A DNA stretch of 64,000 nucleotides. It comes from Pseudomonas sp. B21_DOA (lineage in GTDB: Bacteria; Pseudomonadota; Gammaproteobacteria; Pseudomonadales; Pseudomonadaceae). Made by a program: the position numbers and the translations under genes. The DNA is taken from the NCBI GenBank assembly GCA_030544685.1, contig CP086683.1, positions 3,348,001 to 3,412,000 on the forward strand, given 5' to 3'. Numbering within the stretch: the stretch's first letter is position 1; each line of letters opens with the position of its first letter. The notes beneath the pieces are model-generated. The model was not told where the DNA came from and did no database searches. It worked only from the letters and a program-made list of their open reading frames with translations. Shown here one piece after another: positions 1 to 64,000 of this stretch.

Positions 1-876
1 CTCAAGCTGTCGGATACTCCTGTTGTATGTCTCGGCAAGGGACTTAAAATCATCATCGAGATATGCTGCCTCGCCTAACAAACCACCAAGCTTATACTCT
101 AGCTGAGTTTTGCTCAGCCCAAAACCGCTGTGCTTGCCTTCAATCGCCAATTTAACTAATCTGATTTTTCTAAACCTGGCGTTGGGGACTTTTAATGCCC
201 CATCAAAGATCACTGTGCCGGTGATATGTTTAGGCATCTCTGGGCCAAACAGGCGAGTCTTCTTAGCCGCGGTCACATGCCCGTATTTTTTTACTAACTT
301 CTCAACCTCCCACAATAAACTTCGAGTTATGTGGGGCCCCGAAAAGGTCAGGTCGTCTACATAGCATGTAAAATTAAGGTTTGACCTTTTTGCCAGCGCA
401 CTTAGCTCATCGAATAAAGGCTTATTGGAGTAATATGAAAGAAGTGGGCTTAGTGGGCTTCCAGTCGGGATGCAGTCATCGCAGGTTACAAGCTCAGAGT
501 AAAACTTGGCTATATCCCCGGGGCATTCAAGCCGATCCCTGAAAAAATTAAAAACTTGTGATTTCGTAGTGGAGCGAAAAAAACTACTGATATCGAGCGT
601 AGCTACCATGGTGCCCATCAAGTGGGCTTCAGCATTTTTCTTATAAGAAGTCCCCTTAAGAGCAAATTGCATATATGTGGGAACTTCGACACAACGAAGC
701 AACTTCAGAATACGCTCGTGAATAGCCAATAATGTGCCTTTTGGCTTTTGCACCCAGCGGCTTTTAGGAGTTTTACCAACATTGAAGGGGTCAACTTTTG
801 GGGTCATTTCGAAACGCTTGTAGTCACCCACGCTATCAACAATCTGAGCAACAGTAAGAGATAGAATGGTCGCCAT
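1..876 (-). CDS. Retron-type reverse transcriptase (C-terminus beyond window)
   Basis: The reading frame is open for 292 codons and runs off the left edge. Counting from the ATG at 876, an RT fingers/palm fold is readable: NAEAH at residues 81-85, the catalytic LDISSFF (Asp95), PTGSPLSP (137-144), and YVDD at 172-175 with the two metal-binding Asp. NAxxH and a VTG-like triplet (here ITG, 218-220) are the region X and Y signatures of retron RTs, which copy a cognate msr-msd RNA into branched msDNA. The frame is also open upstream back to the stop of the XRE gene, and that 21-codon stretch (YDISQSALYK..) resembles the usual N-terminus of this family. No standard start codon lies there, so the true start is uncertain. 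Retrons act in phage defence; that role here is inferred. Confidence 0.88.
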   Translation of the reverse strand, partial: MATILSLTVAQIVDSVGDYKRFEMTPKVDPFNVGKTPKSRWVQKPKGTLLAIHERILKLLRCVEVPTYMQFALKGTSYKKNAEAHLMGTMVATLDISSFFRSTTKSQVFNFFRDRLECPGDIAKFYSELVTCDDCIPTGSPLSPLLSYYSNKPLFDELSALAKRSNLNFTCYVDDLTFSGPHITRSLLWEVEKLVKKYGHVTAAKKTRLFGPEMPKHITGTVIFDGALKVPNARFRKIRLVKLAIEGKHSGFGLSKTQLEYKLGGLLGEAAYLDDDFKSLAETYNRSIRQLE

Positions 877-939
877 CCTCGATCTTGAGGTGGTTTTGTA
901 CAGTGCGCTTTGTGATATGTCGTAGGATTTTTTTCTTTC

Positions 940-1251
940 TTAGCCTTTTTTACTCGCTTTGGCTTCATTTTTATTTTCAATCCATTCCAGAAGATGAATC
1001 ACTTTTTTAGCCACGCCCACGCGCAATTTATCCGAAGGCTTAGGAGTGTCGAGGTTTTCAGAAAAAAATAATATTGATGACAACGGAATGTCGAAACGGT
1101 AGCTGTATCTTCCCAGCAGTTCGATTGTCGGTTGTTTTTTGCCTGATTCCAGCTCGGAAAGGTGAGAGTTCGAGATTCCCAACTCCTTACTCAGCTCTGT
1201 TTGTGACAGATCGTGGTAGGTTCGAATCAAGCGTAATGCCTGGTTCAGCAT
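940..1251 (-). CDS. XRE-family helix-turn-helix protein, retron-associated
   Basis: A protein of 103 aa. Residues 15-41 form a canonical XRE/Cro HTH (LSQTELSKELGIS, then SHLSELESGKKQP), followed by a helical tail ending in a Lys-rich segment. The ATG at 1251 is chosen because AGGA sits 7 nt before it; a TTG at 1278 would add nine residues. The gene lies 42 nt after the small membrane ORF and directly before the reverse transcriptase, in the same reading frame, with a single TAA between them. It could autoregulate the locus through the palindrome at 1740-1754, or be the retron's partner protein, since small HTH partners are known for some retron types. Both roles are inferred. Confidence 0.8.
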   Translation of the reverse strand: MLNQALRLIRTYHDLSQTELSKELGISNSHLSELESGKKQPTIELLGRYSYRFDIPLSSILFFSENLDTPKPSDKLRVGVAKKVIHLLEWIENKNEAKASKKG

Positions 1252-1293
1252 CACAGCATCCTCGTTAGTAAGTGACAACAGCGGGGTTAGGCA

Positions 1294-1458
1294 TTAGAAG
1301 AGCTCACGAAGGTTTTCTAAAAGTTTTGGCCAGTGTTTGTCGATCAGAGCGCACAGAATTCCGACCCAACGTACAACACACATTACCTGCTTCAACCGTT
1401 TAATCATCTTCAGTTTTCTAAAAGCCGGGCGTCGCTTGGCGGGTTTATCAATTTTCAT
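1294..1458 (-). CDS. Small basic single-span membrane peptide (54 aa)
   Basis: I do not recognise this ORF. It codes for a very basic N-terminus (residues 1-24, eleven Lys/Arg), one hydrophobic segment at about 25-39 (VMCVVRWVGILCALI) and an amphipathic C-terminus (KHWPKLLENLRELF). That layout resembles small membrane toxins. It lies between the candidate msr-msd RNA and the XRE gene on the same strand. Its ATG at 1458 has GGA 8 nt upstream, a weak ribosome site. An extension to 1656 would read through the RNA hairpins and is not supported. It could be a retron effector or a chance ORF. Confidence 0.45.
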   Translation of the reverse strand: MKIDKPAKRRPAFRKLKMIKRLKQVMCVVRWVGILCALIDKHWPKLLENLRELF

Positions 1459-1479
1459 GGTGTTATTCCAGTTACCCCT

Positions 1480-1716
1480 CTCAGAATTTGAGAAGGTCTC
1501 GCATGCAACTGAAACGAAAATTGGAGCAAGCAACGCTTTTCCCCTTTCTGAGCACCTGCTTCCGACTCGCACGGAAGCAGTATCCCCGCGTGTCCGGATC
1601 CCTGTGCTGCCGGGTGCCGAATCGCTTGGGAAAGGGTTTAGAGGCAAAGCCTCCACTGGACCGAAGCCCTAACAGCAGCGAGATGATCTCCTTACCGCAA
1701 ATGCAGGCTATCTGAG
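1480..1716 (-). ncRNA. Candidate retron msr-msd RNA
   Basis: This intergenic stretch before the XRE/RT genes is rich in hairpins. TGCTTCCG pairs with CGGAAGCA at 1557-1579 (8 bp, 7-nt loop), GAGGC with GCCTC at 1641-1653, and TCTCA with TGAGA at 1479-1493. The ends carry complementary CTCAGA (1711-1716, followed by TAGC) and TCTGAG (1480-1485). These could be the a1/a2 pair that flanks the branch guanosine in retron RNAs, but six base pairs is short. Position and orientation fit a retron. The boundaries and the branch G are inferred. Confidence 0.45.
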
Positions 1717-1739
1717 GCGTTGAAGCAAGTCAAAATATT

Positions 1740-1754
1740 TTCGCTAATAGCGAA
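1740..1754. promoter_or_regulatory. Perfect palindrome upstream of the retron RNA
   Basis: TTCGCTAATAGCGAA is a perfect 7-bp inverted repeat around one base, in the AT-rich stretch where the leftward promoter of the RNA/XRE/RT locus should lie. A second inverted repeat (ATCGA, 5 nt, TCGAT) is at 1778-1792. Palindromes of this size are usual operators for XRE repressors, so binding by the XRE protein of this locus is the natural guess. Confidence 0.5.
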
Positions 1755-1832
1755 ATAAATACGCTGATTTTTCACCTATCGATTTTGTCGATTACCGTGT
1801 TTGATTAGCTTGTTGGCGCTTGAAGACACTTG

Positions 1833-2315
1833 CTAGGAGAGCTTTCGAGCTTGTTGGTCGAGGTGTGACATTGCCAAATCTAGAATGGCTTGTTCTGTTT
1901 CCGGTTGGAGTGTTCCCCCACTGTCTACGGGCAGATATTGCCGCGCAGGAATGTCGCCCCATAGGTGCGGAAAATCCGCCTGTTTTCCACCAAACTGCAT
2001 CATCGCCGCATACGGCTTGTTGCTGCCAACCATGGCCGAGCTGTCGGTTGCATGCGTGGTCATCGAGGCCGCCAAACCAGCAGCACTGACCTGCAGAATC
2101 TGTCCCGGCCAGTGGCCGTGCTTTGCGCGCTTTTCAGTGGTGACATCGGAGAGCTCGGGCCACTCGGGGCGGCCTTCGTGTTCGAAGTTTTCTTCGGTTT
2201 GGCTGGCGAGTTCGGCGGCGATGGATTGCATCAGGGGCTTGAGGTCGCCGATGGCGATTACGATTTTGCTGAGGGATTGTTGCAGGTGCTGGGTGTTTAG
2301 TTTGATGGTGAACAT
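1833..2315 (-). CDS. Mu gpG-like phage virion morphogenesis protein
   Basis: A protein of 160 aa that resembles the phage virion morphogenesis/tail-completion family (Mu gpG-like). It has an N-terminal helical part, then the region RPEWPELSDVTTEKRAKHG, and a C-terminal IPARQYLPVD motif characteristic of the family. The ATG at 2315 is chosen because AGGA lies about 6 nt upstream; a start at 2402 would add 29 non-homologous residues. In Mu-like phages gpG follows gpF, as here, although a small ORF and a repeat-bearing gap now lie between them. It belongs to a decayed prophage segment and is probably not part of a functional phage. Confidence 0.75.
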   Translation of the reverse strand: MFTIKLNTQHLQQSLSKIVIAIGDLKPLMQSIAAELASQTEENFEHEGRPEWPELSDVTTEKRAKHGHWPGQILQVSAAGLAASMTTHATDSSAMVGSNKPYAAMMQFGGKQADFPHLWGDIPARQYLPVDSGGTLQPETEQAILDLAMSHLDQQARKLS

Positions 2316-2398
2316 GGACGTCCTGTTTTGGCTTTTGGGGGCAGATAACCAGTCCCCACTGCCGAGCTTCACGGAACGGCATCGGGGGCTGCGAAATG

Positions 2399-2608
2399 TC
2401 AACTGGACGTCATCAGCACCGCCAACGTCATCTTGATGAACTCTTCATTCTCATCAGTCGTGTGTAGGGCTCCACGAACGTTTTCGACAGCCTCTCCATT
2501 GCCGGTTTTCTCAGCGAGCATTGCGAGTTCCATAATTGCCGCCTCTAGCGCTAACTGATTTTCGTACATTTTAGAAAGAAGGCTTGGCAAAAGATCCGAG
2601 TCAGGCAT
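2399..2608 (-). CDS. Small hypothetical protein (69 aa)
   Basis: I do not recognise a family. The product is short, acidic and mostly helical by composition (LLPSLLSKMYENQLALEAAI), with no signal peptide or membrane span. GGA lies about 10 nt before its ATG. It sits between gpF and gpG of the prophage remnant, on the same strand, so it may be a phage moron or an uncharacterised head gene. It is distinct from the shadow reading frames of the GC-rich neighbours because its codon use is ordinary. Confidence 0.5.
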   Translation of the reverse strand: MPDSDLLPSLLSKMYENQLALEAAIMELAMLAEKTGNGEAVENVRGALHTTDENEEFIKMTLAVLMTSS

Positions 2609-2918
2609 GGTTTTGATTCCTTTCGACCGTTAGTGATGTTGTTACGTTGCTTGACCATTTTGGCAGCGCCCTAGGCCTTTCGGTCCTGTTAGAACTACTA
2701 GTTTTTTAGACGATTTAATGTCGGCTTCGATTCAGAAAACGCATATCTATACGCCAAGAAGTCCTTCTTACATGGGCGCCATGGTTGGTGCTCTTTTAAA
2801 AAAACTACGGTTTCCGAGTGATTTTTAAGTCGAATTTCGACGGAATCATTGTGCGGTGGTGTTTGGGCTGACGCTATCGCGAGCAGGCTCACTCCTACAG
2901 GGACCGCGGTGGGTCAGC
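2609..2918. repeat. Intergenic gap with a lone REP half-element
   Basis: No supported gene lies here. At 2873-2903 is a degenerate REP half-site (ATCGCGAGCAGGCTCACTCC..) of the same family as the three large arrays further right. A 64-aa ORF on the minus strand begins inside this repeat and is probably spurious. The rest is AT-rich sequence with no clear motif. Confidence 0.6.
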
Positions 2919-3748
2919 TTAGGTGGAGTTGCCGTTTGTTTTGTGGTTTAGGGCTTGGGTTAGGGCTTTGCCGGGGGCGTGGTTGAAGCCGGGGTCGGTT
3001 CGAAAGGTGATGTTGTGTCCTTGGGCGTTTTTGAGGCGCAGGCCGGTGACGGTGGCGGTTCGGATTTCGCCGGTGTGTTTGTTGAGGCCGGTTTCTACGG
3101 TTTCGGTGAAGGTGCGGCCTTGGCTGGTTTGGACGGTGAGGTCTCGGCGTTTGACAGCGGCTTCGGTCAGGGCGAGGACACGGCAGCGGCAGTTGAAGCC
3201 GTTGGGTGGGTAGATCGTTTGCCAGATGGGGTCGTCGTGGCGGAAGACCTGGCGTGCATGGCGCGGTGGCTGGGGCGGGTTTTGCTGTCGAGGATGGAGA
3301 TGAGCATCCAGTACGGGTGGGTGGCAGTGGCAGCTTGCATGCTGGTTTTGCGGCCAGCCATGTAGGCGCTTTGCAGGTTGGTTTGGTAGATGGTTTTGAG
3401 GCGACGCGGGCTGCCGAGTTGGACGGGTTGAGCAGTGCCGTCTGCGGCGACGATGATTTGTTTGCCCCACCAGCCTTGAGCTTGCAGCGTGGGTGTGAGG
3501 TTGGCGGTGAATTGTTTGAGGGTCTGGCCTTGTTGCAGGGCTGTTTCCAGGGCGGCGCGGATGTCGGAGAGCAGGTCCAGGCGCATGGCTTTGGCGACGG
3601 TGAAGGCTTGGTGGTGGGCTTGGTCGAGCATGTCTTGCCAATGCCAGGTGATGGCGTAGCCCTTGGCGTGCAGGTAGGCGATGGCGTTGGCGGGTTCGAG
3701 GCCGAAGATGGCTTGCAGGTGGCTGGGGTCGAGGGTGTGTTTGGCCAT
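2919..3748 (-). pseudogene. Mu gpF-like phage head morphogenesis protein, frameshifted
   Basis: The first part (start 3748) reads as the N-terminal half of the SPP1 gp7/Mu gpF minor head protein family, up to LDSKTRPSHRAMH. The family continues with QVFRHDDPIWQTIYPPNGF and the cysteine motif NCRCRVL, which here lie in another frame ending at 2919. One missing base near 3253 (a C on the plus strand, between GGC and GTG) explains the break. With the frame restored the protein is about 276 aa. The start overlaps the end of the portal gene almost exactly (1-nt gap), as in Mu-like operons. It may be a real mutation in a dead prophage or one of the many homopolymer errors of this window. Confidence 0.75.
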
Positions 3749-3749
3749 G

Positions 3750-4769
3750 TCAGTCTTCCCGGTCGGCGGTGGCGCTGAGGTGGCCCCAAGTGTTGGCGAT
3801 GAAGATGAGCTGGGCCAGGTGTTGTTCCAACGCTTGGGTGTCCATGTGGGGGTTGGCCTCGGCTAGCCGTCCGAGCGCGTCGGCGTCGGTCGGGCTGTGC
3901 TCAAGTGCAGCGATCAACGGCGCAATGGCGTGTTGGCTGTGTAGGTGGAGGACGTTGGCTGGTAGACCATTGATGGCTTGGTCGAGGGCGTGCTGGTCGA
4001 GTGCGGAATGACTTTGGTACTCGCTGAATGCGGGCGAGCCGGTGACGGTCGGCGTTTTTCGCAGGTCGCCTTCTTGCAGGTTGTAGGTGCGTTGCCAGTA
4101 GGCGTTGGTGAATTGGACGCCGGATTCGGTGAGGGCTTTGTCGCGCTGGGCGAGGCTTTTGTCGATTTCTTCCTGTTGCCACAGCTGATAGTTCGGAGCG
4201 GCGACGTGGGGGCCGAAGTTGAGGTCGACGACGTGACGAATACAGGCGTTGAGTGCGGCGGCGACGATGCTGGCGTCGCCGTCGCGGATGTCGTGGGTGA
4301 CTTCGGCGCCAGCGGTGGCGCTGGCGCGGTTGCTGTCTTTTTCGGTGGTCTGGTTTTGGCCGAGCATGGCGACGTTGATTTCGCTGCGATAGTATTCGAG
4401 CAGTTGGCGGTAGACGTCGGCGCTGCCGGCTTTGCCGGCGGCTTCGATGATTTGCACGCTGGCATCATCCGGGATCGCAGCGACGGCGTCCTGGACCATG
4501 GCTTCGAGGCTGTCGAGTAGCAGGTCGGTTTCTTCATCGTTGGCGCCGCGCTGGTGTTTGCCGATGACCCAAGGGCTGCCGTATTTCTCGGTGAATTGAA
4601 CCCAGAATTTCAGGCCGCCGCGCATGAAGGTCGCGGGCCAGAAGCACATGCTCAGGTCCGGGAAGCCGTAGGGGTTGGCGTAGGTGGCGTCTTGGCGGGC
4701 GACGATGAAGCGTTGTCTCTCCCCAACAGGGAGCCGACCGTGTTGTCTTCTGTCAGACATCGACATCAT
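3750..4769 (-). pseudogene. Mu gp29-like (DUF935) portal protein, 5'-truncated
   Basis: Similarity to DUF935 phage portal proteins begins at about ERQRFIVARQD (near 4733) and continues through GGLKFWVQFTEKYGSPWVIG and LGQNQTTEKDSNRASA to the end. The family is normally about 500 aa, but only some 325 residues are present. The first dozen residues of the ORF (MMSMSDRRQHGRL) do not belong to the family and come from the deletion junction. The large missing 5' part, with no upstream phage genes, shows that the prophage was cut here and joined to ordinary chromosome (response-regulator genes) at about 4733-4833. Confidence 0.8.
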
Positions 4770-4833
4770 CGACCGAGTCGGTTATGGGTCGATGAATCTA
4801 GGCGACAGGCAATACAATGCGCTGACGGCCTTA

Positions 4834-5214
4834 TCAAGTGTTTTCAGATCTACGCAGTGCAACCTCGACCCAGGCAACTAACTCGTCCGCCGCAAAAGGT
4901 TTACGCAGCCAGTCAACGACATCAGTCGCTCGGGACTTGTCGCAAGGCAAATCTCCGTGATGCGCCGACACGAAAATCACCGGCATCCTCCAGCCTTGCG
5001 CCCGCAGTGCATCCAGCATCTGCGAACCACTCATGCCCGGCATCTGCATATCGGAAATCAGACAATCAGTCTGCGCCGGTCCATCCGATTCAAGGTAATC
5101 CGCCGGCGCCGCATAGCCGAGCACTCGATAACCCGACGCTCGCAGCAGGCTGCTCAGCGATGTGCGCATGGCCTCGTCGTCGTCCACTACCGCAATGACA
5201 TGCGTCTTGTGCAT
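4834..5214 (-). CDS. Receiver-only response regulator (FixJ-like)
   Basis: A 126-aa stand-alone REC domain. The acidic pocket is at D11-D13, the predicted phosphoacceptor is Asp55 (CLISDMQMPGMSG), and the conserved switch Lys is K106 (LRKPF). No output domain follows, so it probably acts as a phosphate sink, an intermediate, or by protein contact. Nearby, on the opposite strand, are a FixJ-type regulator and a giant histidine kinase, which are plausible partners. A palindrome CTATAC-N4-GTATAG lies about 80 nt upstream and could be its operator. Confidence 0.85.
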   Translation of the reverse strand: MHKTHVIAVVDDDEAMRTSLSSLLRASGYRVLGYAAPADYLESDGPAQTDCLISDMQMPGMSGSQMLDALRAQGWRMPVIFVSAHHGDLPCDKSRATDVVDWLRKPFAADELVAWVEVALRRSENT

Positions 5215-5290
5215 AACGCTCCCGGGCCGGGTGGCCGAGCTGGTGACTCCTGTCGTTCTTGCACCATACGCTGATGGCCACCGGGCAAAA

Positions 5291-5306
5291 CTATACGTAG
5301 GTATAG
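5291..5306. promoter_or_regulatory. Inverted repeat CTATAC-N4-GTATAG
   Basis: A perfect 6-bp inverted repeat lies between the divergent side of the receiver gene and the end of the GlxA-type gene, 77-92 nt before the receiver start. The spacing and TA-rich half-sites resemble binding sites of NarL/FixJ-type regulators. The FixJ-like protein at 6513-7193 is the obvious candidate, by inference only. Confidence 0.35.
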
Positions 5307-5310
5307 CGGT

Positions 5311-6315
5311 TCAGCCATCGCGGCTGAAGCGACTGCGGTAGTCGCGCGGGGAGATCGACAGGTGGCGCTGGAAGCAGGCGCGCAGGCGTTCTTCATCGCT
5401 GAAGCCGCAGAGGCGGGCGATTCGTTCGATTTTATGCCGGGAATTTTCCAGCAGGCGTTTGGCCGCTTCGAGGCGAAACAGCTCCAGCGCTTTCGACGGT
5501 GTGCGCCCGGTGCGCGCTTTGTAGACCCGCGTGAAGTTGCGCAGGCTCATCGCGGCTTGCTCGGCGAGGCGCTCCACCGTCAGATTCGGATCGCCGAGGC
5601 GCTCCATCAGCCACAGGTGCAGATCATCGAACATCGCAGCGTCCTGCGCCTGCGATTGCAGCAGCGTGCTGTATTGCGCCTGGCCGCCGGGGCGTTTGAT
5701 GTACACCACCAGTTCCCGCGCGACCTGCAGCGTCACGTCGCGGCCGCAATCGGCCTCGACCAGTGCCAGCGCCAGATCGATCCCGGCGCTGACTCCGGCC
5801 GAGGTCCAGATCTTGTCCTGCTGAATGAAAATCGCATCGGCATCCACCTCGATCGCTGGAAAGCGACCGCGCAAAGCGTCGCACATCGCCCAGTGGGTGG
5901 CGGCGCGGCGGCCATCGAGCAATCCGGCCTGAGCCAGCAGAAACGCACCACTGCACACCGAAACCACGCGGCGGGCGAGCTGAGCATGGCTGCGCAGCCA
6001 GTCGGTGAGTTCGCGGTGCTCGTCGAGGCTCTCGCAAATGTCGGGAGCGCCGGGCACGACCAGGGTGTCCAGCGCGGCGCTGTCGAGCGTGGTTAACGCC
6101 TGGGTGTCGATGGCCAGCCCTTCGACGGTCTGGATCAAACCGCCGCTGAGGCTGGCGGTGTGCAGTTGATAACCGGGCTGCCCGCGCTCGGCCATGGCTT
6201 TGCTCGCCGCCCAGAACACGGTTTGCGCACCGCTGAGGTCGAGCAGGCTCAGGCGTGGGTAGGCAATGAACACCACGTCGCGCGGAGCCGTTGTAAAAGC
6301 GGGATGAGTGGACAT
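5311..6315 (-). CDS. GlxA-family transcriptional regulator (DJ-1/PfpI + AraC HTH)
   Basis: A protein of 334 aa. Residues about 10-190 form a DJ-1/PfpI-like domain with the nucleophile-elbow Cys121 (VVSVCSGAFLL). The C-terminal third is an AraC-type double HTH (LTVERLAEQAAMSLRNFTR; IERIARLCGFSDEERLRACF). Such proteins sense a small metabolite with the amidase-like domain and activate catabolic genes. The start at 6315 is preferred over 6396 because the first 27 residues of the longer form are not typical. It is divergent from the FixJ-type gene with a 200-bp gap. The ligand is unknown. Confidence 0.88.
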   Translation of the reverse strand: MSTHPAFTTAPRDVVFIAYPRLSLLDLSGAQTVFWAASKAMAERGQPGYQLHTASLSGGLIQTVEGLAIDTQALTTLDSAALDTLVVPGAPDICESLDEHRELTDWLRSHAQLARRVVSVCSGAFLLAQAGLLDGRRAATHWAMCDALRGRFPAIEVDADAIFIQQDKIWTSAGVSAGIDLALALVEADCGRDVTLQVARELVVYIKRPGGQAQYSTLLQSQAQDAAMFDDLHLWLMERLGDPNLTVERLAEQAAMSLRNFTRVYKARTGRTPSKALELFRLEAAKRLLENSRHKIERIARLCGFSDEERLRACFQRHLSISPRDYRSRFSRDG

Positions 6316-6512
6316 CGCGGGCCTGCCTGTTTGCAGCGCTGGCGGCGGGACTGCCTCAGCCTGGCCGATTTTCAGGGGTTTCTGGCCGGTCGGCAATGGC
6401 GTCGACTGATAGCCTGATCGCTGACCGCCCGGGGTATCTGGCTGCGGTCGCCATCCTGAACTAGATTTATTGACCAGCCCGATGCGTGCTGCGATCTCGC
6501 CGAGGAGACACG

Positions 6513-7193
6513 ATGACCTTGTGGTCGCATTCCAGCCCTGCGCAAAGTCCCGCTGTGCTCAGCGAGCCGGTGGTGTACGTGGTCGATGACGATGCCTCGA
6601 TGCGCCAGGCGCTCGACAGCTTGCTGCGCTCGATCGGCCTGCAGGTGCGAACCTTCGACAGCGCCGCGGATTTTCTCGCGCAAGCGCAACGTGAGGTGCC
6701 CGGTTGTCTGGTGCTCGACGTGCGTCTGCGCGGCGAAAGCGGCCTGACATTTCAGGAGCAGATGGAGAAAAACGGCCTGCGCATCCCCGTGGTGTTCATG
6801 ACCGGCCACGGCGACATCGCCATGAGCGTCAAGGCGATGAAGGCCGGTGCGGTGGATTTTCTGGCCAAGCCGTTCCGAGATCAGGACATGCTCGACGCCG
6901 TGGCCAGTGCGCTGGCCCGCGACCGCGCGCGGCTCGCCGACGAACACACCGGCGCCGTCCTGCGTCGGGCTTACGAAACGCTGACCGCACGTGAGCGCGA
7001 GGTGCTCGGCTACGTCATTGCCGGGCTGATGAACAAGCAGATTGCCGGGCAACTCAAGCTCAGCGAGGTCACGGTCAAAGTCCATCGCGGCCAGGTCATG
7101 CGCAAACTGGGCGCACGTTCAGTGGCCGATCTGGTACGAATCGCTGAGGCGTTGGGCATCGAGCCTGTGCAGCGCGGCCCTGAGCATTGCTAA
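6513..7193 (+). CDS. FixJ/NarL-type response regulator
   Basis: A protein of 226 aa. An N-terminal receiver domain carries DDD at about residues 25-27, phosphoacceptor Asp69 (CLVLDVRLRGESG) and switch Lys in FLAKPF. A LuxR-type HTH follows (LTAREREVLGYVIAGLMNKQIA). The start at 6513 has an excellent GAGGAGA ribosome site 4 nt upstream. It lies 36 nt before the giant hybrid kinase, so the two are very likely co-transcribed as a two-component pair. The phosphorelay may also include the receiver-only protein at 4834. Confidence 0.92.
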   Translation: MTLWSHSSPAQSPAVLSEPVVYVVDDDASMRQALDSLLRSIGLQVRTFDSAADFLAQAQREVPGCLVLDVRLRGESGLTFQEQMEKNGLRIPVVFMTGHGDIAMSVKAMKAGAVDFLAKPFRDQDMLDAVASALARDRARLADEHTGAVLRRAYETLTAREREVLGYVIAGLMNKQIAGQLKLSEVTVKVHRGQVMRKLGARSVADLVRIAEALGIEPVQRGPEHC

Positions 7194-7229
7194 CGCTGAA
7201 CACCCGGTACGGCAGAAAAACCTTGAGCA

Positions 7230-10200
7230 GTGTCGACGCAGATGGCCAGCAACAAACAGATTTTGTGGGACGACGGCGAGCGGGTGTTGTCCCGCGAGCG
7301 CGGTTCGGGCGAGGGCAGCGTGTTGGCGGTGCGTCCGGCGCTCGGTCAGCCGTTGCCGGCGACCCTTGCGCGGCTCGCGCATGAGTACAGCCTCAGGGCC
7401 GATCTCGATTCTGCCTGGGCTTTGCAGCCTACGGCCTTGGCGCGTACGGGCACTCGGGTTCGTCTGCTGTTCGACGATCCGGGCGGCGAGCCGTTGTCGC
7501 GATTACTGGTCGCACCCCTGGCTATCGAAACCTGTCTGGGCTTGGCTGCCAATATTGCCAAGGCGCTGGGCCATCTGCATCAGCGCGGCCTGGTGCACAA
7601 AGACCTGAAACCGCAGCACATCTTCGTTCATTGCCATGATGGAGCGGCACGGTTGACCGGCTTCGGCCTGGCCTCGCGCGTGCCTCGCGAGCGGCAAGCG
7701 CCCACGCCGCCGGAAACCATCGCCGGCACGCTGGCCTACATGGCGCCGGAGCAAACCGGGCGGATGAATCGTTCGATCGATTCGCGCAGCGACCTGTATG
7801 CCTTCGGCGTGACGCTGTACCAGATGCTCACCGGCTCGCTGCCGTTCAGTGCGAATGATCCGATGGAATGGGTGCATTGCCACATCGCGCGGCTGCCGAT
7901 GCCAGCCTGCGAACGGGTGGCGACGGTGCCGCCAATGCTCTCGCGGGTGGTGATGAAACTGCTGGCGAAAACTGCCGAGGAACGCTATCAGACCGCGGCC
8001 GGCGTCGAGCATGACTTGCGCCGTTGCCTCGACGAGTGGCGACGGGCGCGACAGATCGAGACGTTTACGCTGAACGAGCAGGGCGCCCTCGAGCGTTTGC
8101 TGATTCCGGAAAAACTCTACGGCCGCGAACACGACGTGCAAACATTGATCGATGCCTTCGCCAATGTAGTGCAAACAGGTGCGCCGGCGCTGGTGCTGGT
8201 CTCGGGTTATTCCGGCATCGGCAAATCGTCGGTGGTCAGCGAACTGCACAAAGTGCTGGTGCCGACCCGTGGCTTGTTCGCCGCCGGCAAGTTCGACCAG
8301 TACCAGCGCGACGTACCCTATTCGACATTGGTCCAGGCCTTTCAGGGCCTGGTGCGGACGCTGTTGGGCAAGCGCGCCGACGTGCTGGCGGGATGGCGCG
8401 AAGCACTGTTGCGGGCGCTGGACGCGAACGCGCGGCTGATCACCGATCTGATTCCCGAGCTCAAATTGATCATCGGCGATCAGCCCGCCGTGCCCGAGCT
8501 GGAACCGCAGCAGGCGCAGCAGCGATTTCTAAAGGTTTTGCAGCGCTTCATCGGCGTGTTCGCCCGGGCCGAGCATCCGCTGACGCTGTTCCTTGACGAC
8601 CTGCAGTGGCTCGACGCGGCCACCCTTGATCTGCTCGAAGACTTGCTGAGCCGTGCCGAAATTGCTCATCTGCTGCTGGTTGGCGCGTATCGCGACAACG
8701 AGGTGGATGGGGATCATCCACTCAGCCGCACACTCAAGACCCTACGTCACGCCGGCGTACACATTGACGAAATTCGTCTGGCGCCACTGGCTGGCGCGCA
8801 CATCGAACAACTGATCAGCGAGTCGCTGCGCTGCCCACCGGCGAGTATCGTCGCGCTGGCGCGGCTGGTGCTGGACAAGACTGCCGGCAATCCGTTTTTC
8901 GTCATCCAGTTTCTGCACGCCCTGGCCGAGGAGAAGCTGCTGACATACGAGCCTGCGCGCCAGCGCTGGCGCTGGGATGTGCAGCTGATCAACGGCAAGG
9001 GCTACACCGACAACGTCGTCGACTTGATGGTCGGCAAACTGGCGCGGCTGCCCCAGGAAACCTGCCAGGCACTGCAGCAACTGGCTTGCCTGGGCAACGT
9101 TGCACGGCTCGACACGCTGGCCACCGTCCTCGATGTGCCGGTCCCTCGCGTTCACCCCGCGTTGTGGCCAGCGGTGCGGCTGGAGCTGGTCGAGCGTCAG
9201 GACGGTGCCTACCGGTTTGTGCATGACCGCATCCATGAAGCGGCGTATTCGCTGATCGCTGAAACCGAACGGGCGCAAATGCACCTGCGCATCGGCCGCT
9301 TGCTGGCGCTGCAAACCCAGGTCGAGCGGCGTGAAGAGGCGATCTTCGAGATTGTCGGCCAGCTCAATCGCGGTGCGCATCTGATCAGCCTGCGTGCCGA
9401 GCGCGAGCAACTGGCCGAATTCAATCTGCTTGCCGGCCAGCGCGCCAAGGCTTCGACCGCTTACACCTCGGCACTGACTTACTTGGGCGCCGGCGCAGAG
9501 CTGCTGGGCGAGCAGGGTTATGACAGTCGGCATGAGCTGGGTTTTGCTTTGGCGCTGAACCGCGCCGAGTGCGAATTTCTCACCGGCCAACTGGCGCTCG
9601 CCGACACGCGTCTGGCGACATTGGCCGAGCACGCCGTGACCACCGTCGAGCGCGCGGCGGTGGCCTGCCTGCAAATGGATGTCTACTTGCTGCTTGATCG
9701 CAGCGACCGGGCGGTGGCGGTGTGTCTGGCCTATCTGCGTCAGGTCGGCATCGATTGGTCAGCGCATCCGGGCGATGCTCAGGTGCGTGACGAATATCAG
9801 CAGGTCTGGACCAGCCTGCGCGGGCGCAGTATCGAGCGGATGATCGACTTGCCGCTGATGGAGGACCCAGCCGCGCGGGCCACCCTCGATACACTGGGCA
9901 AACTCTTCGCGCCGGCGGTGCAGTCGGATCTGAACCTCGCCAGCCTGACCATTTGCAAAGCGGTCAGCCTGAGCCTGCAATACGGCAACTGCGATGCGTC
10001 CTGTTTGCTCTATGCCAACTTCGGGCGCATATCGGGGCGGCGATTTGGCGACTATGCCGCCGGCTATCGATTTGGCCGTCTGGGCTGCGATCTGGTTGAG
10101 CGACGTGGGCTGACGCGTTACGAGGCGAGCACCTGGTTGTGCTTTTCGATTTTCGTGGTGCGCTGGATGCGACCTGTGCGCGAGTGCCGCGAACTGCTGC

Positions 10201-12701
10201 GCCGTGCGCTCAACGCGGCCCATCGCAGCGGCGATCTGCCGTATGCGGCGTTTGCCGGCAACAGCCTGATTTCCGATCTGTTGTTCATCGGCGAGCCGCT
10301 GGCCGAGGTGCAGGCGCAAGCTGAAGCAGGCCTGGCTTACGCCGAGAAGGTCGGTTTCGGTCTGGTGGCCGATTTCATGCGCTGCCAGTTGGCGCTGATC
10401 AAGATGCTGCGCGGGCAGACGCCGACGTTTGGCGGCTTCAACCATGACGGTTTCGATGAAACAGCTGTCGAGGCGCATCTCGCCGCGTCGGCGGATCTGG
10501 CGCTGGCGCGCGGCAAATACTGGGTGCGCAAGTTGCAGGCGCGCTACCTGGCGGGGATTACGCGGCGGCCGCTGAGTGCGCGGCGCAGGCGCAGGGATTG
10601 TTGTGGGTGATTTCGGCGTTTTTCGAAGAGGCCGAATATCATTTTTATGCGGCGCTGACTTTGGCCGCTCACGGCGAAACCGACGCCGATGCGCTACAGC
10701 GTCTGGGTCAACACCATGCGCAATTGCAAGTGTGGGCGGGTTTGTGCGCGGAAACCTTCGCCAGTCAGGTGGCGCTGGTCGGCGCAGAAATGGCGCGCGT
10801 CACCGGGCAGTTGCTCGAAGCCGAATTGCAGTACGAGCAAGCCATTCAATTGGCTCAGGACAATGGTTTGCTCCATATCGAAGCGCTGGCCAACGAACTG
10901 GCCGCACGGTTCTACAGCGCTCGCGGTCTGGCCAAGATATCCCGCGTTTACCTGCGCGACGCACGCTACGCCTATCTGCGCTGGGGCGCCGCAGGCAAAG
11001 TGCGGGAGCTGGAGCGACGTCACCGTTTTCTGCGTGCCGAAGAGGCGCAGCCGAATCCGACCACCACGCTCATTACGCCTGTTGAACACTTGGACATGGC
11101 GACGGTGCTCAAGGTCTCTCAAGCAGTGTCCGGGGAGATCGTCCTGGACCGTTTGATCGAAACGGTGATGCGCACCGCCATCGAACAGGCCGGGGCCGAG
11201 CATGGCCTGCTCATTTTGTTGGATGCCGACATTCCCTATGTTGCTGCGCAAACCCGCATCGGCGACGGTGCCACGCAGCTGTGCAACGCGCCGCTGCACG
11301 CGGTGGCGCTGGCTGAGTCGGTGCTCTACCAGACGCTGCGCACCGGCGAAAACCTGTGCCTGGACGACGCGGTTGCCGATCCGCTGTTCGCCGCCGATCC
11401 ATACGTTCAGCAACGAGGCGCGCGCTCGATCCTGTGCCTGGCATTGATGAATCAGGCGCGGGTGGTCGGGGCGCTGTATCTGGAAAACAACCTGTCGGCC
11501 GCGGTGTTCAGCCCGGCGCGTCTCGCCGTGTTGCGCCTGGTGGCGTCGCAGGCAGCGATCTCGCTGGACAACGCGCGCCTGTATCGCGACCTCGCCGAGC
11601 GAGAAGCGAAAATCCGTCGGCTGGTCGATGCCAACATTATCGGCATCATCGTCTGGAGCGTGGAAGGGGAAATCATCGAGGCCAACGACGCGTTCCTGCG
11701 CATGGTCGGTTACACCCGTGACGAGTTGCTTTCGGGCAGTGTCCATTGGCGTGACATGACGCCGCCGGCGATGCGCGCCAACAGCGACGTGGCACTGGCA
11801 ACGGCCATCCGCACCGGCCGCGCCCAGCCATTTGAAAAGGACTACATCCGCAAGGACGGCAGTCGCCTGCCGGTGATTGTCGGTCTCGCCGCCTTCGAAG
11901 CAAGTCAGCAGCAGGGCCTGGCCTTCGTCCTGGATATCAGCGAACGCAAGCTCGCCGAAGAGCAAGTGCGCGAAGGTGAGCGGCGGTATCGTCAGGTGCA
12001 AACGGAACTGGCCCACGCCAATCGCGTGGCAACCATGGGTCAGTTGGCCGCGTCGATCGCCCACGAAGTCAATCAACCGATCGCCGCCACGGTGACCCAT
12101 GCCAACGCCGCCCTGCGCTGGCTGGGTGCGCAACCGCCGAACGTTGCCGAGGTGGAGCAGGGCCTGCGGCACATCATTCTCGACGGCAACCGCGCCGCCG
12201 ACGTACTCGGGCGCATCCGCGCGCTGATCCACAAAACCCCGCCGCAGCGTCAGCCTGTCAGCCTCAATCTGCTGATCGAAGAAATGGTCGGTTTCAGCCG
12301 GGGTGAAGCGCTCAAACACGGCGCTGAGGTCAGCGTTGAGCTGGCGGCAGATTTGCCTTTCGTAGTGGCGGACCGGGTCGAACTGCAACAGGTGTTGCTC
12401 AACCTGATCATCAACAGCCTCGAAGCCATGACGATCATGGCAGCGGGGCAGCGACGTCTGCTGATTCGCAGTGAGGCGCTGGGCGAAAACGTGCAAATCA
12501 GCGTGAGCGATGCGGGCCGGGCTTTGCCTGCGAGCAGCCAGAGCAGGTGTTCACGGCGTTCTACACGACCAAATCCACCGGGCTGGGCATGGGCCTGTCG
12601 ATTTGCCGCACGATCATTGAAGGACATGGCGGCAAATTGTGGGCCGAGCGCAATGAGCCGAGGGGGCGCGGGTAGTGTTTGGCTTGCCGTGTTGTGAATG
12701 A
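7230..12701 (+). pseudogene. Giant kinase-like/AAA/GAF/PAS sensor histidine kinase, frameshifted
   Basis: With frames restored this is one protein of about 1,820 aa. In order it has: a Ser/Thr-kinase-like domain (residues ~25-270); an AAA_16 ATPase with Walker A GYSGIGKSS and Walker B LFLDDLQW; a long helical middle; a GAF domain; a PAS domain; and a histidine kinase with H-box SIAHEVNQPIAA and an ATPase G-box. The reading is broken three times by a missing base: in GGGG at 10553-10556, at 12516-12520, and in the G run at 12661-12665. The kinase-like domain reads HKDLKPQH and TGFGLA, so the Asn and the DFG Asp that bind magnesium are both replaced, suggesting a pseudokinase. The start is a GTG at 7230 or an ATG at 7242. 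It probably signals to the FixJ-type regulator just upstream. Confidence 0.88.
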
Positions 12702-12735
12702 GGATTGGGCAAGTGTTCATGTTGGTTACACGGCG

Positions 12736-13611
12736 TCAGGCATTTAGCAGCAACGCTTTGTCCGGGAAGCGCGCGCAAATGAAATCGACAAACGCACGTA
12801 CCTTTGGCGCGGCGAGTCGGCGGGACGTGTGTAGCACCCAGAGTTCCGGTTCCACGCCCGTTATCGTGCCCCACTGCGTCAGTTCACCGCGAGTCAGTGA
12901 GGCCTGGGCGATGGAGTGGGGCAGCAGCGCCGCGCCGGCTCCGGCGATGGCTGCATCGCGAATCATCAGGAACGAAGAAAGGCGCAGCGTGGGGTTCGGC
13001 TGGAGAATCAACTGTCCGTCATCCAGCCGCCACTGAGTCGGCTCGAAACTCGGCATGACGATGGCGGCCACCAGGCCAACCTTGCCCGGCGCTGGCTTGG
13101 CCACGTCCGGCGCGGCGACGACGACCAGCCGATCCCTGGCAAAACAGCGCCCGACCAGACTGCTGTCCGGGCTCGGGTTGATCCGGATGGCAACATCGAA
13201 TTGTTCCTCGACCAGATCAACCCGACGATCTTCGGCGATCACTTCAAGCTCGATCTGCGGGTAAGCCGCGCAGAACTCGGCGCCGATCCGTCCCATCGCC
13301 AGTTGCGAAAACAACACCGGGGCGGCGATGCGCAAACGTCCGCGCGGCGTCGATAAACCCTCGCGCGCCGCCGTCAGTGCTTCGGCCACTTCACTCAACG
13401 GCGCTTCGGTTCGCGACATCAACAACTCACCCGCTTCGGTCAATTTCAAGCCGCGCGCGCTACGCTCGATCAGACGCACGCCCAGTTGTTCCTCAAGATC
13501 GGCGATGCGTCGTGACAGGGTGGCCTTGGAAATGCCACTCGCGCGACTGGCCTTGCCCAAGCCCTCATTGCTGGCAACAAGCAGGAAATCGATCAAGGCA
13601 TTGAGGTTCAT
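12736..13611 (-). CDS. LysR-type transcriptional regulator
   Basis: A protein of 291 aa with an N-terminal winged HTH (GLGKASRASGISKATLSRRI) and a periplasmic-binding-protein-like effector domain. The ATG at 13611 is chosen over 13644 because GGAA lies 6 nt upstream and MNLNALIDF is the usual LysR beginning. It is divergent from the NmrA-family gene at 13732 with a 120-bp gap, the standard layout for a LysR protein and its target. The inducer is unknown. Confidence 0.9.
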   Translation of the reverse strand: MNLNALIDFLLVASNEGLGKASRASGISKATLSRRIADLEEQLGVRLIERSARGLKLTEAGELLMSRTEAPLSEVAEALTAAREGLSTPRGRLRIAAPVLFSQLAMGRIGAEFCAAYPQIELEVIAEDRRVDLVEEQFDVAIRINPSPDSSLVGRCFARDRLVVVAAPDVAKPAPGKVGLVAAIVMPSFEPTQWRLDDGQLILQPNPTLRLSSFLMIRDAAIAGAGAALLPHSIAQASLTRGELTQWGTITGVEPELWVLHTSRRLAAPKVRAFVDFICARFPDKALLLNA

Positions 13612-13731
13612 GGCTGTTCCGGATTTGAAACGAAGTGTCTGCATTCTGGTGTCTGTGCGTTATGCCTGCAACAGCCTATCTTCGCCTCATCGGGCTTCGA
13701 AACGCGGGCCCACAACGACAGGAGATTCACC

Positions 13732-14601
13732 ATGAGCATTCTCATAATTGGCGCCACCGGCACCATCGGCTCACTCGTCATGCAAGGCTTGGCCGAGGCG
13801 GGCGCAGAGGTCAAAGCCCTCGTGCGCCAGACCGGCAAACGCGACTTTCCGGCCAGCGTCAGCGAAGTGGTCGGCGACCTCACAGACGTGGCGTCGATGC
13901 GCCAGGCCTTGGCGTCGGTGCGCACGCTGTTCCTGCTTAACGCCGTCACCCCCGACGAAGTCACCCAGGCACTGATCACCCTCAACCTGGCCCAAGAGGC
14001 GGGCATCGAACGCATCGTCTACCTGTCGGTGATTCACGCCGACACCTTCACCAACGTCCCGCACTTCACCGGCAAATACACCGTAGAACGCATGCTCGAA
14101 AGTCTTGACCTGCCCGTTACCATCCTGCGCCCGGCGTACTTCATGCAGAACGAATTGATGGTCCGGCAGACCATTCAGGACTACGGCGTCTACCCGATGC
14201 CCATCGGCTCCCAAGGCGTAGCGATGATCGACGCGCGCGATATCGCCGACGTCGCGGTGGCGGAACTGCTGCGCCGCGATCGAGCTGATTCTGCGCAGGA
14301 ACGTGTCACTCTCGAACTGGTTGGACCGCAGGTGTTGACCGGGGAGTCGGTAGCAAAAATCTGGAGTACCACGCTGGGGCGCGACGTTGCCTACGGTGGC
14401 GATGATGTCGCCGCATTTGAAGCGCAGTTGGCGACCTACGGCCCGGGGTGGCTGGCGTATGACATGCGCCTGATGATGGCGGGGATCCAGCGCTTCGGCA
14501 TGCAGGCCGGGGCAGCGGCGGTGGAGCGGATCGAGGGATTGATCGGGCATCCGCTGCGTCGGTATGAGGATTTCGTGCGGGAGGCGGTAGCCGGGAGTTG
14601 A
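13732..14601 (+). CDS. NmrA-family NAD(P)-binding oxidoreductase
   Basis: A protein of 289 aa with an atypical SDR fold. The nucleotide-binding motif GATGTIGSLVMQGL is at residues 7-20. It lacks the Tyr-x-x-x-Lys pair of classical SDRs but has the NmrA-like HADTFTNVPHFTGKYTVE region. Family members reduce quinones or act as NAD(P)-sensing regulators. AGGAG lies 8 nt before the ATG. It is probably controlled by the divergent LysR gene at 12736. Confidence 0.85.
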   Translation: MSILIIGATGTIGSLVMQGLAEAGAEVKALVRQTGKRDFPASVSEVVGDLTDVASMRQALASVRTLFLLNAVTPDEVTQALITLNLAQEAGIERIVYLSVIHADTFTNVPHFTGKYTVERMLESLDLPVTILRPAYFMQNELMVRQTIQDYGVYPMPIGSQGVAMIDARDIADVAVAELLRRDRADSAQERVTLELVGPQVLTGESVAKIWSTTLGRDVAYGGDDVAAFEAQLATYGPGWLAYDMRLMMAGIQRFGMQAGAAAVERIEGLIGHPLRRYEDFVREAVAGS

Positions 14602-14611
14602 TGGCGGGATC

Positions 14612-14668
14612 TCCTCACCCTGGAATTGTTCTCTTCGCAAACTCTAGGTTTCGAAGCCTGGGTGAGGA
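14612..14668. terminator. Nested hairpin after the NmrA gene
   Basis: TCCTCACCC (14612-14620) pairs with GGGTGAGGA (14660-14668), and CTTCG (14633-14637) with CGAAG (14652-14656) inside it. The structure lies between convergent genes. There is no T tract, so it may be a bidirectional transcription barrier rather than a classical intrinsic terminator. Confidence 0.45.
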
Positions 14669-14700
14669 ATGCCGGTGGTGCCGCCGGTTTGATCGATCGC

Positions 14701-15105
14701 TCAGCCCGCGTCCACCACCACAGCGGGTTCGAGCGGTGTCGCCTGATAGACCAGCAGTTGCCACTGCTCATCGGTTCGCTGCCAGGCGGTAAGCGTGCGA
14801 TTGTGCAGACGTTTGCGCACCCCACCGGAGGTTACGGTGGTGCTCATTTCACCCAAGGCAATCGCCAGCTCTCCGACCCGCGTCACTTTGTCGATCTGCA
14901 GATCAAGGGTGTGATAAACGAATTCACGAGAGCGGCATTTCTCCAGATAGCTTTTGAGGTTGTCGATGACGCCGCTGGCGTGAATGTAGGTGAGATCGGG
15001 GTGGAACAGGTAACTGAAAATATCCAGGTGCCCACCGAGCATGGCGGCGCAACGCTGTGCCTCGCAGGTTCGGATCAGCAGATCGGTTTGATCGTTAAGC
15101 GTCAT
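14701..15105 (-). CDS. NTF2-like (SnoaL/DUF4440-type) protein
   Basis: A protein of 134 aa with the cone-shaped NTF2-like pattern: an N-terminal helix pair, FHPDLTYIHASGVIDNLKSYL, then strands ending in RTLTAWQRTDEQWQLLVYQ. Relatives are isomerases, dehydratases or binding proteins; the substrate cannot be read from sequence. The start overlaps the end of the RidA-like gene by 11 nt, so the two are translationally coupled and probably share a pathway. The GST gene upstream is on the same strand. Confidence 0.8.
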   Translation of the reverse strand: MTLNDQTDLLIRTCEAQRCAAMLGGHLDIFSYLFHPDLTYIHASGVIDNLKSYLEKCRSREFVYHTLDLQIDKVTRVGELAIALGEMSTTVTSGGVRKRLHNRTLTAWQRTDEQWQLLVYQATPLEPAVVVDAG

Positions 15106-15466
15106 CTGCCGCTCCCCGCACTGCTGTAACGATGATTTCGATCAGCAACTTCCCGCCAAGATCAACGCCGTAACAAGCGCGCTGAGGCCAGTGCTGCGGG
15201 TTGTCGCCAATCCACTGCGCCCAGATTTCATCGACAATGGGTTTGCTGGCCATGTCGGCAAGAAGCACCTGCGCCGAGAGCATGCGCGAGGCGTTGGAGC
15301 CGAGTCCTTCGAGGCTGGCGCTCAGGGTAGCGAGGGCCCGGTGGGTCTGGCCGCTGATGTCCAGCGAGGTATCCGCGCTGGTCGCTACGGTGTAAACCAG
15401 GTCGGCGTAGGCGCAGGAACGGCTGCGTCCTGCGTGGCCGCTCGGGACGCGTTCAATGGTCTGCAT
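15095..15466 (-). CDS. RidA-family protein
   Basis: A protein of 123 aa of the YjgF/YER057c/UK114 (Rid) family, which hydrolyses reactive enamine/imine intermediates or has diverged to related reactions. Typical segments are DISGQTHRALATLSASLEGLG and the C-terminal RACYGVDLGGKLLIEIIVTA. The canonical Arg that binds the substrate carboxylate appears to be present as R in QRACYGV. It overlaps the NTF2-like gene and follows the GST gene by 62 nt, forming a small leftward operon. Confidence 0.82.
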   Translation of the reverse strand: MQTIERVPSGHAGRSRSCAYADLVYTVATSADTSLDISGQTHRALATLSASLEGLGSNASRMLSAQVLLADMASKPIVDEIWAQWIGDNPQHWPQRACYGVDLGGKLLIEIIVTAVRGAADDA

Positions 15467-15528
15467 GAGGCTTCATCCTTGTTGAAGTCAGGCAGAAGCC
15501 GGCATCGACCAGCTTCTGTCATCCATGA

Positions 15529-16140
15529 TTACACTGGCTGTGTTGCCTCTTCCGCGGCGATGGCGGCCTGCACACTTGGACGCGCTTCGATGCGCGCCAC
15601 GAACGCAGCCAGTTCCGGCCAGTCGCCGATGTCGATATTGAAGAAAGGAAGCCATTTCAAAACCGTAAACAGGTAGGCATCAGCGAGCCCGAAAGTGCTC
15701 AACAGATAATCCTTGTTGACCAGTTCCTTGTTCAGGTAATCCAGGCGCTTGAACAGTTTCTGGCGAAAGATTTCCTTTACCGGCTCCGGAATGTCTGCAT
15801 TGAACAACGGAGCACTGCCACCGTGGATCTCCGAGGTGATGAAATTGAGCAGTTCCTGCAGGCGAGTGCGTTCCCAGTTACCGTTGGCCGGTGCCAGAGC
15901 GTTGCCCGGTACCTGATCGGCCAGGAATTGAATGATGGCCGGCCCTTCAGTCAGCACCAGGCCGTTGTCCAGCACCAGCGCGGCCACATAGCCCTTGGGG
16001 TTGATGGCGCGAAAATCACGGCCGTCCGCCGTGGCTTTGGTCTTGTTGTTGACCCGGATCAGTTCAAAGGGCAGGCCCAGCTCACGCAACACAATGTGTG
16101 GCGACAGGGAGCAGGTCATTGGCGCAAAGTACAGTTTCAT
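15529..16140 (-). CDS. Glutathione S-transferase, beta-class-like
   Basis: A protein of 203 aa. The N-terminal thioredoxin-like domain begins MKLYFAPMTCSLSPHI with Cys10, the residue characteristic of bacterial beta-class GSTs. LTEGPAIIQFLADQ is the glutathione gamma-glutamyl binding segment, and the rest is the all-helical domain. It would conjugate glutathione to electrophiles or bind them in the cytoplasm. It is first in a leftward operon with RidA-like and NTF2-like genes and is preceded by a 154-bp gap facing a LysR gene. Confidence 0.88.
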   Translation of the reverse strand: MKLYFAPMTCSLSPHIVLRELGLPFELIRVNNKTKATADGRDFRAINPKGYVAALVLDNGLVLTEGPAIIQFLADQVPGNALAPANGNWERTRLQELLNFITSEIHGGSAPLFNADIPEPVKEIFRQKLFKRLDYLNKELVNKDYLLSTFGLADAYLFTVLKWLPFFNIDIGDWPELAAFVARIEARPSVQAAIAAEEATQPV

Positions 16141-16294
16141 GTGGATCTCCTTGAAGTAAGCAACACGTACCCGAACGCATTGCCCGGCTCACGTCGCAAT
16201 GGCTGTGAACCGTGTTCCAGACATATTGGTGGCGTGTCATGGATCGGTAAAATTACGATTTTATGCGCTCATCATTAGCTGCTCTTATGTCCAC

Positions 16295-17220
16295 TCAGGC
16301 GACTTTCGCTTCAGTACTGCGAACCGTCATCGGAATATCGTTGCCAATACTCGACTTGCGAATTTCATTGAGAAACGCTTGAGCGGAAGGAGTCCGTTCG
16401 CCGACCGCCGAGCAGACCAGCCCGAATTCACGGTAAATCGGTCGGGCCAATTCGAAGACCCGCATGCCGCGTCGATCCAGCGGCAATGTCGAGGCAGGAA
16501 CGATCGAGATGCCCATGCCTTCACTGATCAGCGCAAATGCAGTGGTCCAGTCGCGCACGGTGATCTTGATGTCTCTTAGCGTGAGTCCCTCACGCTCGAC
16601 CAGCGACTGGCCATTGAGGTGACAGCCACCCGTTGCCAGGATGAAAGGCTCTGTCACCAGATCTTCGAGCGCGACCGTGCTGGCCGAGGACTTGCGCGCC
16701 AGATCATGGTTCGCAGGGACTGCCGCTACCCACGAGTCGCGGCCCAATAACAGCGCACCGCGCGAAGGGCAGGGTTCATCACCACACCAAGGTCGATGCT
16801 GCTGTTGGCCAGCCACTGTTCGACTTCTTCATCGGTGCCTTCCAGCGCGACGATTTCGATGCCCGGGTGCAGCCGACTGAAACTTTGCAGCAGCGGTGGC
16901 AGCAGGTTGGCGAATACCGAGGGAAAGCTGGCGAGTTTGATTCGCCCCAAGTGACACCCACGTGATGCGTCCACCAGATTCTGAATCGATTCGAATTCAC
17001 TGAGCATGCGCCGCGCGCGGTCAATGATTTGCTGGCCAATGGCCGTTGCAGTGGTCTGGCGTCGATCACGCACAAACACTTTGACCCCGAGTGCTTCCTC
17101 CATCTGGGTCAAGGCCTGACTGGCGCCCGACTGGGTGATGCCATAGCGCTCGGCGGCGCGGGAAACATTCTCGGCGTCAGCCACGGCGACCAGCAGTCGC
17201 CAATGCATCAGGTTCATCAT
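16295..17220 (-). pseudogene. LysR-type regulator, frameshifted
   Basis: From ATG 17220 (AGAGGA 9 nt upstream) the HTH reads NVSRAAERYGITQSGASQAL and continues to GVVMNPALR. The effector domain then resumes in another frame as GALLLGRDSWVAAVPANHD and ends at 16295 after about 308 aa in total. A single missing base near 16759-16762 joins the frames. It is divergent from the MFS gene at 17338, its probable target. As the break is a single-base indel like many others here, the gene may be intact in the living strain. Confidence 0.8.
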
Positions 17221-17337
17221 CTCAGTAGTTCCTCTTATGTTCAGGTAATCGAGATTTAATTTTACGGAGCCTGCGCACCGCCTCAGGATCACGATGAATA
17301 CACAGTGAGGTGGTGGAAGGTGGGCAAAACTCTGTCA

Positions 17338-18691
17338 ATGGATCTGGTGGTCAGGCCTGCGTCGGCGACGCCCGTGTTACTGAGCGTGGCGTTGAGCTCG
17401 TTCATGGTCGCGCTGGACGTCACAGCGCTGAATGTCGCGCTACCCGAGATGGGTCGCGACCTGGCAGCGGGGATGGATCGTCTGCAATGGATTGCCGGTG
17501 CCTACACGCTGGTCTTTGCCAGCCTGCTCCTGTCTGCCGGTGCATTGAGCGATCGTTTGGGCGCGAGGCGAGTGTTTGTGTGGGCCTTGGTGATATTCAC
17601 GGGCGCATCGATAGCATGTGGATCGGCCAGCAATGTCTTGGCGCTGATTGCGGCGCGTGCCGTGCAAGGCGTCGGAGCGGCATTGATGCTGCCCAGCTCC
17701 ATGGCGCTGCTGGTCGAGGCCTACCCGAGCCCGGCGCACGGGCGAGGGCCGTTGCGCTGTGGGGTGGAATCTCGGCGCTGGCGCTGGTGAGCGGACCTTT
17801 GTTGGGGGGCTTGCTGGTCGAGCACATCAACTGGCGTGCGATTTTCTACCTCAATGTGCCGTTTTGTATGGTTGCGCTGCTCAGCTGCGCGCTACGCAGC
17901 AGGCCCGTTGCCGTCCGGCCACGTTCTATCGACTGGGCAGGGCAGGTGCTTTCGGCCCTGGCGCTGGTGTCGTTGATCTTCGCTTTGATTGAAGGCCCCG
18001 TATGGGGCTGGGGACATGCGTGGGTCATGGCTGCACTGCTCACCGCTTTGATGACCGCCGTGGCATTCGTCCATTCGCAGCGAACTCGGCGCGAACCGAT
18101 GCTGCCCTGAATCTGTTTGCCTCCAGAACCTTTTCTGCAGCGATCGGCGCCGGGTTTCTGCAAACGCTGGCTTACTACGGCAGTCTTTTCGTATTGCCGT
18201 TTGCCTTGCAGGGGCAAGGTCGCGCCCCTGTTGAAATCGGCGTGGCGATGATTCCGATGACGCTCGCAACCGGTGTGATGGCCAGCCTTTCCGGACGCCT
18301 GTCGAATGCATTGGGTGCCCGCTCAGTCGGTGCTGCTGGCATGTTGTGCGGCGCACTCGGCGCGGCATCGCTGGCACTGTTCGATATGAATGCTGTAAGC
18401 CTGGTGCTTGGCGGTTTGTTGATCGGCCTCGGCGGTGCGACCTTGCCGGTGATCGTCGGTGCCTGTCTGGCAAGTGTGCCGAGCGGCAAGGTCGGAATCG
18501 GCTCCGGCGTGCTCAATGCGGCCCGCCAGTGTGGCGGAGTGATGGGTATTGCCTTGCTCGGTGCGACGTTCCAGGGCTCGGGACACGCAACCGCTGCGTT
18601 GGCAATCATTGCGTTGTCATTTGCGGCGGCGGCCGTGCTGACCGTCATGCGGCTTTACACCGACGAAGTCGATGCTGTGGGTGAATGCTGA
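17338..18691 (+). pseudogene. MFS drug-type exporter (DHA2-like), frameshifted twice
   Basis: The restored protein has about 450 aa and at least 12 predicted membrane spans. The motif LSDRLGARRVF between helices 2 and 3 marks the major facilitator superfamily, and the N-terminal SSFMVALDVTALNVALP is typical of DHA2 exporters. The frame is lost near 17736-17740 (after EAYPSPA) and again at CCC 18105-18107 (after REPMLP), each by one missing base. Start choices are a GTG at 17305 or the ATG at 17338. It stands between a divergent LysR gene and the converging UbiX gene, so it may export the product of that operon. Confidence 0.8.
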
Positions 18692-18866
18692 CCGGCGTGC
18701 CGAAGCTTGCCGGTGAGTGTTTCGATGACACAGCGTTGCATTCGCCCGGCCGCACTCGGTTTGAGCGAGCAGGCAAACGCAACGGTATAGCGTGGTTCCT
18801 GATTGTGAAAGAGCGAGTCGGCAAGGCGTCTGGACACACTTGCCGATGATGCAGCCAACCGGGAAT
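18692..18866. other. Gap between convergent MFS and UbiX genes
   Basis: ACCGGC and GCCGGT (about 18691-18714) can pair to end the MFS transcript. On the minus strand a TTG-started frame at 18858-18655 reads sensible sequence (SRRLADSLFHNQEPRYTVAF) that could be the tail of a lost regulator, but I cannot name it. No other motif is seen. Confidence 0.3.
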
Positions 18867-19432
18867 TCAGCCCCAGCGCCGCACGGTTCCGGTATCCAGT
18901 CCCAACAGATCAAGCATGCGCCCAAGCGTATGGTCGACCATGTCCTGGATCGATTGGGGTCTGGCATAGAACGCCGGTACTGGCGGCATCACGATGCCGC
19001 CCATTTCACAAATCTGGGTCATGCTGCGCAGGTGCCCCAGATGTAACGGCGTTTCCTCACCATTAAAATCAGCGGTCGACGTTCCTTGAGTGTCACGTCG
19101 GCGGCACGGCTGAGCAGGGTGCCGGTGATGCCGCTGGAGATCTCCGAAAGGCTTTTGATGGAGCAAGGAGTCACGACCATGCCCAGTGTCTTGAACGAAC
19201 CGCTGGAAATCGAGGCGCCAATGTCCGCAGGGTCGTGTACGACACTGGCCAGCGCTTTGACGTCCGCCACTTTCATGTCCAGTTCGTGGGCCAATGTGAC
19301 CTGGGCCGAGCGGGTCATCACCAGATGCGTGGCAATGCCCAGTTCGCGCAACAGCACCAACGTACGCACGCCATAAATCACGCCGCTGGCCCCGCTGATG
19401 CCGACGACAATCCGCCGCTCAGGGCTGTTCAT
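18867..19432 (-). pseudogene. UbiX-like flavin prenyltransferase, frameshifted
   Basis: The family's N-terminal GISGASGVIYGVRTL is at residues 11-25, and SSGSFKTLGMVVTPCSIKSL follows. The frame breaks after LILMVR; the expected continuation ETPLHLGHLRSM (the UbiX motif) is in another frame that ends at 18867. One missing C in CC at 19055-19056 (plus strand) explains this. The restored length of 188 aa is normal. UbiX prenylates FMN with dimethylallyl phosphate to make the cofactor of UbiD decarboxylases. It overlaps the UbiD gene by 14 nt, a classic pair. Confidence 0.88.
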
Positions 19433-20927
19433 GAGAATCTACCGCCTCGTCGAATGTGCTGATCAACGGCGGTTGACCCGGCAGGCCCAACGCGGCCCAG
19501 CGTTCGCTGACGCGCGCGTACACCGATGGGCGCAATAACGTGCGCGTCGGGAAGTGGCGTATGTTGCGGTAATCCTTGCAGGCGTTGATCAAGGCCTTGG
19601 AACCGAAAAAACGTTTCTCTGGCGGGTTCTGCGCCGGGTCCAGCGGCGAGCCGCGCGTGTTGCGCAGAATATCGATGTCATCGCTGGGAGTTGCACGTGT
19701 GGCCATTGCCCAGAGCACTTGGTTCATGTCGGTGGGATCGACATCCTCGTCAACCGCGACGATCCACTTGCTGATATAGGCGCCACCGGGGACCTGGCTG
19801 GCGAGTGCCAGGGCCTGTGCAGCGTGACCGGCGTATTTCTGTTCCAGGCTGATCACGATCATGCCGAACGCACCGGCTGCGGCCGGAGGGCAGTACACCC
19901 CGTGGATGCCCTGGATGCCGAGTTTGTCGAGATCGCTCCAGATTTTCGCCGAGCGGATCGTCGAAAAAAATGCGCTTTGTTCGTTCGAGGGGAAATCAGC
20001 CATCAAGGCATTGGTCAGGATCGGTCGGGTGCGATAGTGCAGGGCAGTGACTTCGATCAGCGGGCAATCGATGTCCTTGTAGCCGTAGTAACCGGTGAAC
20101 TCGCCGAAAGGGCCTTCTTCGCGGGTCGAACCGGGACGAATCAGGCCTTCAATGACAATCTCGGCAGCCGCAGGAATCAACAAGTCGGAATGTCTGGCCC
20201 GTACCACTTCGATAGGCTTGCCTTTGATGCCCCCGGCGAAGTCGTATTCGCTGACGCCCGGTGGCAGGGATTGCGACCCCACGACCATCATCAGCGGGTC
20301 GACACCCCAGGCAGCAGCAACGGGCAGCGCCTCGCCCTTGGCCCATGCCTGATGAATGTGACGCAAAGCGTCCTTGCCTGGGGCCAGTGACAGGCCGACC
20401 TCGCGGGGGCCTTGGATCATCATTCGATAGGTGCCGACATTCAGGTAACCCGAGGCCTGATCGCGGGTGAACACCGCGTCCGCGGTACCGGCGTAAGCGC
20501 CGCCGTCTCGGGGCCAGTGCTTGGGAATCGGCAGCCGGGTGAGGTCGATGTCATGGCCGGTGAGGGTGTTCTGATAGATCGGTGCGGCTTCAGCGCTGAC
20601 CTCCAGCGGGGCGATGCTGTGCCTGAGCTTGTCTTTGGTGCGCCGGATCAATTCCATCGTTGGCGTATCCGGTGCTTCCTCCAGGGTGATCGCGGTGCGA
20701 GCCACGCTTGGGCCGAAAATATTCCACAGGTGGCGTAAGCCCAGCGGCGAGTCCGCCTGGTCGAAGAGCACCGCAGGCGAAGCAGCCTGGCGAGCCAACA
20801 AATAAGTGATGGCGCTCATTTCCTCAACCGGATCGACAGCGGGCGAGACAGTCTGCAATTCGCCGATCTTTTCGGCCCGTGCCAGCCAGTCGCGCAGGTC
20901 GGCAACCGGTTCAATCAATTCGTTCAT
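19419..20927 (-). CDS. UbiD-family prenylated-FMN decarboxylase
   Basis: A protein of about 502 aa with family features throughout: LRDWLARAEKIGEL at the start, IYQNTLTGHDIDLTRLPIPK, NVGTYRMMIQGPREVGLS, and EGPFGEFTGYYG in the core. UbiD enzymes reversibly decarboxylate aromatic or alpha,beta-unsaturated acids using prenylated FMN, made here by the adjacent UbiX. The start at 20927 is preferred over 20996 because the longer form adds an atypical Cys-rich leader. It follows DoxX by 65 nt in a six-gene leftward operon. The substrate is unknown; it need not be the ubiquinone precursor. Confidence 0.9.
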   Translation of the reverse strand: MNELIEPVADLRDWLARAEKIGELQTVSPAVDPVEEMSAITYLLARQAASPAVLFDQADSPLGLRHLWNIFGPSVARTAITLEEAPDTPTMELIRRTKDKLRHSIAPLEVSAEAAPIYQNTLTGHDIDLTRLPIPKHWPRDGGAYAGTADAVFTRDQASGYLNVGTYRMMIQGPREVGLSLAPGKDALRHIHQAWAKGEALPVAAAWGVDPLMMVVGSQSLPPGVSEYDFAGGIKGKPIEVVRARHSDLLIPAAAEIVIEGLIRPGSTREEGPFGEFTGYYGYKDIDCPLIEVTALHYRTRPILTNALMADFPSNEQSAFFSTIRSAKIWSDLDKLGIQGIHGVYCPPAAAGAFGMIVISLEQKYAGHAAQALALASQVPGGAYISKWIVAVDEDVDPTDMNQVLWAMATRATPSDDIDILRNTRGSPLDPAQNPPEKRFFGSKALINACKDYRNIRHFPTRTLLRPSVYARVSERWAALGLPGQPPLISTFDEAVDSHEQP

Positions 20928-20992
20928 GTTGGATATCCGCAAGCACTGAAATGGAAGCGACGGGCAGCATTGCTGCGCCCGTCGCCAGAGGA

Positions 20993-21415
20993 TCAACGTT
21001 TGTCGATCGAGTACTTTCCAGGCCCCAGAAGGCAGAGGAAGAGGAAACCGCCGGCAATGCTCACGTTCTTGAAGAAGTGCACGAATAGCGTGTGATGATC
21101 GGCCGGGTTGGTGCTGTTCCAGAAAGCATGGCCGATGATGCCGGTGCCAATGGTGTACACCACGAAGATCGCCGCGATCGGCCGGGTCCAGAAGCCGAAC
21201 AACAGTGCCAGACCACCGAAGAATTCGATGATGGTGGCGACGATGGCGGTGAACTCGGGTATCGGCGCGTTTACCGTTTTCAGATAGCTGACGAAGCTGC
21301 CGTGATCGGTGACGTAGGTGAAGCCGAAGTAACCGTAGAGGATCAAAATCATGATCCGGGCCACCAGGATCATTGCGTCGCGTTGGTCGTCGAACAATTG
21401 ATAGCGTAAGTACAT
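20993..21415 (-). CDS. DoxX-family membrane protein
   Basis: A protein of 140 aa with four predicted membrane segments (from about 15, 60, 85 and 115) and the DoxX pattern GLALLFGFWTRPIAAIFVVYT. DoxX proteins are small inner-membrane proteins linked to quinone or thiol redox partners; their exact chemistry is often unclear. It begins 9 nt after the end of the hydroxyacid dehydrogenase gene, so it belongs to the same transcript and may supply electrons or a membrane anchor. Confidence 0.85.
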   Translation of the reverse strand: MYLRYQLFDDQRDAMILVARIMILILYGYFGFTYVTDHGSFVSYLKTVNAPIPEFTAIVATIIEFFGGLALLFGFWTRPIAAIFVVYTIGTGIIGHAFWNSTNPADHHTLFVHFFKNVSIAGGFLFLCLLGPGKYSIDKR

Positions 21416-21424
21416 TGCATGGCC

Positions 21425-22456
21425 TCAGATTGGGTAAGGAAACGTGCTGGCTGACTGCGTGTCGGCGAGCTGAAACGCACGCGCGAATACTTGCGGGTTC
21501 ACCGCGTTGTCGTGGTTGGGTTCAGCGTCGAAAACCGCGAGAACATTGCCCGCAGCCAGTTTCGCCATGCGGCTGACGGCCTCGCGGGATACTCCCGCCA
21601 GGTGCGGCGAGCTGATAACGTTGTCCAGACTTGGCAAACCGCTGCTAGGAGCGGGCGGTTCCGGCAGAAATACATCCAGCGCAGCCCCCCAGTCGGTTCT
21701 GCCTCAACGCCTCATACAGCGCCTGTTCATCGACGATGCCGCCACGCGCGGTGTTGATCACATACGCGTGGGGTTTCATCAAAGCCAAGCGTTCGGCGGA
21801 CAACAAGCCAACCGTTTCGGCGGTTTTGGGACAGTGCAGACTGACGTAGTCGGCGCTCGCCAATGCACCTTCCAGGACGGCAACCGGCTCCACGCCGTGG
21901 GGCAAGTGCTGCGCGGCGAGATAAGGGTCATACACCCTGACCCGCATCCCCAGTGCCAACAGCAGAGTGGCGACCCGAGCGCCTATTCGGCCGCAACCGA
22001 TGAGCAATGCTTCACGACCTTCCAGCTCGCTGGGCAGATACTCGTAGCGCTGATGCCAATCGCCATTGCGCACCAGGCGACTCAGCGCCTCGGTGCGTTT
22101 GGCCAAGGCCAACATGAATCCCAGCGTATGCTCGGCGACTGCGCGGTGATTGGCGTTGGCGCAAACCATTACCGGAATCGCCGCTTCGGTCATTACCGGG
22201 ATATCCACCGCATCGAAGCCGACGCCGATCCGTGACACTACCTGCAACCCTGTCGCGCGTTGCAACTCGGCTGGGCCGAATCGGGTCAGTCCGAGGACGA
22301 CACCGTGTACGGCATCGAAACTTTCCAGCAGTGCCTGAAACTGACTTTGCTCAATCGTATTGGCGAACTCCACCACCTCGATATCGTCGCGCTCGCGCAG
22401 CAGGCGCTTCCTTCATCGCCGAGGATATGAGCAATCAAAACGCGCTTTTTGCTCAT
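21425..22456 (-). pseudogene. D-isomer-specific 2-hydroxyacid dehydrogenase, frameshifted twice
   Basis: The gene starts at ATG 22456 (MSKKRVLIAHILGDEG), overlapping the dioxygenase stop as ATGA. The frame shifts near 22408, where one A is missing, and runs through the NAD-binding motif IGCGRIGARVATLLLALG and the segment NTARGGIVDEQAL. It breaks again at six C at 21685-21690 (plus strand), where one base is missing, and ends with SSPHLAGVS, which contains the catalytic His, and an ordinary C-terminus. The restored length of about 344 aa is normal. It would interconvert a 2-ketoacid and a D-2-hydroxyacid with NAD(P)H. Confidence 0.82.
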
Positions 22457-23355
22457 GCGACATGCTCCTTCAGTTCATCTTTGGCAAAGAACTCGCCGTC
22501 ATTGATGCCAATGCGAAACATCACCCGTTCGGCATCGCGGGGCAATTCGGTGGCGCAGTGCCATACGGAGCGGTTGTCCCAGATCAGCAGATCGTGGGGC
22601 TCCCATTGGTAATTGAAGATCCGCTCCGGCGTCAGCGCGAATGCGAAAAGCTGGTCAAGCAATGCCTGACTCTGCTCTGGCGAATAGCCGCTGATGTGCG
22701 CTGTGTAACCCGGATTGACGTACAGGCTTTCGCGTCCGGTGCGCGGATGTATGGCAACTGTGGGGTGTGTGCTGGCGGGAAATGTCTGCTCCAGGCGTGT
22801 GAAAATCTCTTGGATCGACTCGCCTACGTCGTCTTCCTTGACTTTGTAGGTCCAGCGCACGTCGTGTACGGCTTGTCGATTCCTGACCCGCTCATACAAG
22901 TCTCTGGGCAAATCGTCGTACACCGACTGCATATCCACGAACAGGGTATCGCCACCCGCTTCGGGCAATTGCTGTGCGTGCAGCATGGTCAGTGGCAACG
23001 GTTCTGCCAGGTAGCTCGAATCGCTGTGCCACATGTTGCCGAGCTTGCGTGCACCGGTTGCGCCACCGCCATTGCGATTGTTGATTACCAGAATGTTCGG
23101 GAACGCCGGGTCGTGGTAATTCTTGAGCCTGAACTGCTCCAGTTCGCCGAAACATCCGGCGAATTGCTGATAGCCTTCGCGAGTCAATCGCTGGTTCTTC
23201 AGCGCCACCACTTTGCGCTCGTAGACCAGTTCCTGAATGGCACGAATCTCATTCAGGGACGCCGTGTTGATATCGAAATCTGTCACCGCGGTGACAAAGG
23301 TGTCGGTCAAATCCATTCGCTTCACGTTAAGTGTCTCCTGCACGACGTCAGTCAA
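22453..23355 (-). CDS. TauD/TfdA-family Fe(II)/2-oxoglutarate dioxygenase
   Basis: A protein of 300 aa. The metal-binding HxD is in GNMWHSDSSY at about residues 109-111 and the distal His in DNRSVWHCATELPRDAERVM, followed by the Arg (MFRIG) that holds 2-oxoglutarate. These enzymes hydroxylate or desaturate small acids, often losing sulfite, phosphate or CO2 from unstable products. It overlaps both neighbours by 4 nt (ATGA), so it is translated in step with the oxoamine synthase before it and the dehydrogenase after it. Confidence 0.9.
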   Translation of the reverse strand: MTDVVQETLNVKRMDLTDTFVTAVTDFDINTASLNEIRAIQELVYERKVVALKNQRLTREGYQQFAGCFGELEQFRLKNYHDPAFPNILVINNRNGGGATGARKLGNMWHSDSSYLAEPLPLTMLHAQQLPEAGGDTLFVDMQSVYDDLPRDLYERVRNRQAVHDVRWTYKVKEDDVGESIQEIFTRLEQTFPASTHPTVAIHPRTGRESLYVNPGYTAHISGYSPEQSQALLDQLFAFALTPERIFNYQWEPHDLLIWDNRSVWHCATELPRDAERVMFRIGINDGEFFAKDELKEHVA

Positions 23356-24643
23356 ACAGCCAGCGCAGGCTGGTGTTGGTCGGCACCCGGGTTCACTTGT
23401 GGCGACACGCTGCTTTTGAGCATCAGGCTCAGGTCGAGGATGTCGGCCGGGTTGTGTGCCGAGGTGACTGACATGCGCAGAGCAGCCTGGCCGCGCGGCA
23501 CTGTCGGGAAGAACACGACGGAGGTGTAGTGACCCTGCTGCAACAGGTACTCGCCTTTGGCAATGGCCTGCTCTTCGTTGCCAATACGAACGATGCGAAT
23601 CGGCAGTTCGCTGCCGCTGGTTTCGGTCGGGATCAGGTTGTCGAACAGCGCCATGTTGTTGCGCAGTGACCGTTGCAGTTTGTGCAGTTCAGGCGTGGCA
23701 TGAATTTCCGCCGAAGCCAGCGCAGCACCGACGGCCGCCATATTGGGAGCGCAGGAGAAGCCGTAGGTCGGCGCATAACGGCGGATCGCGTTCTCGACAT
23801 GTTGGGTGCCCAGCATCAACAGCCCGCCGGCGGCACCGTAGCCCTTGCCCAGCGATGCGGCCACGATGGTGTTTTCATCCAGACCGTCGAGTTGCGAACG
23901 AACGAAGCCCTCGCCGCGCTGCCCGACCACCGAAATCCCGTGGGCGTCGTCCAGATAGACGAACAGCCCGTATTTATCCTGCAGCGCGCGTAATTCGCGA
24001 ACTGGCGCGGCGCCACCCATCGAATAGGCACCGTCGCCCACATACGCAACCTTACGACCGCTTTTGCACAAGCGTTCCAGGTGATCGAGGTCGTTATGCT
24101 CGATGACGATTACGTCAGTCTCTTCGCGCAAGACCGGAATGTGATACTGCAAGGTCACGTGAGCAAAGCGGTCGAAGGCGATCAGCGGCTTCTCACCGCC
24201 GGTGAACAGGCCGGCAGCCAAGAGGGGCAGGGCACCCATATTGGCAGCGGCGACTGTCGGGAAAACTACTATGCCGTTGACGTCAAACAGTTTGGCCAGG
24301 GTTTTTCCAGGCGTACCAGCGGTTCGGCGGACAGGCGCGTACGGGCGACCGAAAAGTGCGTGGAGGGCGTTTCTTCCATTGAGGCCCTGGCGGCAGCGAG
24401 CACTTTGGGGTGCGCATCGAGGTTAAGGTAGCCGCAGCGCGTATAGTCAATCACTTCCTTGCCGCTGGTGGCGATTTCGATACGGCGGTTGTCCAGCACG
24501 CGGCAGGACACCCCCATCAGACCTTTTTCATACGCAGCATCGAAATGCGGACGGCTGATTTCAGCCATTCTCGACGCATTGCGCGCTTTTGACCGGGATG
24601 TTTTTTCAAGCGCGACGCTGCTTGTTTCAACGGCGTTATTCAT
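23352..24643 (-). pseudogene. Alpha-oxoamine synthase (AONS/CqsA-like), frameshifted
   Basis: The protein starts at ATG 24643 (GAGG 6 nt upstream) and reads YTRCGYLNLDAHPKVLAAA and HFSVARTRLSAEPLVRLEK. One A missing from the run at 24302-24306 (plus TTTTT) shifts the frame. The rest includes VVFPTVAAANMGALPLL, the PLP-binding region DDAHGISVVG, and the Schiff-base Lys in ASLGKGYGAAGG. The restored length is about 430 aa. The family couples an amino acid and an acyl-CoA with loss of CO2 to give an alpha-aminoketone, as in KBL, BioF, HemA or the quorum-signal synthase CqsA. It is first in the six-gene operon and divergent from the LysR gene at 24786. Confidence 0.85.
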
Positions 24644-24785
24644 GGCGACCTCATCCTTTGAGTGGGTGTTCCCGAAGCCGTAATGGCTCAGGAACGGCGC
24701 TAGAATCCACGACCGCTGAAACATTTTGCAAAGGACTTCTCCGCTGTTACCTTATGACAAAATCTCATGAGCATTACGAAGTCTT

Positions 24786-25697
24786 ATGGTTACCCGGATT
24801 CCCTCTCTCAATGGATTGAAAGCGTTCGAAGCCGCTGCGCGCCATATGAGCTTTACCAAGGCGGCCGAAGAGCTGAATGTCACGCAGACGGCCATCAGCC
24901 ATCAGATTCGTCGCCTCGAAGATGAACTCGGAATTCGTTTGTTTCTGAGACTCAAGGACGGCCTGGCGCTGACGACTGAAGGCCACGCCTACCTGCCCGG
25001 TATCCGCTCGGCATTTCATGAGTTGCGTTACTCGACTGAAATGCTGCTGGAGTCCACGAATAACAGTGCGTTGACCATCAGTACTCTGGTGTCGCTTGCC
25101 TCCAAATGGCTTTTGCCGCGCCTGGCATCTTTTCAGGATGCATTTCCCAATATCGACGTGCGCGTAACCGCCTCGACGGACCTGGTCGATTTCCGCAAGG
25201 GCGGTATCGATGCGGCGATTCGCTATGGCTTCGGTGACTGGAAAGGGCTGCGTGCAGACTGGCTGATGTCGGACGAAATCTTTCCGGTCTGCAGCCCGAA
25301 GCTACTGCTCGGCCCGCAGGCCTTGAGGACTCCCGTCGATCTTGCCCATCACAAGTTATTGCAAGTGAGCGGCATGACAAGCAATGACTGGAACATGTGG
25401 CTAAGCGCGGCGGGCCAGCCGAAAAAACTGGCCGAGGGTACGCGTTTGACGTTCGATCTGGCGATGATGGCGGTGCAGGCCGCCATTGATGGTCTCGGCG
25501 TCTGCATTGGACGTTCGACCTACGTCGATGACGACTTGAAGGCCGGAAAGCTGGTCGCGCCATTCAACCTTCGATTGAAATCCGATCTTGGTTTCTATCT
25601 GGTGACACCGCTGGAAATTGCCAACTCCAACAAGGTCGTGGCCTTCCGCACATGGCTGATTGATCTGGTGCAAGGCGCAGGCACCGTCAAACCCTGA
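24786..25697 (+). CDS. LysR-type regulator, GcvA/AmpR-like
   Basis: A protein of 303 aa. The HTH (MSFTKAAEELNVTQTAISHQIRRLEDELG) is of the GcvA subgroup. The effector domain has the DAAIRYGFGDWKGLRADWLM segment typical of that group. It is divergent from the oxoamine synthase operon with 142 bp between starts, so it is the likely activator of that operon, probably responding to its substrate or product. Confidence 0.9.
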   Translation: MVTRIPSLNGLKAFEAAARHMSFTKAAEELNVTQTAISHQIRRLEDELGIRLFLRLKDGLALTTEGHAYLPGIRSAFHELRYSTEMLLESTNNSALTISTLVSLASKWLLPRLASFQDAFPNIDVRVTASTDLVDFRKGGIDAAIRYGFGDWKGLRADWLMSDEIFPVCSPKLLLGPQALRTPVDLAHHKLLQVSGMTSNDWNMWLSAAGQPKKLAEGTRLTFDLAMMAVQAAIDGLGVCIGRSTYVDDDLKAGKLVAPFNLRLKSDLGFYLVTPLEIANSNKVVAFRTWLIDLVQGAGTVKP

Positions 25698-26004
25698 TTT
25701 CGCGGCCATCCTTGATAGGCGGTCGGCGATCAGGAAGCGAACACGTTGGCGGCGATGCGCTGCCAGACACCGGTAATTTCGGCTCCGCCAAATTCCTCTT
25801 GCAGGCGTAAGCCTGCTCGCGATGACGCCAGCCCATTCGTCACCACATAAACACAAAATACCGAGTTCGTTTAAACGATTACTCCAGACTCAAGCAAACG
25901 GCTACAACGCCTTGCGCCATTCCCTACCACTACGCCAGAATCCGCCGGCTTGTGCGTCTGCCGTTCCCTCCGTAACTTGACTCGTGTCACTACTCATCAG
26001 TGAT
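25698..26004. repeat. Intergenic region with a REP remnant
   Basis: No gene is supported here. At 25803-25829 lies a degenerate REP element (GCGTAAGCCTGCTCGCGATG). The rest precedes the structured leader of the DUF6124 gene and shows nothing else I can name. Confidence 0.55.
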
Positions 26005-26138
26005 CGGGTCTGCAAGCCCGTCGGAAATCAGTCGCATCGTCCTGCCAAAGGACACTTGTTCGTGTCCGCTCAATGGCGGCTTTGTGCGGGAGACCTTCGG
26101 GTCTGCCGGGTTCCTGATTTCCCGGTCTTGCAGACCCG
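26005..26138 (+). ncRNA. Highly structured leader RNA upstream of DUF6124
   Basis: A long closed fold is directly visible. CGGGTCTGCAAG (26005-26016) pairs with CTTGCAGACCCG (26127-26138), and GGAAATCAG (26023-26031) with CTGATTTCC (26114-26122). Inside are GGACAC/GTGTCC (26050-26055/26062-26067) and AGACC-TTCG-GGTCT (26091-26104), a helix capped by the very stable UUCG tetraloop. Such an arrangement indicates a folded RNA (leader, riboregulator or sRNA) ending about 70 nt before the DUF6124 start. I do not know an Rfam family for it. Confidence 0.7.
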
Positions 26139-26206
26139 CACACAGCTGCCACCCATCATCTGCAAGTGATGTTGGTAGCTCCAGACCAATAATCAGGAGT
26201 TTCACC

Positions 26207-26566
26207 ATGTTCAAAGTCACACCCAATCCCCCAACCAACGACCCCGCATCGCCCTACGAATCCAGCGCCTCGAAAAAGCTTCACGAAGCCGCCGAACGCG
26301 CCCTCGATCACTATCTCGGTCCCGCTGAAATCCTGGCCAGCACCAACACCCCGGAACAGATGTTCCTCGCCAATCCGAAATACGACACCGAATCCCTGCT
26401 GGCCAACGCCAGCGAATCCCTCGGCTCGGCCACCACCATGCTCTACGACTTCGCCGCGCTGCTCGACAACCCGCGCCGCAAAACCCTGCTGGGCATCGCC
26501 CAAGTCGTCATGCTCGGCGAAATCGCGGTAAATCAGGCTTTGGACAAAGTCGAAATAGCCAAATAA
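26207..26566 (+). CDS. DUF6124 family protein
   Basis: A protein of 119 aa matching the small Pseudomonas family DUF6124 (formerly grouped with DUF3077). It has a Pro-rich start (MFKVTPNPPTNDP), a central helix HEAAERALDHYL, and a C-terminal helical pair (ASESLGSATTMLYDFAALLD, then KTLLGIAQVVMLGEIAVNQA). The function is unknown. AGGAG lies 7 nt before the ATG. It follows a large folded RNA (26005-26138) and precedes the lipase-type effector by 138 nt. Confidence 0.85.
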   Translation: MFKVTPNPPTNDPASPYESSASKKLHEAAERALDHYLGPAEILASTNTPEQMFLANPKYDTESLLANASESLGSATTMLYDFAALLDNPRRKTLLGIAQVVMLGEIAVNQALDKVEIAK

Positions 26567-26704
26567 CCCGCAACGCGACGAGCGCCAAACCTCGTCGCAT
26601 CCCCCTGTTGTGCCATGACTGGCACACCGCCACGGCTTGCACCACCCGGCCCCGACTGTCACCCTTCGGGCCGTTCTTCAAGGATCAGAACAAGGAATCA
26701 AGGA

Positions 26705-28246
26705 TTGAGTGGCTACGTTCCAAACCCGCCGAAAAACTACCGCTACGAACAAGCCAAACCCGTCGACATACACGCCCAGCACTGGGCCGAGTATGAGAAA
26801 CACGGGAAAGAACCCGCGCGCGAGCCTGAGAAAATAGGCATTGCGTTGAGGATTGGGGTGTTCTTTGATGGCACGGGCAACAATGCGAACAACTCTGCTG
26901 CGGGGTTGTTGTGCGGTGCCCAGCATCCGATTGCGCCGGAGGATATACCGGCTAGCTGTATGCCTTACATGAGTGATCCGGATAGTAGTTATGGTGCCGG
27001 GCCTACGAATATCAAGAAATTGTTTTCTCTGTATAAAAAGACCCAGAAAGCCGAAGGCGATGGCTTTCTTAAGTACGTCTCAAGCCCAATATATGTCGAA
27101 GGTATAGGCACTGAAAGCAATCAGATGGATAGCGCTGTAGGTGCTGGAACGGGGCGAGGTGAGACTGGTGTTACGAGTCGCGTACAAGCGTCCTTCACGC
27201 AGATAAAACAAGCTATCGAAGAGGCACTGCAAGAGAACCCCGACAGTGAAATTGCGTCCCTGACGTTCGATACATTTGGCTTCAGTCGTGGGGCTGCTGC
27301 TGCACGGCACTTCGCAAATGAAGTGGTGCGGGGTAAGCAAGGAGCTTTAGGAGATATCCTAAACCGGAACGCCGCAGATTTCAGTCGCACCTTTGATAAT
27401 AAATACGGAAACGGCATCAAAATGGGTTTCATCGGGCTCTTTGACACGGTGCCCTCGATTGCCGGCTTCACCAATCTCGGCCGGGTGAAAAGTCCCATAG
27501 CTCCCGGTGTGAGGCTGTACCTGGACCGTCAATACTTCATGGATGTCGTACATCTCGTAGCGCGTGATGAATGTCGCGCTAATTTTGCCCTCAGCCGAGT
27601 GAAACCCGCGCACCCTGAGTACACTCTTCCTGGGGTTCATTCGGATATTGGCGGCAGCTATCTCGATGAAGTCGAAGAATGCGTGCTCGTCAGCCCTATG
27701 CAAACTCTCGCTGTGCCTCGGTACGTAGACGTTTCAACGACGTCGATTTATCACGACGCCGCGCGTGTAAAAAGCGAGTGGATTGCTAAAGGATGGCCTG
27801 CGCATCTGCTGGATATTGTCACCCCGGCCTCCTTCGAAATTCCGCAGGAGCATCAAGACAGGCTTTCACCGGGGCAGAAGCGCGTATATGCCGCTCTACA
27901 ATTGAAACGTCCGGTGAGTGGAAAACTTTCGAGAGTTTATTTAAGAGTCATGTATCAGCTGGCAAAAGAAAAGGGTGTTCAATTCATTGATATACCCGAA
28001 GATGACGAATACTCCGTGCCGGCAGAACTCCAATCTCTTTGTGACCGATTTCTCACAGGAAACTACAGAACAACTGCAGAAGAAGAGGCTTTGCTCAAGC
28101 TGAAGTACATTCATCCCTCTGCAAACTGGAATCATCCCCTCGGAAGAAGAGATGGGAGCGGCATTGATGCTGTTTACATCAACGCCCCGACGGAAGACGC
28201 GATCCGTGTACAACACCCTCACGTAGCTGATTGGAAACTCTGGTAA
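26705..28246 (+). CDS. DUF2235 (Tle1-type) phospholipase, probable T6SS effector
   Basis: A protein of 513 aa from the TTG at 26705, chosen because AAGGA lies 8 nt upstream and MSGYVPNPPK is a plausible beginning; an ATG at 26615 would add 30 low-complexity residues. GVFFDGTGNN opens the DUF2235 domain, and the nucleophile motif GFSRGAAAAR (Ser in GxSxG) follows in the middle. HSDIGGSY probably supplies the catalytic Asp/His region. Proteins of this kind are phospholipases sent into rival cells by type VI secretion. The stop overlaps the start of a DUF2931 lipoprotein gene (TAATG), the usual place for an immunity protein. No VgrG or PAAR gene is in view. The 3' half is AT-rich compared with neighbours, suggesting transfer. 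Confidence 0.85.
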   Translation: MSGYVPNPPKNYRYEQAKPVDIHAQHWAEYEKHGKEPAREPEKIGIALRIGVFFDGTGNNANNSAAGLLCGAQHPIAPEDIPASCMPYMSDPDSSYGAGPTNIKKLFSLYKKTQKAEGDGFLKYVSSPIYVEGIGTESNQMDSAVGAGTGRGETGVTSRVQASFTQIKQAIEEALQENPDSEIASLTFDTFGFSRGAAAARHFANEVVRGKQGALGDILNRNAADFSRTFDNKYGNGIKMGFIGLFDTVPSIAGFTNLGRVKSPIAPGVRLYLDRQYFMDVVHLVARDECRANFALSRVKPAHPEYTLPGVHSDIGGSYLDEVEECVLVSPMQTLAVPRYVDVSTTSIYHDAARVKSEWIAKGWPAHLLDIVTPASFEIPQEHQDRLSPGQKRVYAALQLKRPVSGKLSRVYLRVMYQLAKEKGVQFIDIPEDDEYSVPAELQSLCDRFLTGNYRTTAEEEALLKLKYIHPSANWNHPLGRRDGSGIDAVYINAPTEDAIRVQHPHVADWKLW

Positions 28247-28899
28247 TGAAGTCTGTAATCGTTCTGCTTGGCGCTTTATTGTTAATGGGCTGCCAGAAAG
28301 GAGGTTTCGAAAGTGGAGAAGATGACCCCAAGTCTCCTTGGTGGCAAATAGGATTCGTTGAGCCGAATTACATGAAGATCTGGGTTGAGGACAGCTCGGT
28401 GCTGGATATCAATAACAGAATTTTTTCAGAGTCGGTGGAAAATCTGCTCCCGGAGGCGAACCAGAAGATGGGACGGAGTCTGCCCGCGGTTGGGGAACAG
28501 TCGGTGGTTCTGGAGTTTTGGTAACCGGTGCTGACCTTCCTCGAATGATTTTTGTCCGTTGGCAGTCGATATCGGAGCAGAAAACCTATAAAGGCTTCAT
28601 AGAGATTCCAGAAGAAGCGAGGCAACTGATGGTGCAGTCCACACACCAGCGGTGCCCAAAGACTCCCGAAAGAACCGCACGTTACTCCGCAACGCTGCTT
28701 GTGGGGCTCGCCCCGGGGAGTGCTTCAAGCATGGGTCAGGGACTCCTGCCACCGCCCGATAAAAGTCTCCCATGCTCAAGGCGAACTCGAACCTCTTGGC
28801 CCTGAGCAGGGCAAGCATGGCGGGCGCTATGCTTATCCCGTGAGTGAAAAGGCCAAGCGATACATTGATAAGTTCGGCATCCCGTACGGTAGTTGGTAA
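28246..28899 (+). pseudogene. DUF2931 lipoprotein, probable immunity protein, frameshifted
   Basis: The start MKSVIVLLGALLLMGC is a lipoprotein signal with lipobox LMGC (Cys16). The family part reads WWQIGFVEPNYMKIWVEDSS, then in a second frame GSGVLVTGADLPRMIFVRWQS and IEIPEEARQLM, and in a third GRYAYPVSEKAKRYIDKFG. A base is missing at about 28467 and an indel lies in GGGG at 28715-28718. With frames restored the protein is about 218 aa, normal for DUF2931. Its coupling to the DUF2235 lipase gene and predicted periplasmic lipid anchor fit immunity against that lipase, as inferred for similar pairs. Confidence 0.75.
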
Positions 28900-29267
28900 A
28901 TGATGTGGATGGAGCTCCATCTACTTTCCAGGCGCCAGACCGTTTCAGTTATTTGAGTTGGATTAGGGGCGGCGTCTTGAGAATAGAAAAGGTCGACCGT
29001 TTCGATGATGTCGACTACGACGCAGGCTATGAGTATCGAGGTTTCAATTACCTGATTCTGGATGGTGTCGATGAGTTTCTCGTCAGAACTTACGATGACC
29101 AACCCGGTAGCGCGACGGTTGTACGCCCTGTCATGACCACAAGCACCGGACTCAGAACGCTGGCGGAATTTTTACGAACGGAGCTGGAGGTAACTGCGAT
29201 TTATCTCTACAAGAGTGAAATAGGAAGCTATGCCAAGGTAGACCTCGAGAGCCTGCAATTCTGCTGA
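28893..29267 (+). CDS. Hypothetical protein next to effector/immunity pair
   Basis: I do not recognise this 124-aa product. It is acidic and strand-rich (SYLSWIRGGVLRIEKVDRFDD; FNYLILDGVDEFLVRTYDD), with no signal peptide or membrane span. The best start is a TTG at 28893 or a GTG at 28905, both overlapping or touching the end of the DUF2931 gene, so it is probably co-expressed with it. The low GC matches the two preceding genes. It may be a second immunity-type or accessory gene, or the remnant of a duplicated DUF2931 gene. Confidence 0.5.
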   Translation: MVNDVDGAPSTFQAPDRFSYLSWIRGGVLRIEKVDRFDDVDYDAGYEYRGFNYLILDGVDEFLVRTYDDQPGSATVVRPVMTTSTGLRTLAEFLRTELEVTAIYLYKSEIGSYAKVDLESLQFC

Positions 29268-29331
29268 TCCGGTATCGAGCCGGGGGCGATAAGCAGGACT
29301 CGCCAACCAAGAGTCCCGCCACGACACCCCC

Positions 29332-30291
29332 TCAAACCTCAGCCTTCACCTCAACCTTCACCGGCGCTTTGCGATACGTCAGCAAAACAATCCCGCTCAC
29401 CACAATCACGCCACCCACGATCTGCCCTCTGCTGAGCATCTGGTCCAGCACGATCCAGCCCATCAACAACGTCGCCAATGGCTCAATGTTCATCACCGGG
29501 GCGTTGCGTGGCATGTCCAGTCGGGGCACGGAGATGAACAACACAATGAAGCCGGTCCCATAAAGCACCACAAGCGTGGCAAGGGCCAGCCAGCCGGTTG
29601 AGGTGGCGGGGAGGTTGAGTCCGCCGGGGAGGGCGCCGGTCAGTCCGGCGAGGTTGACGCTGCTGAACACGATGAAGATGGTCAGCAGGCTGCGCACCGA
29701 GCCGCGCACTTGCGACAGTTTGTGGTCGGTGATCCACAGCGCGCAGGCGAAGACGCTGGCGGCGCAGAAGGCGAGCGCGACGCCCAGCAACCATTCCGGG
29801 CCGACGCTGGCGCTGTCTGACAGACGTCCGGGGACGTCCAGTACGAACACCAGCCCGACGAGAATCAAGCCCATCAACATCGCGGTGCGCGCGCTTGGTC
29901 GTGGGCCGCCCAGCGCCCAGGTCAGCAAGGCGAGCAGGATCGGAAACACGTTGGCCACCAGCAGCGCCAGCGCGACCGGCACTCGTGCGACAGCGGAGTA
30001 CAGACACAGGCTCTGCGCAGTAATTAGCAGGCCCAACAGTAATTGCCAACGCCACGCGCCTGCCGGCAGACGCAGGCTTTGCCGCTGCCATAGGACGAGA
30101 ACGGCAAGCACCAGCAAGGTCCCGCCCGAGCGCATCAGAATTGCCAGCAGCACACCCGCGCCGTCATCAAAAGCCACCCGTGCCGCGACGTGGTTGCCGG
30201 CGAAGGCACAACCCATGCACAACAGAATGATCACGGCGAGATAACGGGGGAAGGGCGGCGGTACGGTTGGGGCAAATTCAGGACGGGACAT
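29332..30291 (-). CDS. EamA-family (DMT) transporter
   Basis: A protein of 319 aa with ten predicted membrane helices in two EamA repeats, starting LAVIILLCMGCAFAGNHVAAR and ending VGGVIVVSGIVLLTY. The drug/metabolite transporter superfamily exports amino acids, sugars or other metabolites; the substrate cannot be deduced. A GntR-type palindrome TTGT-N3-ACAA lies about 55 nt before the start, but no GntR gene is in the window. The gene is downstream of a LysR gene on the same strand. Confidence 0.88.
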   Translation of the reverse strand: MSRPEFAPTVPPPFPRYLAVIILLCMGCAFAGNHVAARVAFDDGAGVLLAILMRSGGTLLVLAVLVLWQRQSLRLPAGAWRWQLLLGLLITAQSLCLYSAVARVPVALALLVANVFPILLALLTWALGGPRPSARTAMLMGLILVGLVFVLDVPGRLSDSASVGPEWLLGVALAFCAASVFACALWITDHKLSQVRGSVRSLLTIFIVFSSVNLAGLTGALPGGLNLPATSTGWLALATLVVLYGTGFIVLFISVPRLDMPRNAPVMNIEPLATLLMGWIVLDQMLSRGQIVGGVIVVSGIVLLTYRKAPVKVEVKAEV

Positions 30292-30342
30292 GGGCAGTTC
30301 TCAAAAATAATAGCCACTCAGGGCGGCTCAGGTTTTTATTAT

Positions 30343-30355
30343 GTTGTCGTACAAC
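30343..30355. promoter_or_regulatory. GntR/FadR-like operator GTTGT-N3-ACAAC
   Basis: A perfect 5-bp inverted repeat around CGT lies in the leader of the EamA transporter gene. It matches the TNGTNNNACNA consensus described for FadR-subgroup GntR regulators. The cognate regulator is not in the window. Confidence 0.35.
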
Positions 30356-30460
30356 TTCTCGATTTGTACCGTAATCAAGCAGGGGCGGCAAGCTTGAAAG
30401 GCTGGATAATCCGCTTATGCATGATGCTGCTTGAGTTTCAGAGGTCGTATAACTTGCTGG

Positions 30461-31387
30461 CTAAGCTCGAGCGTCGAGTCGAGTCGCCCACCCATCCTCT
30501 CGAGCCTGACCGACCAGAAAATCAACAAAAGCCCGGGTCTTTGCCGGCAACAGCTTCTGGCTGGAAAAGTACAAATAGATCTGTCCCGCATCGACATGCC
30601 AACCCGGCAACACCCTCTCCAGCGTGCCGTCCTGCAGATACGGCAGCACATCCGGAACCGCCAACAGCGCAACCCCTAATCCCAAGCGCGCGCACTGACA
30701 CAGCGCTTGCGGGTCGTTGACCAACAGGCGCGGCGCCAACTCCAGCGGTGCTCGTTGCCCATCGGGCCCTTGCAGCATCCAGCTGCGCACCTTGCCGGTC
30801 TGCACCGAGCGCATGGCCAGATGATCGAGCGTCGACAGTTCTTCAATGTGCCGGATGCGCTTGTGTCCCGAGAGATATGCCTTCGATGCCACCAGGATCA
30901 GATGCGCCGGCGCGATGGCTCTGGCGACCACACCTTGCGCGAGTTCGATGCCGCCGCCGATGGCCGCATCAAACCCGTCCGCGATGAGATCGACTTGGCG
31001 ATTGTCGAGGTGCCATTCAGGGGTCACGGCGGGGTATTGCTTGAGAAACTCGGGCATCAGCGGCAGCAGAAAATCCTTGGCGAAGCCCGGTGCCGCACTT
31101 AGACGCAAAGTCCCGGAAGGCTCTCCGGCATTGCCGGCCACATCGGCGATCGCCGCCTGAACGCTCTCCAGTCCCGAACCGACGTTGGCCAGAAAGCGCT
31201 CTCCCGCTTCGGTCAGCGTGAGTTTGCGCGTGCTGCGCTGAAACAAGCGTACGCCGAGGTTGGCCTCCAGTTGCGCGACGTTGCGACTGACCGCCGCGGG
31301 AGTCAGGCCCAGGCGCCGCGCCGCCGCAGAGAAGCTTCCCGCCTCAGCGCTGCGCACGAATGAGAGCAAATTACCTAGCGTTTCCAT
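30461..31387 (-). CDS. LysR-type transcriptional regulator
   Basis: A protein of 308 aa. The HTH is GSFSAAARRLGLTPAAVSRNVAQLE and the effector domain DGFDAAIGGGIELAQGVVARAI. It is divergent from the SDR gene at 31500 with 112 bp between starts, so the rightward genes SDR, NADP-binding protein and NTF2-like protein are its likely targets. Confidence 0.92.
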   Translation of the reverse strand: METLGNLLSFVRSAEAGSFSAAARRLGLTPAAVSRNVAQLEANLGVRLFQRSTRKLTLTEAGERFLANVGSGLESVQAAIADVAGNAGEPSGTLRLSAAPGFAKDFLLPLMPEFLKQYPAVTPEWHLDNRQVDLIADGFDAAIGGGIELAQGVVARAIAPAHLILVASKAYLSGHKRIRHIEELSTLDHLAMRSVQTGKVRSWMLQGPDGQRAPLELAPRLLVNDPQALCQCARLGLGVALLAVPDVLPYLQDGTLERVLPGWHVDAGQIYLYFSSQKLLPAKTRAFVDFLVGQAREDGWATRLDARA

Positions 31388-31499
31388 CTGCGCACCTTCA
31401 ACGAATGATTGAAAGTGATTCTAGGTGGCTTCTACTACTGGTGGAAGATCAAAAAGCGTCTCATAGCCTCATCAACTCCAACCACCCAGAGGCTCGACC

Positions 31500-32252
31500 A
31501 TGAACACATCCACGCTTCCACTGACCGGCAAAATCGCCATCGTGACCGGTGGCTCACGCAGCATCGGCGCAGCAATCGCCAAGCGGCTCGCGGCAGATGG
31601 CGCCACCGTCGCCATCAGCTACAACGCATCGCCAGATCGCGCCGAAGCGGTCGTGCAGGAAATCGTTGCGGCGGGCGGCCAGGCTGTGGCGCTGGCGGCC
31701 GATGCGGGCAATCCCGAGGCTGTACGTGCAGCGATCGCCGAGGTTGCGCAGCGTTTCGGCAAGATCGACATTCTGGTGAACAACGCTGGCATCAGCGTGC
31801 TCGGTGCCCCGGAGGACATCGCCTTCGAGGACTTTCAACGCATCCTTGCGGTGAACGTGACCGGCGTCTTCGTCGCCACTCAGCAAGCGCTCAAACACAT
31901 GGGGCAGGGCGGCCGCATCATTCACATCGGCAGCTCGATGGTGCAATACGCTGCGTTCGCTACGGCCTCCGTCTACACCCTGAGCAAAGGCGCGCTGACC
32001 GGTTTCAGTCGTGGACTGGTGCGCGATCTGGGGCCGCGCGGCATCACTGTGAACACTGTGCATCCCGGCCCGACCGACAGCGACATGAACCCGGCCGACG
32101 GGCCTATTGCGGACTTCCTGCGCCCGAACATCGCCATGGGGCGGTACGGAGAGGGCAAGGATGTTGCCAGCGCGGTGGCGTACCTGGCCAGTGCAGAGGC
32201 AGGGTTTGTCACCGGCGCAGAATTAATCGTCGACGGCGGCTTCACCGCGTAA
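31500..32252 (+). CDS. Short-chain dehydrogenase/reductase (SDR)
   Basis: A protein of 250 aa, the classical SDR length. TGGSRSIGAAIAKRL is the cofactor motif (residues about 16-30), NNAGIS the structural motif, and the catalytic Ser/Tyr/Lys are in HIGSSM and YTLSKGA. The C-terminus VDGGFTA is typical. It probably reduces a carbonyl with NADPH. The next gene follows by 10 nt, so they form an operon, likely controlled by the divergent LysR gene. Confidence 0.93.
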   Translation: MNTSTLPLTGKIAIVTGGSRSIGAAIAKRLAADGATVAISYNASPDRAEAVVQEIVAAGGQAVALAADAGNPEAVRAAIAEVAQRFGKIDILVNNAGISVLGAPEDIAFEDFQRILAVNVTGVFVATQQALKHMGQGGRIIHIGSSMVQYAAFATASVYTLSKGALTGFSRGLVRDLGPRGITVNTVHPGPTDSDMNPADGPIADFLRPNIAMGRYGEGKDVASAVAYLASAEAGFVTGAELIVDGGFTA

Positions 32253-32262
32253 GGAGAGCATC

Positions 32263-32856
32263 ATGACTATCAGCATCATTGGTACTGGCTCCATTGGCGC
32301 CGCCATCGCTCGGTTGCTCGTCAACGCAGGCCTGCCGGTCAGCCTGGCCAACAGCCGCGGGCCGCAAAGTCTTGCTGGCTTTGTCAGCGAATTGGGCCCA
32401 CTCGCACAAGCCGTAACTGCTCGGCAGGCGAGTCAGGCGGACATCGTTTTTCTGGCGGTGAACTGGTCGAAAATCCCCGATGCCGTGCGCGATCTCGGGC
32501 CTTGGGACGGGCGCATCGTGATTGATGCCAACAACCCGATCGAGGCGCCACTGTTCAAGCCGTTCGATCTGGGCGGCCAGCCGTCTTCGCAAGTGGTGGC
32601 GCAGATGCTGCCCGATGCGCACGTGGTCAAGGCCTTCAACCATTTGCTCGCGGCTCTGCTGACCGATCCCACCGCCGAGGGCGGCAAGCGTGTGCTGTTT
32701 TATTCCGGTGAAGATGCCGCGAGCAAAACCAAGGTTGCAGAGCTGATTACTCAACTGGGTTTTTACGGCATCGACCTGGGCGGTGTGCAGCAGGGAATGC
32801 TTGCGCAGTTCCCGGGCGGACCGCTGCCAGCCTTGAACCTGGTCAAACATGGTTAA
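32263..32856 (+). CDS. NADP-binding F420-reductase-like oxidoreductase
   Basis: A protein of 197 aa with an N-terminal Rossmann motif IIGTGSIGAAIARLLVNAGL and the segment VIDANNPIEAP. This fold is shared with NADPH:F420 reductases, but pseudomonads generally lack F420, so the partner is probably NADP and an unknown substrate. AAGGAGAG lies 7 nt upstream. A second, longer family member is at 60089. It is in an operon with the SDR gene. Confidence 0.85.
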   Translation: MTISIIGTGSIGAAIARLLVNAGLPVSLANSRGPQSLAGFVSELGPLAQAVTARQASQADIVFLAVNWSKIPDAVRDLGPWDGRIVIDANNPIEAPLFKPFDLGGQPSSQVVAQMLPDAHVVKAFNHLLAALLTDPTAEGGKRVLFYSGEDAASKTKVAELITQLGFYGIDLGGVQQGMLAQFPGGPLPALNLVKHG

Positions 32857-32905
32857 CCGCTGAGCCCAGGCAACTGGGCTTCACATAGCAATCGAGGATT
32901 CAAAA

Positions 32906-33304
32906 ATGTCTGGCTCAGATTCGCGAAATATCAGTGAGGTTGAAAACTACGACGCCTTGCTGCGGGCCAACCTGCAGCGCGTGTTCAACGAGCGCGATGC
33001 ACAGAAGCGCATTGCGGCGTTGCAGGAGCTTTTTGCAGACACACCGACGATGTACGAACCGACTGGCATCGTCACCGGGCGGGCGGCGATTTCAGAGGTG
33101 GCCGGTGCGTTGCTGGATCAGTTCGGGGCGGACTTCGCTTTTGTTCCGGAGGGGCCGGCGGTTGGGCATCATGGCTTGGGTTACCTGCGCTGGCATGCGG
33201 GCCCGAGCGCTGGGCCGGTAGTCGTCAGTGGCGTTGATGTGGCAGAAATCAAAGCGGGAAAAATCGTGCGGTTGTGGGTGTTGCTGGATGCGCCCCAAGG
33301 CTGA
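32906..33304 (+). CDS. NTF2-like (SnoaL-type) protein
   Basis: A protein of 132 aa with the NTF2-like pattern: LQRVFNERDAQKRIAALQELF, EPTGIVTGRAAISEVAGALL, then strands ending IKAGKIVRLWVLLD. Relatives include isomerases and stress-related binding proteins; the role is unknown. It lies 49 nt after the NADP-binding gene and probably belongs to the same LysR-controlled group. Confidence 0.8.
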   Translation: MSGSDSRNISEVENYDALLRANLQRVFNERDAQKRIAALQELFADTPTMYEPTGIVTGRAAISEVAGALLDQFGADFAFVPEGPAVGHHGLGYLRWHAGPSAGPVVVSGVDVAEIKAGKIVRLWVLLDAPQG

Positions 33305-33382
33305 GCCGCAGGGCAGGGCGGCAAAGGGAATCCCGATGCCGCCTGTCGCCGACAGCCAATCAGATCAAGATCGCGCATTGAC

Positions 33383-33402
33383 ATATCGAAAAATCTCGAT
33401 AT
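33383..33402. promoter_or_regulatory. ArsR-type operator upstream of the arsR-like gene
   Basis: ATATCGA (33383-33389) and TCGATAT (33396-33402) form a perfect 7-bp inverted repeat with a 6-nt spacer, 9 nt before the regulator's ATG. The same half-sites recur at 33728-33747 before the oxidoreductase gene, strongly suggesting that both are bound by the ArsR protein encoded between them. Confidence 0.7.
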
Positions 33403-33411
33403 CCTCGGCGC

Positions 33412-33712
33412 ATGGAACTGATCGAAATCTTCAAAGCCCTCTCGAACCCGACGCGCCTCAAGATCCTTGAAGGCCTGAAGGATCCCGTGAAGAACTTCCC
33501 CGCAGGATGAGGGTGACGTTCTCGTCGAGGGTGTCTGCGTCAGCAGCATCCAGGAAGGTATCGGCTTGTCGCAGTCGACGGTGTCGAGTTACCTGGCCAC
33601 GTTGCAGCGGGTGGGGCTGGTTGAAGTGCGACGCATCGGTCAATGGACCTACTACAAACGCAATGAGGCTGCTATCAGCGCGCTTGCAGAGATCATAGGG
33701 AAAGAGCTGTAA
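33412..33712 (+). pseudogene. ArsR-family repressor, frameshifted
   Basis: The start MELIEIFKALSNPTRLKILEGL is typical of ArsR. After KNFP the frame is lost at CCCC 33498-33501 (two C missing by the family pattern) and resumes as DEGDVLVEGVCVSSIQEGIG, then the recognition helix QSTVSSYLATLQRVGLVEVRR and the wing [10 protein letters not shown]. The restored length is about 100 aa. There are few Cys, so it is unlikely to bind arsenic and may sense electrophiles or redox state. Identical palindromes before this gene and before the next suggest repression of both. Confidence 0.82.
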
Positions 33713-33727
33713 ATTTTTTACCGCAGT

Positions 33728-33747
33728 ATATCGAGAATTCTCGATAT
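33728..33747. promoter_or_regulatory. Perfect 20-bp palindromic operator before the oxidoreductase gene
   Basis: ATATCGAGAA is followed by its exact reverse complement, giving a 20-bp palindrome 27 nt before the ATG at 33775. Its outer 7 bp on each side are the same as those of the site at 33383-33402. It overlaps where the promoter of the oxidoreductase gene should be. Confidence 0.72.
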
Positions 33748-33774
33748 CCCTCTTTATCGATACGAGGTTTTGCC

Positions 33775-34749
33775 ATGAAAGCGATGATTTTGAAATCCTC
33801 CGGCGGTCCTGATTCGTTCGAACTCAGCGACGTTCCAAAACCGGTTCCGCAAGCGGGCCAAGTGCTGGTCCGAGTGCACGCTACTTCCATCAATCCGCTG
33901 GATTATCAGGTTCGGCGCGGTGACTATCCCGACCTGGTGCCGCTGCCAGCCATTACCGGTCACGACGTGTCGGGCGTGGTTGAAGCCATCGGGCCGGGCG
34001 TCAGCGCTTTCGCGCCGGGCGACGAGGTCTGGTACACCCCGCAGATATTCGACGGGCAGGGCAGTTATGCCGAGTACCACGTCGCAGCCGAAAGCATCAT
34101 CGCCAGAAAGCCTGCCTCGCTGAGCCACCTCGAGGCGGCCAGTCTGAGTCTGGTCGGCGGTACGGTTTGGGAAGCGCTGACCGTGCGCGCCGTGCTCCGC
34201 GTTGGCGAAAGCATTCTGATTCACGGCGGCGCCGGCGGGGTCGGCCATGTGGCGATTCAGGTGGCCAAAGCCATGGGCGCCAGAGTGTTCACCACCGTGC
34301 GCGAGGCCAACGCCGATTTCGTCCGCAGCCTGGGTGCCGACGTGGTGATCGATTACACCCAAGAGGATTACGTCGAAGCGATCATGCGCGAAACCGCCGG
34401 GCATGGCGTTGATGTGGTGTTCGACACCATCGGCGGCGATACCCTGGCCCGCAGCCCCGACGCGCTCGCTCAGCTTGGCCGTGTCGTCTCGATCGTCGAC
34501 ATCGCGCAGCCACAAAACCTCGTCCAGGCCTGGGGCAAGAACGCCAGCTACCACTTCGTCTTCACCCGGCAGAATCGCGGCAAGCTCGATGAACTGAGCG
34601 CGCTGGTCGAGCGCGGCCAGTTGCGGCCCCACGTTGGCGCGGTCTATTCGCTCGCCGACATCCCGCTCGCCCATGCCCGACTGGAGAGCGCCAACAACGG
34701 TCTGCTGGGAAAAATCGCCATCGCCGTCGAGCCTTCGCTCATCGTCTGA
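33775..34749 (+). CDS. Medium-chain (quinone-type) alcohol dehydrogenase/reductase
   Basis: A protein of 324 aa of the zinc-free quinone oxidoreductase branch of the MDR superfamily. The N-terminal catalytic fold contains [19 protein letters not shown] and [15 protein letters not shown]. The Rossmann motif is [19 protein letters not shown]. No structural zinc Cys cluster is present. It would reduce quinones or enones with NADPH. It lies under a palindromic ArsR operator and is followed 29 nt later by an antibiotic-monooxygenase-type gene, probably in one transcript. Confidence 0.9.
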
Positions 34750-34777
34750 ATCCGCTCACTGATTTTGGAGAAACATC

Positions 34778-35119
34778 ATGGTTTACGAGATCGCTGCGCT
34801 GCCCGTTCACCCGCAACAGACTGAGGCCTTCCGACGCGCATTTGCCGAAGTCGAACCGTTGCTCACCCGCGCCAAGGGATACGGCGGCCACTTGCTGGCG
34901 CAAGGTATTGAAACCCCCGAGCAATTCAATTTGATCGTGCGCTGGCAGTCACTTGAGGACCACTCGCCGGGGTTTGAAGAAAGCGAGGACCACCAGCGCT
35001 TCATGCTGGGGCTGCAGGATTATTTCTCCGCAGAACCGAAGGTCTACCACATTGAGGGTGGTGCTTTTCCGGGTGGCGATTTTGGCGTACCGGACAACGG
35101 TGCCAGCTTAGGCATCTGA
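34778..35119 (+). CDS. Antibiotic biosynthesis monooxygenase (ABM)-fold protein
   Basis: A protein of 113 aa with the dimeric ferredoxin-like ABM pattern: HPQQTEAFRRAFAEVEPLLT, GGHLLAQGIETPEQFNLIVRW and HQRFMLGLQDYFSAEPKVYH. Such proteins are small cofactor-free monooxygenases or stress-linked binding proteins (e.g. the quinol monooxygenase YgiN). TGGAGA lies about 7 nt upstream of the ATG. Location after a quinone-type oxidoreductase suggests a shared job in quinone or electrophile turnover. Confidence 0.82.
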   Translation: MVYEIAALPVHPQQTEAFRRAFAEVEPLLTRAKGYGGHLLAQGIETPEQFNLIVRWQSLEDHSPGFEESEDHQRFMLGLQDYFSAEPKVYHIEGGAFPGGDFGVPDNGASLGI

Positions 35120-35282
35120 GGGAGCATGTGGCTGTTCGTCACACGCGGCTGTGGCTGGTCGAGCGTGCTTGTGATGAATTGCCACATTAATTCCGCTTCG
35201 GCCTGTTCATGGGGCAGGGGTGGCAGGCAAAATGCGCCGTTTTCCATATGTCTTGTACTGCTGCTCATCCAAGGAAGGCCAC

Positions 35283-35983
35283 TTGAAAGTCACTCTCCAC
35301 GCTTCCCTGCGCCCTGAAATCTGGCCAGCCGTTGTTTTATTGCTGCTGGCAAGTCTGATCACGACCGGCTGCACGCGCTCCCATTCTCCAAAACCGGTGG
35401 AGCGCGATCTTTGTCTGGATGCCGGTCCAGAGCATACAACGGCCTACGCCAAATGCGTGAGCGAGCGGAAAGAGCGCCAAGCTGAAGCGCTCAAAATACT
35501 GCTCAGTGATGATCCTGCTGACAATCCGCAACGACAAGTGGCCGTGCCAGGCGACAGCGATTTCCAACCGTCAGATTTTCCTGACGAGCCAATGCCAGCG
35601 AGTTTTCGCATGTCTTCCAACCTGAATCTCAAGGACGCCCAGGCGTTTGCTTACAAGACTCGAATCAGCTGGAAATACGTGCCGGATCACTTCCTGCCAA
35701 GTCCAAAGGAATACGCGCGGATGAAGCAAATGGAGCGTCTGATCCAGGCAGCCGTCGCAACGGATGGTTCGGCAAAGTGGGGTGCACGGTCACTGGAGGA
35801 CAACGCTTGGAGTGGGTTTTCTACACGCTGGACGACGCGGCCTTTGTCAGCCGTGTGCAGGCAGCTCTGGCGCAGACCGGGCCTTATCCGATCGAGTTCC
35901 GCAGCCGTAAACAGACAGATGTCAGTGCTGAGGTGCAGAATGCCGAGCAAACTCGATTGACACCCAAGCGATGCCTGGAGTGA
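35283..35983 (+). pseudogene. Lipoprotein with C-terminal DUF695-like domain, frameshifted
   Basis: The TTG at 35283 is chosen because AAGGAAGG lies 5 nt upstream and the product then begins with a lipoprotein signal (LLLLASLITTGC). The middle is hydrophilic. The C-terminal part resembles DUF695 (LEWVFYTLDDAAFVSRVQAA, then GPYPIEFRSR) but is in a second frame, after one A missing from AAA at 35774-35776. The restored length is about 233 aa. The function is unknown; it is probably anchored in the envelope. It stands alone between the ABM gene and a sensor kinase. Confidence 0.65.
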
Positions 35984-36253
35984 AAATTTTCGACGCATAA
36001 CCTCTTGAAACGAACGTCTCTCATCGCAAGGATCCGAAAGCGTGGTCGCTTCAGAGGCGTTCGTTGCGGGCGCAACGGCCATCTCGTGGACCGCGACCTC
36101 TTCAGCACACCGATTTTCCTCCAACGTTAGCCCAGCGCTTTGGTGGTAGGCTGCATCCCTCAGCCGTACTTTCTGTACTCCTGAATTCCCCTTTCCGAAA
36201 TCTGCGCCGGCTCAATTGCTGGCGTTGATGGATTTCCCTCGCGGACTACAGCC
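35984..36253. other. Intergenic gap before the sensor kinase
   Basis: A stretch of 270 bp without a supported gene. A hexameric direct repeat GTACTT/GTACTC occurs near 36167-36180. No convincing promoter or hairpin was recognised. Confidence 0.4.
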
Positions 36254-37399
36254 ATGCGCCTGCCAGATTTCATTCTCGAAAACCTAGAGCCGATCCTGCA
36301 GGCCTGGGAAGATTTCGCCCGCACCATCGAGACGCCCGGGGTGGAGCTCGATAACGTCGCGCTGCGCGATCACGCCGAGCAGATGTTGCGCGCCATCGTC
36401 ATCGATCTGCGGACCAAGCAGACCATGAGCGAACAAATTGCCAAAGCCCAGGGCCAGGCGCCGCGCGACGATGAAGAAACAGCTGCGGAAACCCACGCGG
36501 TGACGCGGCTGATGGCCGGTTTTACCATCGACCAGATGGTGTCGGAATACCGCGCGCTGCGCACCAGTGTGCTGAGCCAGTGGCTGCGTCAGGTCAAGGA
36601 TGGCAAATCGGTGAATGTCGACGACATGACACGCTTTCACGAAGCCATCGATCAGGCGCTGGCCGAGTCGATTGCCAGCTACTCGCGCGCCGTCGAGGCG
36701 TCGCGCAACGTGTTTCTAGGGATTCTCGGCCATGACTTGCGCACGCCGCTGGGGGCGATTCTGCTCGGTGCGGATATGTTGCGTCGTACCGAAGCTACCG
36801 ACCCGCGCACCAGCAAAGTGGCCAGGCAGATCTACGCCAGCGTGCAGCGCGCCAGCCAGATCGTGGGCGACCTGCTGGATCTGACGCGCTGCCAGATGGG
36901 GCCGGGGATTCCGGTGAAAAAATCCCTGATCGATCTCAGCCCTGTGTGCGAGCGGGTGATCGAGGAAATCCGCGCCTTTCATCCGCAGGCCAACGTGCGG
37001 TTCGATGCGAAGGAGGCGGTGATGGGAGCGTTCGATGGCGCCAGGATGGAACAGGTCTTTTCCAACATCATCAGCAATGCGGTGACCCACGGCGACAATC
37101 AGTTTCCGGTTACGGTTGAACTGGAAGCTCGGGCGGATTGCGCGGTGTTCATGGTGCACAACGGCGGCGAGCCGATTCCGGAGGATGTATTGCCGTTCAT
37201 CTTCAACCCTATGGGGCGCTTCTCGCAGCGCTCCGTGGTTGATCACGGGCCCGTTGCCGGGCTGGGTCTGGGCCTGTTTATCGCTTCGGAAATCGTCGCC
37301 TCACATGCCGGCTCGATCGAGGTCAGCTCTGATCTGGACGGCGGAACGGTGTTTCGCGTAAAGCTTCCGATTGATGCCGAAAGCCCCGTCACCATCTAG
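36254..37399 (+). CDS. Sensor histidine kinase with RsbRD-like N-terminus
   Basis: A protein of 381 aa. Residues 1-150 form a helical RsbRD_N-like sensory domain (ILENLEPILQAWEDFARTIE; FTIDQMVSEYRALRTSVL) with no membrane span. The H-box is FLGILGHDLRTPLGAILLGA, the N-box NIISNAVTHGD, and the G-boxes include VAGLGLGLFIASEIVA. It is a cytoplasmic kinase; no response regulator gene is adjacent, so it may be an orphan or phosphorylate a distant partner. Its end faces the ABC exporter gene. Confidence 0.9.
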   Translation: MRLPDFILENLEPILQAWEDFARTIETPGVELDNVALRDHAEQMLRAIVIDLRTKQTMSEQIAKAQGQAPRDDEETAAETHAVTRLMAGFTIDQMVSEYRALRTSVLSQWLRQVKDGKSVNVDDMTRFHEAIDQALAESIASYSRAVEASRNVFLGILGHDLRTPLGAILLGADMLRRTEATDPRTSKVARQIYASVQRASQIVGDLLDLTRCQMGPGIPVKKSLIDLSPVCERVIEEIRAFHPQANVRFDAKEAVMGAFDGARMEQVFSNIISNAVTHGDNQFPVTVELEARADCAVFMVHNGGEPIPEDVLPFIFNPMGRFSQRSVVDHGPVAGLGLGLFIASEIVASHAGSIEVSSDLDGGTVFRVKLPIDAESPVTI

Positions 37400-37409
37400 G
37401 CCAATCGAT

Positions 37410-37431
37410 GGAGAGCCGGCCCCGGCCCTCC
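37410..37431. terminator. Hairpin between convergent kinase and ABC genes
   Basis: GGAG-A-GCCG pairs with CGGC-C-CTCC around a four-base loop (GCCC) in the 39-bp gap between two converging genes. There is no T run; it is probably a bidirectional transcription stop aided by other factors. Confidence 0.5.
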
Positions 37432-37438
37432 AGCCTGA

Positions 37439-39295
37439 TCACTCCTCCATCACCTCAACCAAACCGCGATCTTCACCCAGGAACCCGCCGCTCTGGTGCT
37501 GCCACAGACGCGCATAGGTGCCGTTCTTCTCCAGCAGTTGCACGTGGGTGCCTTGTTCGATGATGCGGCCTTCGTCCATGACGATCAGTCGGTCCATCGC
37601 TGCAATGGTCGACAAGCGGTGGGCGATGGCGATCACGGTTTTGCCCTGCATCATTTCATCGAGGCTTTCCTGGATCGCGACTTCAACCTCGGAATCCAGC
37701 GCGCTGGTGGCTTCGTCGAGCAACAGGATCGGTGCGTTCTTCAGCATCACCCGGGCGATGGCGATGCGTTGGCGCTGGCCGCCGGAGAGCTTGATTCCGC
37801 GCTCGCCGACCAGCGTGTCGTAACCGCTGTGGCCTTGTTTGTCGCTCAACTGGCTGATAAAGCCATCGGCCTGGGCGTTCACTGCCGCGCGATGGATGTC
37901 TTCGTCGGTGGCGTCCGGGCGACCGTAGGCAATGTTGTCGCGGATCGAACGGTGCAGCAGCGAGGTGTCCTGGGTGACCATGCCGATCACGCTGCGCAGG
38001 CTGTCCTGGGTGACCTCGGCGATGTTCTGCCCATCGATGCGAATCTCGCCGCGATCAACGTCATAGAAGCGCAGCAGCAGGTTGATCAGTGTCGACTTAC
38101 CCGCACCGGAGCGGCCGACCAGGCCGATTTTTTCGCCGGGGCGAATATGCAGGGTCAAGCCGTCGAGCACTTGGCGTTCGCCGTTGTAGTTGAAGCTGAC
38201 ATTGTCGAAAACCACTTCGCCGCCGGCAGGCTCAAGCACTTTGGCATCCGGCGCGTCCTGGACTTTCGGGCCGCTGGTCAGGGTGGCCATGCCGTCCTGG
38301 ACGGTGCCGATGTTTTCGAACAGCGAAGTCATCTGCCACATGATCCAGTGCGACATGCCATTGATGCGCAACGCCATGGCGGTGATCGCCGCGACGGCGC
38401 CGGTGCCGACTTCGCCCTGATGCCACAGCCACAACGCGTAACCACCGGCACCGAGAATCAACGCTACCACCAGCGCCTGATTGACGATTTCGAACTGGCT
38501 CACCAGACGCATCTGGCGGAAGCCGGTGAGCTTGAAATCTTCCATCGCCGCGCGGGCAAAGTGCGCTTCACGCTTGGAGTGCGAGAACAGTTTGACTGTG
38601 GTGATGTTGGTGTAGGCGTCGGCAATCCGCCCGGTCATCGACGAGCGTGCATCGGCCTGTTCCTGGCCGACCTTGCCCAGACGCGGGACGAAATACACCA
38701 TCGCCAGCCCGAACAGAACGATCCACGCCAGAAACGGCAGCATCAGCTTCAGCGCAAAGCCACCGGCCAGCGCGATGATCGCGATGAAGTACACGCCGAT
38801 GCCGGGGAGAATTTCGATCAAGGTGAACAGCACCTCGCGCACCGACAACGCAGTCTGCATGACCTTGGTTGTGACGCGGCCGGAGAACTCGTCGGAGAAG
38901 AACGACAGACTTTGCCGCAGCATCAACCGGTGAAAGTCCCAGCGCAGGCGCAGCGGCAGATTGATCGCGAGGATCTGGTGCTGAACCATCGTGCGCAGCG
39001 CCACCAGACCAATGCTGACTACCAGCACGATGCCGATGCCCCACAACACGCGGCTTTCCTCATCACCGGCGGCGCCGCCGGATTGCCAGGTCGAGAGCAG
39101 ATCCACCACTTGCCCGAGGAAGGAAAACAACCACGCCTCATAGATCGACACGCTGGCGCTGAGCAGGGCAAAGGCGAGGATGTAACCGCGCGCGCCCCGG
39201 GTGCAGGCCCACAAGAAACGCATCAGGCCAACTGGCGGTGGCGGCGCCTCGTCGGGCGGGAAGGGGTCGAGCCTTTCTTCAAACAGGCGAAGCAT
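37439..39295 (-). CDS. ABC exporter, fused membrane and ATPase domains
   Basis: A protein of 618 aa from ATG 39295 (GGAGA about 6 nt upstream; the longer frame to 39517 adds 74 atypical residues). The N-terminal half has six predicted membrane helices. The ATPase half has Walker A GRSGAGKST, signature LSGGQRQRIAIAR, Walker B ILLLDEATSALD, and H-loop AIAHRLST. It is a homodimeric type IV exporter of the MsbA/multidrug group with unknown cargo. It is convergent with the sensor kinase. Confidence 0.92.
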   Translation of the reverse strand: MLRLFEERLDPFPPDEAPPPPVGLMRFLWACTRGARGYILAFALLSASVSIYEAWLFSFLGQVVDLLSTWQSGGAAGDEESRVLWGIGIVLVVSIGLVALRTMVQHQILAINLPLRLRWDFHRLMLRQSLSFFSDEFSGRVTTKVMQTALSVREVLFTLIEILPGIGVYFIAIIALAGGFALKLMLPFLAWIVLFGLAMVYFVPRLGKVGQEQADARSSMTGRIADAYTNITTVKLFSHSKREAHFARAAMEDFKLTGFRQMRLVSQFEIVNQALVVALILGAGGYALWLWHQGEVGTGAVAAITAMALRINGMSHWIMWQMTSLFENIGTVQDGMATLTSGPKVQDAPDAKVLEPAGGEVVFDNVSFNYNGERQVLDGLTLHIRPGEKIGLVGRSGAGKSTLINLLLRFYDVDRGEIRIDGQNIAEVTQDSLRSVIGMVTQDTSLLHRSIRDNIAYGRPDATDEDIHRAAVNAQADGFISQLSDKQGHSGYDTLVGERGIKLSGGQRQRIAIARVMLKNAPILLLDEATSALDSEVEVAIQESLDEMMQGKTVIAIAHRLSTIAAMDRLIVMDEGRIIEQGTHVQLLEKNGTYARLWQHQSGGFLGEDRGLVEVMEE

Positions 39296-39594
39296 TGCGG
39301 TCTCCGAAGTGATCAGGGTGTGGGGATTCTGCCATCTATCGGCGTTGTTGCGGGTTTCAGCGTCGTGTTGCAGATAAATGCTTGTGCCTTGTCTTGACCG
39401 CAGCCAGGCGCAGAAGCTCAACGTAATCATGCCAAGCGCAACCTTTCGTCGCTGATCCAGACCTGACACGGCACGCTCATCAACCTCTTTGAACTCTCGC
39501 GCAAGCTGCTTCGTCATCTTCTATGTGGGGGCTCGAGGCAATGTTGCCGTGTAGCTCCGATTTTCCGTTTTCAAGTCAGAACGCGAGGGGCCAC
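39296..39594. other. Divergent promoter region of ABC exporter and stress operon
   Basis: About 300 bp without a supported gene. It must hold the leftward promoter of the ABC exporter and the rightward promoter of the 39595-41479 operon. No operator was recognised with confidence. Confidence 0.4.
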
Positions 39595-40257
39595 ATGAAT
39601 ACTCAAGACAGCAGGGCAGGCTTTGAACCAGGTGATCCGAACAGCAAGCCTGGACAGGGTTTTGAACATTTGAAGGACGACGTCAATGAAGCAATTGGCG
39701 GCGCGCGGCAACAGGCTGACGCGCAATTCGGACAGTACCGTGACACCGCGGCCGAACAGATAGAAGCACTGGCCCAAGGCGCAAAGAGCTTCGTCTCGGA
39801 GTTGCAGGACAAGGACACGCTGGGCATGTCCGACTACCTGACGGATATGGCGGACTCCATGACCGGGCTGGCGGGCAATCTGCGCGGCAAGAGCGCCGAG
39901 CAGTTGCTGCACGACGCGGCCGATCTGGCACGCAGCAATCCGGGCCTGTTCATCGCCGGCAGCATTGCTATCGGTTTCGGCCTGTCGCGGTTTCTCAAAG
40001 CCGGTACGGCCGCAGCAGCGACGGTCAGCGCCGAACATGATCCGGCGGCGGGAACGACATCGACGCCACCGCCAGCCGATTACGGTGCGCAGCGACCCCA
40101 TGAATCGTCAGTGCCGTCATCGGCCCACGCCAATCCGGGACTGGCCACCGGCATCACTCCGACCTCGCCGAGTGACAGCGATCACCCTCAGATTTTGCCG
40201 CGGCTTCCGTACCGCACGCACCCGACGCCAAAGGAGAACTGTGATGAACAGAGATGA
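39595..40257 (+). CDS. Hypothetical protein of DUF3618/holin-like operon
   Basis: A protein of 220 aa. A hydrophilic, helical N-terminus (GQGFEHLKDDVNEAIGGARQ, resembling CsbD/ElaB-type stress proteins) leads to a single hydrophobic segment at about 117-132 (GLFIAGSIAIGFGLSRFL), then a low-complexity Pro/Ser/Thr tail. ElaB/YqjD-type inner-membrane proteins share this layout. GAGG lies 6 nt before the ATG. It overlaps the holin-like gene by 14 nt, so it is the first gene of a three-gene operon. Confidence 0.7.
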   Translation: MNTQDSRAGFEPGDPNSKPGQGFEHLKDDVNEAIGGARQQADAQFGQYRDTAAEQIEALAQGAKSFVSELQDKDTLGMSDYLTDMADSMTGLAGNLRGKSAEQLLHDAADLARSNPGLFIAGSIAIGFGLSRFLKAGTAAAATVSAEHDPAAGTTSTPPPADYGAQRPHESSVPSSAHANPGLATGITPTSPSDSDHPQILPRLPYRTHPTPKENCDEQR

Positions 40258-40671
40258 ATCTGATCTGAGCGGGGCAAGGCCCCTCGGCCAAACGGATGAC
40301 GCTTCGGTGGTCGGTCTGCTGCGACAACTGTCGCGCGAAGTCCCGGCGTTGTTCACCAAGGAACTGGCGCTGGCCAAAGCCGAACTGCAGAACAGCCTCA
40401 GCACGCTCAAAGCTGGCATCGGCGCGGTGGCCGGTGGCGCAATCGTGTTCCTCGCCGGCTTCATCATTCTGCTGATGTCGGCGGTCTATGGCCTGAGCAT
40501 GTTCATGGCGCCATGGCTGGCCGCGTTGATCGTTGGCGTGGTGGTGATGGTCATTGGTTTCGTCATGCTGCAATCCGGGAAAAACAATTCGAGCCGTCTC
40601 ACTTCAAACCTGATCGCACCCTCGACGCCTTGAACAAGGATCAGGAAGCGCTGCGGAGGAAAGTCTCATGA
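40244..40671 (+). pseudogene. Phage-holin-like (DUF1469/YqjE-type) membrane protein, frameshifted
   Basis: Two membrane segments occur (about residues 60-82 and 88-108: GAVAGGAIVFLAGFIILLMS; LAALIVGVVVMVIGFVMLQS). The upstream helix LFTKELALAKAELQNSLSTL is typical of the YqjE/holin_3_6 group. After QSGKN the expected tail (FEPSHFKPDRTLDALNKDQE) is in another frame, explained by one A missing from the run at 40580-40584. With the frame restored the stop overlaps the next ATG (ATGA). Despite the name, relatives are housekeeping stress proteins of the inner membrane. Confidence 0.8.
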
Positions 40672-41479
40672 AAAGCGAACTGGATATCGAAGCGGAAAAA
40701 GCCCGGAGCAGATCGAGCGCGAAATCGATGCGCAACGCGCGAGCATCGGCAATATCGTCGATCAACTGGAAAGCAAATTCACCCCCGGGCAGATGATCGA
40801 TCAGGCCTGGGGAATGATGCAGAGCAACGGCTCGACGTTCTTCACCAATCTGGGCACCAGCGTGCGCAATAACCCGGTGCCGGCGGTGCTGACTTCCGTG
40901 GGGCTGCTCTGGCTGATGATGAGCCAGAATCGCCCGCCCGTGCCGCAACCAACCTATCGCAGCGGTCCAGATCAGGACAAGGCTGGCGAGTGGGCGGACG
41001 GCTTGGCCGACGGCATCGACAGTGCCCGCGCGCATTTGCACTCGACCACTGACTCGCTGAAGGACGGCTACCAGTCGCTGAAAGGCAAGGCCAGCCACCT
41101 CGGGGAAAACGTCGGTGCAGCGAAGGAAAATCTGACCCATGCGATGCATGACGCCAGTGATCGACTGTCGCGTAATTCGCAAGTGCTCGGCCAGCAATTC
41201 AGCCACCTGCTCAAGGAGCAACCACTGATGGTGGCTGCCGCCGGGGTTGCGCTCGGTGCATTGCTCGGCGCGGCGTTGCCGACTACGTCTACTGAACAGC
41301 GCTACATGGGGCGCACCAGCGCAGGCATGGTGGATAAAGCCAAGCAGAAAGCTCAAGAAGGGTACGAAGCCGTGCGCGACACGGTGACTCGAACCACTGA
41401 ACAAACCGAAGTGGAGACCAAGCCGGAAACGGCGCGGCCTTCGTCTTCCGATTTGTCGCAAGGTCTGGGGACTTCCTGA
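40668..41479 (+). pseudogene. DUF3618 domain protein, frameshifted near its start
   Basis: The start MKSELDIEAEKAR is followed by a frame loss at GG 40705-40706, where one G is missing. The DUF3618 motif then reads REIDAQRASIGNIVDQLESK, followed by FFTNLGTSVRNNPVPAVLTS and a short hydrophobic stretch, a long amphipathic part, and a second hydrophobic segment (LMVAAAGVALGALLGAALP) near the C-terminus. The restored length is about 270 aa. It ends the holin-like operon and is followed by a strong terminator. Confidence 0.8.
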
Positions 41480-41492
41480 CGGTGAGAGATAA

Positions 41493-41522
41493 GGGAGGCC
41501 GCTTATGGGCCTCCCTGTTTTT
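41493..41522 (+). terminator. Rho-independent terminator after the DUF3618 gene
   Basis: GGGAGGCC (41493-41500) pairs with GGCCTCCC (41508-41515) across a 7-nt loop, followed by TGTTTTTG. It ends the rightward stress operon 14 nt after its last stop. Confidence 0.88.
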
Positions 41523-41532
41523 GTCCTGCGGG

Positions 41533-42639
41533 TTAAGCTGCTACGTCGTTCTGCAGGCCTTTCAAATATTCCACCAGCGTCTGCGCACACGCTTCAATCG
41601 CGCCGTCGACCACCAGTTCGAAACCATGGGTATTCTCGGTCGGGATTGCGATGCATCCGGCCTGGGCGCTGATGCCTGAGCTCATCACCGCGCTGGCGTC
41701 GGAGGCGAAATCCACCAGCAGGGCGAACTGTGGATCGAAGCCGCAACGCTTGGCTGCGTCGGCCAAGGCCATGACCACGCCGCGCGAGTAATAGCCTTTC
41801 TGGTCGCCGGTATCGATGATCGGGTCGACGCTCAATCGCGTTGCGTATTCGCTCATCACCGGGCCGACTTCCACGGCGATTGTGGTGTCGCCGGGCAGGT
41901 GTGCAGCGGCGTACATTGCGCCGGCGTTGCTTTCTTCCTCAAGGGTGGTGAAGACGAAGTAGGTGTCGTGCGCCAATTCGGTCCGGCTGCGCTTGAGTTG
42001 CTCGGCGGCCTGGAGCATGGCGACCACAGGCGCGCGGTCATCGAGAAAATGCGCGGCGGTGGCATCACCTACCCGGAACGGCGTGCGCCAGTGCTGGCTG
42101 AGCACAACCCGCGTACCCGGACGCACGCCCATGCCTTGCAGGGTCTGCTGATCATGGCGGGTGATGATGTGCACGTCTTTCCATTCCACCGCGCCGCTCA
42201 TCACATCCTTGCCCTGCGGCGAGCCTGTGGTGGCGTGCATCGAACCGAACGAGAGAACGCCCGGCAGGGTTTGCGCGTCGCCGAGAATATCCACCGGGCA
42301 GGCACCAAAGTTGACCGGATTCGCCCCACCCAACGCCACCACCCGCAACGTGCCGTCCGGCTCGACGCGTTTGACCAGCATGGCGATTTCATCCATGTGG
42401 CCCATGATGCGCACGGCGTACTGGCCATCGGGATCGGGTTCGCGGCCCTTGAGCAGGCCGATGACATTCCCGGCCCGATCGGTCCAGACCTCGTCGCAAT
42501 GGCGCCGCAGTTCTTCCAGGCAGATCGCCCGGACCTCATCCTCCTGACCACCGGGCCCGCGTGCCATGAGCAAACGGCTCAATAGTGTTTGGGTGGATTC
42601 CTGTGTGTCGCGCGGCGAAGGCGTTTGATTATCCGACAT
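41533..42639 (-). CDS. M42-family metallopeptidase
   Basis: A protein of 368 aa from ATG 42639 (AAGGAGG about 10 nt upstream). Metal ligands are visible in IMGHMDEIAMLV, in FLDDRAPVVAML, and in the EEE of FTTLEEESNAGAM; the C-terminal motif is IPTENTHGFELV. M42 peptidases are dinuclear aminopeptidases. In Pseudomonas one member belongs to the NAGGN osmoprotectant cluster, but the amidotransferase and acetyltransferase genes of that cluster are absent here, so this role is open. REP array 1 begins about 110 bp upstream. Confidence 0.88.
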   Translation of the reverse strand: MSDNQTPSPRDTQESTQTLLSRLLMARGPGGQEDEVRAICLEELRRHCDEVWTDRAGNVIGLLKGREPDPDGQYAVRIMGHMDEIAMLVKRVEPDGTLRVVALGGANPVNFGACPVDILGDAQTLPGVLSFGSMHATTGSPQGKDVMSGAVEWKDVHIITRHDQQTLQGMGVRPGTRVVLSQHWRTPFRVGDATAAHFLDDRAPVVAMLQAAEQLKRSRTELAHDTYFVFTTLEEESNAGAMYAAAHLPGDTTIAVEVGPVMSEYATRLSVDPIIDTGDQKGYYSRGVVMALADAAKRCGFDPQFALLVDFASDASAVMSSGISAQAGCIAIPTENTHGFELVVDGAIEACAQTLVEYLKGLQNDVAA

Positions 42640-42747
42640 GCATGCTGACCCTCCTTGCATCGGCGGACGTGTATCGACCGCTCAGAATTTAGGGGGCAGA
42701 TTGGCGGGAAAATTCAGATGGTTTTAGCCCGTTGATTCATATGCAGA

Positions 42748-44226
42748 CCCACAGGATTTTGGTTGGGATGGAGGTCATTGGCGTGCCCCGGATCATTGTG
42801 GGAGCGAGCTTGCTCGCGAAAGCGGTGGTTCAGGCAATGCAGATGTTGAATGTGCCGGCGCCTTCGCGAGCAAGCCCGCTCCCACAGGGATTTTGGTTGG
42901 GATGGAGATTTTTGGTGTGCCCCGGATCATTGTGGGGGAGCCTGCTCCCGAAAGCAATAGTTCAGGCGATGCAGATGTTGAATGTGCTGGCGCCTTCGCG
43001 GGCAAGCCCGCTCCCACAGGAATCTTGGTTGGGATGGGGATCGTTGGTGTGCCCCGGACCATTGTGGGAGCGAGCTTGCTCGCGAAAGCGTTGGTTCAGG
43101 CAATGCAGATGTTGAATGTGCTGACGCCTTCGCGAGCAGGCTCGCTCCCACAGGGAATTTGTCTGGGATGGAGATCGTTGGTGTGCTCCGGATCATTGTG
43201 GGAGTGAGCCTGCTCGCGAAAGCGTTGGTTCAGGCAATGCAGATGTTGAATGTACCGACGCCTTCGCGAGCAGGCTCGCTCCCACAGGGAATTTGTCTGG
43301 GATGGAGATCGTTGGTGTGCTCCGGATCATTGTGGGAGTGAGCCTGCTCGCGAAAGCGGTGGTTCAGGCGATGGTGATGTTGAATGTGCCGGCGCCTTCG
43401 CGGGCAAGCCCGCTCCTACAGGGATTTTGTCTGGGATGGACATCGTTGGTGTGCCCCGAATCATTGTGGGAGCGAGCTTGCTCGCGAAAGCGGTGGTTCA
43501 GGCGATGGTGATGTTGAATGTGCCAACGCCTTCGCGAGCAAGCCCGCTCCCACAGGGATTTTGGTTGGGATGGAGATTTTTGGTGTGCCCCGGATCATTG
43601 TGGGGGAGCCTGCTCGCGAAAGCGGTAGTTCAGGCAATGCAGATGTTGAATGTACCGACGCCTTCGCGAGCAGGCTCGCTCCCACAGGGAATTTGTCTGG
43701 GATGGAGATCGTTGGTGTGCCCCGAATCATTGTGGGAGCGAGCTTGCTCGCGAAAGCGGTGGTTCAGGCGATGGTGATGTTGAATGTGCCAACGCCTTCG
43801 CGAGCAAGCCCGCTCCCACAGGGATTTTGGTTGGGATGGAGATTTTTGGTGTGCCCCGGATCATTGTGGGGGAGCCTGCTCGCGAAAGCGGTGTGTCATC
43901 CAATGTGGATGTATCTGATCTGGCGCCTTCGCGGGCAAGCCCGCTCCCACGGGGATTTTGGTTGGGATGGAGATTGTTGGTGTGCCCCGGATCATTGTGG
44001 GAGCGAGCTTGCTCGCGAAAGCGATGGTTCAGGCAATGCAGATGTTGAATGTACCGACGCCTTCGCGAGCAGGCTCGCTCCCACAGGGATTTTGCCCGGG
44101 ATGGAGATCGTTGGTGTGCCCCGGATCATTGTGGGAGCGAGCTTGCTCGCGAAAGCGATGGTTCAGGCAATGCAGATGTTGAATGTGCCGGCGCCTTCGC
44201 GAGCAAGCCCGCTCCTACAGGAATTA
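42748..44226. repeat. REP array 1: 11 tandem units of about 134 bp
   Basis: Eleven near-identical units follow each other (unit marks at 42795, 42929, 43061, 43195, 43329, 43463, 43597, 43729, 43863, 43994, 44128). Each holds one REP in each orientation: GTGGGAGCGAGCTTGCTCGC and, about 50 nt later, its inverse, with two unit-specific linkers (GGTTCAGGCAATGCAGATG and GGGATGGAGATCGTTGG). The layout is a BIME-type doublet amplified in place. It lies upstream of the M42 peptidase gene and after the end of a LysR gene. No transposase (RAYT) gene is in the window. Confidence 0.92.
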
Positions 44227-44251
44227 GGGTTGGAAAGGACAGTTGGGTTTG

Positions 44252-45145
44252 TCAGCGGTTGTATTTCAGCGCTTCGACAAACGCCGCAAACGCCGCCGAG
44301 CCCTGGCGTCGGTTTGGGTAATACAGGTGATAGCCCTGGAACGTTGGGCACCAGTCACTCAACACCTCCACCAGTCGCCCATCCGCCAGATAGGGCGCGA
44401 CCAATTGCACGGGCACGTACGCTACGCCGATGCCATCTACGGCGGCATTGAGCACATGCATGATGCTGTTGAACACCAGTTGCCCATCGACCTTCACGCT
44501 GAAATCCTGACCCTTGTGCGCAAACTCCCAGGCGTAAATCGCGCCGGCCGGTTGGTGACGGATGTTGATGCAAGTGTGCTCCGTCAACTGATGCGGCGTG
44601 GTGAGTGCCGGATGGCGAGCGAAGTAGTCGGGTGAGGCGACCACCGCCAGGCGCCAGTCCGGGCCGATGCGCACGGCGATCATGTCTTTGCTGATCGATT
44701 CGCCTAGTCGAATGCCGGCGTCGAAGCGTTCCTTGACCACGTTGGTGAAACCGTAATCGACATAAAACTCTAACGTGATGTCCGGATAGTCCCGCAAAAA
44801 CTGCGCAAGCTTCGGCCGGATGCACAGCTCGATCTGATCGTCCGTGCAGGAAATCCGGATCGTGCCGCTGGGCTTGTCGCGCAGTTCACCGAGGGCTTCA
44901 AGCTCGGCGCTGATCTGCTCGAATAGCGGTGCAATCGAACGCACCAAGCGCTCACCCGCTTCGGTCGGCGAAACGTTGCGCGTGGTGCGGGCGAGCAAGC
45001 GAATACCCAGACGCTGCTCCAGCGCGCGAACGGTATGGCTCAGCGCGGAGGGCGTGACGCCGAGGCGAGCGGCGGCTTTGGTGAAGCTCTGCTCCTGCGC
45101 CACGGCCAAAAAGGCCTGGAGATCGTTGACTTTGCCGTTGCTCAT
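44252..45145 (-). CDS. LysR-type transcriptional regulator
   Basis: A protein of 297 aa with the HTH at residues about 17-41 (QSFTKAAARLGVTPSALSHTV), linker RLLARTTRNVSPTEAGERL, and effector domain ending GYHLYYPNRRQGSAAFAAFV. This is the group with frequent control of efflux pumps or oxidoreductases. It is divergent from the MFS gene at 45276 (130 bp between starts), its probable target. Confidence 0.92.
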   Translation of the reverse strand: MSNGKVNDLQAFLAVAQEQSFTKAAARLGVTPSALSHTVRALEQRLGIRLLARTTRNVSPTEAGERLVRSIAPLFEQISAELEALGELRDKPSGTIRISCTDDQIELCIRPKLAQFLRDYPDITLEFYVDYGFTNVVKERFDAGIRLGESISKDMIAVRIGPDWRLAVVASPDYFARHPALTTPHQLTEHTCINIRHQPAGAIYAWEFAHKGQDFSVKVDGQLVFNSIMHVLNAAVDGIGVAYVPVQLVAPYLADGRLVEVLSDWCPTFQGYHLYYPNRRQGSAAFAAFVEALKYNR

Positions 45146-45275
45146 TGCTGAATTTTTCTCAAAAGCACATAAAGATTACCGCTACTAATCAAGTTATTCG
45201 CAATCCGTCAAGCTTTACAGCCTGAGTAACGAGGCGGAAACGCTTCGATCAAATCGTTTCCAAAGAAGGTTTTTC

Positions 45276-46486
45276 ATGACGGCCCAAGTAATTGATAACC
45301 CGACAGCCCAATCCATGGGCGCGTCCACAACCGGCGAGCAACCGGCGTACTGGAGCGGTGTATTCGCGATGACCTTGTGTGTCTTCGCGCTGATCGCTTC
45401 CGAATTCATGCCGGTCAGTCTGCTCACGCCGATGGCCACGGACCTGCACATCAGCGAAGGCCTGGCCGGTTACGGCATCGCTATCTCCGGCGCCTTCGCC
45501 GTGCTGACCAGCCTGACGATCGCCAGGCTCGCCGGTTCGATGGACCGCAAGAACCTGTTGCTGCTGTTGACGGCGCTGATGTGCGCTTCCGGGCTGGTGG
45601 TCGGTCTGGCGCCCAACTACACGGTGTACATGATCGGCCGCGCGCTGATCGGCGTGGTGATCGGCGGTTTCTGGTCGATGTCGGCGGCACTGGCCATGCA
45701 TCTGGTGCCATCGGCCAGCGTGCCCAAGGCGCTGGCCATTTTTAACAGCGGCAACGCGCTGGCGACCGTCGTGGCGGCGCCGTTGGGCAGTTATCTGGGC
45801 AGCGTGATTGGCTGGCGCGGGGCGTTTTTCTGTCTGATACCGGTCGCGGTGATTGCGCTGCTCTGGCAATGGATCAGTTTGCCGGCGCTCCCCGCCGCGC
45901 CGCGCAAGGTGAGCGCAGGCAATGTCCTTGCGTTGTTGAAAAGCCGCCGGGTGGCATTCGGCATGTTCGGCGCCGGCTTGTTCTTCATGGGGCAGTTTGT
46001 GCTGTTCACTTACCTGCGACCGTTTCTGGAAACCGTGACGCGGGTCGACGTTTCAGTGTTGTCGATGATTCTGCTGGTGATTGGCGTGGCCGGATTTATC
46101 GGCACCGCCGTCATCGGCTCGGTGCTCAAGGCTGGCCTGTACAGGGTGGTGATCGCCATTGCGCTGCTGATGGCGATGATCGCTGTGGCGCTGATCGGGC
46201 TGGGCAGCTCGCTGGTCGCGACGTTCGTGTTGCTGGGCTTGTGGGGATTGATCGCCACGGCGGCGCCGGTGGGCTGGTGGTCGTGGCTGGCGCGCACGCT
46301 GCCCGACGATGCCGAAGCCGGCGGTGGGTTGATGGTGGCGGTGGTGCAGTTGTCGATCGCTTCGGGCTCGACCGTCGGTGGTCTGCTGTTCGACGGCAGC
46401 GGATATCGGCTGACCTTTTCGCCAGCGCGGCATTGCTGGTGCTGGCGGCGCTGATGACCTGGTTGACGTCGCGGGAGACGGCCTGA
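45276..46486 (+). pseudogene. MFS efflux transporter, frameshifted at the 3' end
   Basis: Twelve membrane helices are predicted. The start FALIASEFMPVSLLTPMATDL and the motif ARLAGSMDRKNLL mark the AraJ/NepI-like (DHA1) group. The last helix is read only after adding one T to TTTT at 46416-46419 (GYRLTF, then FASAALLVLAALM). The restored length is about 403 aa. It probably exports sugars, nucleosides or toxic compounds under the divergent LysR regulator. Confidence 0.85.
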
Positions 46487-46487
46487 A

Positions 46488-46646
46488 TCAGCTTTCGGTG
46501 TTCTCGGCCGACGCCTGCGCCGCTTCGGCTTCCAGCTTCAAACGATCAGCCTTGCAGATGTATTTGGGCTTTTTCGGCGCCAGTTTGGCGTTGGCCTTTT
46601 TGGCCTTTTCCTTGAATAACTGCTGCAGCTTCTTTTGGCGATTCAT
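46488..46646 (-). CDS. DUF2986 family small protein
   Basis: A protein of 52 aa, extremely Lys-rich: MNRQKKLQQLFKEKAKKANA, then KPKYICKADRLKLEAEAA. It matches the short proteobacterial family DUF2986, of unknown function. The ATG at 46646 is where the family begins; a longer frame to 46757 has no similarity. It converges with the MFS gene, almost touching its stop. Confidence 0.8.
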   Translation of the reverse strand: MNRQKKLQQLFKEKAKKANAKLAPKKPKYICKADRLKLEAEAAQASAENTES

Positions 46647-46771
46647 GAGTTTTCGATCAGGGGTGGAGAGGGTGGGAATCCTGACGCAAGGCCGAGTGGT
46701 CAGCAAGGGGAAATCCACTAAGCTGAGCACTATGCTCGACTCAAGAGCCCGGCACACTTAAGGAACCGCCC

Positions 46772-47272
46772 ATGAGAAAACTTCGCAGATTGGTTGCCGC
46801 GCTGTCCTGCCTCGCGCTGGTGGTTGGCAGCACGACGGCGCTGGCCGACCCCGGCAATGGCAAGGGCCAGGGTGGTCAGGGAGGCCAGGGCAACGGCAAG
46901 GGCAAACCGCAGAACATGCAGGATCACGGCAAACAGGGTGGGGGTGGCCAGGGTAATGGCAACAAAGGCGAGCCATCCTCTGGCAATCGCGGCGGTGGTC
47001 CGAGCGTTGATCGCGGCAATATTCTCGGCATCATCGGCGGCTATCGCGGCGAATACTGGAATCCGGGGCCGCCGCTGCCGCCGGGTATTCAAAAGAATCT
47101 GGCACGGGGCAAACCGCTGCCACCGGGCATCGCCAAGAAGCTGGACGGGCGTCTGCTTGGCCATTTGCCGCACTATGACGGCTACGAATGGCAACAGGTG
47201 GGCACCGATCTGATTCTCGTTGCGCTGGCCACCGGGCTGATCTACGAGGTGCTCAACGGCGCGTTCGATTGA
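46772..47272 (+). CDS. CigR/RcnB-like periplasmic protein
   Basis: A protein of 166 aa. A signal peptide is at residues 1-25 (LVAALSCLALVVGSTTALAD), followed by a Gly/Gln/Asn-rich low-complexity part (about 26-80), then the conserved region PPLPPGIQKNLARGKPLPPG, repeated as GKPLPPGIAKKLDG, and a C-terminal hydrophobic strand. This resembles the RcnB/CigR family of periplasmic proteins. The function in Pseudomonas is unknown. It has its own terminator just after. Confidence 0.82.
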   Translation: MRKLRRLVAALSCLALVVGSTTALADPGNGKGQGGQGGQGNGKGKPQNMQDHGKQGGGGQGNGNKGEPSSGNRGGGPSVDRGNILGIIGGYRGEYWNPGPPLPPGIQKNLARGKPLPPGIAKKLDGRLLGHLPHYDGYEWQQVGTDLILVALATGLIYEVLNGAFD

Positions 47273-47282
47273 TTTTTCAAAG

Positions 47283-47310
47283 GGAGTGGCAGCACGTGCC
47301 GCTCTTTTTT
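47283..47310 (+). terminator. Rho-independent terminator after the CigR-like gene
   Basis: GAGTGGCA pairs with TGCCGCTC (one G-T pair) around a short loop and is followed by TTTTTT. It lies about 12 nt after the stop. Confidence 0.85.
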
Positions 47311-47421
47311 GTACCCATAGCTGCATAAAATGCAGCAATGAACTGCATTCAGGCTGGCTTGTTCGTTGAAGGCTGAGCTTTCAGACTGAGCTCAACGGTT
47401 AACGAATGAATGGAGATGACC

Positions 47422-48395
47422 ATGGCCAACGCAATCCGCTTCACCGAAACGGGCGCTCCGGACGTCCTGCAGTTGCAGAGTGTCAGCGGGCAAACCCCTG
47501 GGCCCGGCGAGGTCTGGCTGGAGCAAGCCGCGGTTGGCGTCAATTACCTCGATGTCTCCCAGCGCAAAGGTGCGGTGCCGGTAGCGGTGCCGTCTGGGCT
47601 GGGTCTGGAAGGCGCGGGTCGGGTGGCCGCTGTCGGTGTTGGCGTGAGCAATGTCCGCGTCGGTGATCGGGTCGCTTATGCCACTGGCCCGTTGGGCGGT
47701 TACGCCTCGGCGCGGCTGTTTCCGGCAGAGCGCTTGGTAAAAATCCCCGATGAGCTGTCGTTCGAAGATGCAGCGGCGGTGCTGTTCAAAGGCATCACCG
47801 CGCAGTACCTGCTGAAGGCAACTTACCCGGTCGGGCCCGGCACGACGATGCTGCTTTATGGCGTCGCGGGTGGTCTGGGGAAATCATGGTGCCGTGGGCC
47901 AAACACCTTGGCGCGACGGTGATCGGTGTGGTGTCGAAACAGGCCAGCGTCGACAAGGCGCGCGCTTCGGGCTGCGACGAAGTGCTGGTGTTCGATGCCG
48001 AGACACTTGCCGCCGACGTGTTGCGTATCACCGAGGGGCGCAAGGTCGACGTGGTGTATGACCCGATTGGCCGGGTGTCTTTTCAGGCCTCGCTGGACAG
48101 CTTGCGTCCTCGCGGGCTGATGGTGTCGTTCGGCGCGCAGACCGGTGCGCCGGCAGCGGTGGAAATGGCCACGCTGAACGCCAAGGGTTCGCTGTTCCTG
48201 ACCCGTCCGTCGCTGGCCGCACATACCGCGACAACTGCGGAATATCAGGAACGTGCGCAAGACGTGCTGGCCGCTGTTGCCGCCGGTATCATCACGCCGC
48301 AGATCCGCGCGCGCTATGCACTGGCCGACGCGGCACAAGCGCACGCCGATCTCGAATCGGGGCGATCATCAGGGACGATTATTCTAAAACCATGA
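47422..48395 (+). pseudogene. Quinone oxidoreductase (MDR family), frameshifted
   Basis: The protein starts MANAIRFTETGAPDVLQLQS (ATG 47422, GGAG 6 nt upstream). It contains EDAAAVLFKGITAQYLLKAT and the Rossmann region. The frame is lost in GGGG at 47877-47880 by one missing G and resumes with VPWAKHLGATVIGVVSKQAS and the C-terminal ARYALADAAQAHADLESGRS. The restored length is about 325 aa, the normal size for NADPH:quinone reductase. Its stop overlaps the start of the next gene, a LysR regulator, by 4 nt. Confidence 0.87.
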
Positions 48396-49317
48396 ATCTG
48401 GATGTTCTGAGCAACCCGCACAGCGATGAGATCGCTGCCTTCCTCGCCGTCGCCGCGCAGGGCTCGTTTGTCGCGGCGGGGCGCTTGCTGCAGCGCCATC
48501 CGACCATCGTTTCGAAACGCCTTGCGGCGATGGAAAAACGACTGGGCGTGCGGCTGGTCGAGCGCTCGACGCGACACGTGCGTATCACTGAGGCCGGCCT
48601 CCAGCTCGAACAGCGCTTGCGCGCAGCCGTTGAGCTGATGAACGAGGCGCAACAACAAGCGGTGCAGGGCGCCAGCGAAGTGCGCGGCACCTTGCGTCTG
48701 GCCTTGCCGGCGGCGATGGGGCGGTTTTGGCTGGGGCCGCTGCTGCCGGAATTTCTCAGGGCTCATCCCCACGTTTCGTTGGTCGCCGATTACAGCGAAG
48801 GCCTCGTCGACATCATCGAGCAGGGTTTCGACGCGGCCATCCGCATCGGCGAGCTTGACGATAATCGGCTGATCGCAAAAAGCTCAGCGAACATCGACGG
48901 ATTCTCTGCGCATCGCCGGCCTACATCGAGGCGCACGGCATGCCGCAAACCCCGCAGGACCTGCTGCAGCACAATTGCCTGCGCTTCAGCGGGCTGGCGT
49001 CGTTTCCGCTGTGGCGCCTGCATTGCGGCAATGAGGTGCAGACCCTTACGCCACACGGCAACCTGACCGCCAGCGACAGCGAATCGCTGCTCGCCGCCGC
49101 CCGGGCCGACGCCGGCATACTCGGCGCCGGCGACTGGCTGATGAGCCGCGATCTGGCGGCAGGGCGGTTGATCCAGGTACTGCCCGACTGGCATCTGGAT
49201 TCGGCGGGCGGTGTCTATCTGGTCCGGCCGTCGTCGCGGTTCCCGCCGGCGGCGGTGGTGGCGTTCAAGGAATGGATTGAAGCGAAGTTCGATCCGGCGC
49301 CACCGTGGGCGGTTTGA
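48392..49317 (+). pseudogene. LysR-type regulator, frameshifted
   Basis: The HTH is GSFVAAGRLLQRHPTIVSKR, and the effector domain runs to NRLIAK. One A missing from the run at 48877-48881 shifts the frame; the rest is ILCASPAYIEAHGMPQTPQD to the end at 49317. The restored length is about 309 aa. It overlaps the end of the quinone oxidoreductase gene, so unlike most LysR genes here it is co-directional with its probable target and may be co-transcribed with it. REP array 2 begins 33 bp after its stop. Confidence 0.82.
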
Positions 49318-49349
49318 CCAAAGCCAGCATCCAGTGGCACCACCATCCC

Positions 49350-50425
49350 TGTAGGAGTGAGCCTGCTCGCGAAAGCGGAGTGTCAGTCATAGATGATCTG
49401 GCTGACCTGACGCCTTCGTGAGCAAGCCCACTCCCACAGGTTTCATAGTTCGCTCAGAAAATCCCGAACACCACAAATCCAATGTGGGAGCGAGCTTGCT
49501 CGCGAAAGCGGAGTGTCAGTCATAGATGATCTGGCTGACCTGACGCCTTCGTGAGCAAGCTCACTCCCACAAGTTTCGTGGCTTGCCCGCAAATTCCTGA
49601 ACGCTCGCGAATCCAGTGTAGGAGTGAGCCTGCTCGCGAAAGCGGAGTGTCAGTCATAGATGATCTGGCTGACCTGACGCCTTCGTGAGCAAACTCACTC
49701 CCACAGGTTTCCTGGCTCGCCCGGAAATTCCTGAACGCCCGCAAATCCAGTGTGGGAGCGGGCTTGCTCGCGAAAGCGGAGTGTCAGTCATAGATGATCT
49801 GGCTGACCTGACGCCTTCGTGAGCAAGCCCACTCCCACAGGGTTCATGGTTCGCTCAGAAAATCCCGAACACCACAAATCCAGTGTGGGAGCGGGCTTGC
49901 TCGCGAAAGCGGAGGGTCAGTCATAGATGATCTGGCTGACCTGACGCCTTCGTGAGCAAGCCCACTCCCACAGGGTTCATGGTTCGCTCAGAAAATCCCG
50001 AACACCACAAATCCAGTGTGGGAGCGGGCTTGCTCGCGAAAGCGGAGTGTCAGTCATAGATGATCTGGCTGACCTGACGCCTTCGTGAGCAAGCCCACTC
50101 CCACATTTTTCGTGGTTGCTCAAAAATTCCTGAACACCCCCAAATCCAGTGTGAGAGCGAGCTTGCTCGCGAAAGCGGAGTGTCAGTCATAGATGATCTG
50201 GCTGACCTGACGCCTTCGTGAGCAAGCCCACTCCCACAGGTTTCCTGGCTTGCCCGGAAATTCCTGAACGCCCGCAAATCCGGTGTAGGAGCGAGCCTGC
50301 TCGCGAAAGCGGGGTGTCAGTCATAGATGATCTGGCTGACCTGACGCCTTCGTGAGCAAGCTCACTCCCACAGGTTTCCTGGCTTGCCCGGAAATTCCGG
50401 AACACCCCCAAATCCAGTGTGAGAG
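49350..50425. repeat. REP array 2: 8 tandem units of about 134 bp
   Basis: Eight units occur (marks at 49381, 49514, 49648, 49782, 49915, 50048, 50181, 50315). Each has a REP (GTGGGAGCGGGCTTGCTCGC), the linker GTCAGTCATAGATGATCTGG, an inverted REP (CTTCGTGAGCAAGCCCACTC), and a second linker ending in CAAATCCAGT. The linkers differ completely from those of arrays 1 and 3 but are nearly constant within the array. It lies between two converging genes, so transcripts of both could run into it. Confidence 0.92.
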
Positions 50426-50444
50426 GAGATTCATTTTGAGCGCA

Positions 50445-50470
50445 CAAAAAAGCCCGGCATCGCTGTCGGG
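50445..50470 (-). terminator. Rho-independent terminator of the hemerythrin gene
   Basis: On the minus strand GCCCG pairs with CGGGC (extended by three further pairs), followed by TTTTTT. It lies 20 nt after the restored stop of the hemerythrin gene, which supports that stop. Confidence 0.85.
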
Positions 50471-50489
50471 CTTCGGTGTCTTCAGCGCT

Positions 50490-50965
50490 TCATGCGGCGA
50501 TCTTGTTAGCCGCCATTTCCTTTTGTGGCTCGCCTTCAAGGCTTCCATTTGCGCGCCCAGTTCCTCGAGCTTGGCTTTGCCCAGAAGCTTCTGCGCTTTC
50601 GGGAACATTTCCTCTTCTTCCTCTTCGATGTGGTGCTCCAGCAGCTCCTTGACCACTTTGACCCGACCGGCAAATTCCGGGGTGCCCGGATCGGTTTCTT
50701 TCAGATCAGGCAGCACCAGCGAGTCCACGGTGCGGTGCTCTTCCTTGGCCTCGTAGTACATGATGTCTTCTTCCTTGCTGCCGGCTTCCTTGAAGGCAGG
50801 GTAAAGAATTTCTTCTTCAAGGCGAGTGTGGATGGTGATTTCCATTTCCAGTTTGCCCAGCAACTCGACGCGTTTTTTCAGCGCGCGGTCGGTGGACTCA
50901 CTCAGTTGGCTGAGGATGGCTTTTACTTTTTCATGGTCGGCTTTGAGAAGGTCGATGGCATTCAT
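50490..50965 (-). pseudogene. Hemerythrin-domain protein, frameshifted near its end
   Basis: Iron ligands are in DHEKVK, IHTRLEEEILYPAF, EEHRTVDSLV and HHIEEEEEEMFP, the order of a hemerythrin HHE domain. The frame as read runs past the gene into the REP array because one A is missing from AAAA (plus TTTT at 50521-50524). Adding it gives the ordinary tail HKKEMAANKIAA and a stop at 50490, just before a terminator. The restored length is about 158 aa. It probably binds oxygen or iron in the cytoplasm and is linked to oxidative stress. Confidence 0.87.
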
Positions 50966-51166
50966 TTTTTAAGGCCTCTGCTTTTCACGGATTGAACACA
51001 GCGTTCTTTTTTCACGCTGCTGTGTATTCAGGAAGAGGCTATCGCAGGACTCATGCCAACTCGCCGATCAAGCACAACCCTTCTAAATCAAGGGCTGGCA
51101 TCGAAGCAGGCACAATGCTTTCGTGCAGCCTGCAAGATCTCCGCGCAACAGACATTGCATATAACA

Positions 51167-51186
51167 AGCCCGGCATAAGCCGGGCT
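51167..51186 (-). terminator. Hairpin after the PLDNc-type gene
   Basis: AGCCCGGC pairs with GCCGGGCT around TTAT; on the minus strand it is followed by TGTTAT. It lies 33 nt after the stop of the gene at 51220. Confidence 0.65.
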
Positions 51187-51219
51187 GTGGTGATGCTGAG
51201 ACGGGCCTGCATCTCTGGT

Positions 51220-51435
51220 TCACCGGTTCGCCTGGGAAGGCGAAATGCGACCGACATGCTTGGGCCCCGCCAGTGCCCAGGCGATCAGACCGAACAGCGG
51301 CACAAACACGATCAGCACGATCCACACGCCTTTATTGCTCGATTTCCCCTCGCTTTTACGCACCCGGTTGATGGCCCAAAGCTCGATCAGCACGAGAATG
51401 ACCGCCAATACGATCCACACGGTTTCGATTTGCAT
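51220..51435 (-). CDS. PLD-nuclease N-terminal-like (PLDNc) membrane protein
   Basis: A protein of 71 aa with two membrane helices: VWIVLAVILVLIELWAI and GVWIVLIVFVPLFGLIAWAL, joined by a basic loop (RVRKSEGKSSNK). It matches the short PLDc_N family found at the start of cardiolipin synthases, here as a free-standing protein. AGGAGG lies about 9 nt before the ATG. The function is unknown. It is divergent from the saccharopine-dehydrogenase-like gene. Confidence 0.8.
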   Translation of the reverse strand: MQIETVWIVLAVILVLIELWAINRVRKSEGKSSNKGVWIVLIVFVPLFGLIAWALAGPKHVGRISPSQANR

Positions 51436-51606
51436 AGGCTTACCTCCTGATGGTCTGTGCGTTAGGCGACAAGCGGGGCGTTGGGTTCATTCTTTTTGCC
51501 CGGGACAAGCGGACGCAGTGATACCCGGTTGCAAAATAGATGTCTGATTGCCGCTGCGGCCTATATCCTCAGCGCCATACGTTTGGGCTGGAACAGGGAC
51601 AGGGCA

Positions 51607-52733
51607 ATGGCATTCAGGGTGATGGTCGTCGGTGGTTACGGCAATTTCGGCAGCATCGTCTGTCGGCATCTGGCGCAGATGCCAGAGATTGAGCTGCTGC
51701 TGTCGGGCCGCGATGCGCGCAAGTTGCAGCGCAAGGTTGACGAGCTGCAAGCGCAGTCGGGCCGCCCGTGCGAAGGCTGGTGCGGCGATGCAATGGGCGC
51801 AGATTTTCAGGCGGCGCTGCGCGAGCTCAATATCCAGTTGGTGGTGCACACCGGCGGGCCGTTTCAGGGGCAATCCTACGCAGTGGCTGAAAGCTGCATC
51901 GGCGCCGGGGTCAATTATTGCGATCTGGCTGACTGCCGCACCTTCGTCAACGGCATTGATGTACTCAACGCCCGCGCCAGGGAAGCCGGCGTAGCGGTGC
52001 TCAGCGGTTGCAGCTCCGTGCCGACCTTATCTTCGGCAATCATCGATCAGCAGCGCTCGCGTTTTGCGCGAATCGACTCGATCGAGCATGGCATTTCTTC
52101 CTCGGCAAAAATGCCGGGGCTGTCCACGGTCGAGGGGTGCTCGCCTATGCCGGCAAACCGATCAAACAATTGAAAAACGGCCAGGTTCACGAAGTATTGG
52201 GCTGGCTCGACCTGACCCTGCGCAGCATGCCGCAACTGGGCAAGCGGGTGCTGGCCAATGTCGATGTGCCGGACATGGGTATTTTCGCACGCCGCTATGG
52301 CGCACAGACGCTGCGCTTCAAGGCTGGCGCCGGCCTGAAGCTCGGCGGTGTCGCCAACGCCTTGCTCGCGCAAGCCTTGCGCTTTGGTCTGGTGCGCGAT
52401 CATGTGCGCTGGGCGGCGCGTCTGCATCGCTTGGGCACGTGGTTCGAACGCTTCGGTGATGGCAAAAGCGCGATGTACATCGATGTTCAAGGCATCGGAC
52501 TTGACGACCAGCCGCTGAGCATGACCGCGCAACTCACCGCACTGAATGACAAAGGCCCGGAAATTCCCAGCTGCGCCGCCGTCGCTCTCGCAATCAAAAT
52601 GGCTCGGGGTTATGTACCGCAGGCCGGCGCGCGGCCGTGTGTTGGCGAAATCAGCGTCGATGAATATCTGGCGGCGATCAACGATCCGGCCAACTTGAGC
52701 CTGTCGGTTCAGTTCGCCGAAGGGCATCGTTGA
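51607..52733 (+). pseudogene. Saccharopine-dehydrogenase-like NAD(P)-binding protein, frameshifted
   Basis: The start MAFRVMVVGGYGNFGSIVCR carries the Rossmann motif. SGCSSVPTLSSAIID follows, then a frame loss at TTT 52094-52096, where one T is missing. The remainder includes GRGVLAYAGKPIKQLKNGQV and YIDVQGIGLDDQPLSMTAQL to the stop at 52733. The restored length is about 375 aa. The substrate is unknown; family members are rarely true saccharopine enzymes. The next gene starts 2 nt later, so the two form an operon. Confidence 0.82.
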
Positions 52734-52734
52734 G

Positions 52735-53232
52735 ATGCTCTATCTCTGCCTGAAGTACTTGCACGTCATTGCGGCGATTTTCCTCTTTGGTTTCGGCATG
52801 GGCTCCTACCTCTACCTGATCGCCGCCAGCCGCAGCGGCAACCCGCAAGTGATCGCCCATGTCGCACGAATGGTGGTGCGCTTTGATACGTGGATCACCA
52901 CGCCGGCCGGGTTTGTGCAGGTCATTACCGGCTATCTGCTGATGCGGCTCTCGGGGCTTGCGATGAGCACCGAATGGCTGCTGACTTCGCTGATCATTTT
53001 TATCTGTGTGGGCGCGTTGTGGCTGCCGGTGCTGGTGTTGCAAAAGCGTTTGCAGACCATGGCGCTGAGCGCGGGCGAGGCTGACCAGCCGCTGGATGAT
53101 CGCTACGCGAGCACGTACCGCTGGTGGTTCTGGATGGGCGTCGCCGGGTTCGCCGGGATGTTTGTCATCGTGCTGATGATGGTGACGAAAATGACGCCGC
53201 TGCAACTGATCAACTTAGCCGTGGGCCTTTAG
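52735..53232 (+). CDS. DUF2269 family inner-membrane protein
   Basis: A protein of 165 aa with four membrane helices: YLHVIAAIFLFGFGMGSYLY, then segments at about 58-75, 80-100 and 138-158. The first helix with HV is typical of DUF2269. The function is unknown. It starts 2 nt after the dehydrogenase-like gene and overlaps the converging DCC gene by 18 bp. Confidence 0.85.
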   Translation: MLYLCLKYLHVIAAIFLFGFGMGSYLYLIAASRSGNPQVIAHVARMVVRFDTWITTPAGFVQVITGYLLMRLSGLAMSTEWLLTSLIIFICVGALWLPVLVLQKRLQTMALSAGEADQPLDDRYASTYRWWFWMGVAGFAGMFVIVLMMVTKMTPLQLINLAVGL

Positions 53233-53667
53233 GAAACGGCTTTCGTGATCCGCTGTTGGCAGCAGGCAAGTGTCGTACCTGCCGAACAGGCGATAGCGAT
53301 TCAGCGCGATGCGATCGTAAGCCCAATCGCGCAGACGACGCGGGACAATGCGCAGCAGTTTCAGCGGCTGCCAGCGCCCCGGCAATTGCCCGACCACTTC
53401 CAGGAATGCATCCGAGCGCTCCCAATAATGCCGGTCGCGGAGCACCGCCATGGTGTCGAACTCGTCCAGCGGCAAACCGGCCCACGCCAGCAAGGCCTGG
53501 CCCTCGGGCGATTGCACGGTCGCCAGCCGCACGCGGCGCTGGCGGTCATGGCGAATCAGAAAACGCGCCCAGCCGTTGCACAGTTTGCACACGCCGTCGA
53601 ACAGCACCACGGTTTCGCCGGGCTTGAGCAGTGGCGCGGGGGTAGGGCAGGTTTTCATGGCAGGCAT
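53215..53667 (-). CDS. DCC-family thiol-disulfide oxidoreductase
   Basis: A protein of 150 aa. The family signature DGVCKLCNGWARFLI (D-x-x-C-x-x-C) is at about residues 24-38, followed by VRLATVQSPEGQALLAWAGL. These proteins have a thioredoxin-like motif; the partner is unknown. Its 3' end overlaps the DUF2269 gene on the other strand. Confidence 0.87.
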   Translation of the reverse strand: MPAMKTCPTPAPLLKPGETVVLFDGVCKLCNGWARFLIRHDRQRRVRLATVQSPEGQALLAWAGLPLDEFDTMAVLRDRHYWERSDAFLEVVGQLPGRWQPLKLLRIVPRRLRDWAYDRIALNRYRLFGRYDTCLLPTADHESRFLKAHG

Positions 53668-53718
53668 CGGCGGATGTCCTTGGCGGCGATTGTCGTGATC
53701 ATAACCTCGATTATCGGA

Positions 53719-54638
53719 CTATAAGAATGGATCGCGCCGGTAGTGCCCAGGCGATATTCCGTGCACGCGGCGGAAGGCAGCGCCAAAAGCCGCGTCGGAC
53801 AGATAGCCCAGTGACGCGGCGACAGTCGCCACAGTGTCTCGACCATTGCGCAAGCGAAACGCGGCCACGCGCATCCGCCAGCGCGTGGCGTATTCGACTG
53901 GCGCTACACCCATGCATGTCTTGAACAGCGCGGCGAAACCGGATCGCGACATACAGGCAATCTCGGCCATTTGCGTCAGGCGCCAGGGCTTTTCCGGAGC
54001 CGCATGAATGGCGCGCAAGACGCCAGCGATCGCCGGTTCCCGCAGCCCGCCCAGCCACGCCAGTTGTTCGGCATCGGCGCTATTGATGTGATGGCGCAGC
54101 GCATGGATGAAGATCAGCCGCAGCAGGTCATTGCACATTGCCTGCGAGCCGGCCTGATGCGACGGCCACTCGCGGCCCAGTTCATCGAGCAGCCAGCCAA
54201 ACGACGAGGCGCCTGCGGTTTCGGCACGAATGATCAGCGAGGCCGGCAACACCTCAAGCAGCTCTGTCGCGCCTGGACCCGACAGCGACACGCTGCCCCC
54301 AGCAACTCCACATCCTCGCCGACGCCGAACGTCGCCGAGGCGCCGTCGAAGGCAAAAACATCTGCAGCGTTCACCGCCTCGACATCGACGCCGCTGGCCA
54401 GAATGAACGGCGTACGCGACACCACAAAACAGTCGCCGGCCTGCAACAGGCGCGCCGGCATGCCTTGCATGCGCAGCCAGCATTCGCCTCGTCGCACAAC
54501 GTTGAATTTCAGTTCGATGGGTTGGAAACGCAGCGCCCAGTCGCCTCCCGCTTGCAAGCGAACCGAGCAGGCTGCGCGCAGTTCCGAGAGTGCCAATACG
54601 GCAGAGAGTGGATCGCCAGCAGGATTTTGGATGACCAC
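53719..54638 (-). pseudogene. AraC-family regulator with cupin N-terminus, frameshifted
   Basis: The N-terminal half (from ATG 54638) is a cupin-type sensor: ECWLRMQGMPARLLQAGDCF. One G missing from GGGGG (plus CCCCC at 54296-54300) shifts the frame. The rest is GSVSLSGPGATELLEVLPAS and the double HTH (LTQMAEIACMSRSGFAALFK; VATVAASLGYLSDAAFGAAF). The restored length is about 306 aa. It is divergent from the SDR gene at 54726, its likely target. Confidence 0.86.
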
Positions 54639-54725
54639 GACAGAAACCTGGATTTATCAGACTGGTTCGTCCCGAGAGCTTAGCCAAGAATGAAGGCCTT
54701 CGATAGCTCACTCAGGATTACCCTC

Positions 54726-55694
54726 ATGGTCACGCTTCAACAACCTGTGCAATCACCGTTCAACGCCGCCAGCACAGCGGCCGAGGTCATGGCCGGCGTC
54801 GATCTGCACGGGCAACTCGCCGTGGTCACTGGCGGTTATTCCGGCCTCGGTCTGCTGACGGTGAAAAGCCTCGCGGCGGCGGGCGCGCAAGTCATTGTGC
54901 CGGCCAGAGATACGGCGCGTGCTCAGGCAGCATTGGCGGGTGTTGACGGTGTCAGCGTGATGCCCATGGATCTCATGCAGGCCGAGTCGGTGGCGGCGTT
55001 CAGCCACAGCGTGGTCAGCGCGGGTCAGCCAGTGTCATTGCTGATCAACTGCGCCGGAATCATGGCCGCGCCATTGCTGCGTGATGCCGATGGCCATGAA
55101 AGCCAGTTCGCGACCAATCACTTGGGCCACTATCGCCTGACCTGCGGCCTTTGGCCGGCGCTGGTCAAGGCTGGGCAGGCGCAGGTGCTGTCGGTGTCCT
55201 CGCGCGGGCATCAGATTGCCGGGGTCGACTTTGATGACATCGATTTCTTGCAGCGGCCGTATGACAAATGGGTCGCCTATGGTCAGTCGAAAACGGCCAA
55301 CGCCTTGTTCGCGATTGCACTGGATCAGCGTGGGCGTAGCCATGGCGTTCGCGCATTTTCATTGCATCCGGGGCAGATCCTGACGGACCTGGCACGGCAC
55401 TTGAGCACGGCGGAACTTGCCACATTCGATGCGCTGGATGAGCAGGGCCGGCCACGGCTGGATGCCCACAACGGACTGAAAACGGTGGAGCAGGGCGCCG
55501 CGACGGGGTTGTGGTGTGCGACCAGTGCGGCGCTTGCGGAGTTGGGTGGCGTGTATTGCGAAGACTGCAATGTTGCGCCGATCAATCAACCTGAAGTCGG
55601 CCGCAAGGGTGTTGCGAAATGGGCGGCGGATGGCGAGTTGGCGGAGCGACTCTGGGCGGTTTCGGAGCAATGGACTGGGCTCACGGTGGCATAA
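54726..55694 (+). CDS. Short-chain dehydrogenase/reductase (SDR), long form
   Basis: A protein of 322 aa. TGGYSGLGLLTVKSL is the cofactor motif, NCAGIM the structural motif, and the catalytic pair is in YGQSKTANALF. It belongs to the retinol-dehydrogenase/WWOX-like SDR group with an extended C-terminus. The ATG at 54726 has AGGA 8 nt upstream; a start at 54690 is possible. It is divergent from the AraC gene. Confidence 0.9.
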   Translation: MVTLQQPVQSPFNAASTAAEVMAGVDLHGQLAVVTGGYSGLGLLTVKSLAAAGAQVIVPARDTARAQAALAGVDGVSVMPMDLMQAESVAAFSHSVVSAGQPVSLLINCAGIMAAPLLRDADGHESQFATNHLGHYRLTCGLWPALVKAGQAQVLSVSSRGHQIAGVDFDDIDFLQRPYDKWVAYGQSKTANALFAIALDQRGRSHGVRAFSLHPGQILTDLARHLSTAELATFDALDEQGRPRLDAHNGLKTVEQGAATGLWCATSAALAELGGVYCEDCNVAPINQPEVGRKGVAKWAADGELAERLWAVSEQWTGLTVA

Positions 55695-55713
55695 ATCGAA
55701 TCAAAGGCCAAAA

Positions 55714-55750
55714 GCCCCTCATCCTAGCCCTCTCCCGGAGGAGAGGGGAC
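55714..55750. repeat. Genomic repeat copy 1 (CCCTCTCCCGGAGG type)
   Basis: GCCCCTCATCCTAGCCCTCT with a self-complementary centre (CCCTCTCC/GGAGAGGG) matches an interspersed repeat common in Pseudomonas genomes. A copy in the opposite orientation follows at 55827. The pair lies between convergent genes and may stop transcription from both sides. Confidence 0.7.
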
Positions 55751-55800
55751 TGACCGAGGTGTTTAGTAGAGATACGCCGACCTGAAATACCGGGTCGAAC

Positions 55801-56769
55801 TCAGGATTGAACCTCAGCGAAATCGGCTCCCTCTCCCTCGGGAGAGGGCTGGGGTGAGGGCTGAGGTTTCCGGCAAAACGCACAATCGCGGCGCTCACTC
55901 CCCAGCTTCGCCCAGAATTCCTCCGCCGACGGACTGATCGGTGCCGTCGGGCGAGTCAAATGAATCTCCAGTGGTATATCCCAACTTTCATCCAGTGCCC
56001 TGACCAGACGCCCGTCAGCCATTTCCTGTTCGGTCAGGCTTTTCGGCAGCCAGGCCACACCTTTGCTTTCCAGCGCCATCGACATCAGCACTGCGGCCAA
56101 GTGGCTGCTGAACAGCGGTTTCAGGTGCAGATAATCAGCCTTGCCATGCAACCTGTGGGCGACGATTCGGCCCAGTCCGGATTCGTGGGTGTAGGCCAGA
56201 TAGGGCAGGGTTTCAGGCGACGTGCCGAACTGGGCTGAAGCACTCGCCAGCGGCACAAGTACGTCCTCGCCGACCTTCTTGCCAATGAACTGATCAGGCG
56301 CCAGTAATGGCGGAACGTCGGGGTGGCGATGGCATAGCAGGAACTGCACCTGGCCATGAATCAGCATCTGTTCGCACACGGCCATGCTGTCGGAATGCAG
56401 GCGAACCGCATCGATCGGCGCGCCACTTTCGGCGCTGCGCAACCAGCGTGGGAAGAAGGTGAATGACAGCGAATGAGTGGCGGCGAACTGCAAGGTTTTC
56501 GCGGCCATGCCGGCCACTTCCTGAGCCTCGGAGCGCATGCGGTACAGGCGTCTGGCCGCTTCCTGGGCGCTGGGCAAAATCTGCCGGCCGGCCTCGGTCA
56601 ACGTCGCGCCTTGCGGGGTGCGCACGAACAATTCGACACCCATCCAGTTCTCCAGCGAGCGCACTCGGCGACTGAACGCCGGCTGCGTCACATGGCGCGC
56701 TTCGGCGGCCCGGACAAAGCTGCCGTACTCGGCCAGTGCTGAAAAATCCTCAAGCCAAACCAGTTCCAA
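55801..56769 (-). CDS. LysR-type regulator of the tartrate-type locus
   Basis: A protein of about 322 aa from a TTG at 56769, chosen because AGGAGG lies 8 nt upstream and LELVWLEDFSALAEYG is the family beginning; a GTG/ATG-started frame to 56850 adds 27 unrelated residues. The HTH is GSFVRAAEARHVTQPAFSRR. The C-terminal 20 residues come from an interspersed repeat. It is divergent from the dehydratase gene with about 100 bp between starts and is its likely regulator. Confidence 0.87.
   Translation of the reverse strand: MELVWLEDFSALAEYGSFVRAAEARHVTQPAFSRRVRSLENWMGVELFVRTPQGATLTEAGRQILPSAQEAARRLYRMRSEAQEVAGMAAKTLQFAATHSLSFTFFPRWLRSAESGAPIDAVRLHSDSMAVCEQMLIHGQVQFLLCHRHPDVPPLLAPDQFIGKKVGEDVLVPLASASAQFGTSPETLPYLAYTHESGLGRIVAHRLHGKADYLHLKPLFSSHLAAVLMSMALESKGVAWLPKSLTEQEMADGRLVRALDESWDIPLEIHLTRPTAPISPSAEEFWAKLGSERRDCAFCRKPQPSPQPSPEGEGADFAEVQS
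55827..55862. repeat. Genomic repeat copy 2, inverted, inside the LysR 3' end
   Basis: CTCCCTCTCCCTCGGGAGAG, then GGCTGGGGTGAGGGCT, is the inverse of the copy at 55714. On the minus strand it codes for the last residues of the LysR protein (PQPSPQPSPEGEG), so the repeat has become coding sequence. Confidence 0.75.
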
Positions 56770-56867
56770 GGGCAATGCCTCCTGTGCATAGGGCGCGGCA
56801 TTAATAGCATTGGGCGGGTGTCGTCGCAAAGCATAACGTTGGGTCACCACAACAAGAGGAACCCGTC

Positions 56868-58037
56868 ATGCGTATCGTCGATATCCGTGAAAAAACCGTC
56901 TCCATTGCTTCCCCGATCGCCAATGCCTACATCGATTTTTCGAAGATGACCTGCTCGGTCGTCGCGGTCATTACCGACGTGATTCGCGACGGCAAACCGG
57001 TCATCGGTTACGGCTTCAACTCCAACGGTCGCTACGGCCAGGGCGCGTTGATGCGCGACCGTTTTCTGGCGCGGATCACTGAAGCCGACCCGGAAACCCT
57101 GATCGATCACGAGAACAATAACCTCGATCCGTTCGCCATCTGGAAAACCCTGATGACCAACGAAAAACCGGGCGGGCATGGCGAGCGTTCAGTAGCGGTC
57201 GGCACCATCGATATGGCGGTGTGGGACGCGGTGGCGAAGATCGAAGGCAAGCCGCTGTATCGCCTGCTAGCCGACCGTTATCGCAACGGCGTCGCCGATG
57301 ACAAAGTCTGGGTGTATGCGGCGGGTGGCTATTACTACCCGGGCAAGGACCAGAGCAAGCTCAAGGCGGAAATGCAGAGCTATCTGGATCGTGGCTACGA
57401 CGTGGTCAAGATGAAGATCGGCGCGGTGCCGCTGGACGAAGATATCCGCCGCATCGAAGCGGTGCTCGAAGTGGTGGGCGACGGCCAGCGCCTGGCGGTC
57501 GACGCCAACGGCCGCTTCGATCTGCAGACCGGTATCGCCTACGCCGAAGCGATCAAGAAGTACAACCTGTTCTGGTACGAAGAAGTCGGCGACCCGCTGG
57601 ATTATGCGCTCCAGGCTGAGTTGGCCAATCACTACGAACTGCCGATGGCCACCGGCGAAAACCTCTTCTCTCACCAGGATGCCCGCAACCTGTTGCGCCA
57701 CGGCGGCATGCGCCCTGACCGCGACTACCTGCAATTCGACTGCGCGCTGTCCTACGGTCTCGTCGAGTACATGCGCACCCTGAAAGTGATGGAAGAGCTG
57801 GGTTGGTCCTCGCGCCGCGTGGTGCCGCATGGTGGTCACCAGATGTCGCTGAACATCGCCGCCGGTCTGCACTTGGGCGGCAACGAATCGTACCCGGACG
57901 TGTTCCAGCCATTCGGCGGGTTTGCCGATGGCATCCGAGTGGAGAACGGCTACGTCGGGCTGCCGGATATCCCGGGCGTCGGCTTCGAAGCCAAATCTGC
58001 GTTGTATGCCGTCATGCGCGAACTGGGCGAGGGCTGA
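56868..58037 (+). CDS. Enolase-superfamily acid-sugar dehydratase, probable D-tartrate dehydratase
   Basis: A protein of 389 aa, the length known for D-tartrate dehydratase. The KxK catalytic base motif is in VVKMKIGAVPL, metal ligands are in AVDANGRFD, WYEEVGDPLD and TGENLFS, and the His/Asp dyad region is VVPHGGHQM. It would remove water from a diacid sugar, giving a 2-ketoacid such as oxaloacetate. The next gene is a C4-dicarboxylate transporter, which fits uptake and use of tartrate. The exact substrate is inferred. Confidence 0.78.
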   Translation: MRIVDIREKTVSIASPIANAYIDFSKMTCSVVAVITDVIRDGKPVIGYGFNSNGRYGQGALMRDRFLARITEADPETLIDHENNNLDPFAIWKTLMTNEKPGGHGERSVAVGTIDMAVWDAVAKIEGKPLYRLLADRYRNGVADDKVWVYAAGGYYYPGKDQSKLKAEMQSYLDRGYDVVKMKIGAVPLDEDIRRIEAVLEVVGDGQRLAVDANGRFDLQTGIAYAEAIKKYNLFWYEEVGDPLDYALQAELANHYELPMATGENLFSHQDARNLLRHGGMRPDRDYLQFDCALSYGLVEYMRTLKVMEELGWSSRRVVPHGGHQMSLNIAAGLHLGGNESYPDVFQPFGGFADGIRVENGYVGLPDIPGVGFEAKSALYAVMRELGEG

Positions 58038-58050
58038 TTCGGTTTTATCT

Positions 58051-58073
58051 GCGGCCTCGTTTGCCGAGGCCGC
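58051..58073 (+). promoter_or_regulatory. Strong hairpin between dehydratase and dctA-like genes
   Basis: GCGGCCTCG pairs with CGAGGCCGC around TTTGC (9 bp), 14 nt after the dehydratase stop, without a T run. It could stabilise the upstream transcript or lower expression of the transporter gene. Confidence 0.6.
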
Positions 58074-58139
58074 ACCTTCCGGCGTCATCCTCGACGCCAA
58101 AGCCACATGCCCACCACAACAATAAAATGAGGTGCTTCC

Positions 58140-59447
58140 GTGGAAACTTCAAAATCGCGCTGGTACAGCCAGCTCTATGTGCAAGTGCTGATCGGCATCG
58201 TCATCGGCGCTGCCATCGGATACTTCGTGCCCGACATCGGCGCCAAGCTGCAGCCGTTTGCCGACGGTTTCATCAAGCTGATCAAGATGCTCCTGGCGCC
58301 GATCATTTTCGGCACGGTGGTGGTCGGTATCGCCAAGATGGGCAGCATCAAGGAGGTCGGACGGATCGGTGTGAAAGCGCTGATCTACTTCGAGATTCTT
58401 TCCACCATCGCTCTGGTGGTCGGCCTGATCGTAGTCAACGTGGTCAAGCCCGGTGCCGGCATGAACATCAACGCCGGAACCCTCGATGGCAGCGCTGTCA
58501 ACAAATACAGCCAGGCGGCGAGCGAGCAGGGCGGTCTGGTCGAGTTCTTCCTCAATATCATTCCGCATACCTTCCTCGGCGCTTTCTCCAATGGCGTCAT
58601 GCTGCAAGTGATTCTGTTGTCGGTGCTGATGGGCGTCGCCTTGGTGCAAATGGGCGAAACCAGCAAACCGCTGATCAACACCATCGATCTGTTCCTGCAA
58701 GGTCTGTTCAAAATCGTCGCGATGGTCATGCGTCTGGCGCCGCTGGGCGCGGGGGCCGGCATGGCATTCACCATCGGCAAATACGGCATTGGCACTCTGC
58801 TGTCGCTGGGGCAGTTGCTGGTCGCGCTGTACATCACCACGCTGATCTTCATCGTCGTCGTACTGGGCACGGTGGCGCGATGGTCGGGTATGCCGATGAT
58901 GCAGTTTCTGCGTTATTTCAAAGATGAAATCCTGATCACCCTGGGCACCTGTTCGACCGAAGCGGTGCTGCCGCGAATGATGGTCAAACTGGAAAAGCTC
59001 GGCTGCAAGAAATCCGTGGTCGGCATGGTCCTGCCGACGGGCTACACCTTCAATGCAGACGGCACCTGCATCTACCTGACCATGGCGGCGATTTTCATTG
59101 CCCAGGCGACCAACACGCCGCTGACGTTCATGGATCAGATGATTCTGCTCGGCGTGTTCCTGCTGACCTCCAAAGGCTCGGCCGGTGTGGCGGGGGCGGG
59201 GTTTGTAACGCTGGCGGCCACCCTCACCACCATTCACTCGATTCCTCTGGTGGGCCTGGTGCTGCTGTTGGGCATCGACCGCTTCCTCAACGAAGCGCGA
59301 GCAGTGACCAACCTGATCGGCAACGGCATCGGCACCATTGCCATTGCCAAGTGGGACAACTCTTTCGATGTCGAAGCGTGCGAGCGGGAAATCGCTGCCA
59401 TGAAGCACGCCAAGGCCGAACGTAAATCGTTGCTGGCGCACAAGTAA
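58140..59447 (+). CDS. dctA: C4-dicarboxylate:cation symporter (DctA family)
   Basis: A protein of 435 aa with the DAACS-family membrane core: QVLIGIVIGAAIGYFVPDIG, FIKLIKMLLAPIIFGTVVVG, the re-entrant loop LGTCSTEAVLPRMM (serine-rich type), and TGYTFNADGTCIYLTMAAIF. The start is a GTG at 58140 with GAGG 7 nt upstream. It imports dicarboxylates with H+ or Na+. The position after a tartrate-type dehydratase suggests tartrate as substrate. Several dctA paralogs are usual in Pseudomonas, so the symbol denotes the family. Confidence 0.9.
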   Translation: METSKSRWYSQLYVQVLIGIVIGAAIGYFVPDIGAKLQPFADGFIKLIKMLLAPIIFGTVVVGIAKMGSIKEVGRIGVKALIYFEILSTIALVVGLIVVNVVKPGAGMNINAGTLDGSAVNKYSQAASEQGGLVEFFLNIIPHTFLGAFSNGVMLQVILLSVLMGVALVQMGETSKPLINTIDLFLQGLFKIVAMVMRLAPLGAGAGMAFTIGKYGIGTLLSLGQLLVALYITTLIFIVVVLGTVARWSGMPMMQFLRYFKDEILITLGTCSTEAVLPRMMVKLEKLGCKKSVVGMVLPTGYTFNADGTCIYLTMAAIFIAQATNTPLTFMDQMILLGVFLLTSKGSAGVAGAGFVTLAATLTTIHSIPLVGLVLLLGIDRFLNEARAVTNLIGNGIGTIAIAKWDNSFDVEACEREIAAMKHAKAERKSLLAHK

Positions 59448-59460
59448 ACCCGAAGCGTGG

Positions 59461-59510
59461 CGATCAGCACCTCTGTTGGCGATCCGGGTCGCTGAAACAG
59501 GTGCTGATCG
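59461..59510 (+). terminator. 12-bp inverted repeat after the dctA-like gene
   Basis: CGATCAGCACCT (59461-59472) is the exact inverse of AGGTGCTGATCG (59499-59510), 14 nt after the stop, with a 26-nt loop. There is no T run; it may end transcription or act as an operator. Confidence 0.5.
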
Positions 59511-59531
59511 ACACCGCACGAGCTGCCTGGG

Positions 59532-59587
59532 TTGACACTCCTATCGTACTCATGAAATATATAGCGCACTATACAATAGCGAACTAT
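59532..59587 (+). promoter_or_regulatory. Promoter with twin MarR-type operators
   Basis: TTGACA (59532-59537) is followed after about 18 nt by AATATA, a good -35/-10 pair. Two copies of ATAGCG-N-ACTAT (59561-59572 and 59576-59587, 15 bp apart) overlap the start region; each is an imperfect palindrome ATAG-N4-CTAT. They end 3 nt before the MarR gene's ATG, so autorepression is likely. Confidence 0.65.
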
Positions 59588-59590
59588 GAA

Positions 59591-60022
59591 ATGAGCTCGA
59601 GCCGAAATCACGTGGGAACGCAGCTGTCGTTTTCACTCTACGCCGCCGCCAACCGGGTCGTGCGTTTGCACAAGCCGTATCTGGAACCCCTGGGCATAAC
59701 CTTTCCGCAATATCTGGTGATCCTCCAACTTCTCGATGGCGCGCCACTGTCGGTGGGCGAACTCGGCACTTACCTGGCCATGGATGCGGGAACCATCACG
59801 CCGCTACTCAAACGCTTGGAAAGCGCCGGACTGGTCACGCGCAAGCGCGATCCGGCAGACGAGCGCCGCGTGCTGATCGACCTGACGCCTGAAAGCCGAG
59901 CCATGGAAAATGACATCAGAGCCATCACCGGCAAAATCAAATCTGCCTGCCAACTCGATGAGCAGGGGATTGAGGCGCTTCGTCTGACGCTGGATGCGCT
60001 TGCCCATCCGGCGGCTGACTGA
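59591..60022 (+). CDS. MarR-family regulator, OhrR-like without the sensing Cys
   Basis: A protein of 143 aa. The N-terminal segment QLSFSLYAAANRVVRLHKPY aligns with OhrR, but the peroxide-sensing Cys of OhrR (LCFALY) is Ser here. The recognition helix is in MDAGTITPLLKRLESAGLV and the wing is KRDPADERRVLIDLT. The start at 59591 follows the operators directly; an earlier ATG at 59501 would read through them. It probably represses itself and perhaps the NADP-binding gene 66 nt downstream. Confidence 0.87.
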   Translation: MSSSRNHVGTQLSFSLYAAANRVVRLHKPYLEPLGITFPQYLVILQLLDGAPLSVGELGTYLAMDAGTITPLLKRLESAGLVTRKRDPADERRVLIDLTPESRAMENDIRAITGKIKSACQLDEQGIEALRLTLDALAHPAAD

Positions 60023-60088
60023 GCCGACGACTCAATCCAAACGCGCGCTCAACCGGGCGATAACACACGTACCAGAGAGGGTATTGAA

Positions 60089-60823
60089 ATGAACATCGGA
60101 ATCATCGGCGCCGGCCACATCGGCGCGACGCTGGCACGCAAGCTGGCGGCCTGCGGTCATCAGATCAAACTGGCCAATTCGAAAGACCCGCAAAGCATTC
60201 AGACGCTCGCTGACGAGGTCGGTGCCAAGGCGGTGACCAAAGAGCAGGCCGTGGCCGACGTCGACGTGATCATCCTGTCGATTCCCTTCGCCCGATACCC
60301 TGATTTGAAACAAATGCTGAGCCAGGTTCCCGAGCAAGTCGTGGTCATCGATACCTCCAATTATTACCCGCAGCGTGACGGGGCAATCAGGGAAGTGGAC
60401 GAGGGCAAACCTGAAAGCGTCTGGGTCAGCGAGCAGATCGGCCGCCCGCTGATCAAAGCGTGGAACGCCGTACTCGCTGCTACGCTGGCCGATCAAGGTC
60501 AACCTGCCGAATCCGCAACTCGCATCGCCTTGCCAGTCGCCGGCGATGATGTGCGTGCTGAGGCGATCGCGCAGGATCTGGTCGAAGAAACCGGATTCAC
60601 CGCGCTCGCTGCCGGCGGTCTTCAGGATTCATGGCGTCAACAACCCGGGACCCCCGCTTACTGCACCGAGCTGACCCTGCCGGAACTCAAACAGGCGCTC
60701 GAAGCTGCGGACAAAGCCCGCGCGCCGCTGAACCGCGATGCTTTGATGGCCCGATTCATGGCGCCCGGCACAGAGTTCACCCGCGAGCAGATGGTTGCGA
60801 TCAATCGGGAAATGACTGCCTGA
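60089..60823 (+). CDS. NADP-binding F420-reductase-like oxidoreductase
   Basis: A protein of 244 aa. The Rossmann motif is MNIGIIGAGHIGATLARKLA, followed by IDTSNYYPQRDG and a C-terminal helical part (ALEAADKARAPLNRD) longer than in the paralog at 32263. These proteins bind NADP; F420 itself is not expected here. AGAGAGGG lies about 8 nt upstream. It follows a MarR gene closely and may be its target in electrophile or redox defence. Confidence 0.85.
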   Translation: MNIGIIGAGHIGATLARKLAACGHQIKLANSKDPQSIQTLADEVGAKAVTKEQAVADVDVIILSIPFARYPDLKQMLSQVPEQVVVIDTSNYYPQRDGAIREVDEGKPESVWVSEQIGRPLIKAWNAVLAATLADQGQPAESATRIALPVAGDDVRAEAIAQDLVEETGFTALAAGGLQDSWRQQPGTPAYCTELTLPELKQALEAADKARAPLNRDALMARFMAPGTEFTREQMVAINREMTA

Positions 60824-60865
60824 TTAGCGAGCCGACGCCTTCAGGTTTAAAGTCAATCTCAATTG

Positions 60866-62232
60866 CCATGCCGAAAAACCTGTGGGAGCGGGCTTGCTCG
60901 CGAAGGCGTCGGCACATTCGACACCATCATCGCCTGACACACCGCTTTCGCGAGCAAGCTCGCTCCCACAGTAGATAGATGATTCCCCCAGATCCTTGGC
61001 AACCTCAAAAACCAGCTTGTATTGCCACACCACAAATCCCCAGCCATGCCGAAAAAACTGTGGGAGCGAGCCTGCTCGCGAAGGCGTCGGCACATTCAAC
61101 ACCGTCATCGCCTGACACACCGCTTTCGCGAGCAAGCTCGCTCCCACAGTAGATAGATGATTCCCCCAGATCCTTGGCAACCTCAAAAACCAGCTTGTAT
61201 TGCCACACCACAAATCCCCAGCCATGCCGAAAAAACTGTGGGAGTGAGCTTGCTCGCGAAGGCGTCGGCACATTCAACACGATCATCGCCTGACACACCG
61301 CTTTCGCGAGCAAGCCCGCTCCCCGCAGTAGATAGATGATTCACCCAGATCCTTGGCAACCTCAAAAACCAGCTTGTATTGCCACACCACAAATCCCCAG
61401 CCATGCCGAAAAAACTGTGGGAGCGAGCTTGCTCGCGAAGGCGTCGGCACATTCAACACCATCATCGCCTGACACACCGCTTTCGCGAGCAAGCCCGCTC
61501 CCACAGTAGATAGATGATTCCCCCAGATCCTTGGCAACCTCAAAAACCACCTTGTATTGCCACACCACAAATCCCCAGCCATGCCGAAAAAACTGTGGGA
61601 GCGAGCTTGCTCGCGAAGGCGTCGGCACATTCGACACCATCATCGCCTGACACACCGCTTTCGCGAGCAAGCCCGCTCCCACAGTAGATAGATGATTCCC
61701 CCAGATCCTTGGCAACCTCAAAAACCAGCTTGTATTGCCACACCACAAATCCCCAGCCATGCCGAAAAAACTGTGGGAGCGAGCCTGCTCGCGAAGGCGT
61801 CGGCACATTCAACACCGTCATCGCCTGACACACCGCTTTCGCGAGCAAGCTCGCTCCCACAGTAGATAGATGATTCCCCCAGATCCTTGGCAACCTCAAA
61901 AACCAGCTTGTGCTGCCACACCGCAAATCCCCAGCCATGCCGAAAAAACTGTGGGAGTGAGCTTGCTCGCGAAGGGGGCGGCACATTCAACAGCATCATC
62001 GCCTGACACACCGCTTTCGCGAGCAAGCCCGCTCCCACAGTAGATAGATGATTCCCCCAGATCCTTGGCAACCTCAAAAACCAGCTTGTATTGCCACACC
62101 ACAAATCCCCAGCCATGCCGAAAAAACTGTGGGAGCGAGCCTGCTCGCGAAGGCGTCGGCACATTCGACACCATCATCGCCTGACACACCGCTTTCGCGA
62201 GCAAGCTCGCTCCCACAGTAGATAGATGATTC
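60866..62232. repeat. REP array 3: 8 tandem units of 178 bp
   Basis: Eight units (marks at 60905, 61083, 61261, 61440, 61618, 61796, 61974, 62152) have a strikingly constant 178-bp period. Each has a REP (GTGGGAGCGAGCCTGCTCGC), the linker GTCGGCACATTCAACACC, an inverted REP (CTTTCGCGAGCAAGCTCGCT), and a long second linker (GTAGATAGATGATTCCCCCA to CCATGCCGAAAAAACT). The last unit stops in GATGATTCC and the sequence continues inside an Old Yellow Enzyme gene. Confidence 0.93.
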
Positions 62233-63079
62233 CGGCTGGCGCAAGGTCACCGATGCAGTGCATGGCGCTGGTGGCCGGATCATCGCGCAGCTGTGGCACA
62301 TGGGCCGGGTCGTGCACCCGAGTTTCCTTGGCGGCGGCCAGCCGGTTTCCGCATCGGTCACCACCGCGCCGGGGCAGGCGCACACCTACGCCGGCAAGCA
62401 GCCGTATACCCCGGCGCGCGCGTTACCGCTGGAAGAAATCCCCGCATTGCTGGAAGACTTTCGACAGGCGACCCGCAATGCAATCGAGGCGGGTTTCGAT
62501 GGCGTGCAGATCCACGCCGCCAACGGTTATCTGATCGACCAGTTTCTGCGCGACAGTGACAATTTCCGCAGCGATGCCTATGGCGGTTCGATCGACAACC
62601 GCATCCGCTTGCTCAAGGAAGTGACCGAGGCGGTCGCCGAAGTCATCGGCGCCGACCGCACCGGCGTGCGCTTGACCCCAAGCAGCTACGAGCAGGGCAT
62701 CCTTGACAGCGATCCCGAAGCGCTGTTCATCCGCGCCGCCGAGGTGCTGTCAGCGATCGGCATTGCTCATCTGGAAGTCCGCGAGCCACCGCTGGACGGC
62801 ACTTTTGGCAAGTCTGAACGACCGCCGCTGGCCGGGGTGATCCGCGATGTATTCAAAGGCGTGCTGATCCTCAATTCGGACTACGGATTTGCGCGGGCGC
62901 AAGCACAATTGGACGCAGGGCTCGCCGATGCGATTGCGTTTGGACGGCCGTATATAGCCAATCCGGATCTGCCGCTTAGATTTGCCCGCCAGTTGCCATT
63001 GGCCCAGAGCGAAATGAGTACGTGGTTCAGCCAGGGCTGGGAAGGGTATTTGGATTACCCGGCGGTGAGTGACGTTTGA
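62233..63079 (+). pseudogene. Old Yellow Enzyme-family reductase, 5' end missing
   Basis: The frame opens at GWRKVTDAVHGAGG, which in the family lies about 80-90 residues after the start, and continues normally: QLWHMGRVVHP, DGVQIHAANGYLIDQFLRD with the substrate-binding His/Asn, and SDAYGGSIDNRIRL, to the end IANPDLPLRFA and PLAQSEMSTWFSQGWEGYLD. The N-terminal FMN-binding strand is absent; REP array 3 stands in its place. No ribosome site or start exists at the junction. Either the array's growth deleted the 5' end or the assembly joined the wrong ends. Confidence 0.88.
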
Positions 63080-63144
63080 ACGCATGATTGCCACGTTTCG
63101 ACTGCCCGCTGTGGAGTGCTCAATGGGCAGATGTTTTACCCGAT

Positions 63145-63816
63145 TCAGCGCAAGCGCGATGTCCGTTGCGAGGACAGCACCTGTTCAAGCTGAGGTTCGA
63201 GCACGGCTTTGTGCGCGGCCAATACATGCGCCTGCGCCCACTCCAGATCAGGGTGCAGCCATTCCAGCGCATCCTTTGCGGTGAACGCCAACAGACGCTG
63301 ACGTTTCATTTCTGTGTCCTCATGGGTGATCAATGCCAGGCCATCACAACCGCTACGGGTTCCGCTGACCTGAGCAAGTGCGGCGAGAAAGATCGGACAA
63401 GGCTCACGGGCTGTGGTGTAGGCAAGGTTGCGCGAATGAATGAACATTCCGGCGTCGAGGGCCTCATACCAGCCTTCCACCGCGACGAGCATGCGCCCGT
63501 CGTGTTTGACCCGGTCAAATAACTTCGAGCGCATGACCAGATGCAACGGCAAATGGGTCAGCGGAGGCAGGGCGCCCATCGACCAGGTGGGTGACCAGCC
63601 CCAGCGCACGGGCAAGCAGTCCAGAGCACCGTCGCGGCGACAGATGCCATTGACCTGCATACCCGGTTTGATGAGGTGGCGCCCGTCAGGTGCGCATTTG
63701 CCGGAAGCGCCGTCACCGGCCGTATCGGCTTGTGCGTCAACGTTTGCCATCTGGCCGGTCACCAGAAGAGTCGCCAGTTGTTGCGGGGCGGTGTGTTGAA
63801 CGATGTACTCACACAT
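63145..63816 (-). CDS. SRAP-family (SOS response-associated, HMCES/YedK-like) protein
   Basis: A protein of 223 aa. The catalytic Cys2 follows the initiator Met (MCEYIVQH); in YedK/HMCES it crosslinks to abasic sites in single-stranded DNA. Further motifs are VRWGWSPTW, RMLVAVEGWYEA and LALITHEDTEMKRQRL, matching the family's W-G-L-x-P-x-W, G-F-Y-E-W and active-site His regions with several substitutions. The ATG at 63816 has AGGAGA 5 nt upstream and gives Cys at position 2 as required; 63858 would not. It shields abasic sites from damage during replication. Confidence 0.87.
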   Translation of the reverse strand: MCEYIVQHTAPQQLATLLVTGQMANVDAQADTAGDGASGKCAPDGRHLIKPGMQVNGICRRDGALDCLPVRWGWSPTWSMGALPPLTHLPLHLVMRSKLFDRVKHDGRMLVAVEGWYEALDAGMFIHSRNLAYTTAREPCPIFLAALAQVSGTRSGCDGLALITHEDTEMKRQRLLAFTAKDALEWLHPDLEWAQAHVLAAHKAVLEPQLEQVLSSQRTSRLR

Positions 63817-63912
63817 TGCAAATCTCCTGGTCGGCAGAGCTTTGCGCACGGCACGCAAGTCCGGCGTTTCTCGCGTTGTGCTGCTCTGGGGCAGATGGGC
63901 GGCGCGGGTTTT

Positions 63913-64000
63913 TCATATCGCCAGATCCTCGTCCCAACACACCGCCTTCGATTCGTGCCATTGCACGTCGGTAACGCCGAACCGTTCGGCCATAGGCTTT
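63913..64000 (-). CDS. Possible 3' end of an unknown gene
   Basis: The frame is open from the right edge to a TGA at 63913-63915 and reads MAERFGVTDVQWHESKAVCW, then DEDLAI. The composition looks coding, but the family cannot be told from 28 residues. It ends about 100 nt before the SRAP gene on the same strand. Confidence 0.4.
   Translation of the reverse strand, partial: KPMAERFGVTDVQWHESKAVCWDEDLAI

Follow-up and report, generated by a model that had tools for sequence, protein, structure and literature searches.

A conserved twelve-gene block joining an Alb29-type oxoamine synthase to a UbiD decarboxylase: a possible horizontally transferred pathway to a small exported metabolite

What does a short bacterial operon make, or break down, when it combines an oxoamine synthase with an oxygenase, a hydroxyacid dehydrogenase and a UbiD/UbiX pair? 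We addressed this question for a locus in a 64-kb window (the whole stretch of DNA analysed) of a Pseudomonas genome. The locus is a block of 12 genes and 11 kb (window 14,701–25,697), ordered LysR1 / synthase–TauD–dehydrogenase–DoxX–UbiD–UbiX / MFS / LysR2–GST–Rid–DUF4440, with the six-gene operon as its core (Table 1). All six operon genes lie on the minus strand, overlap by 4, 4 and 14 nt and are otherwise spaced by 9 and 65 nt. These coordinates bear out the six genes, their order, overlaps and gaps as described in an initial annotation of the sequence, and Pfam assigned the same six protein families. The annotation's gene calls were thus correct in family and order, but had missed frameshifts in the synthase, dehydrogenase and UbiX genes.

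Table 1. Genes and candidate operator of the block, in window positions.
Feature	Position	Strand	Basis
LysR1, GcvA-type LysR regulator, divergent from operon	24786..25697	+	Pfam PF00126/PF03466; NCBIfam GcvA subfamily model above cut-off
ATGA-N7-TCAT (T-N11-A) candidate operator, divergent promoter	24754..24768	-	alignment of 11 loci
Alb29-type alpha-oxoamine synthase (PRK07505 family), two frames here	23352..24643	-	PF00155
TauD/ScoE-like Fe(II)/2-oxoglutarate oxygenase, intact, TTG start	22453..23355	-	PF02668
D-2-hydroxyacid dehydrogenase, three pieces here	21425..22456	-	PF02826/PF00389
DoxX-family membrane protein	20993..21415	-	PF07681
UbiD prFMN decarboxylase, intact	19419..20927	-	PF01977, PF20695, PF20696
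UbiX flavin prenyltransferase, two frames here	18867..19432	-	PF02441 + PRK06029 on both pieces
MFS transporter (putative exporter), frameshifted here, convergent with UbiX	17305..18691	+	PF07690 in L034 orthologue
LysR2, divergent from MFS, frameshifted here	16295..17220	-	Pfam on L034 orthologue
Glutathione S-transferase (GST)	15529..16140	-	Pfam on L034 orthologue
Rid/RidA-family protein	15095..15466	-	PF01042
DUF4440 (NTF2-like) protein, outer end of conserved block	14701..15105	-	PF14534

Compared with the intact orthologues of locus L034, the operon carries one frameshift in the synthase, two in the dehydrogenase and one in UbiX. The flanking genes are also interrupted, MFS twice and LysR2 once, which brings the total to seven shifts across five of the twelve genes. 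The window's own copy may therefore be inactive. A decayed pseudo-operon, in which the shifts are genuine and this strain has lost the pathway, would be compatible with any other reading of the block, and the raw counts favour it, since the leuS region of this genome, taken as a control, has only 2 of 16 genes in two frames. We nevertheless regard decay as unlikely. The same assembly carries shifts outside the block, both in the leuS region and in a kinase-like gene near 10.6 kb, the orthologues have intact frames, and two further Pseudomonas copies each have 0 of 9 genes in two frames. At 95.3%, the completeness of this genome is below the 98–100% of 58 others from its genus. Because the control region also has split genes, other copies are intact and completeness is low, the frameshifts in this copy are likely an assembly error.

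To describe the block across hosts, we compared 13 loci, comprising the window, nine other Pseudomonas loci, one from Chimaeribacter and two from Paraburkholderia; L111 (same contig as L034), L136 and L137 (same genomes as L033 and L037) were excluded. Two of the 13, L135 and L037, are 95.8% identical over 15 kb and are thus not independent. LysR1, synthase, TauD, dehydrogenase, UbiD and GST were found in all 13 loci, so that the genes do co-occur in other genomes, and MFS and LysR2 were each found in 12. The divergent LysR gene and the MFS gene with its own LysR, described earlier as flanking the operon, are hence part of the conserved arrangement. UbiX was present in 10 loci and missing from three, while DoxX was intact in 11 and absent or shortened in two, indicating that neither is strictly needed in the block. 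GST thus equals the core enzymes in constancy and exceeds UbiX and intact DoxX. Genes for Rid and DUF4440 follow GST in the ten Pseudomonas copies; in the three non-Pseudomonas loci, Rid gave no match at E 1e-5. The operon therefore holds up as a conserved multi-gene unit, but the true unit is larger than the six genes originally delimited. Between comparison loci, leaving aside the window copy, dN/dS was 0.018–0.157 for ten block genes (all except Rid and DUF4440; the UbiD value comes from 3 of 5 pairs), and these ten genes are under purifying selection. Given these values and its retention in 13/13 loci, the gene set is more than a chance association. Within seven Pseudomonas loci, the distances of the synthase and LysR1 did not significantly track those of the other genes, which speaks against the biosynthetic reading proposed below.

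The DNA match between the window and seven other Pseudomonas loci is confined to about 14.70–25.68 kb, except for short repeats and one 1.8-kb stretch, and its outer end, on the DUF4440 side, falls at 14698–14723. A comparison of the flanks of ten loci and the window gave three matches longer than 250 bp, in two pairs (L034/L037 and L039/L040); in addition, L134 and L034 have flank DNA in common, and L135 occupies the same site as L037. The block thus has the conserved interior, sharp ends and unlike flanks of a mobile island, with flanks that differ between most hosts. Genes for Rep3, ParA and a phage integrase lie near the Paraburkholderia humisilvae copy; next to the window copy, no integrase or transposase was detected among the few flank genes scanned by Pfam. 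Of 398 Pseudomonas genomes, six (counting the present one) matched the block at ≥84% identity, a rare and patchy distribution. Where hosts of the block or of its proteins are named, they are mainly but not exclusively soil or plant bacteria, and the block seems to move among bacteria of these two habitats.

By sequence, the first enzyme of the operon is classified as an Alb29-type alpha-oxoamine synthase and not as a close relative of CqsA. It has the AOS fold with Alb29 (albogrisin pathway of Streptomyces albogriseolus; PDB 8I7U, 8XHA, 8XHD, 8XHK) as its closest match and is of the same type in sequence and fold; the two proteins are, however, only 33% identical, and the comparison covers the synthase. 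The motifs SLGKG, FDRFAHV, DDAHGIS and RGxAALR, which we take to hold the PLP lysine, the stacking His, the Asp-Ala-His and the carboxylate Arg, occur in 12/12 comparison loci and in the window. For ThAOS V79, a position linked to amino-acid specificity, our own Alb29 alignments and the published statement proved irreconcilable.

CqsA-type synthases make signals for CqsS/LqsS systems, and a kinship with CqsA had been proposed at the outset. The two do belong to one superfamily, but the relation is distant: PDB matches were about 1e-58 for Alb29 and about 1e-8 for CqsA, and the C-terminal piece of the synthase, scanned against the NCBIfam CqsA/LqsA model PRK07179, scored 59.7 bits against a cut-off of 428. 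A CqsA-like signal synthase was consequently discarded as first choice. CqsA is not among the 50 entries listed for the synthase comparison, which leaves room for a relation. The common superfamily and the divergent regulator with its conserved operator would suit a signal system, in which an autoinducer-like aminoketone or alpha-hydroxyketone is sensed by LysR1. With CqsA so remote, no sensor kinase gene among the twelve block genes, unlike in CqsA/LqsA systems, and the rarity of the block, such a role appears improbable.

The oxygenase has 6l86 and ScoE as its best solved relatives. Its iron triad (HxD...H) is contained in the motifs WHSD and WDNRSxxH, found in 12/12 comparison loci; the Arg stretch for 2-oxoglutarate fits the pattern in 8/12, and a close variant was seen by eye in L134, L038 and L039 (11/12 inspected, with the L040 row left out). 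ScoE-type isonitrile enzymes share these iron and 2-oxoglutarate motifs, but the TauD gene scored 188.9 bits against a cut-off of 400 for the NCBIfam ScoE model NF049937, and Phe-Arg stands in the alignment where ScoE has an important Tyr-Tyr pair. Among the block genes, Pfam identified no other gene known from the isonitrile pathway. An isonitrile pathway by analogy with ScoE was rejected on the NF049937 score. For the dehydrogenase, the intact L034 orthologue is closest to McyI among solved structures. Allowing conservative variants, the catalytic motifs of synthase, TauD, dehydrogenase and UbiD are kept in the 12 comparison loci.

UbiD contains all three domains of its family (N, central and C). 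NxGTYR and EGPFGE are present in 12/12 comparison loci and AE[IL]VIEG in 9/12, with close variants in the other three; the window protein carries NVGTYR and AEIVIEG. In our reading, these Arg and Glu motifs would surround the residues of the E(D)-R-E network described for the UbiD family (PMC8988006). The block thus resembles UbiD/UbiX decarboxylase pairs in its domains, its motifs and its UbiX partner (10/13 loci). It differs from the vanillate, indole-3-carboxylate and pyrrole-2-carboxylate decarboxylases in that, of the specific NCBIfam decarboxylase models listed, none reached its cut-off, whereas the general UbiD subfamily model did. Many environmental proteins without an assigned role are 65–69% identical to the block UbiD, so that the block may have acquired this gene to act on a catabolic acid; a search for these relatives in 398 Pseudomonadota genomes at E 1e-140 returned a match in this genome only.

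A catabolic or detoxifying island, breaking down or disarming a plant-derived acid, is accordingly a possible though doubtful alternative. UbiD would decarboxylate the acid, the dehydrogenase and TauD oxidise it, GST conjugate it and MFS expel it, with the synthase catalysing thiolysis, like the 2-amino-3-ketobutyrate CoA ligase of threonine degradation. Aromatic-acid catabolism commonly involves genes for UbiD/UbiX, GST, LysR and 2-hydroxyacid dehydrogenases, and the environmental UbiD relatives and the mainly soil- or plant-dwelling hosts point the same way. However, none of the twelve genes was assigned by Pfam to ring cleavage, to a CoA ligase or to a thiolase, which leaves no visible route to central metabolism, and MFS genes also adjoin related synthases, as described below. 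Moreover, oxoamine synthases are described as irreversible (PMC11906848).

Among 15 related Pseudomonas synthases (41–46% identity), 12 have an MFS gene directly downstream. The pairing is weaker than this raw count, as 11 of the 12 represent one orthologous pair and L016 lacks the MFS gene though its synthase is 71% identical to that 11-member group. In L003, an L-amino-acid-ligase-like gene lies downstream of the related synthase. Whether the operon makes or degrades a metabolite had been left undecided at first; the MFS association leans towards making, with the reservation that 11 of the cases count as one pair.

We favour, at about even odds, the view that the block encodes a pathway that has spread horizontally and yields a small, exported metabolite derived from an aminoketone. 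The synthase would join an amino acid to an acyl-CoA with loss of CO2, yielding an alpha-aminoketone, and the Fe/2-oxoglutarate oxygenase and D-2-hydroxyacid dehydrogenase would adjust its oxidation level. UbiD, with prenyl-FMN from UbiX, would then remove a carboxylate adjacent to either a double bond or a (hetero)aromatic ring, and the MFS protein would export the product. GST, whose closest solved structures are 2dsa/2gdr and which we take to be of the beta class, and Rid, of a family with an imine or enamine hydrolase role, could clear reactive by-products or shield the producer. LysR operators follow a T-N11-A rule. The halves of the ATGA-N7-TCAT palindrome are invariant in 11/11 aligned loci; at ≤2 mismatches it has a single, perfect match in the 64-kb window, where a mean of 0.97 is expected by chance. 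LysR1 would control the operon through this site. LysR2 may control the MFS/GST side, and the LysR2/MFS intergenic region is conserved in 10/10 aligned loci.

A more specific version of this pathway, a long shot, would yield a new class of exported vinyl aminoketones, acting as vinylglycine-like antimetabolites against PLP enzymes. Here the Alb29-type synthase would condense an acyl-CoA with glutamate (or aspartate). The carboxylate remaining in the side chain would be converted by the oxygenase and dehydrogenase to an alpha,beta-unsaturated acid, whose decarboxylation by UbiD would leave a terminal alkene, with GST, Rid and MFS providing self-protection.

The novelty lies in the gene set and not in any single enzyme family. 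In agreement with the initial annotation, which knew no named pathway with these genes, the literature searched contained no characterised cluster with this set, and full-text searches found no paper that pairs an oxoamine synthase with a prenyl-FMN decarboxylase. We know of no natural product that joins the two in one short pathway, nor of a cluster from which the structure of the putative product could be read. If the proposal is right, a compact pathway in Pseudomonas, Paraburkholderia and Enterobacterales pairs PLP/CoA condensation with prenyl-FMN decarboxylation to make a small molecule. This would give metabolomics a defined and testable target, and would place a class of enzymes now attracting interest in biocatalysis in a natural setting.

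More distant synthases were surveyed in the best 80 of 483 encoding stretches, each with up to 10 kb on either side (less at contig ends). Near the 70 distant synthases among them (46–53% identity, mostly rhizobial), TauD, DoxX, UbiD, UbiX, MFS and GST gave no match at E 1e-8; a distant dehydrogenase match occurred near two (L066, L109) and a distant LysR near three (L043, L044, L080). With TauD or UbiD near 0/70, they were dismissed as carriers of the same pathway. The synthase P0116, searched at E 1e-120 in 148 genomes with no positive control, gave no match. Synthase clusters (≥65% identity, ≥90% coverage, longest contig ≥10 kb; the partial-coverage clusters P0101 and P0108 left out) were matched by hand with a separate list of TauD clusters. 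At least 13 of 18 synthase clusters share the size of their longest contig with a TauD cluster, a lower bound since one contig is shown per cluster, and on this comparison TauD relatives appear to travel with the synthase. Three annotated plasmid examples of the distant synthases adjoin an aminotransferase and an acetolactate-synthase-like gene.

The six genes described in the initial annotation (synthase, TauD, dehydrogenase, DoxX, UbiD, UbiX) were confirmed on the minus strand, with the order and spacing given there, but the unit they form proved larger. At the DNA level, seven other Pseudomonas loci resemble the window over one block, which ends on both sides and encodes twelve genes: LysR1, the operon of six, and five others (MFS transporter, LysR2, GST, Rid and DUF4440). 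In loci L035 and L037, deletions divide the match into two or three pieces. Beyond the block ends, the window matches these loci only in short dispersed repeats and in a 1.8-kb stretch lying elsewhere in locus L033. A gene matching a T6SS Tle1-like phospholipase domain adjoins the block.

Coordinates of the block and of other features (window positions unless another locus is named)
Feature	Locus	Position	Strand	Detail
Kinase/AAA and GAF/PAS/HATPase open frames	window	7230-12697		apparent split near 10.6 kb
Twelve-gene block	window	about 25,680 to about 14,700		
Six-gene operon	window	24643 to 18867	minus	
Tle1-like phospholipase gene	window	26615-28246		
Tandem array	window	42748-44233		unit about 134 bp; about 8-11 copies
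Tandem array	window	49350-50425		unit about 133 bp; about 8-11 copies
Tandem array	window	60865-62233		unit about 178 bp; about 8-11 copies
HbpS-like gene	L039	19241-19645		Pfam
HbpS-like gene	L040	19147-19596		by resemblance to L039

The genes also occur together elsewhere. One genome from each of 84,980 species was scanned with two peptide patterns, and the best 80 of 483 encoding stretches were kept. LysR1, synthase, TauD, dehydrogenase, UbiD and GST are present in every one of the top ten, whose synthases show 78-96% identity in the best segment; in the stretches examined of the remaining 70 (synthase about 47-53%), TauD, DoxX, UbiD, UbiX, MFS and GST were all not found. Two further Pseudomonas loci have this set as well and bring the total to 13, including the window. 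UbiX has been lost in L037, L135 and the Chimaeribacter locus, which also lacks MFS, LysR2 and DoxX; DoxX is shortened in L035. Among the 13 loci, Rid and DUF4440 were not found outside Pseudomonas. Directly 3' of GST, the two Paraburkholderia copies have an HbpS-like gene in the place of Rid. TauD matches at E 1e-60 were obtained in 7 of 398 genomes of the genus sample, with identity of at least 84% in six (the window's genome included) and 36% in G036.

The flanks of the window and ten comparison loci have only three stretches above 250 bp in common, in two locus pairs. Two loci added later have flanks common to L034 (Pseudomonas botevensis COW3) or L037, indicating that a few copies occupy one site. 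Within 10 kb of the Paraburkholderia humisilvae copy lie genes encoding ParA, the plasmid initiator Rep3 and a phage integrase; among 125 matching PLSDB records, no plasmid had a synthase at or above 60% identity. By protein-database names, one or more block proteins are also present in Serratia, Nissabacter, Acinetobacter, Caballeronia, Agrobacterium, Xanthomonas and the Pseudomonas syringae group.

In the window copy, TauD, DoxX and UbiD are whole, and synthase, dehydrogenase and UbiX are interrupted by frameshifts (one, two and one, respectively, against the intact L034 orthologues), as are MFS (two) and LysR2 (one). Two other Pseudomonas copies each had 0/9 genes in two frames; in a control 20-kb leuS region of the window's genome (95.3% complete), compared with its relative G046, 2/16 genes were in two frames. 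We take most of the shifts to be assembly errors. Outside the block, large open frames appear to be one split gene, consistent with such errors. Real frameshifts, and hence decay, are an unlikely account, which would concern this copy only and is compatible with every other reading.

Between comparison loci, dN/dS was 0.018-0.157 for ten of the twelve genes (five locus pairs per gene, three for UbiD), and these ten are under purifying selection. Gene-distance correlations across ten loci were 0.93-0.99. Within the seven Pseudomonas loci alone, TauD, dehydrogenase, UbiD and GST distances track one another (r 0.53-0.84; p = 0.09 for TauD/GST, 0.013 or less for the other pairs), and those of synthase and LysR1 showed no significant correlation with the other genes.

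The divergent LysR1/synthase promoter contains ATGA-N7-TCAT, whose halves are invariant in 11/11 loci from three genera. It is perfect and the sole match in the window at up to two mismatches, where chance would give about one. The LysR2/MFS intergenic region is conserved in 10/10 aligned loci. LysR1 or LysR2 would presumably bind at these regions.

Judged from enzyme families, from which all of the chemistry is deduced, the likeliest output of the block is an exported aminoketone-derived metabolite, a reading to which we give about even odds. Its main rival, catabolism or detoxification, is rather improbable: the block has no ring-cleavage, CoA-ligase or thiolase genes and is associated with an MFS transporter. 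That the product acts as a signal seems very unlikely. Literature on oxoamine synthases with UbiD or prenylated FMN or in Pseudomonas clusters, on UbiD combined with TauD/DoxX, on Pseudomonas aminoketones and on UbiD/UbiX of Pseudomonas syringae islands gave no account of the cluster among the titles and abstract openings listed, a search largely outside subscription papers; one may be published somewhere.

In 12 of 15 Pseudomonas loci with a related synthase (L005-L015 and L017 among L003-L017), the gene immediately downstream of an Alb29-like synthase gene encodes an MFS protein, a pairing that may be a minimal exported-aminoketone system. On Sinorhizobium pSymA and in Mesorhizobium and Shinella plasmids (L112, L113, L114), a related synthase lies near an aminotransferase and an acetolactate-synthase-like gene, with an SDR-type gene nearby in two of the three. 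The units of the three window tandem arrays contain GGGAGCGAGCTTGCTCGCGAA-type palindromes, which resemble Pseudomonas REP elements, and short elements of a similar kind match two other Pseudomonas loci.
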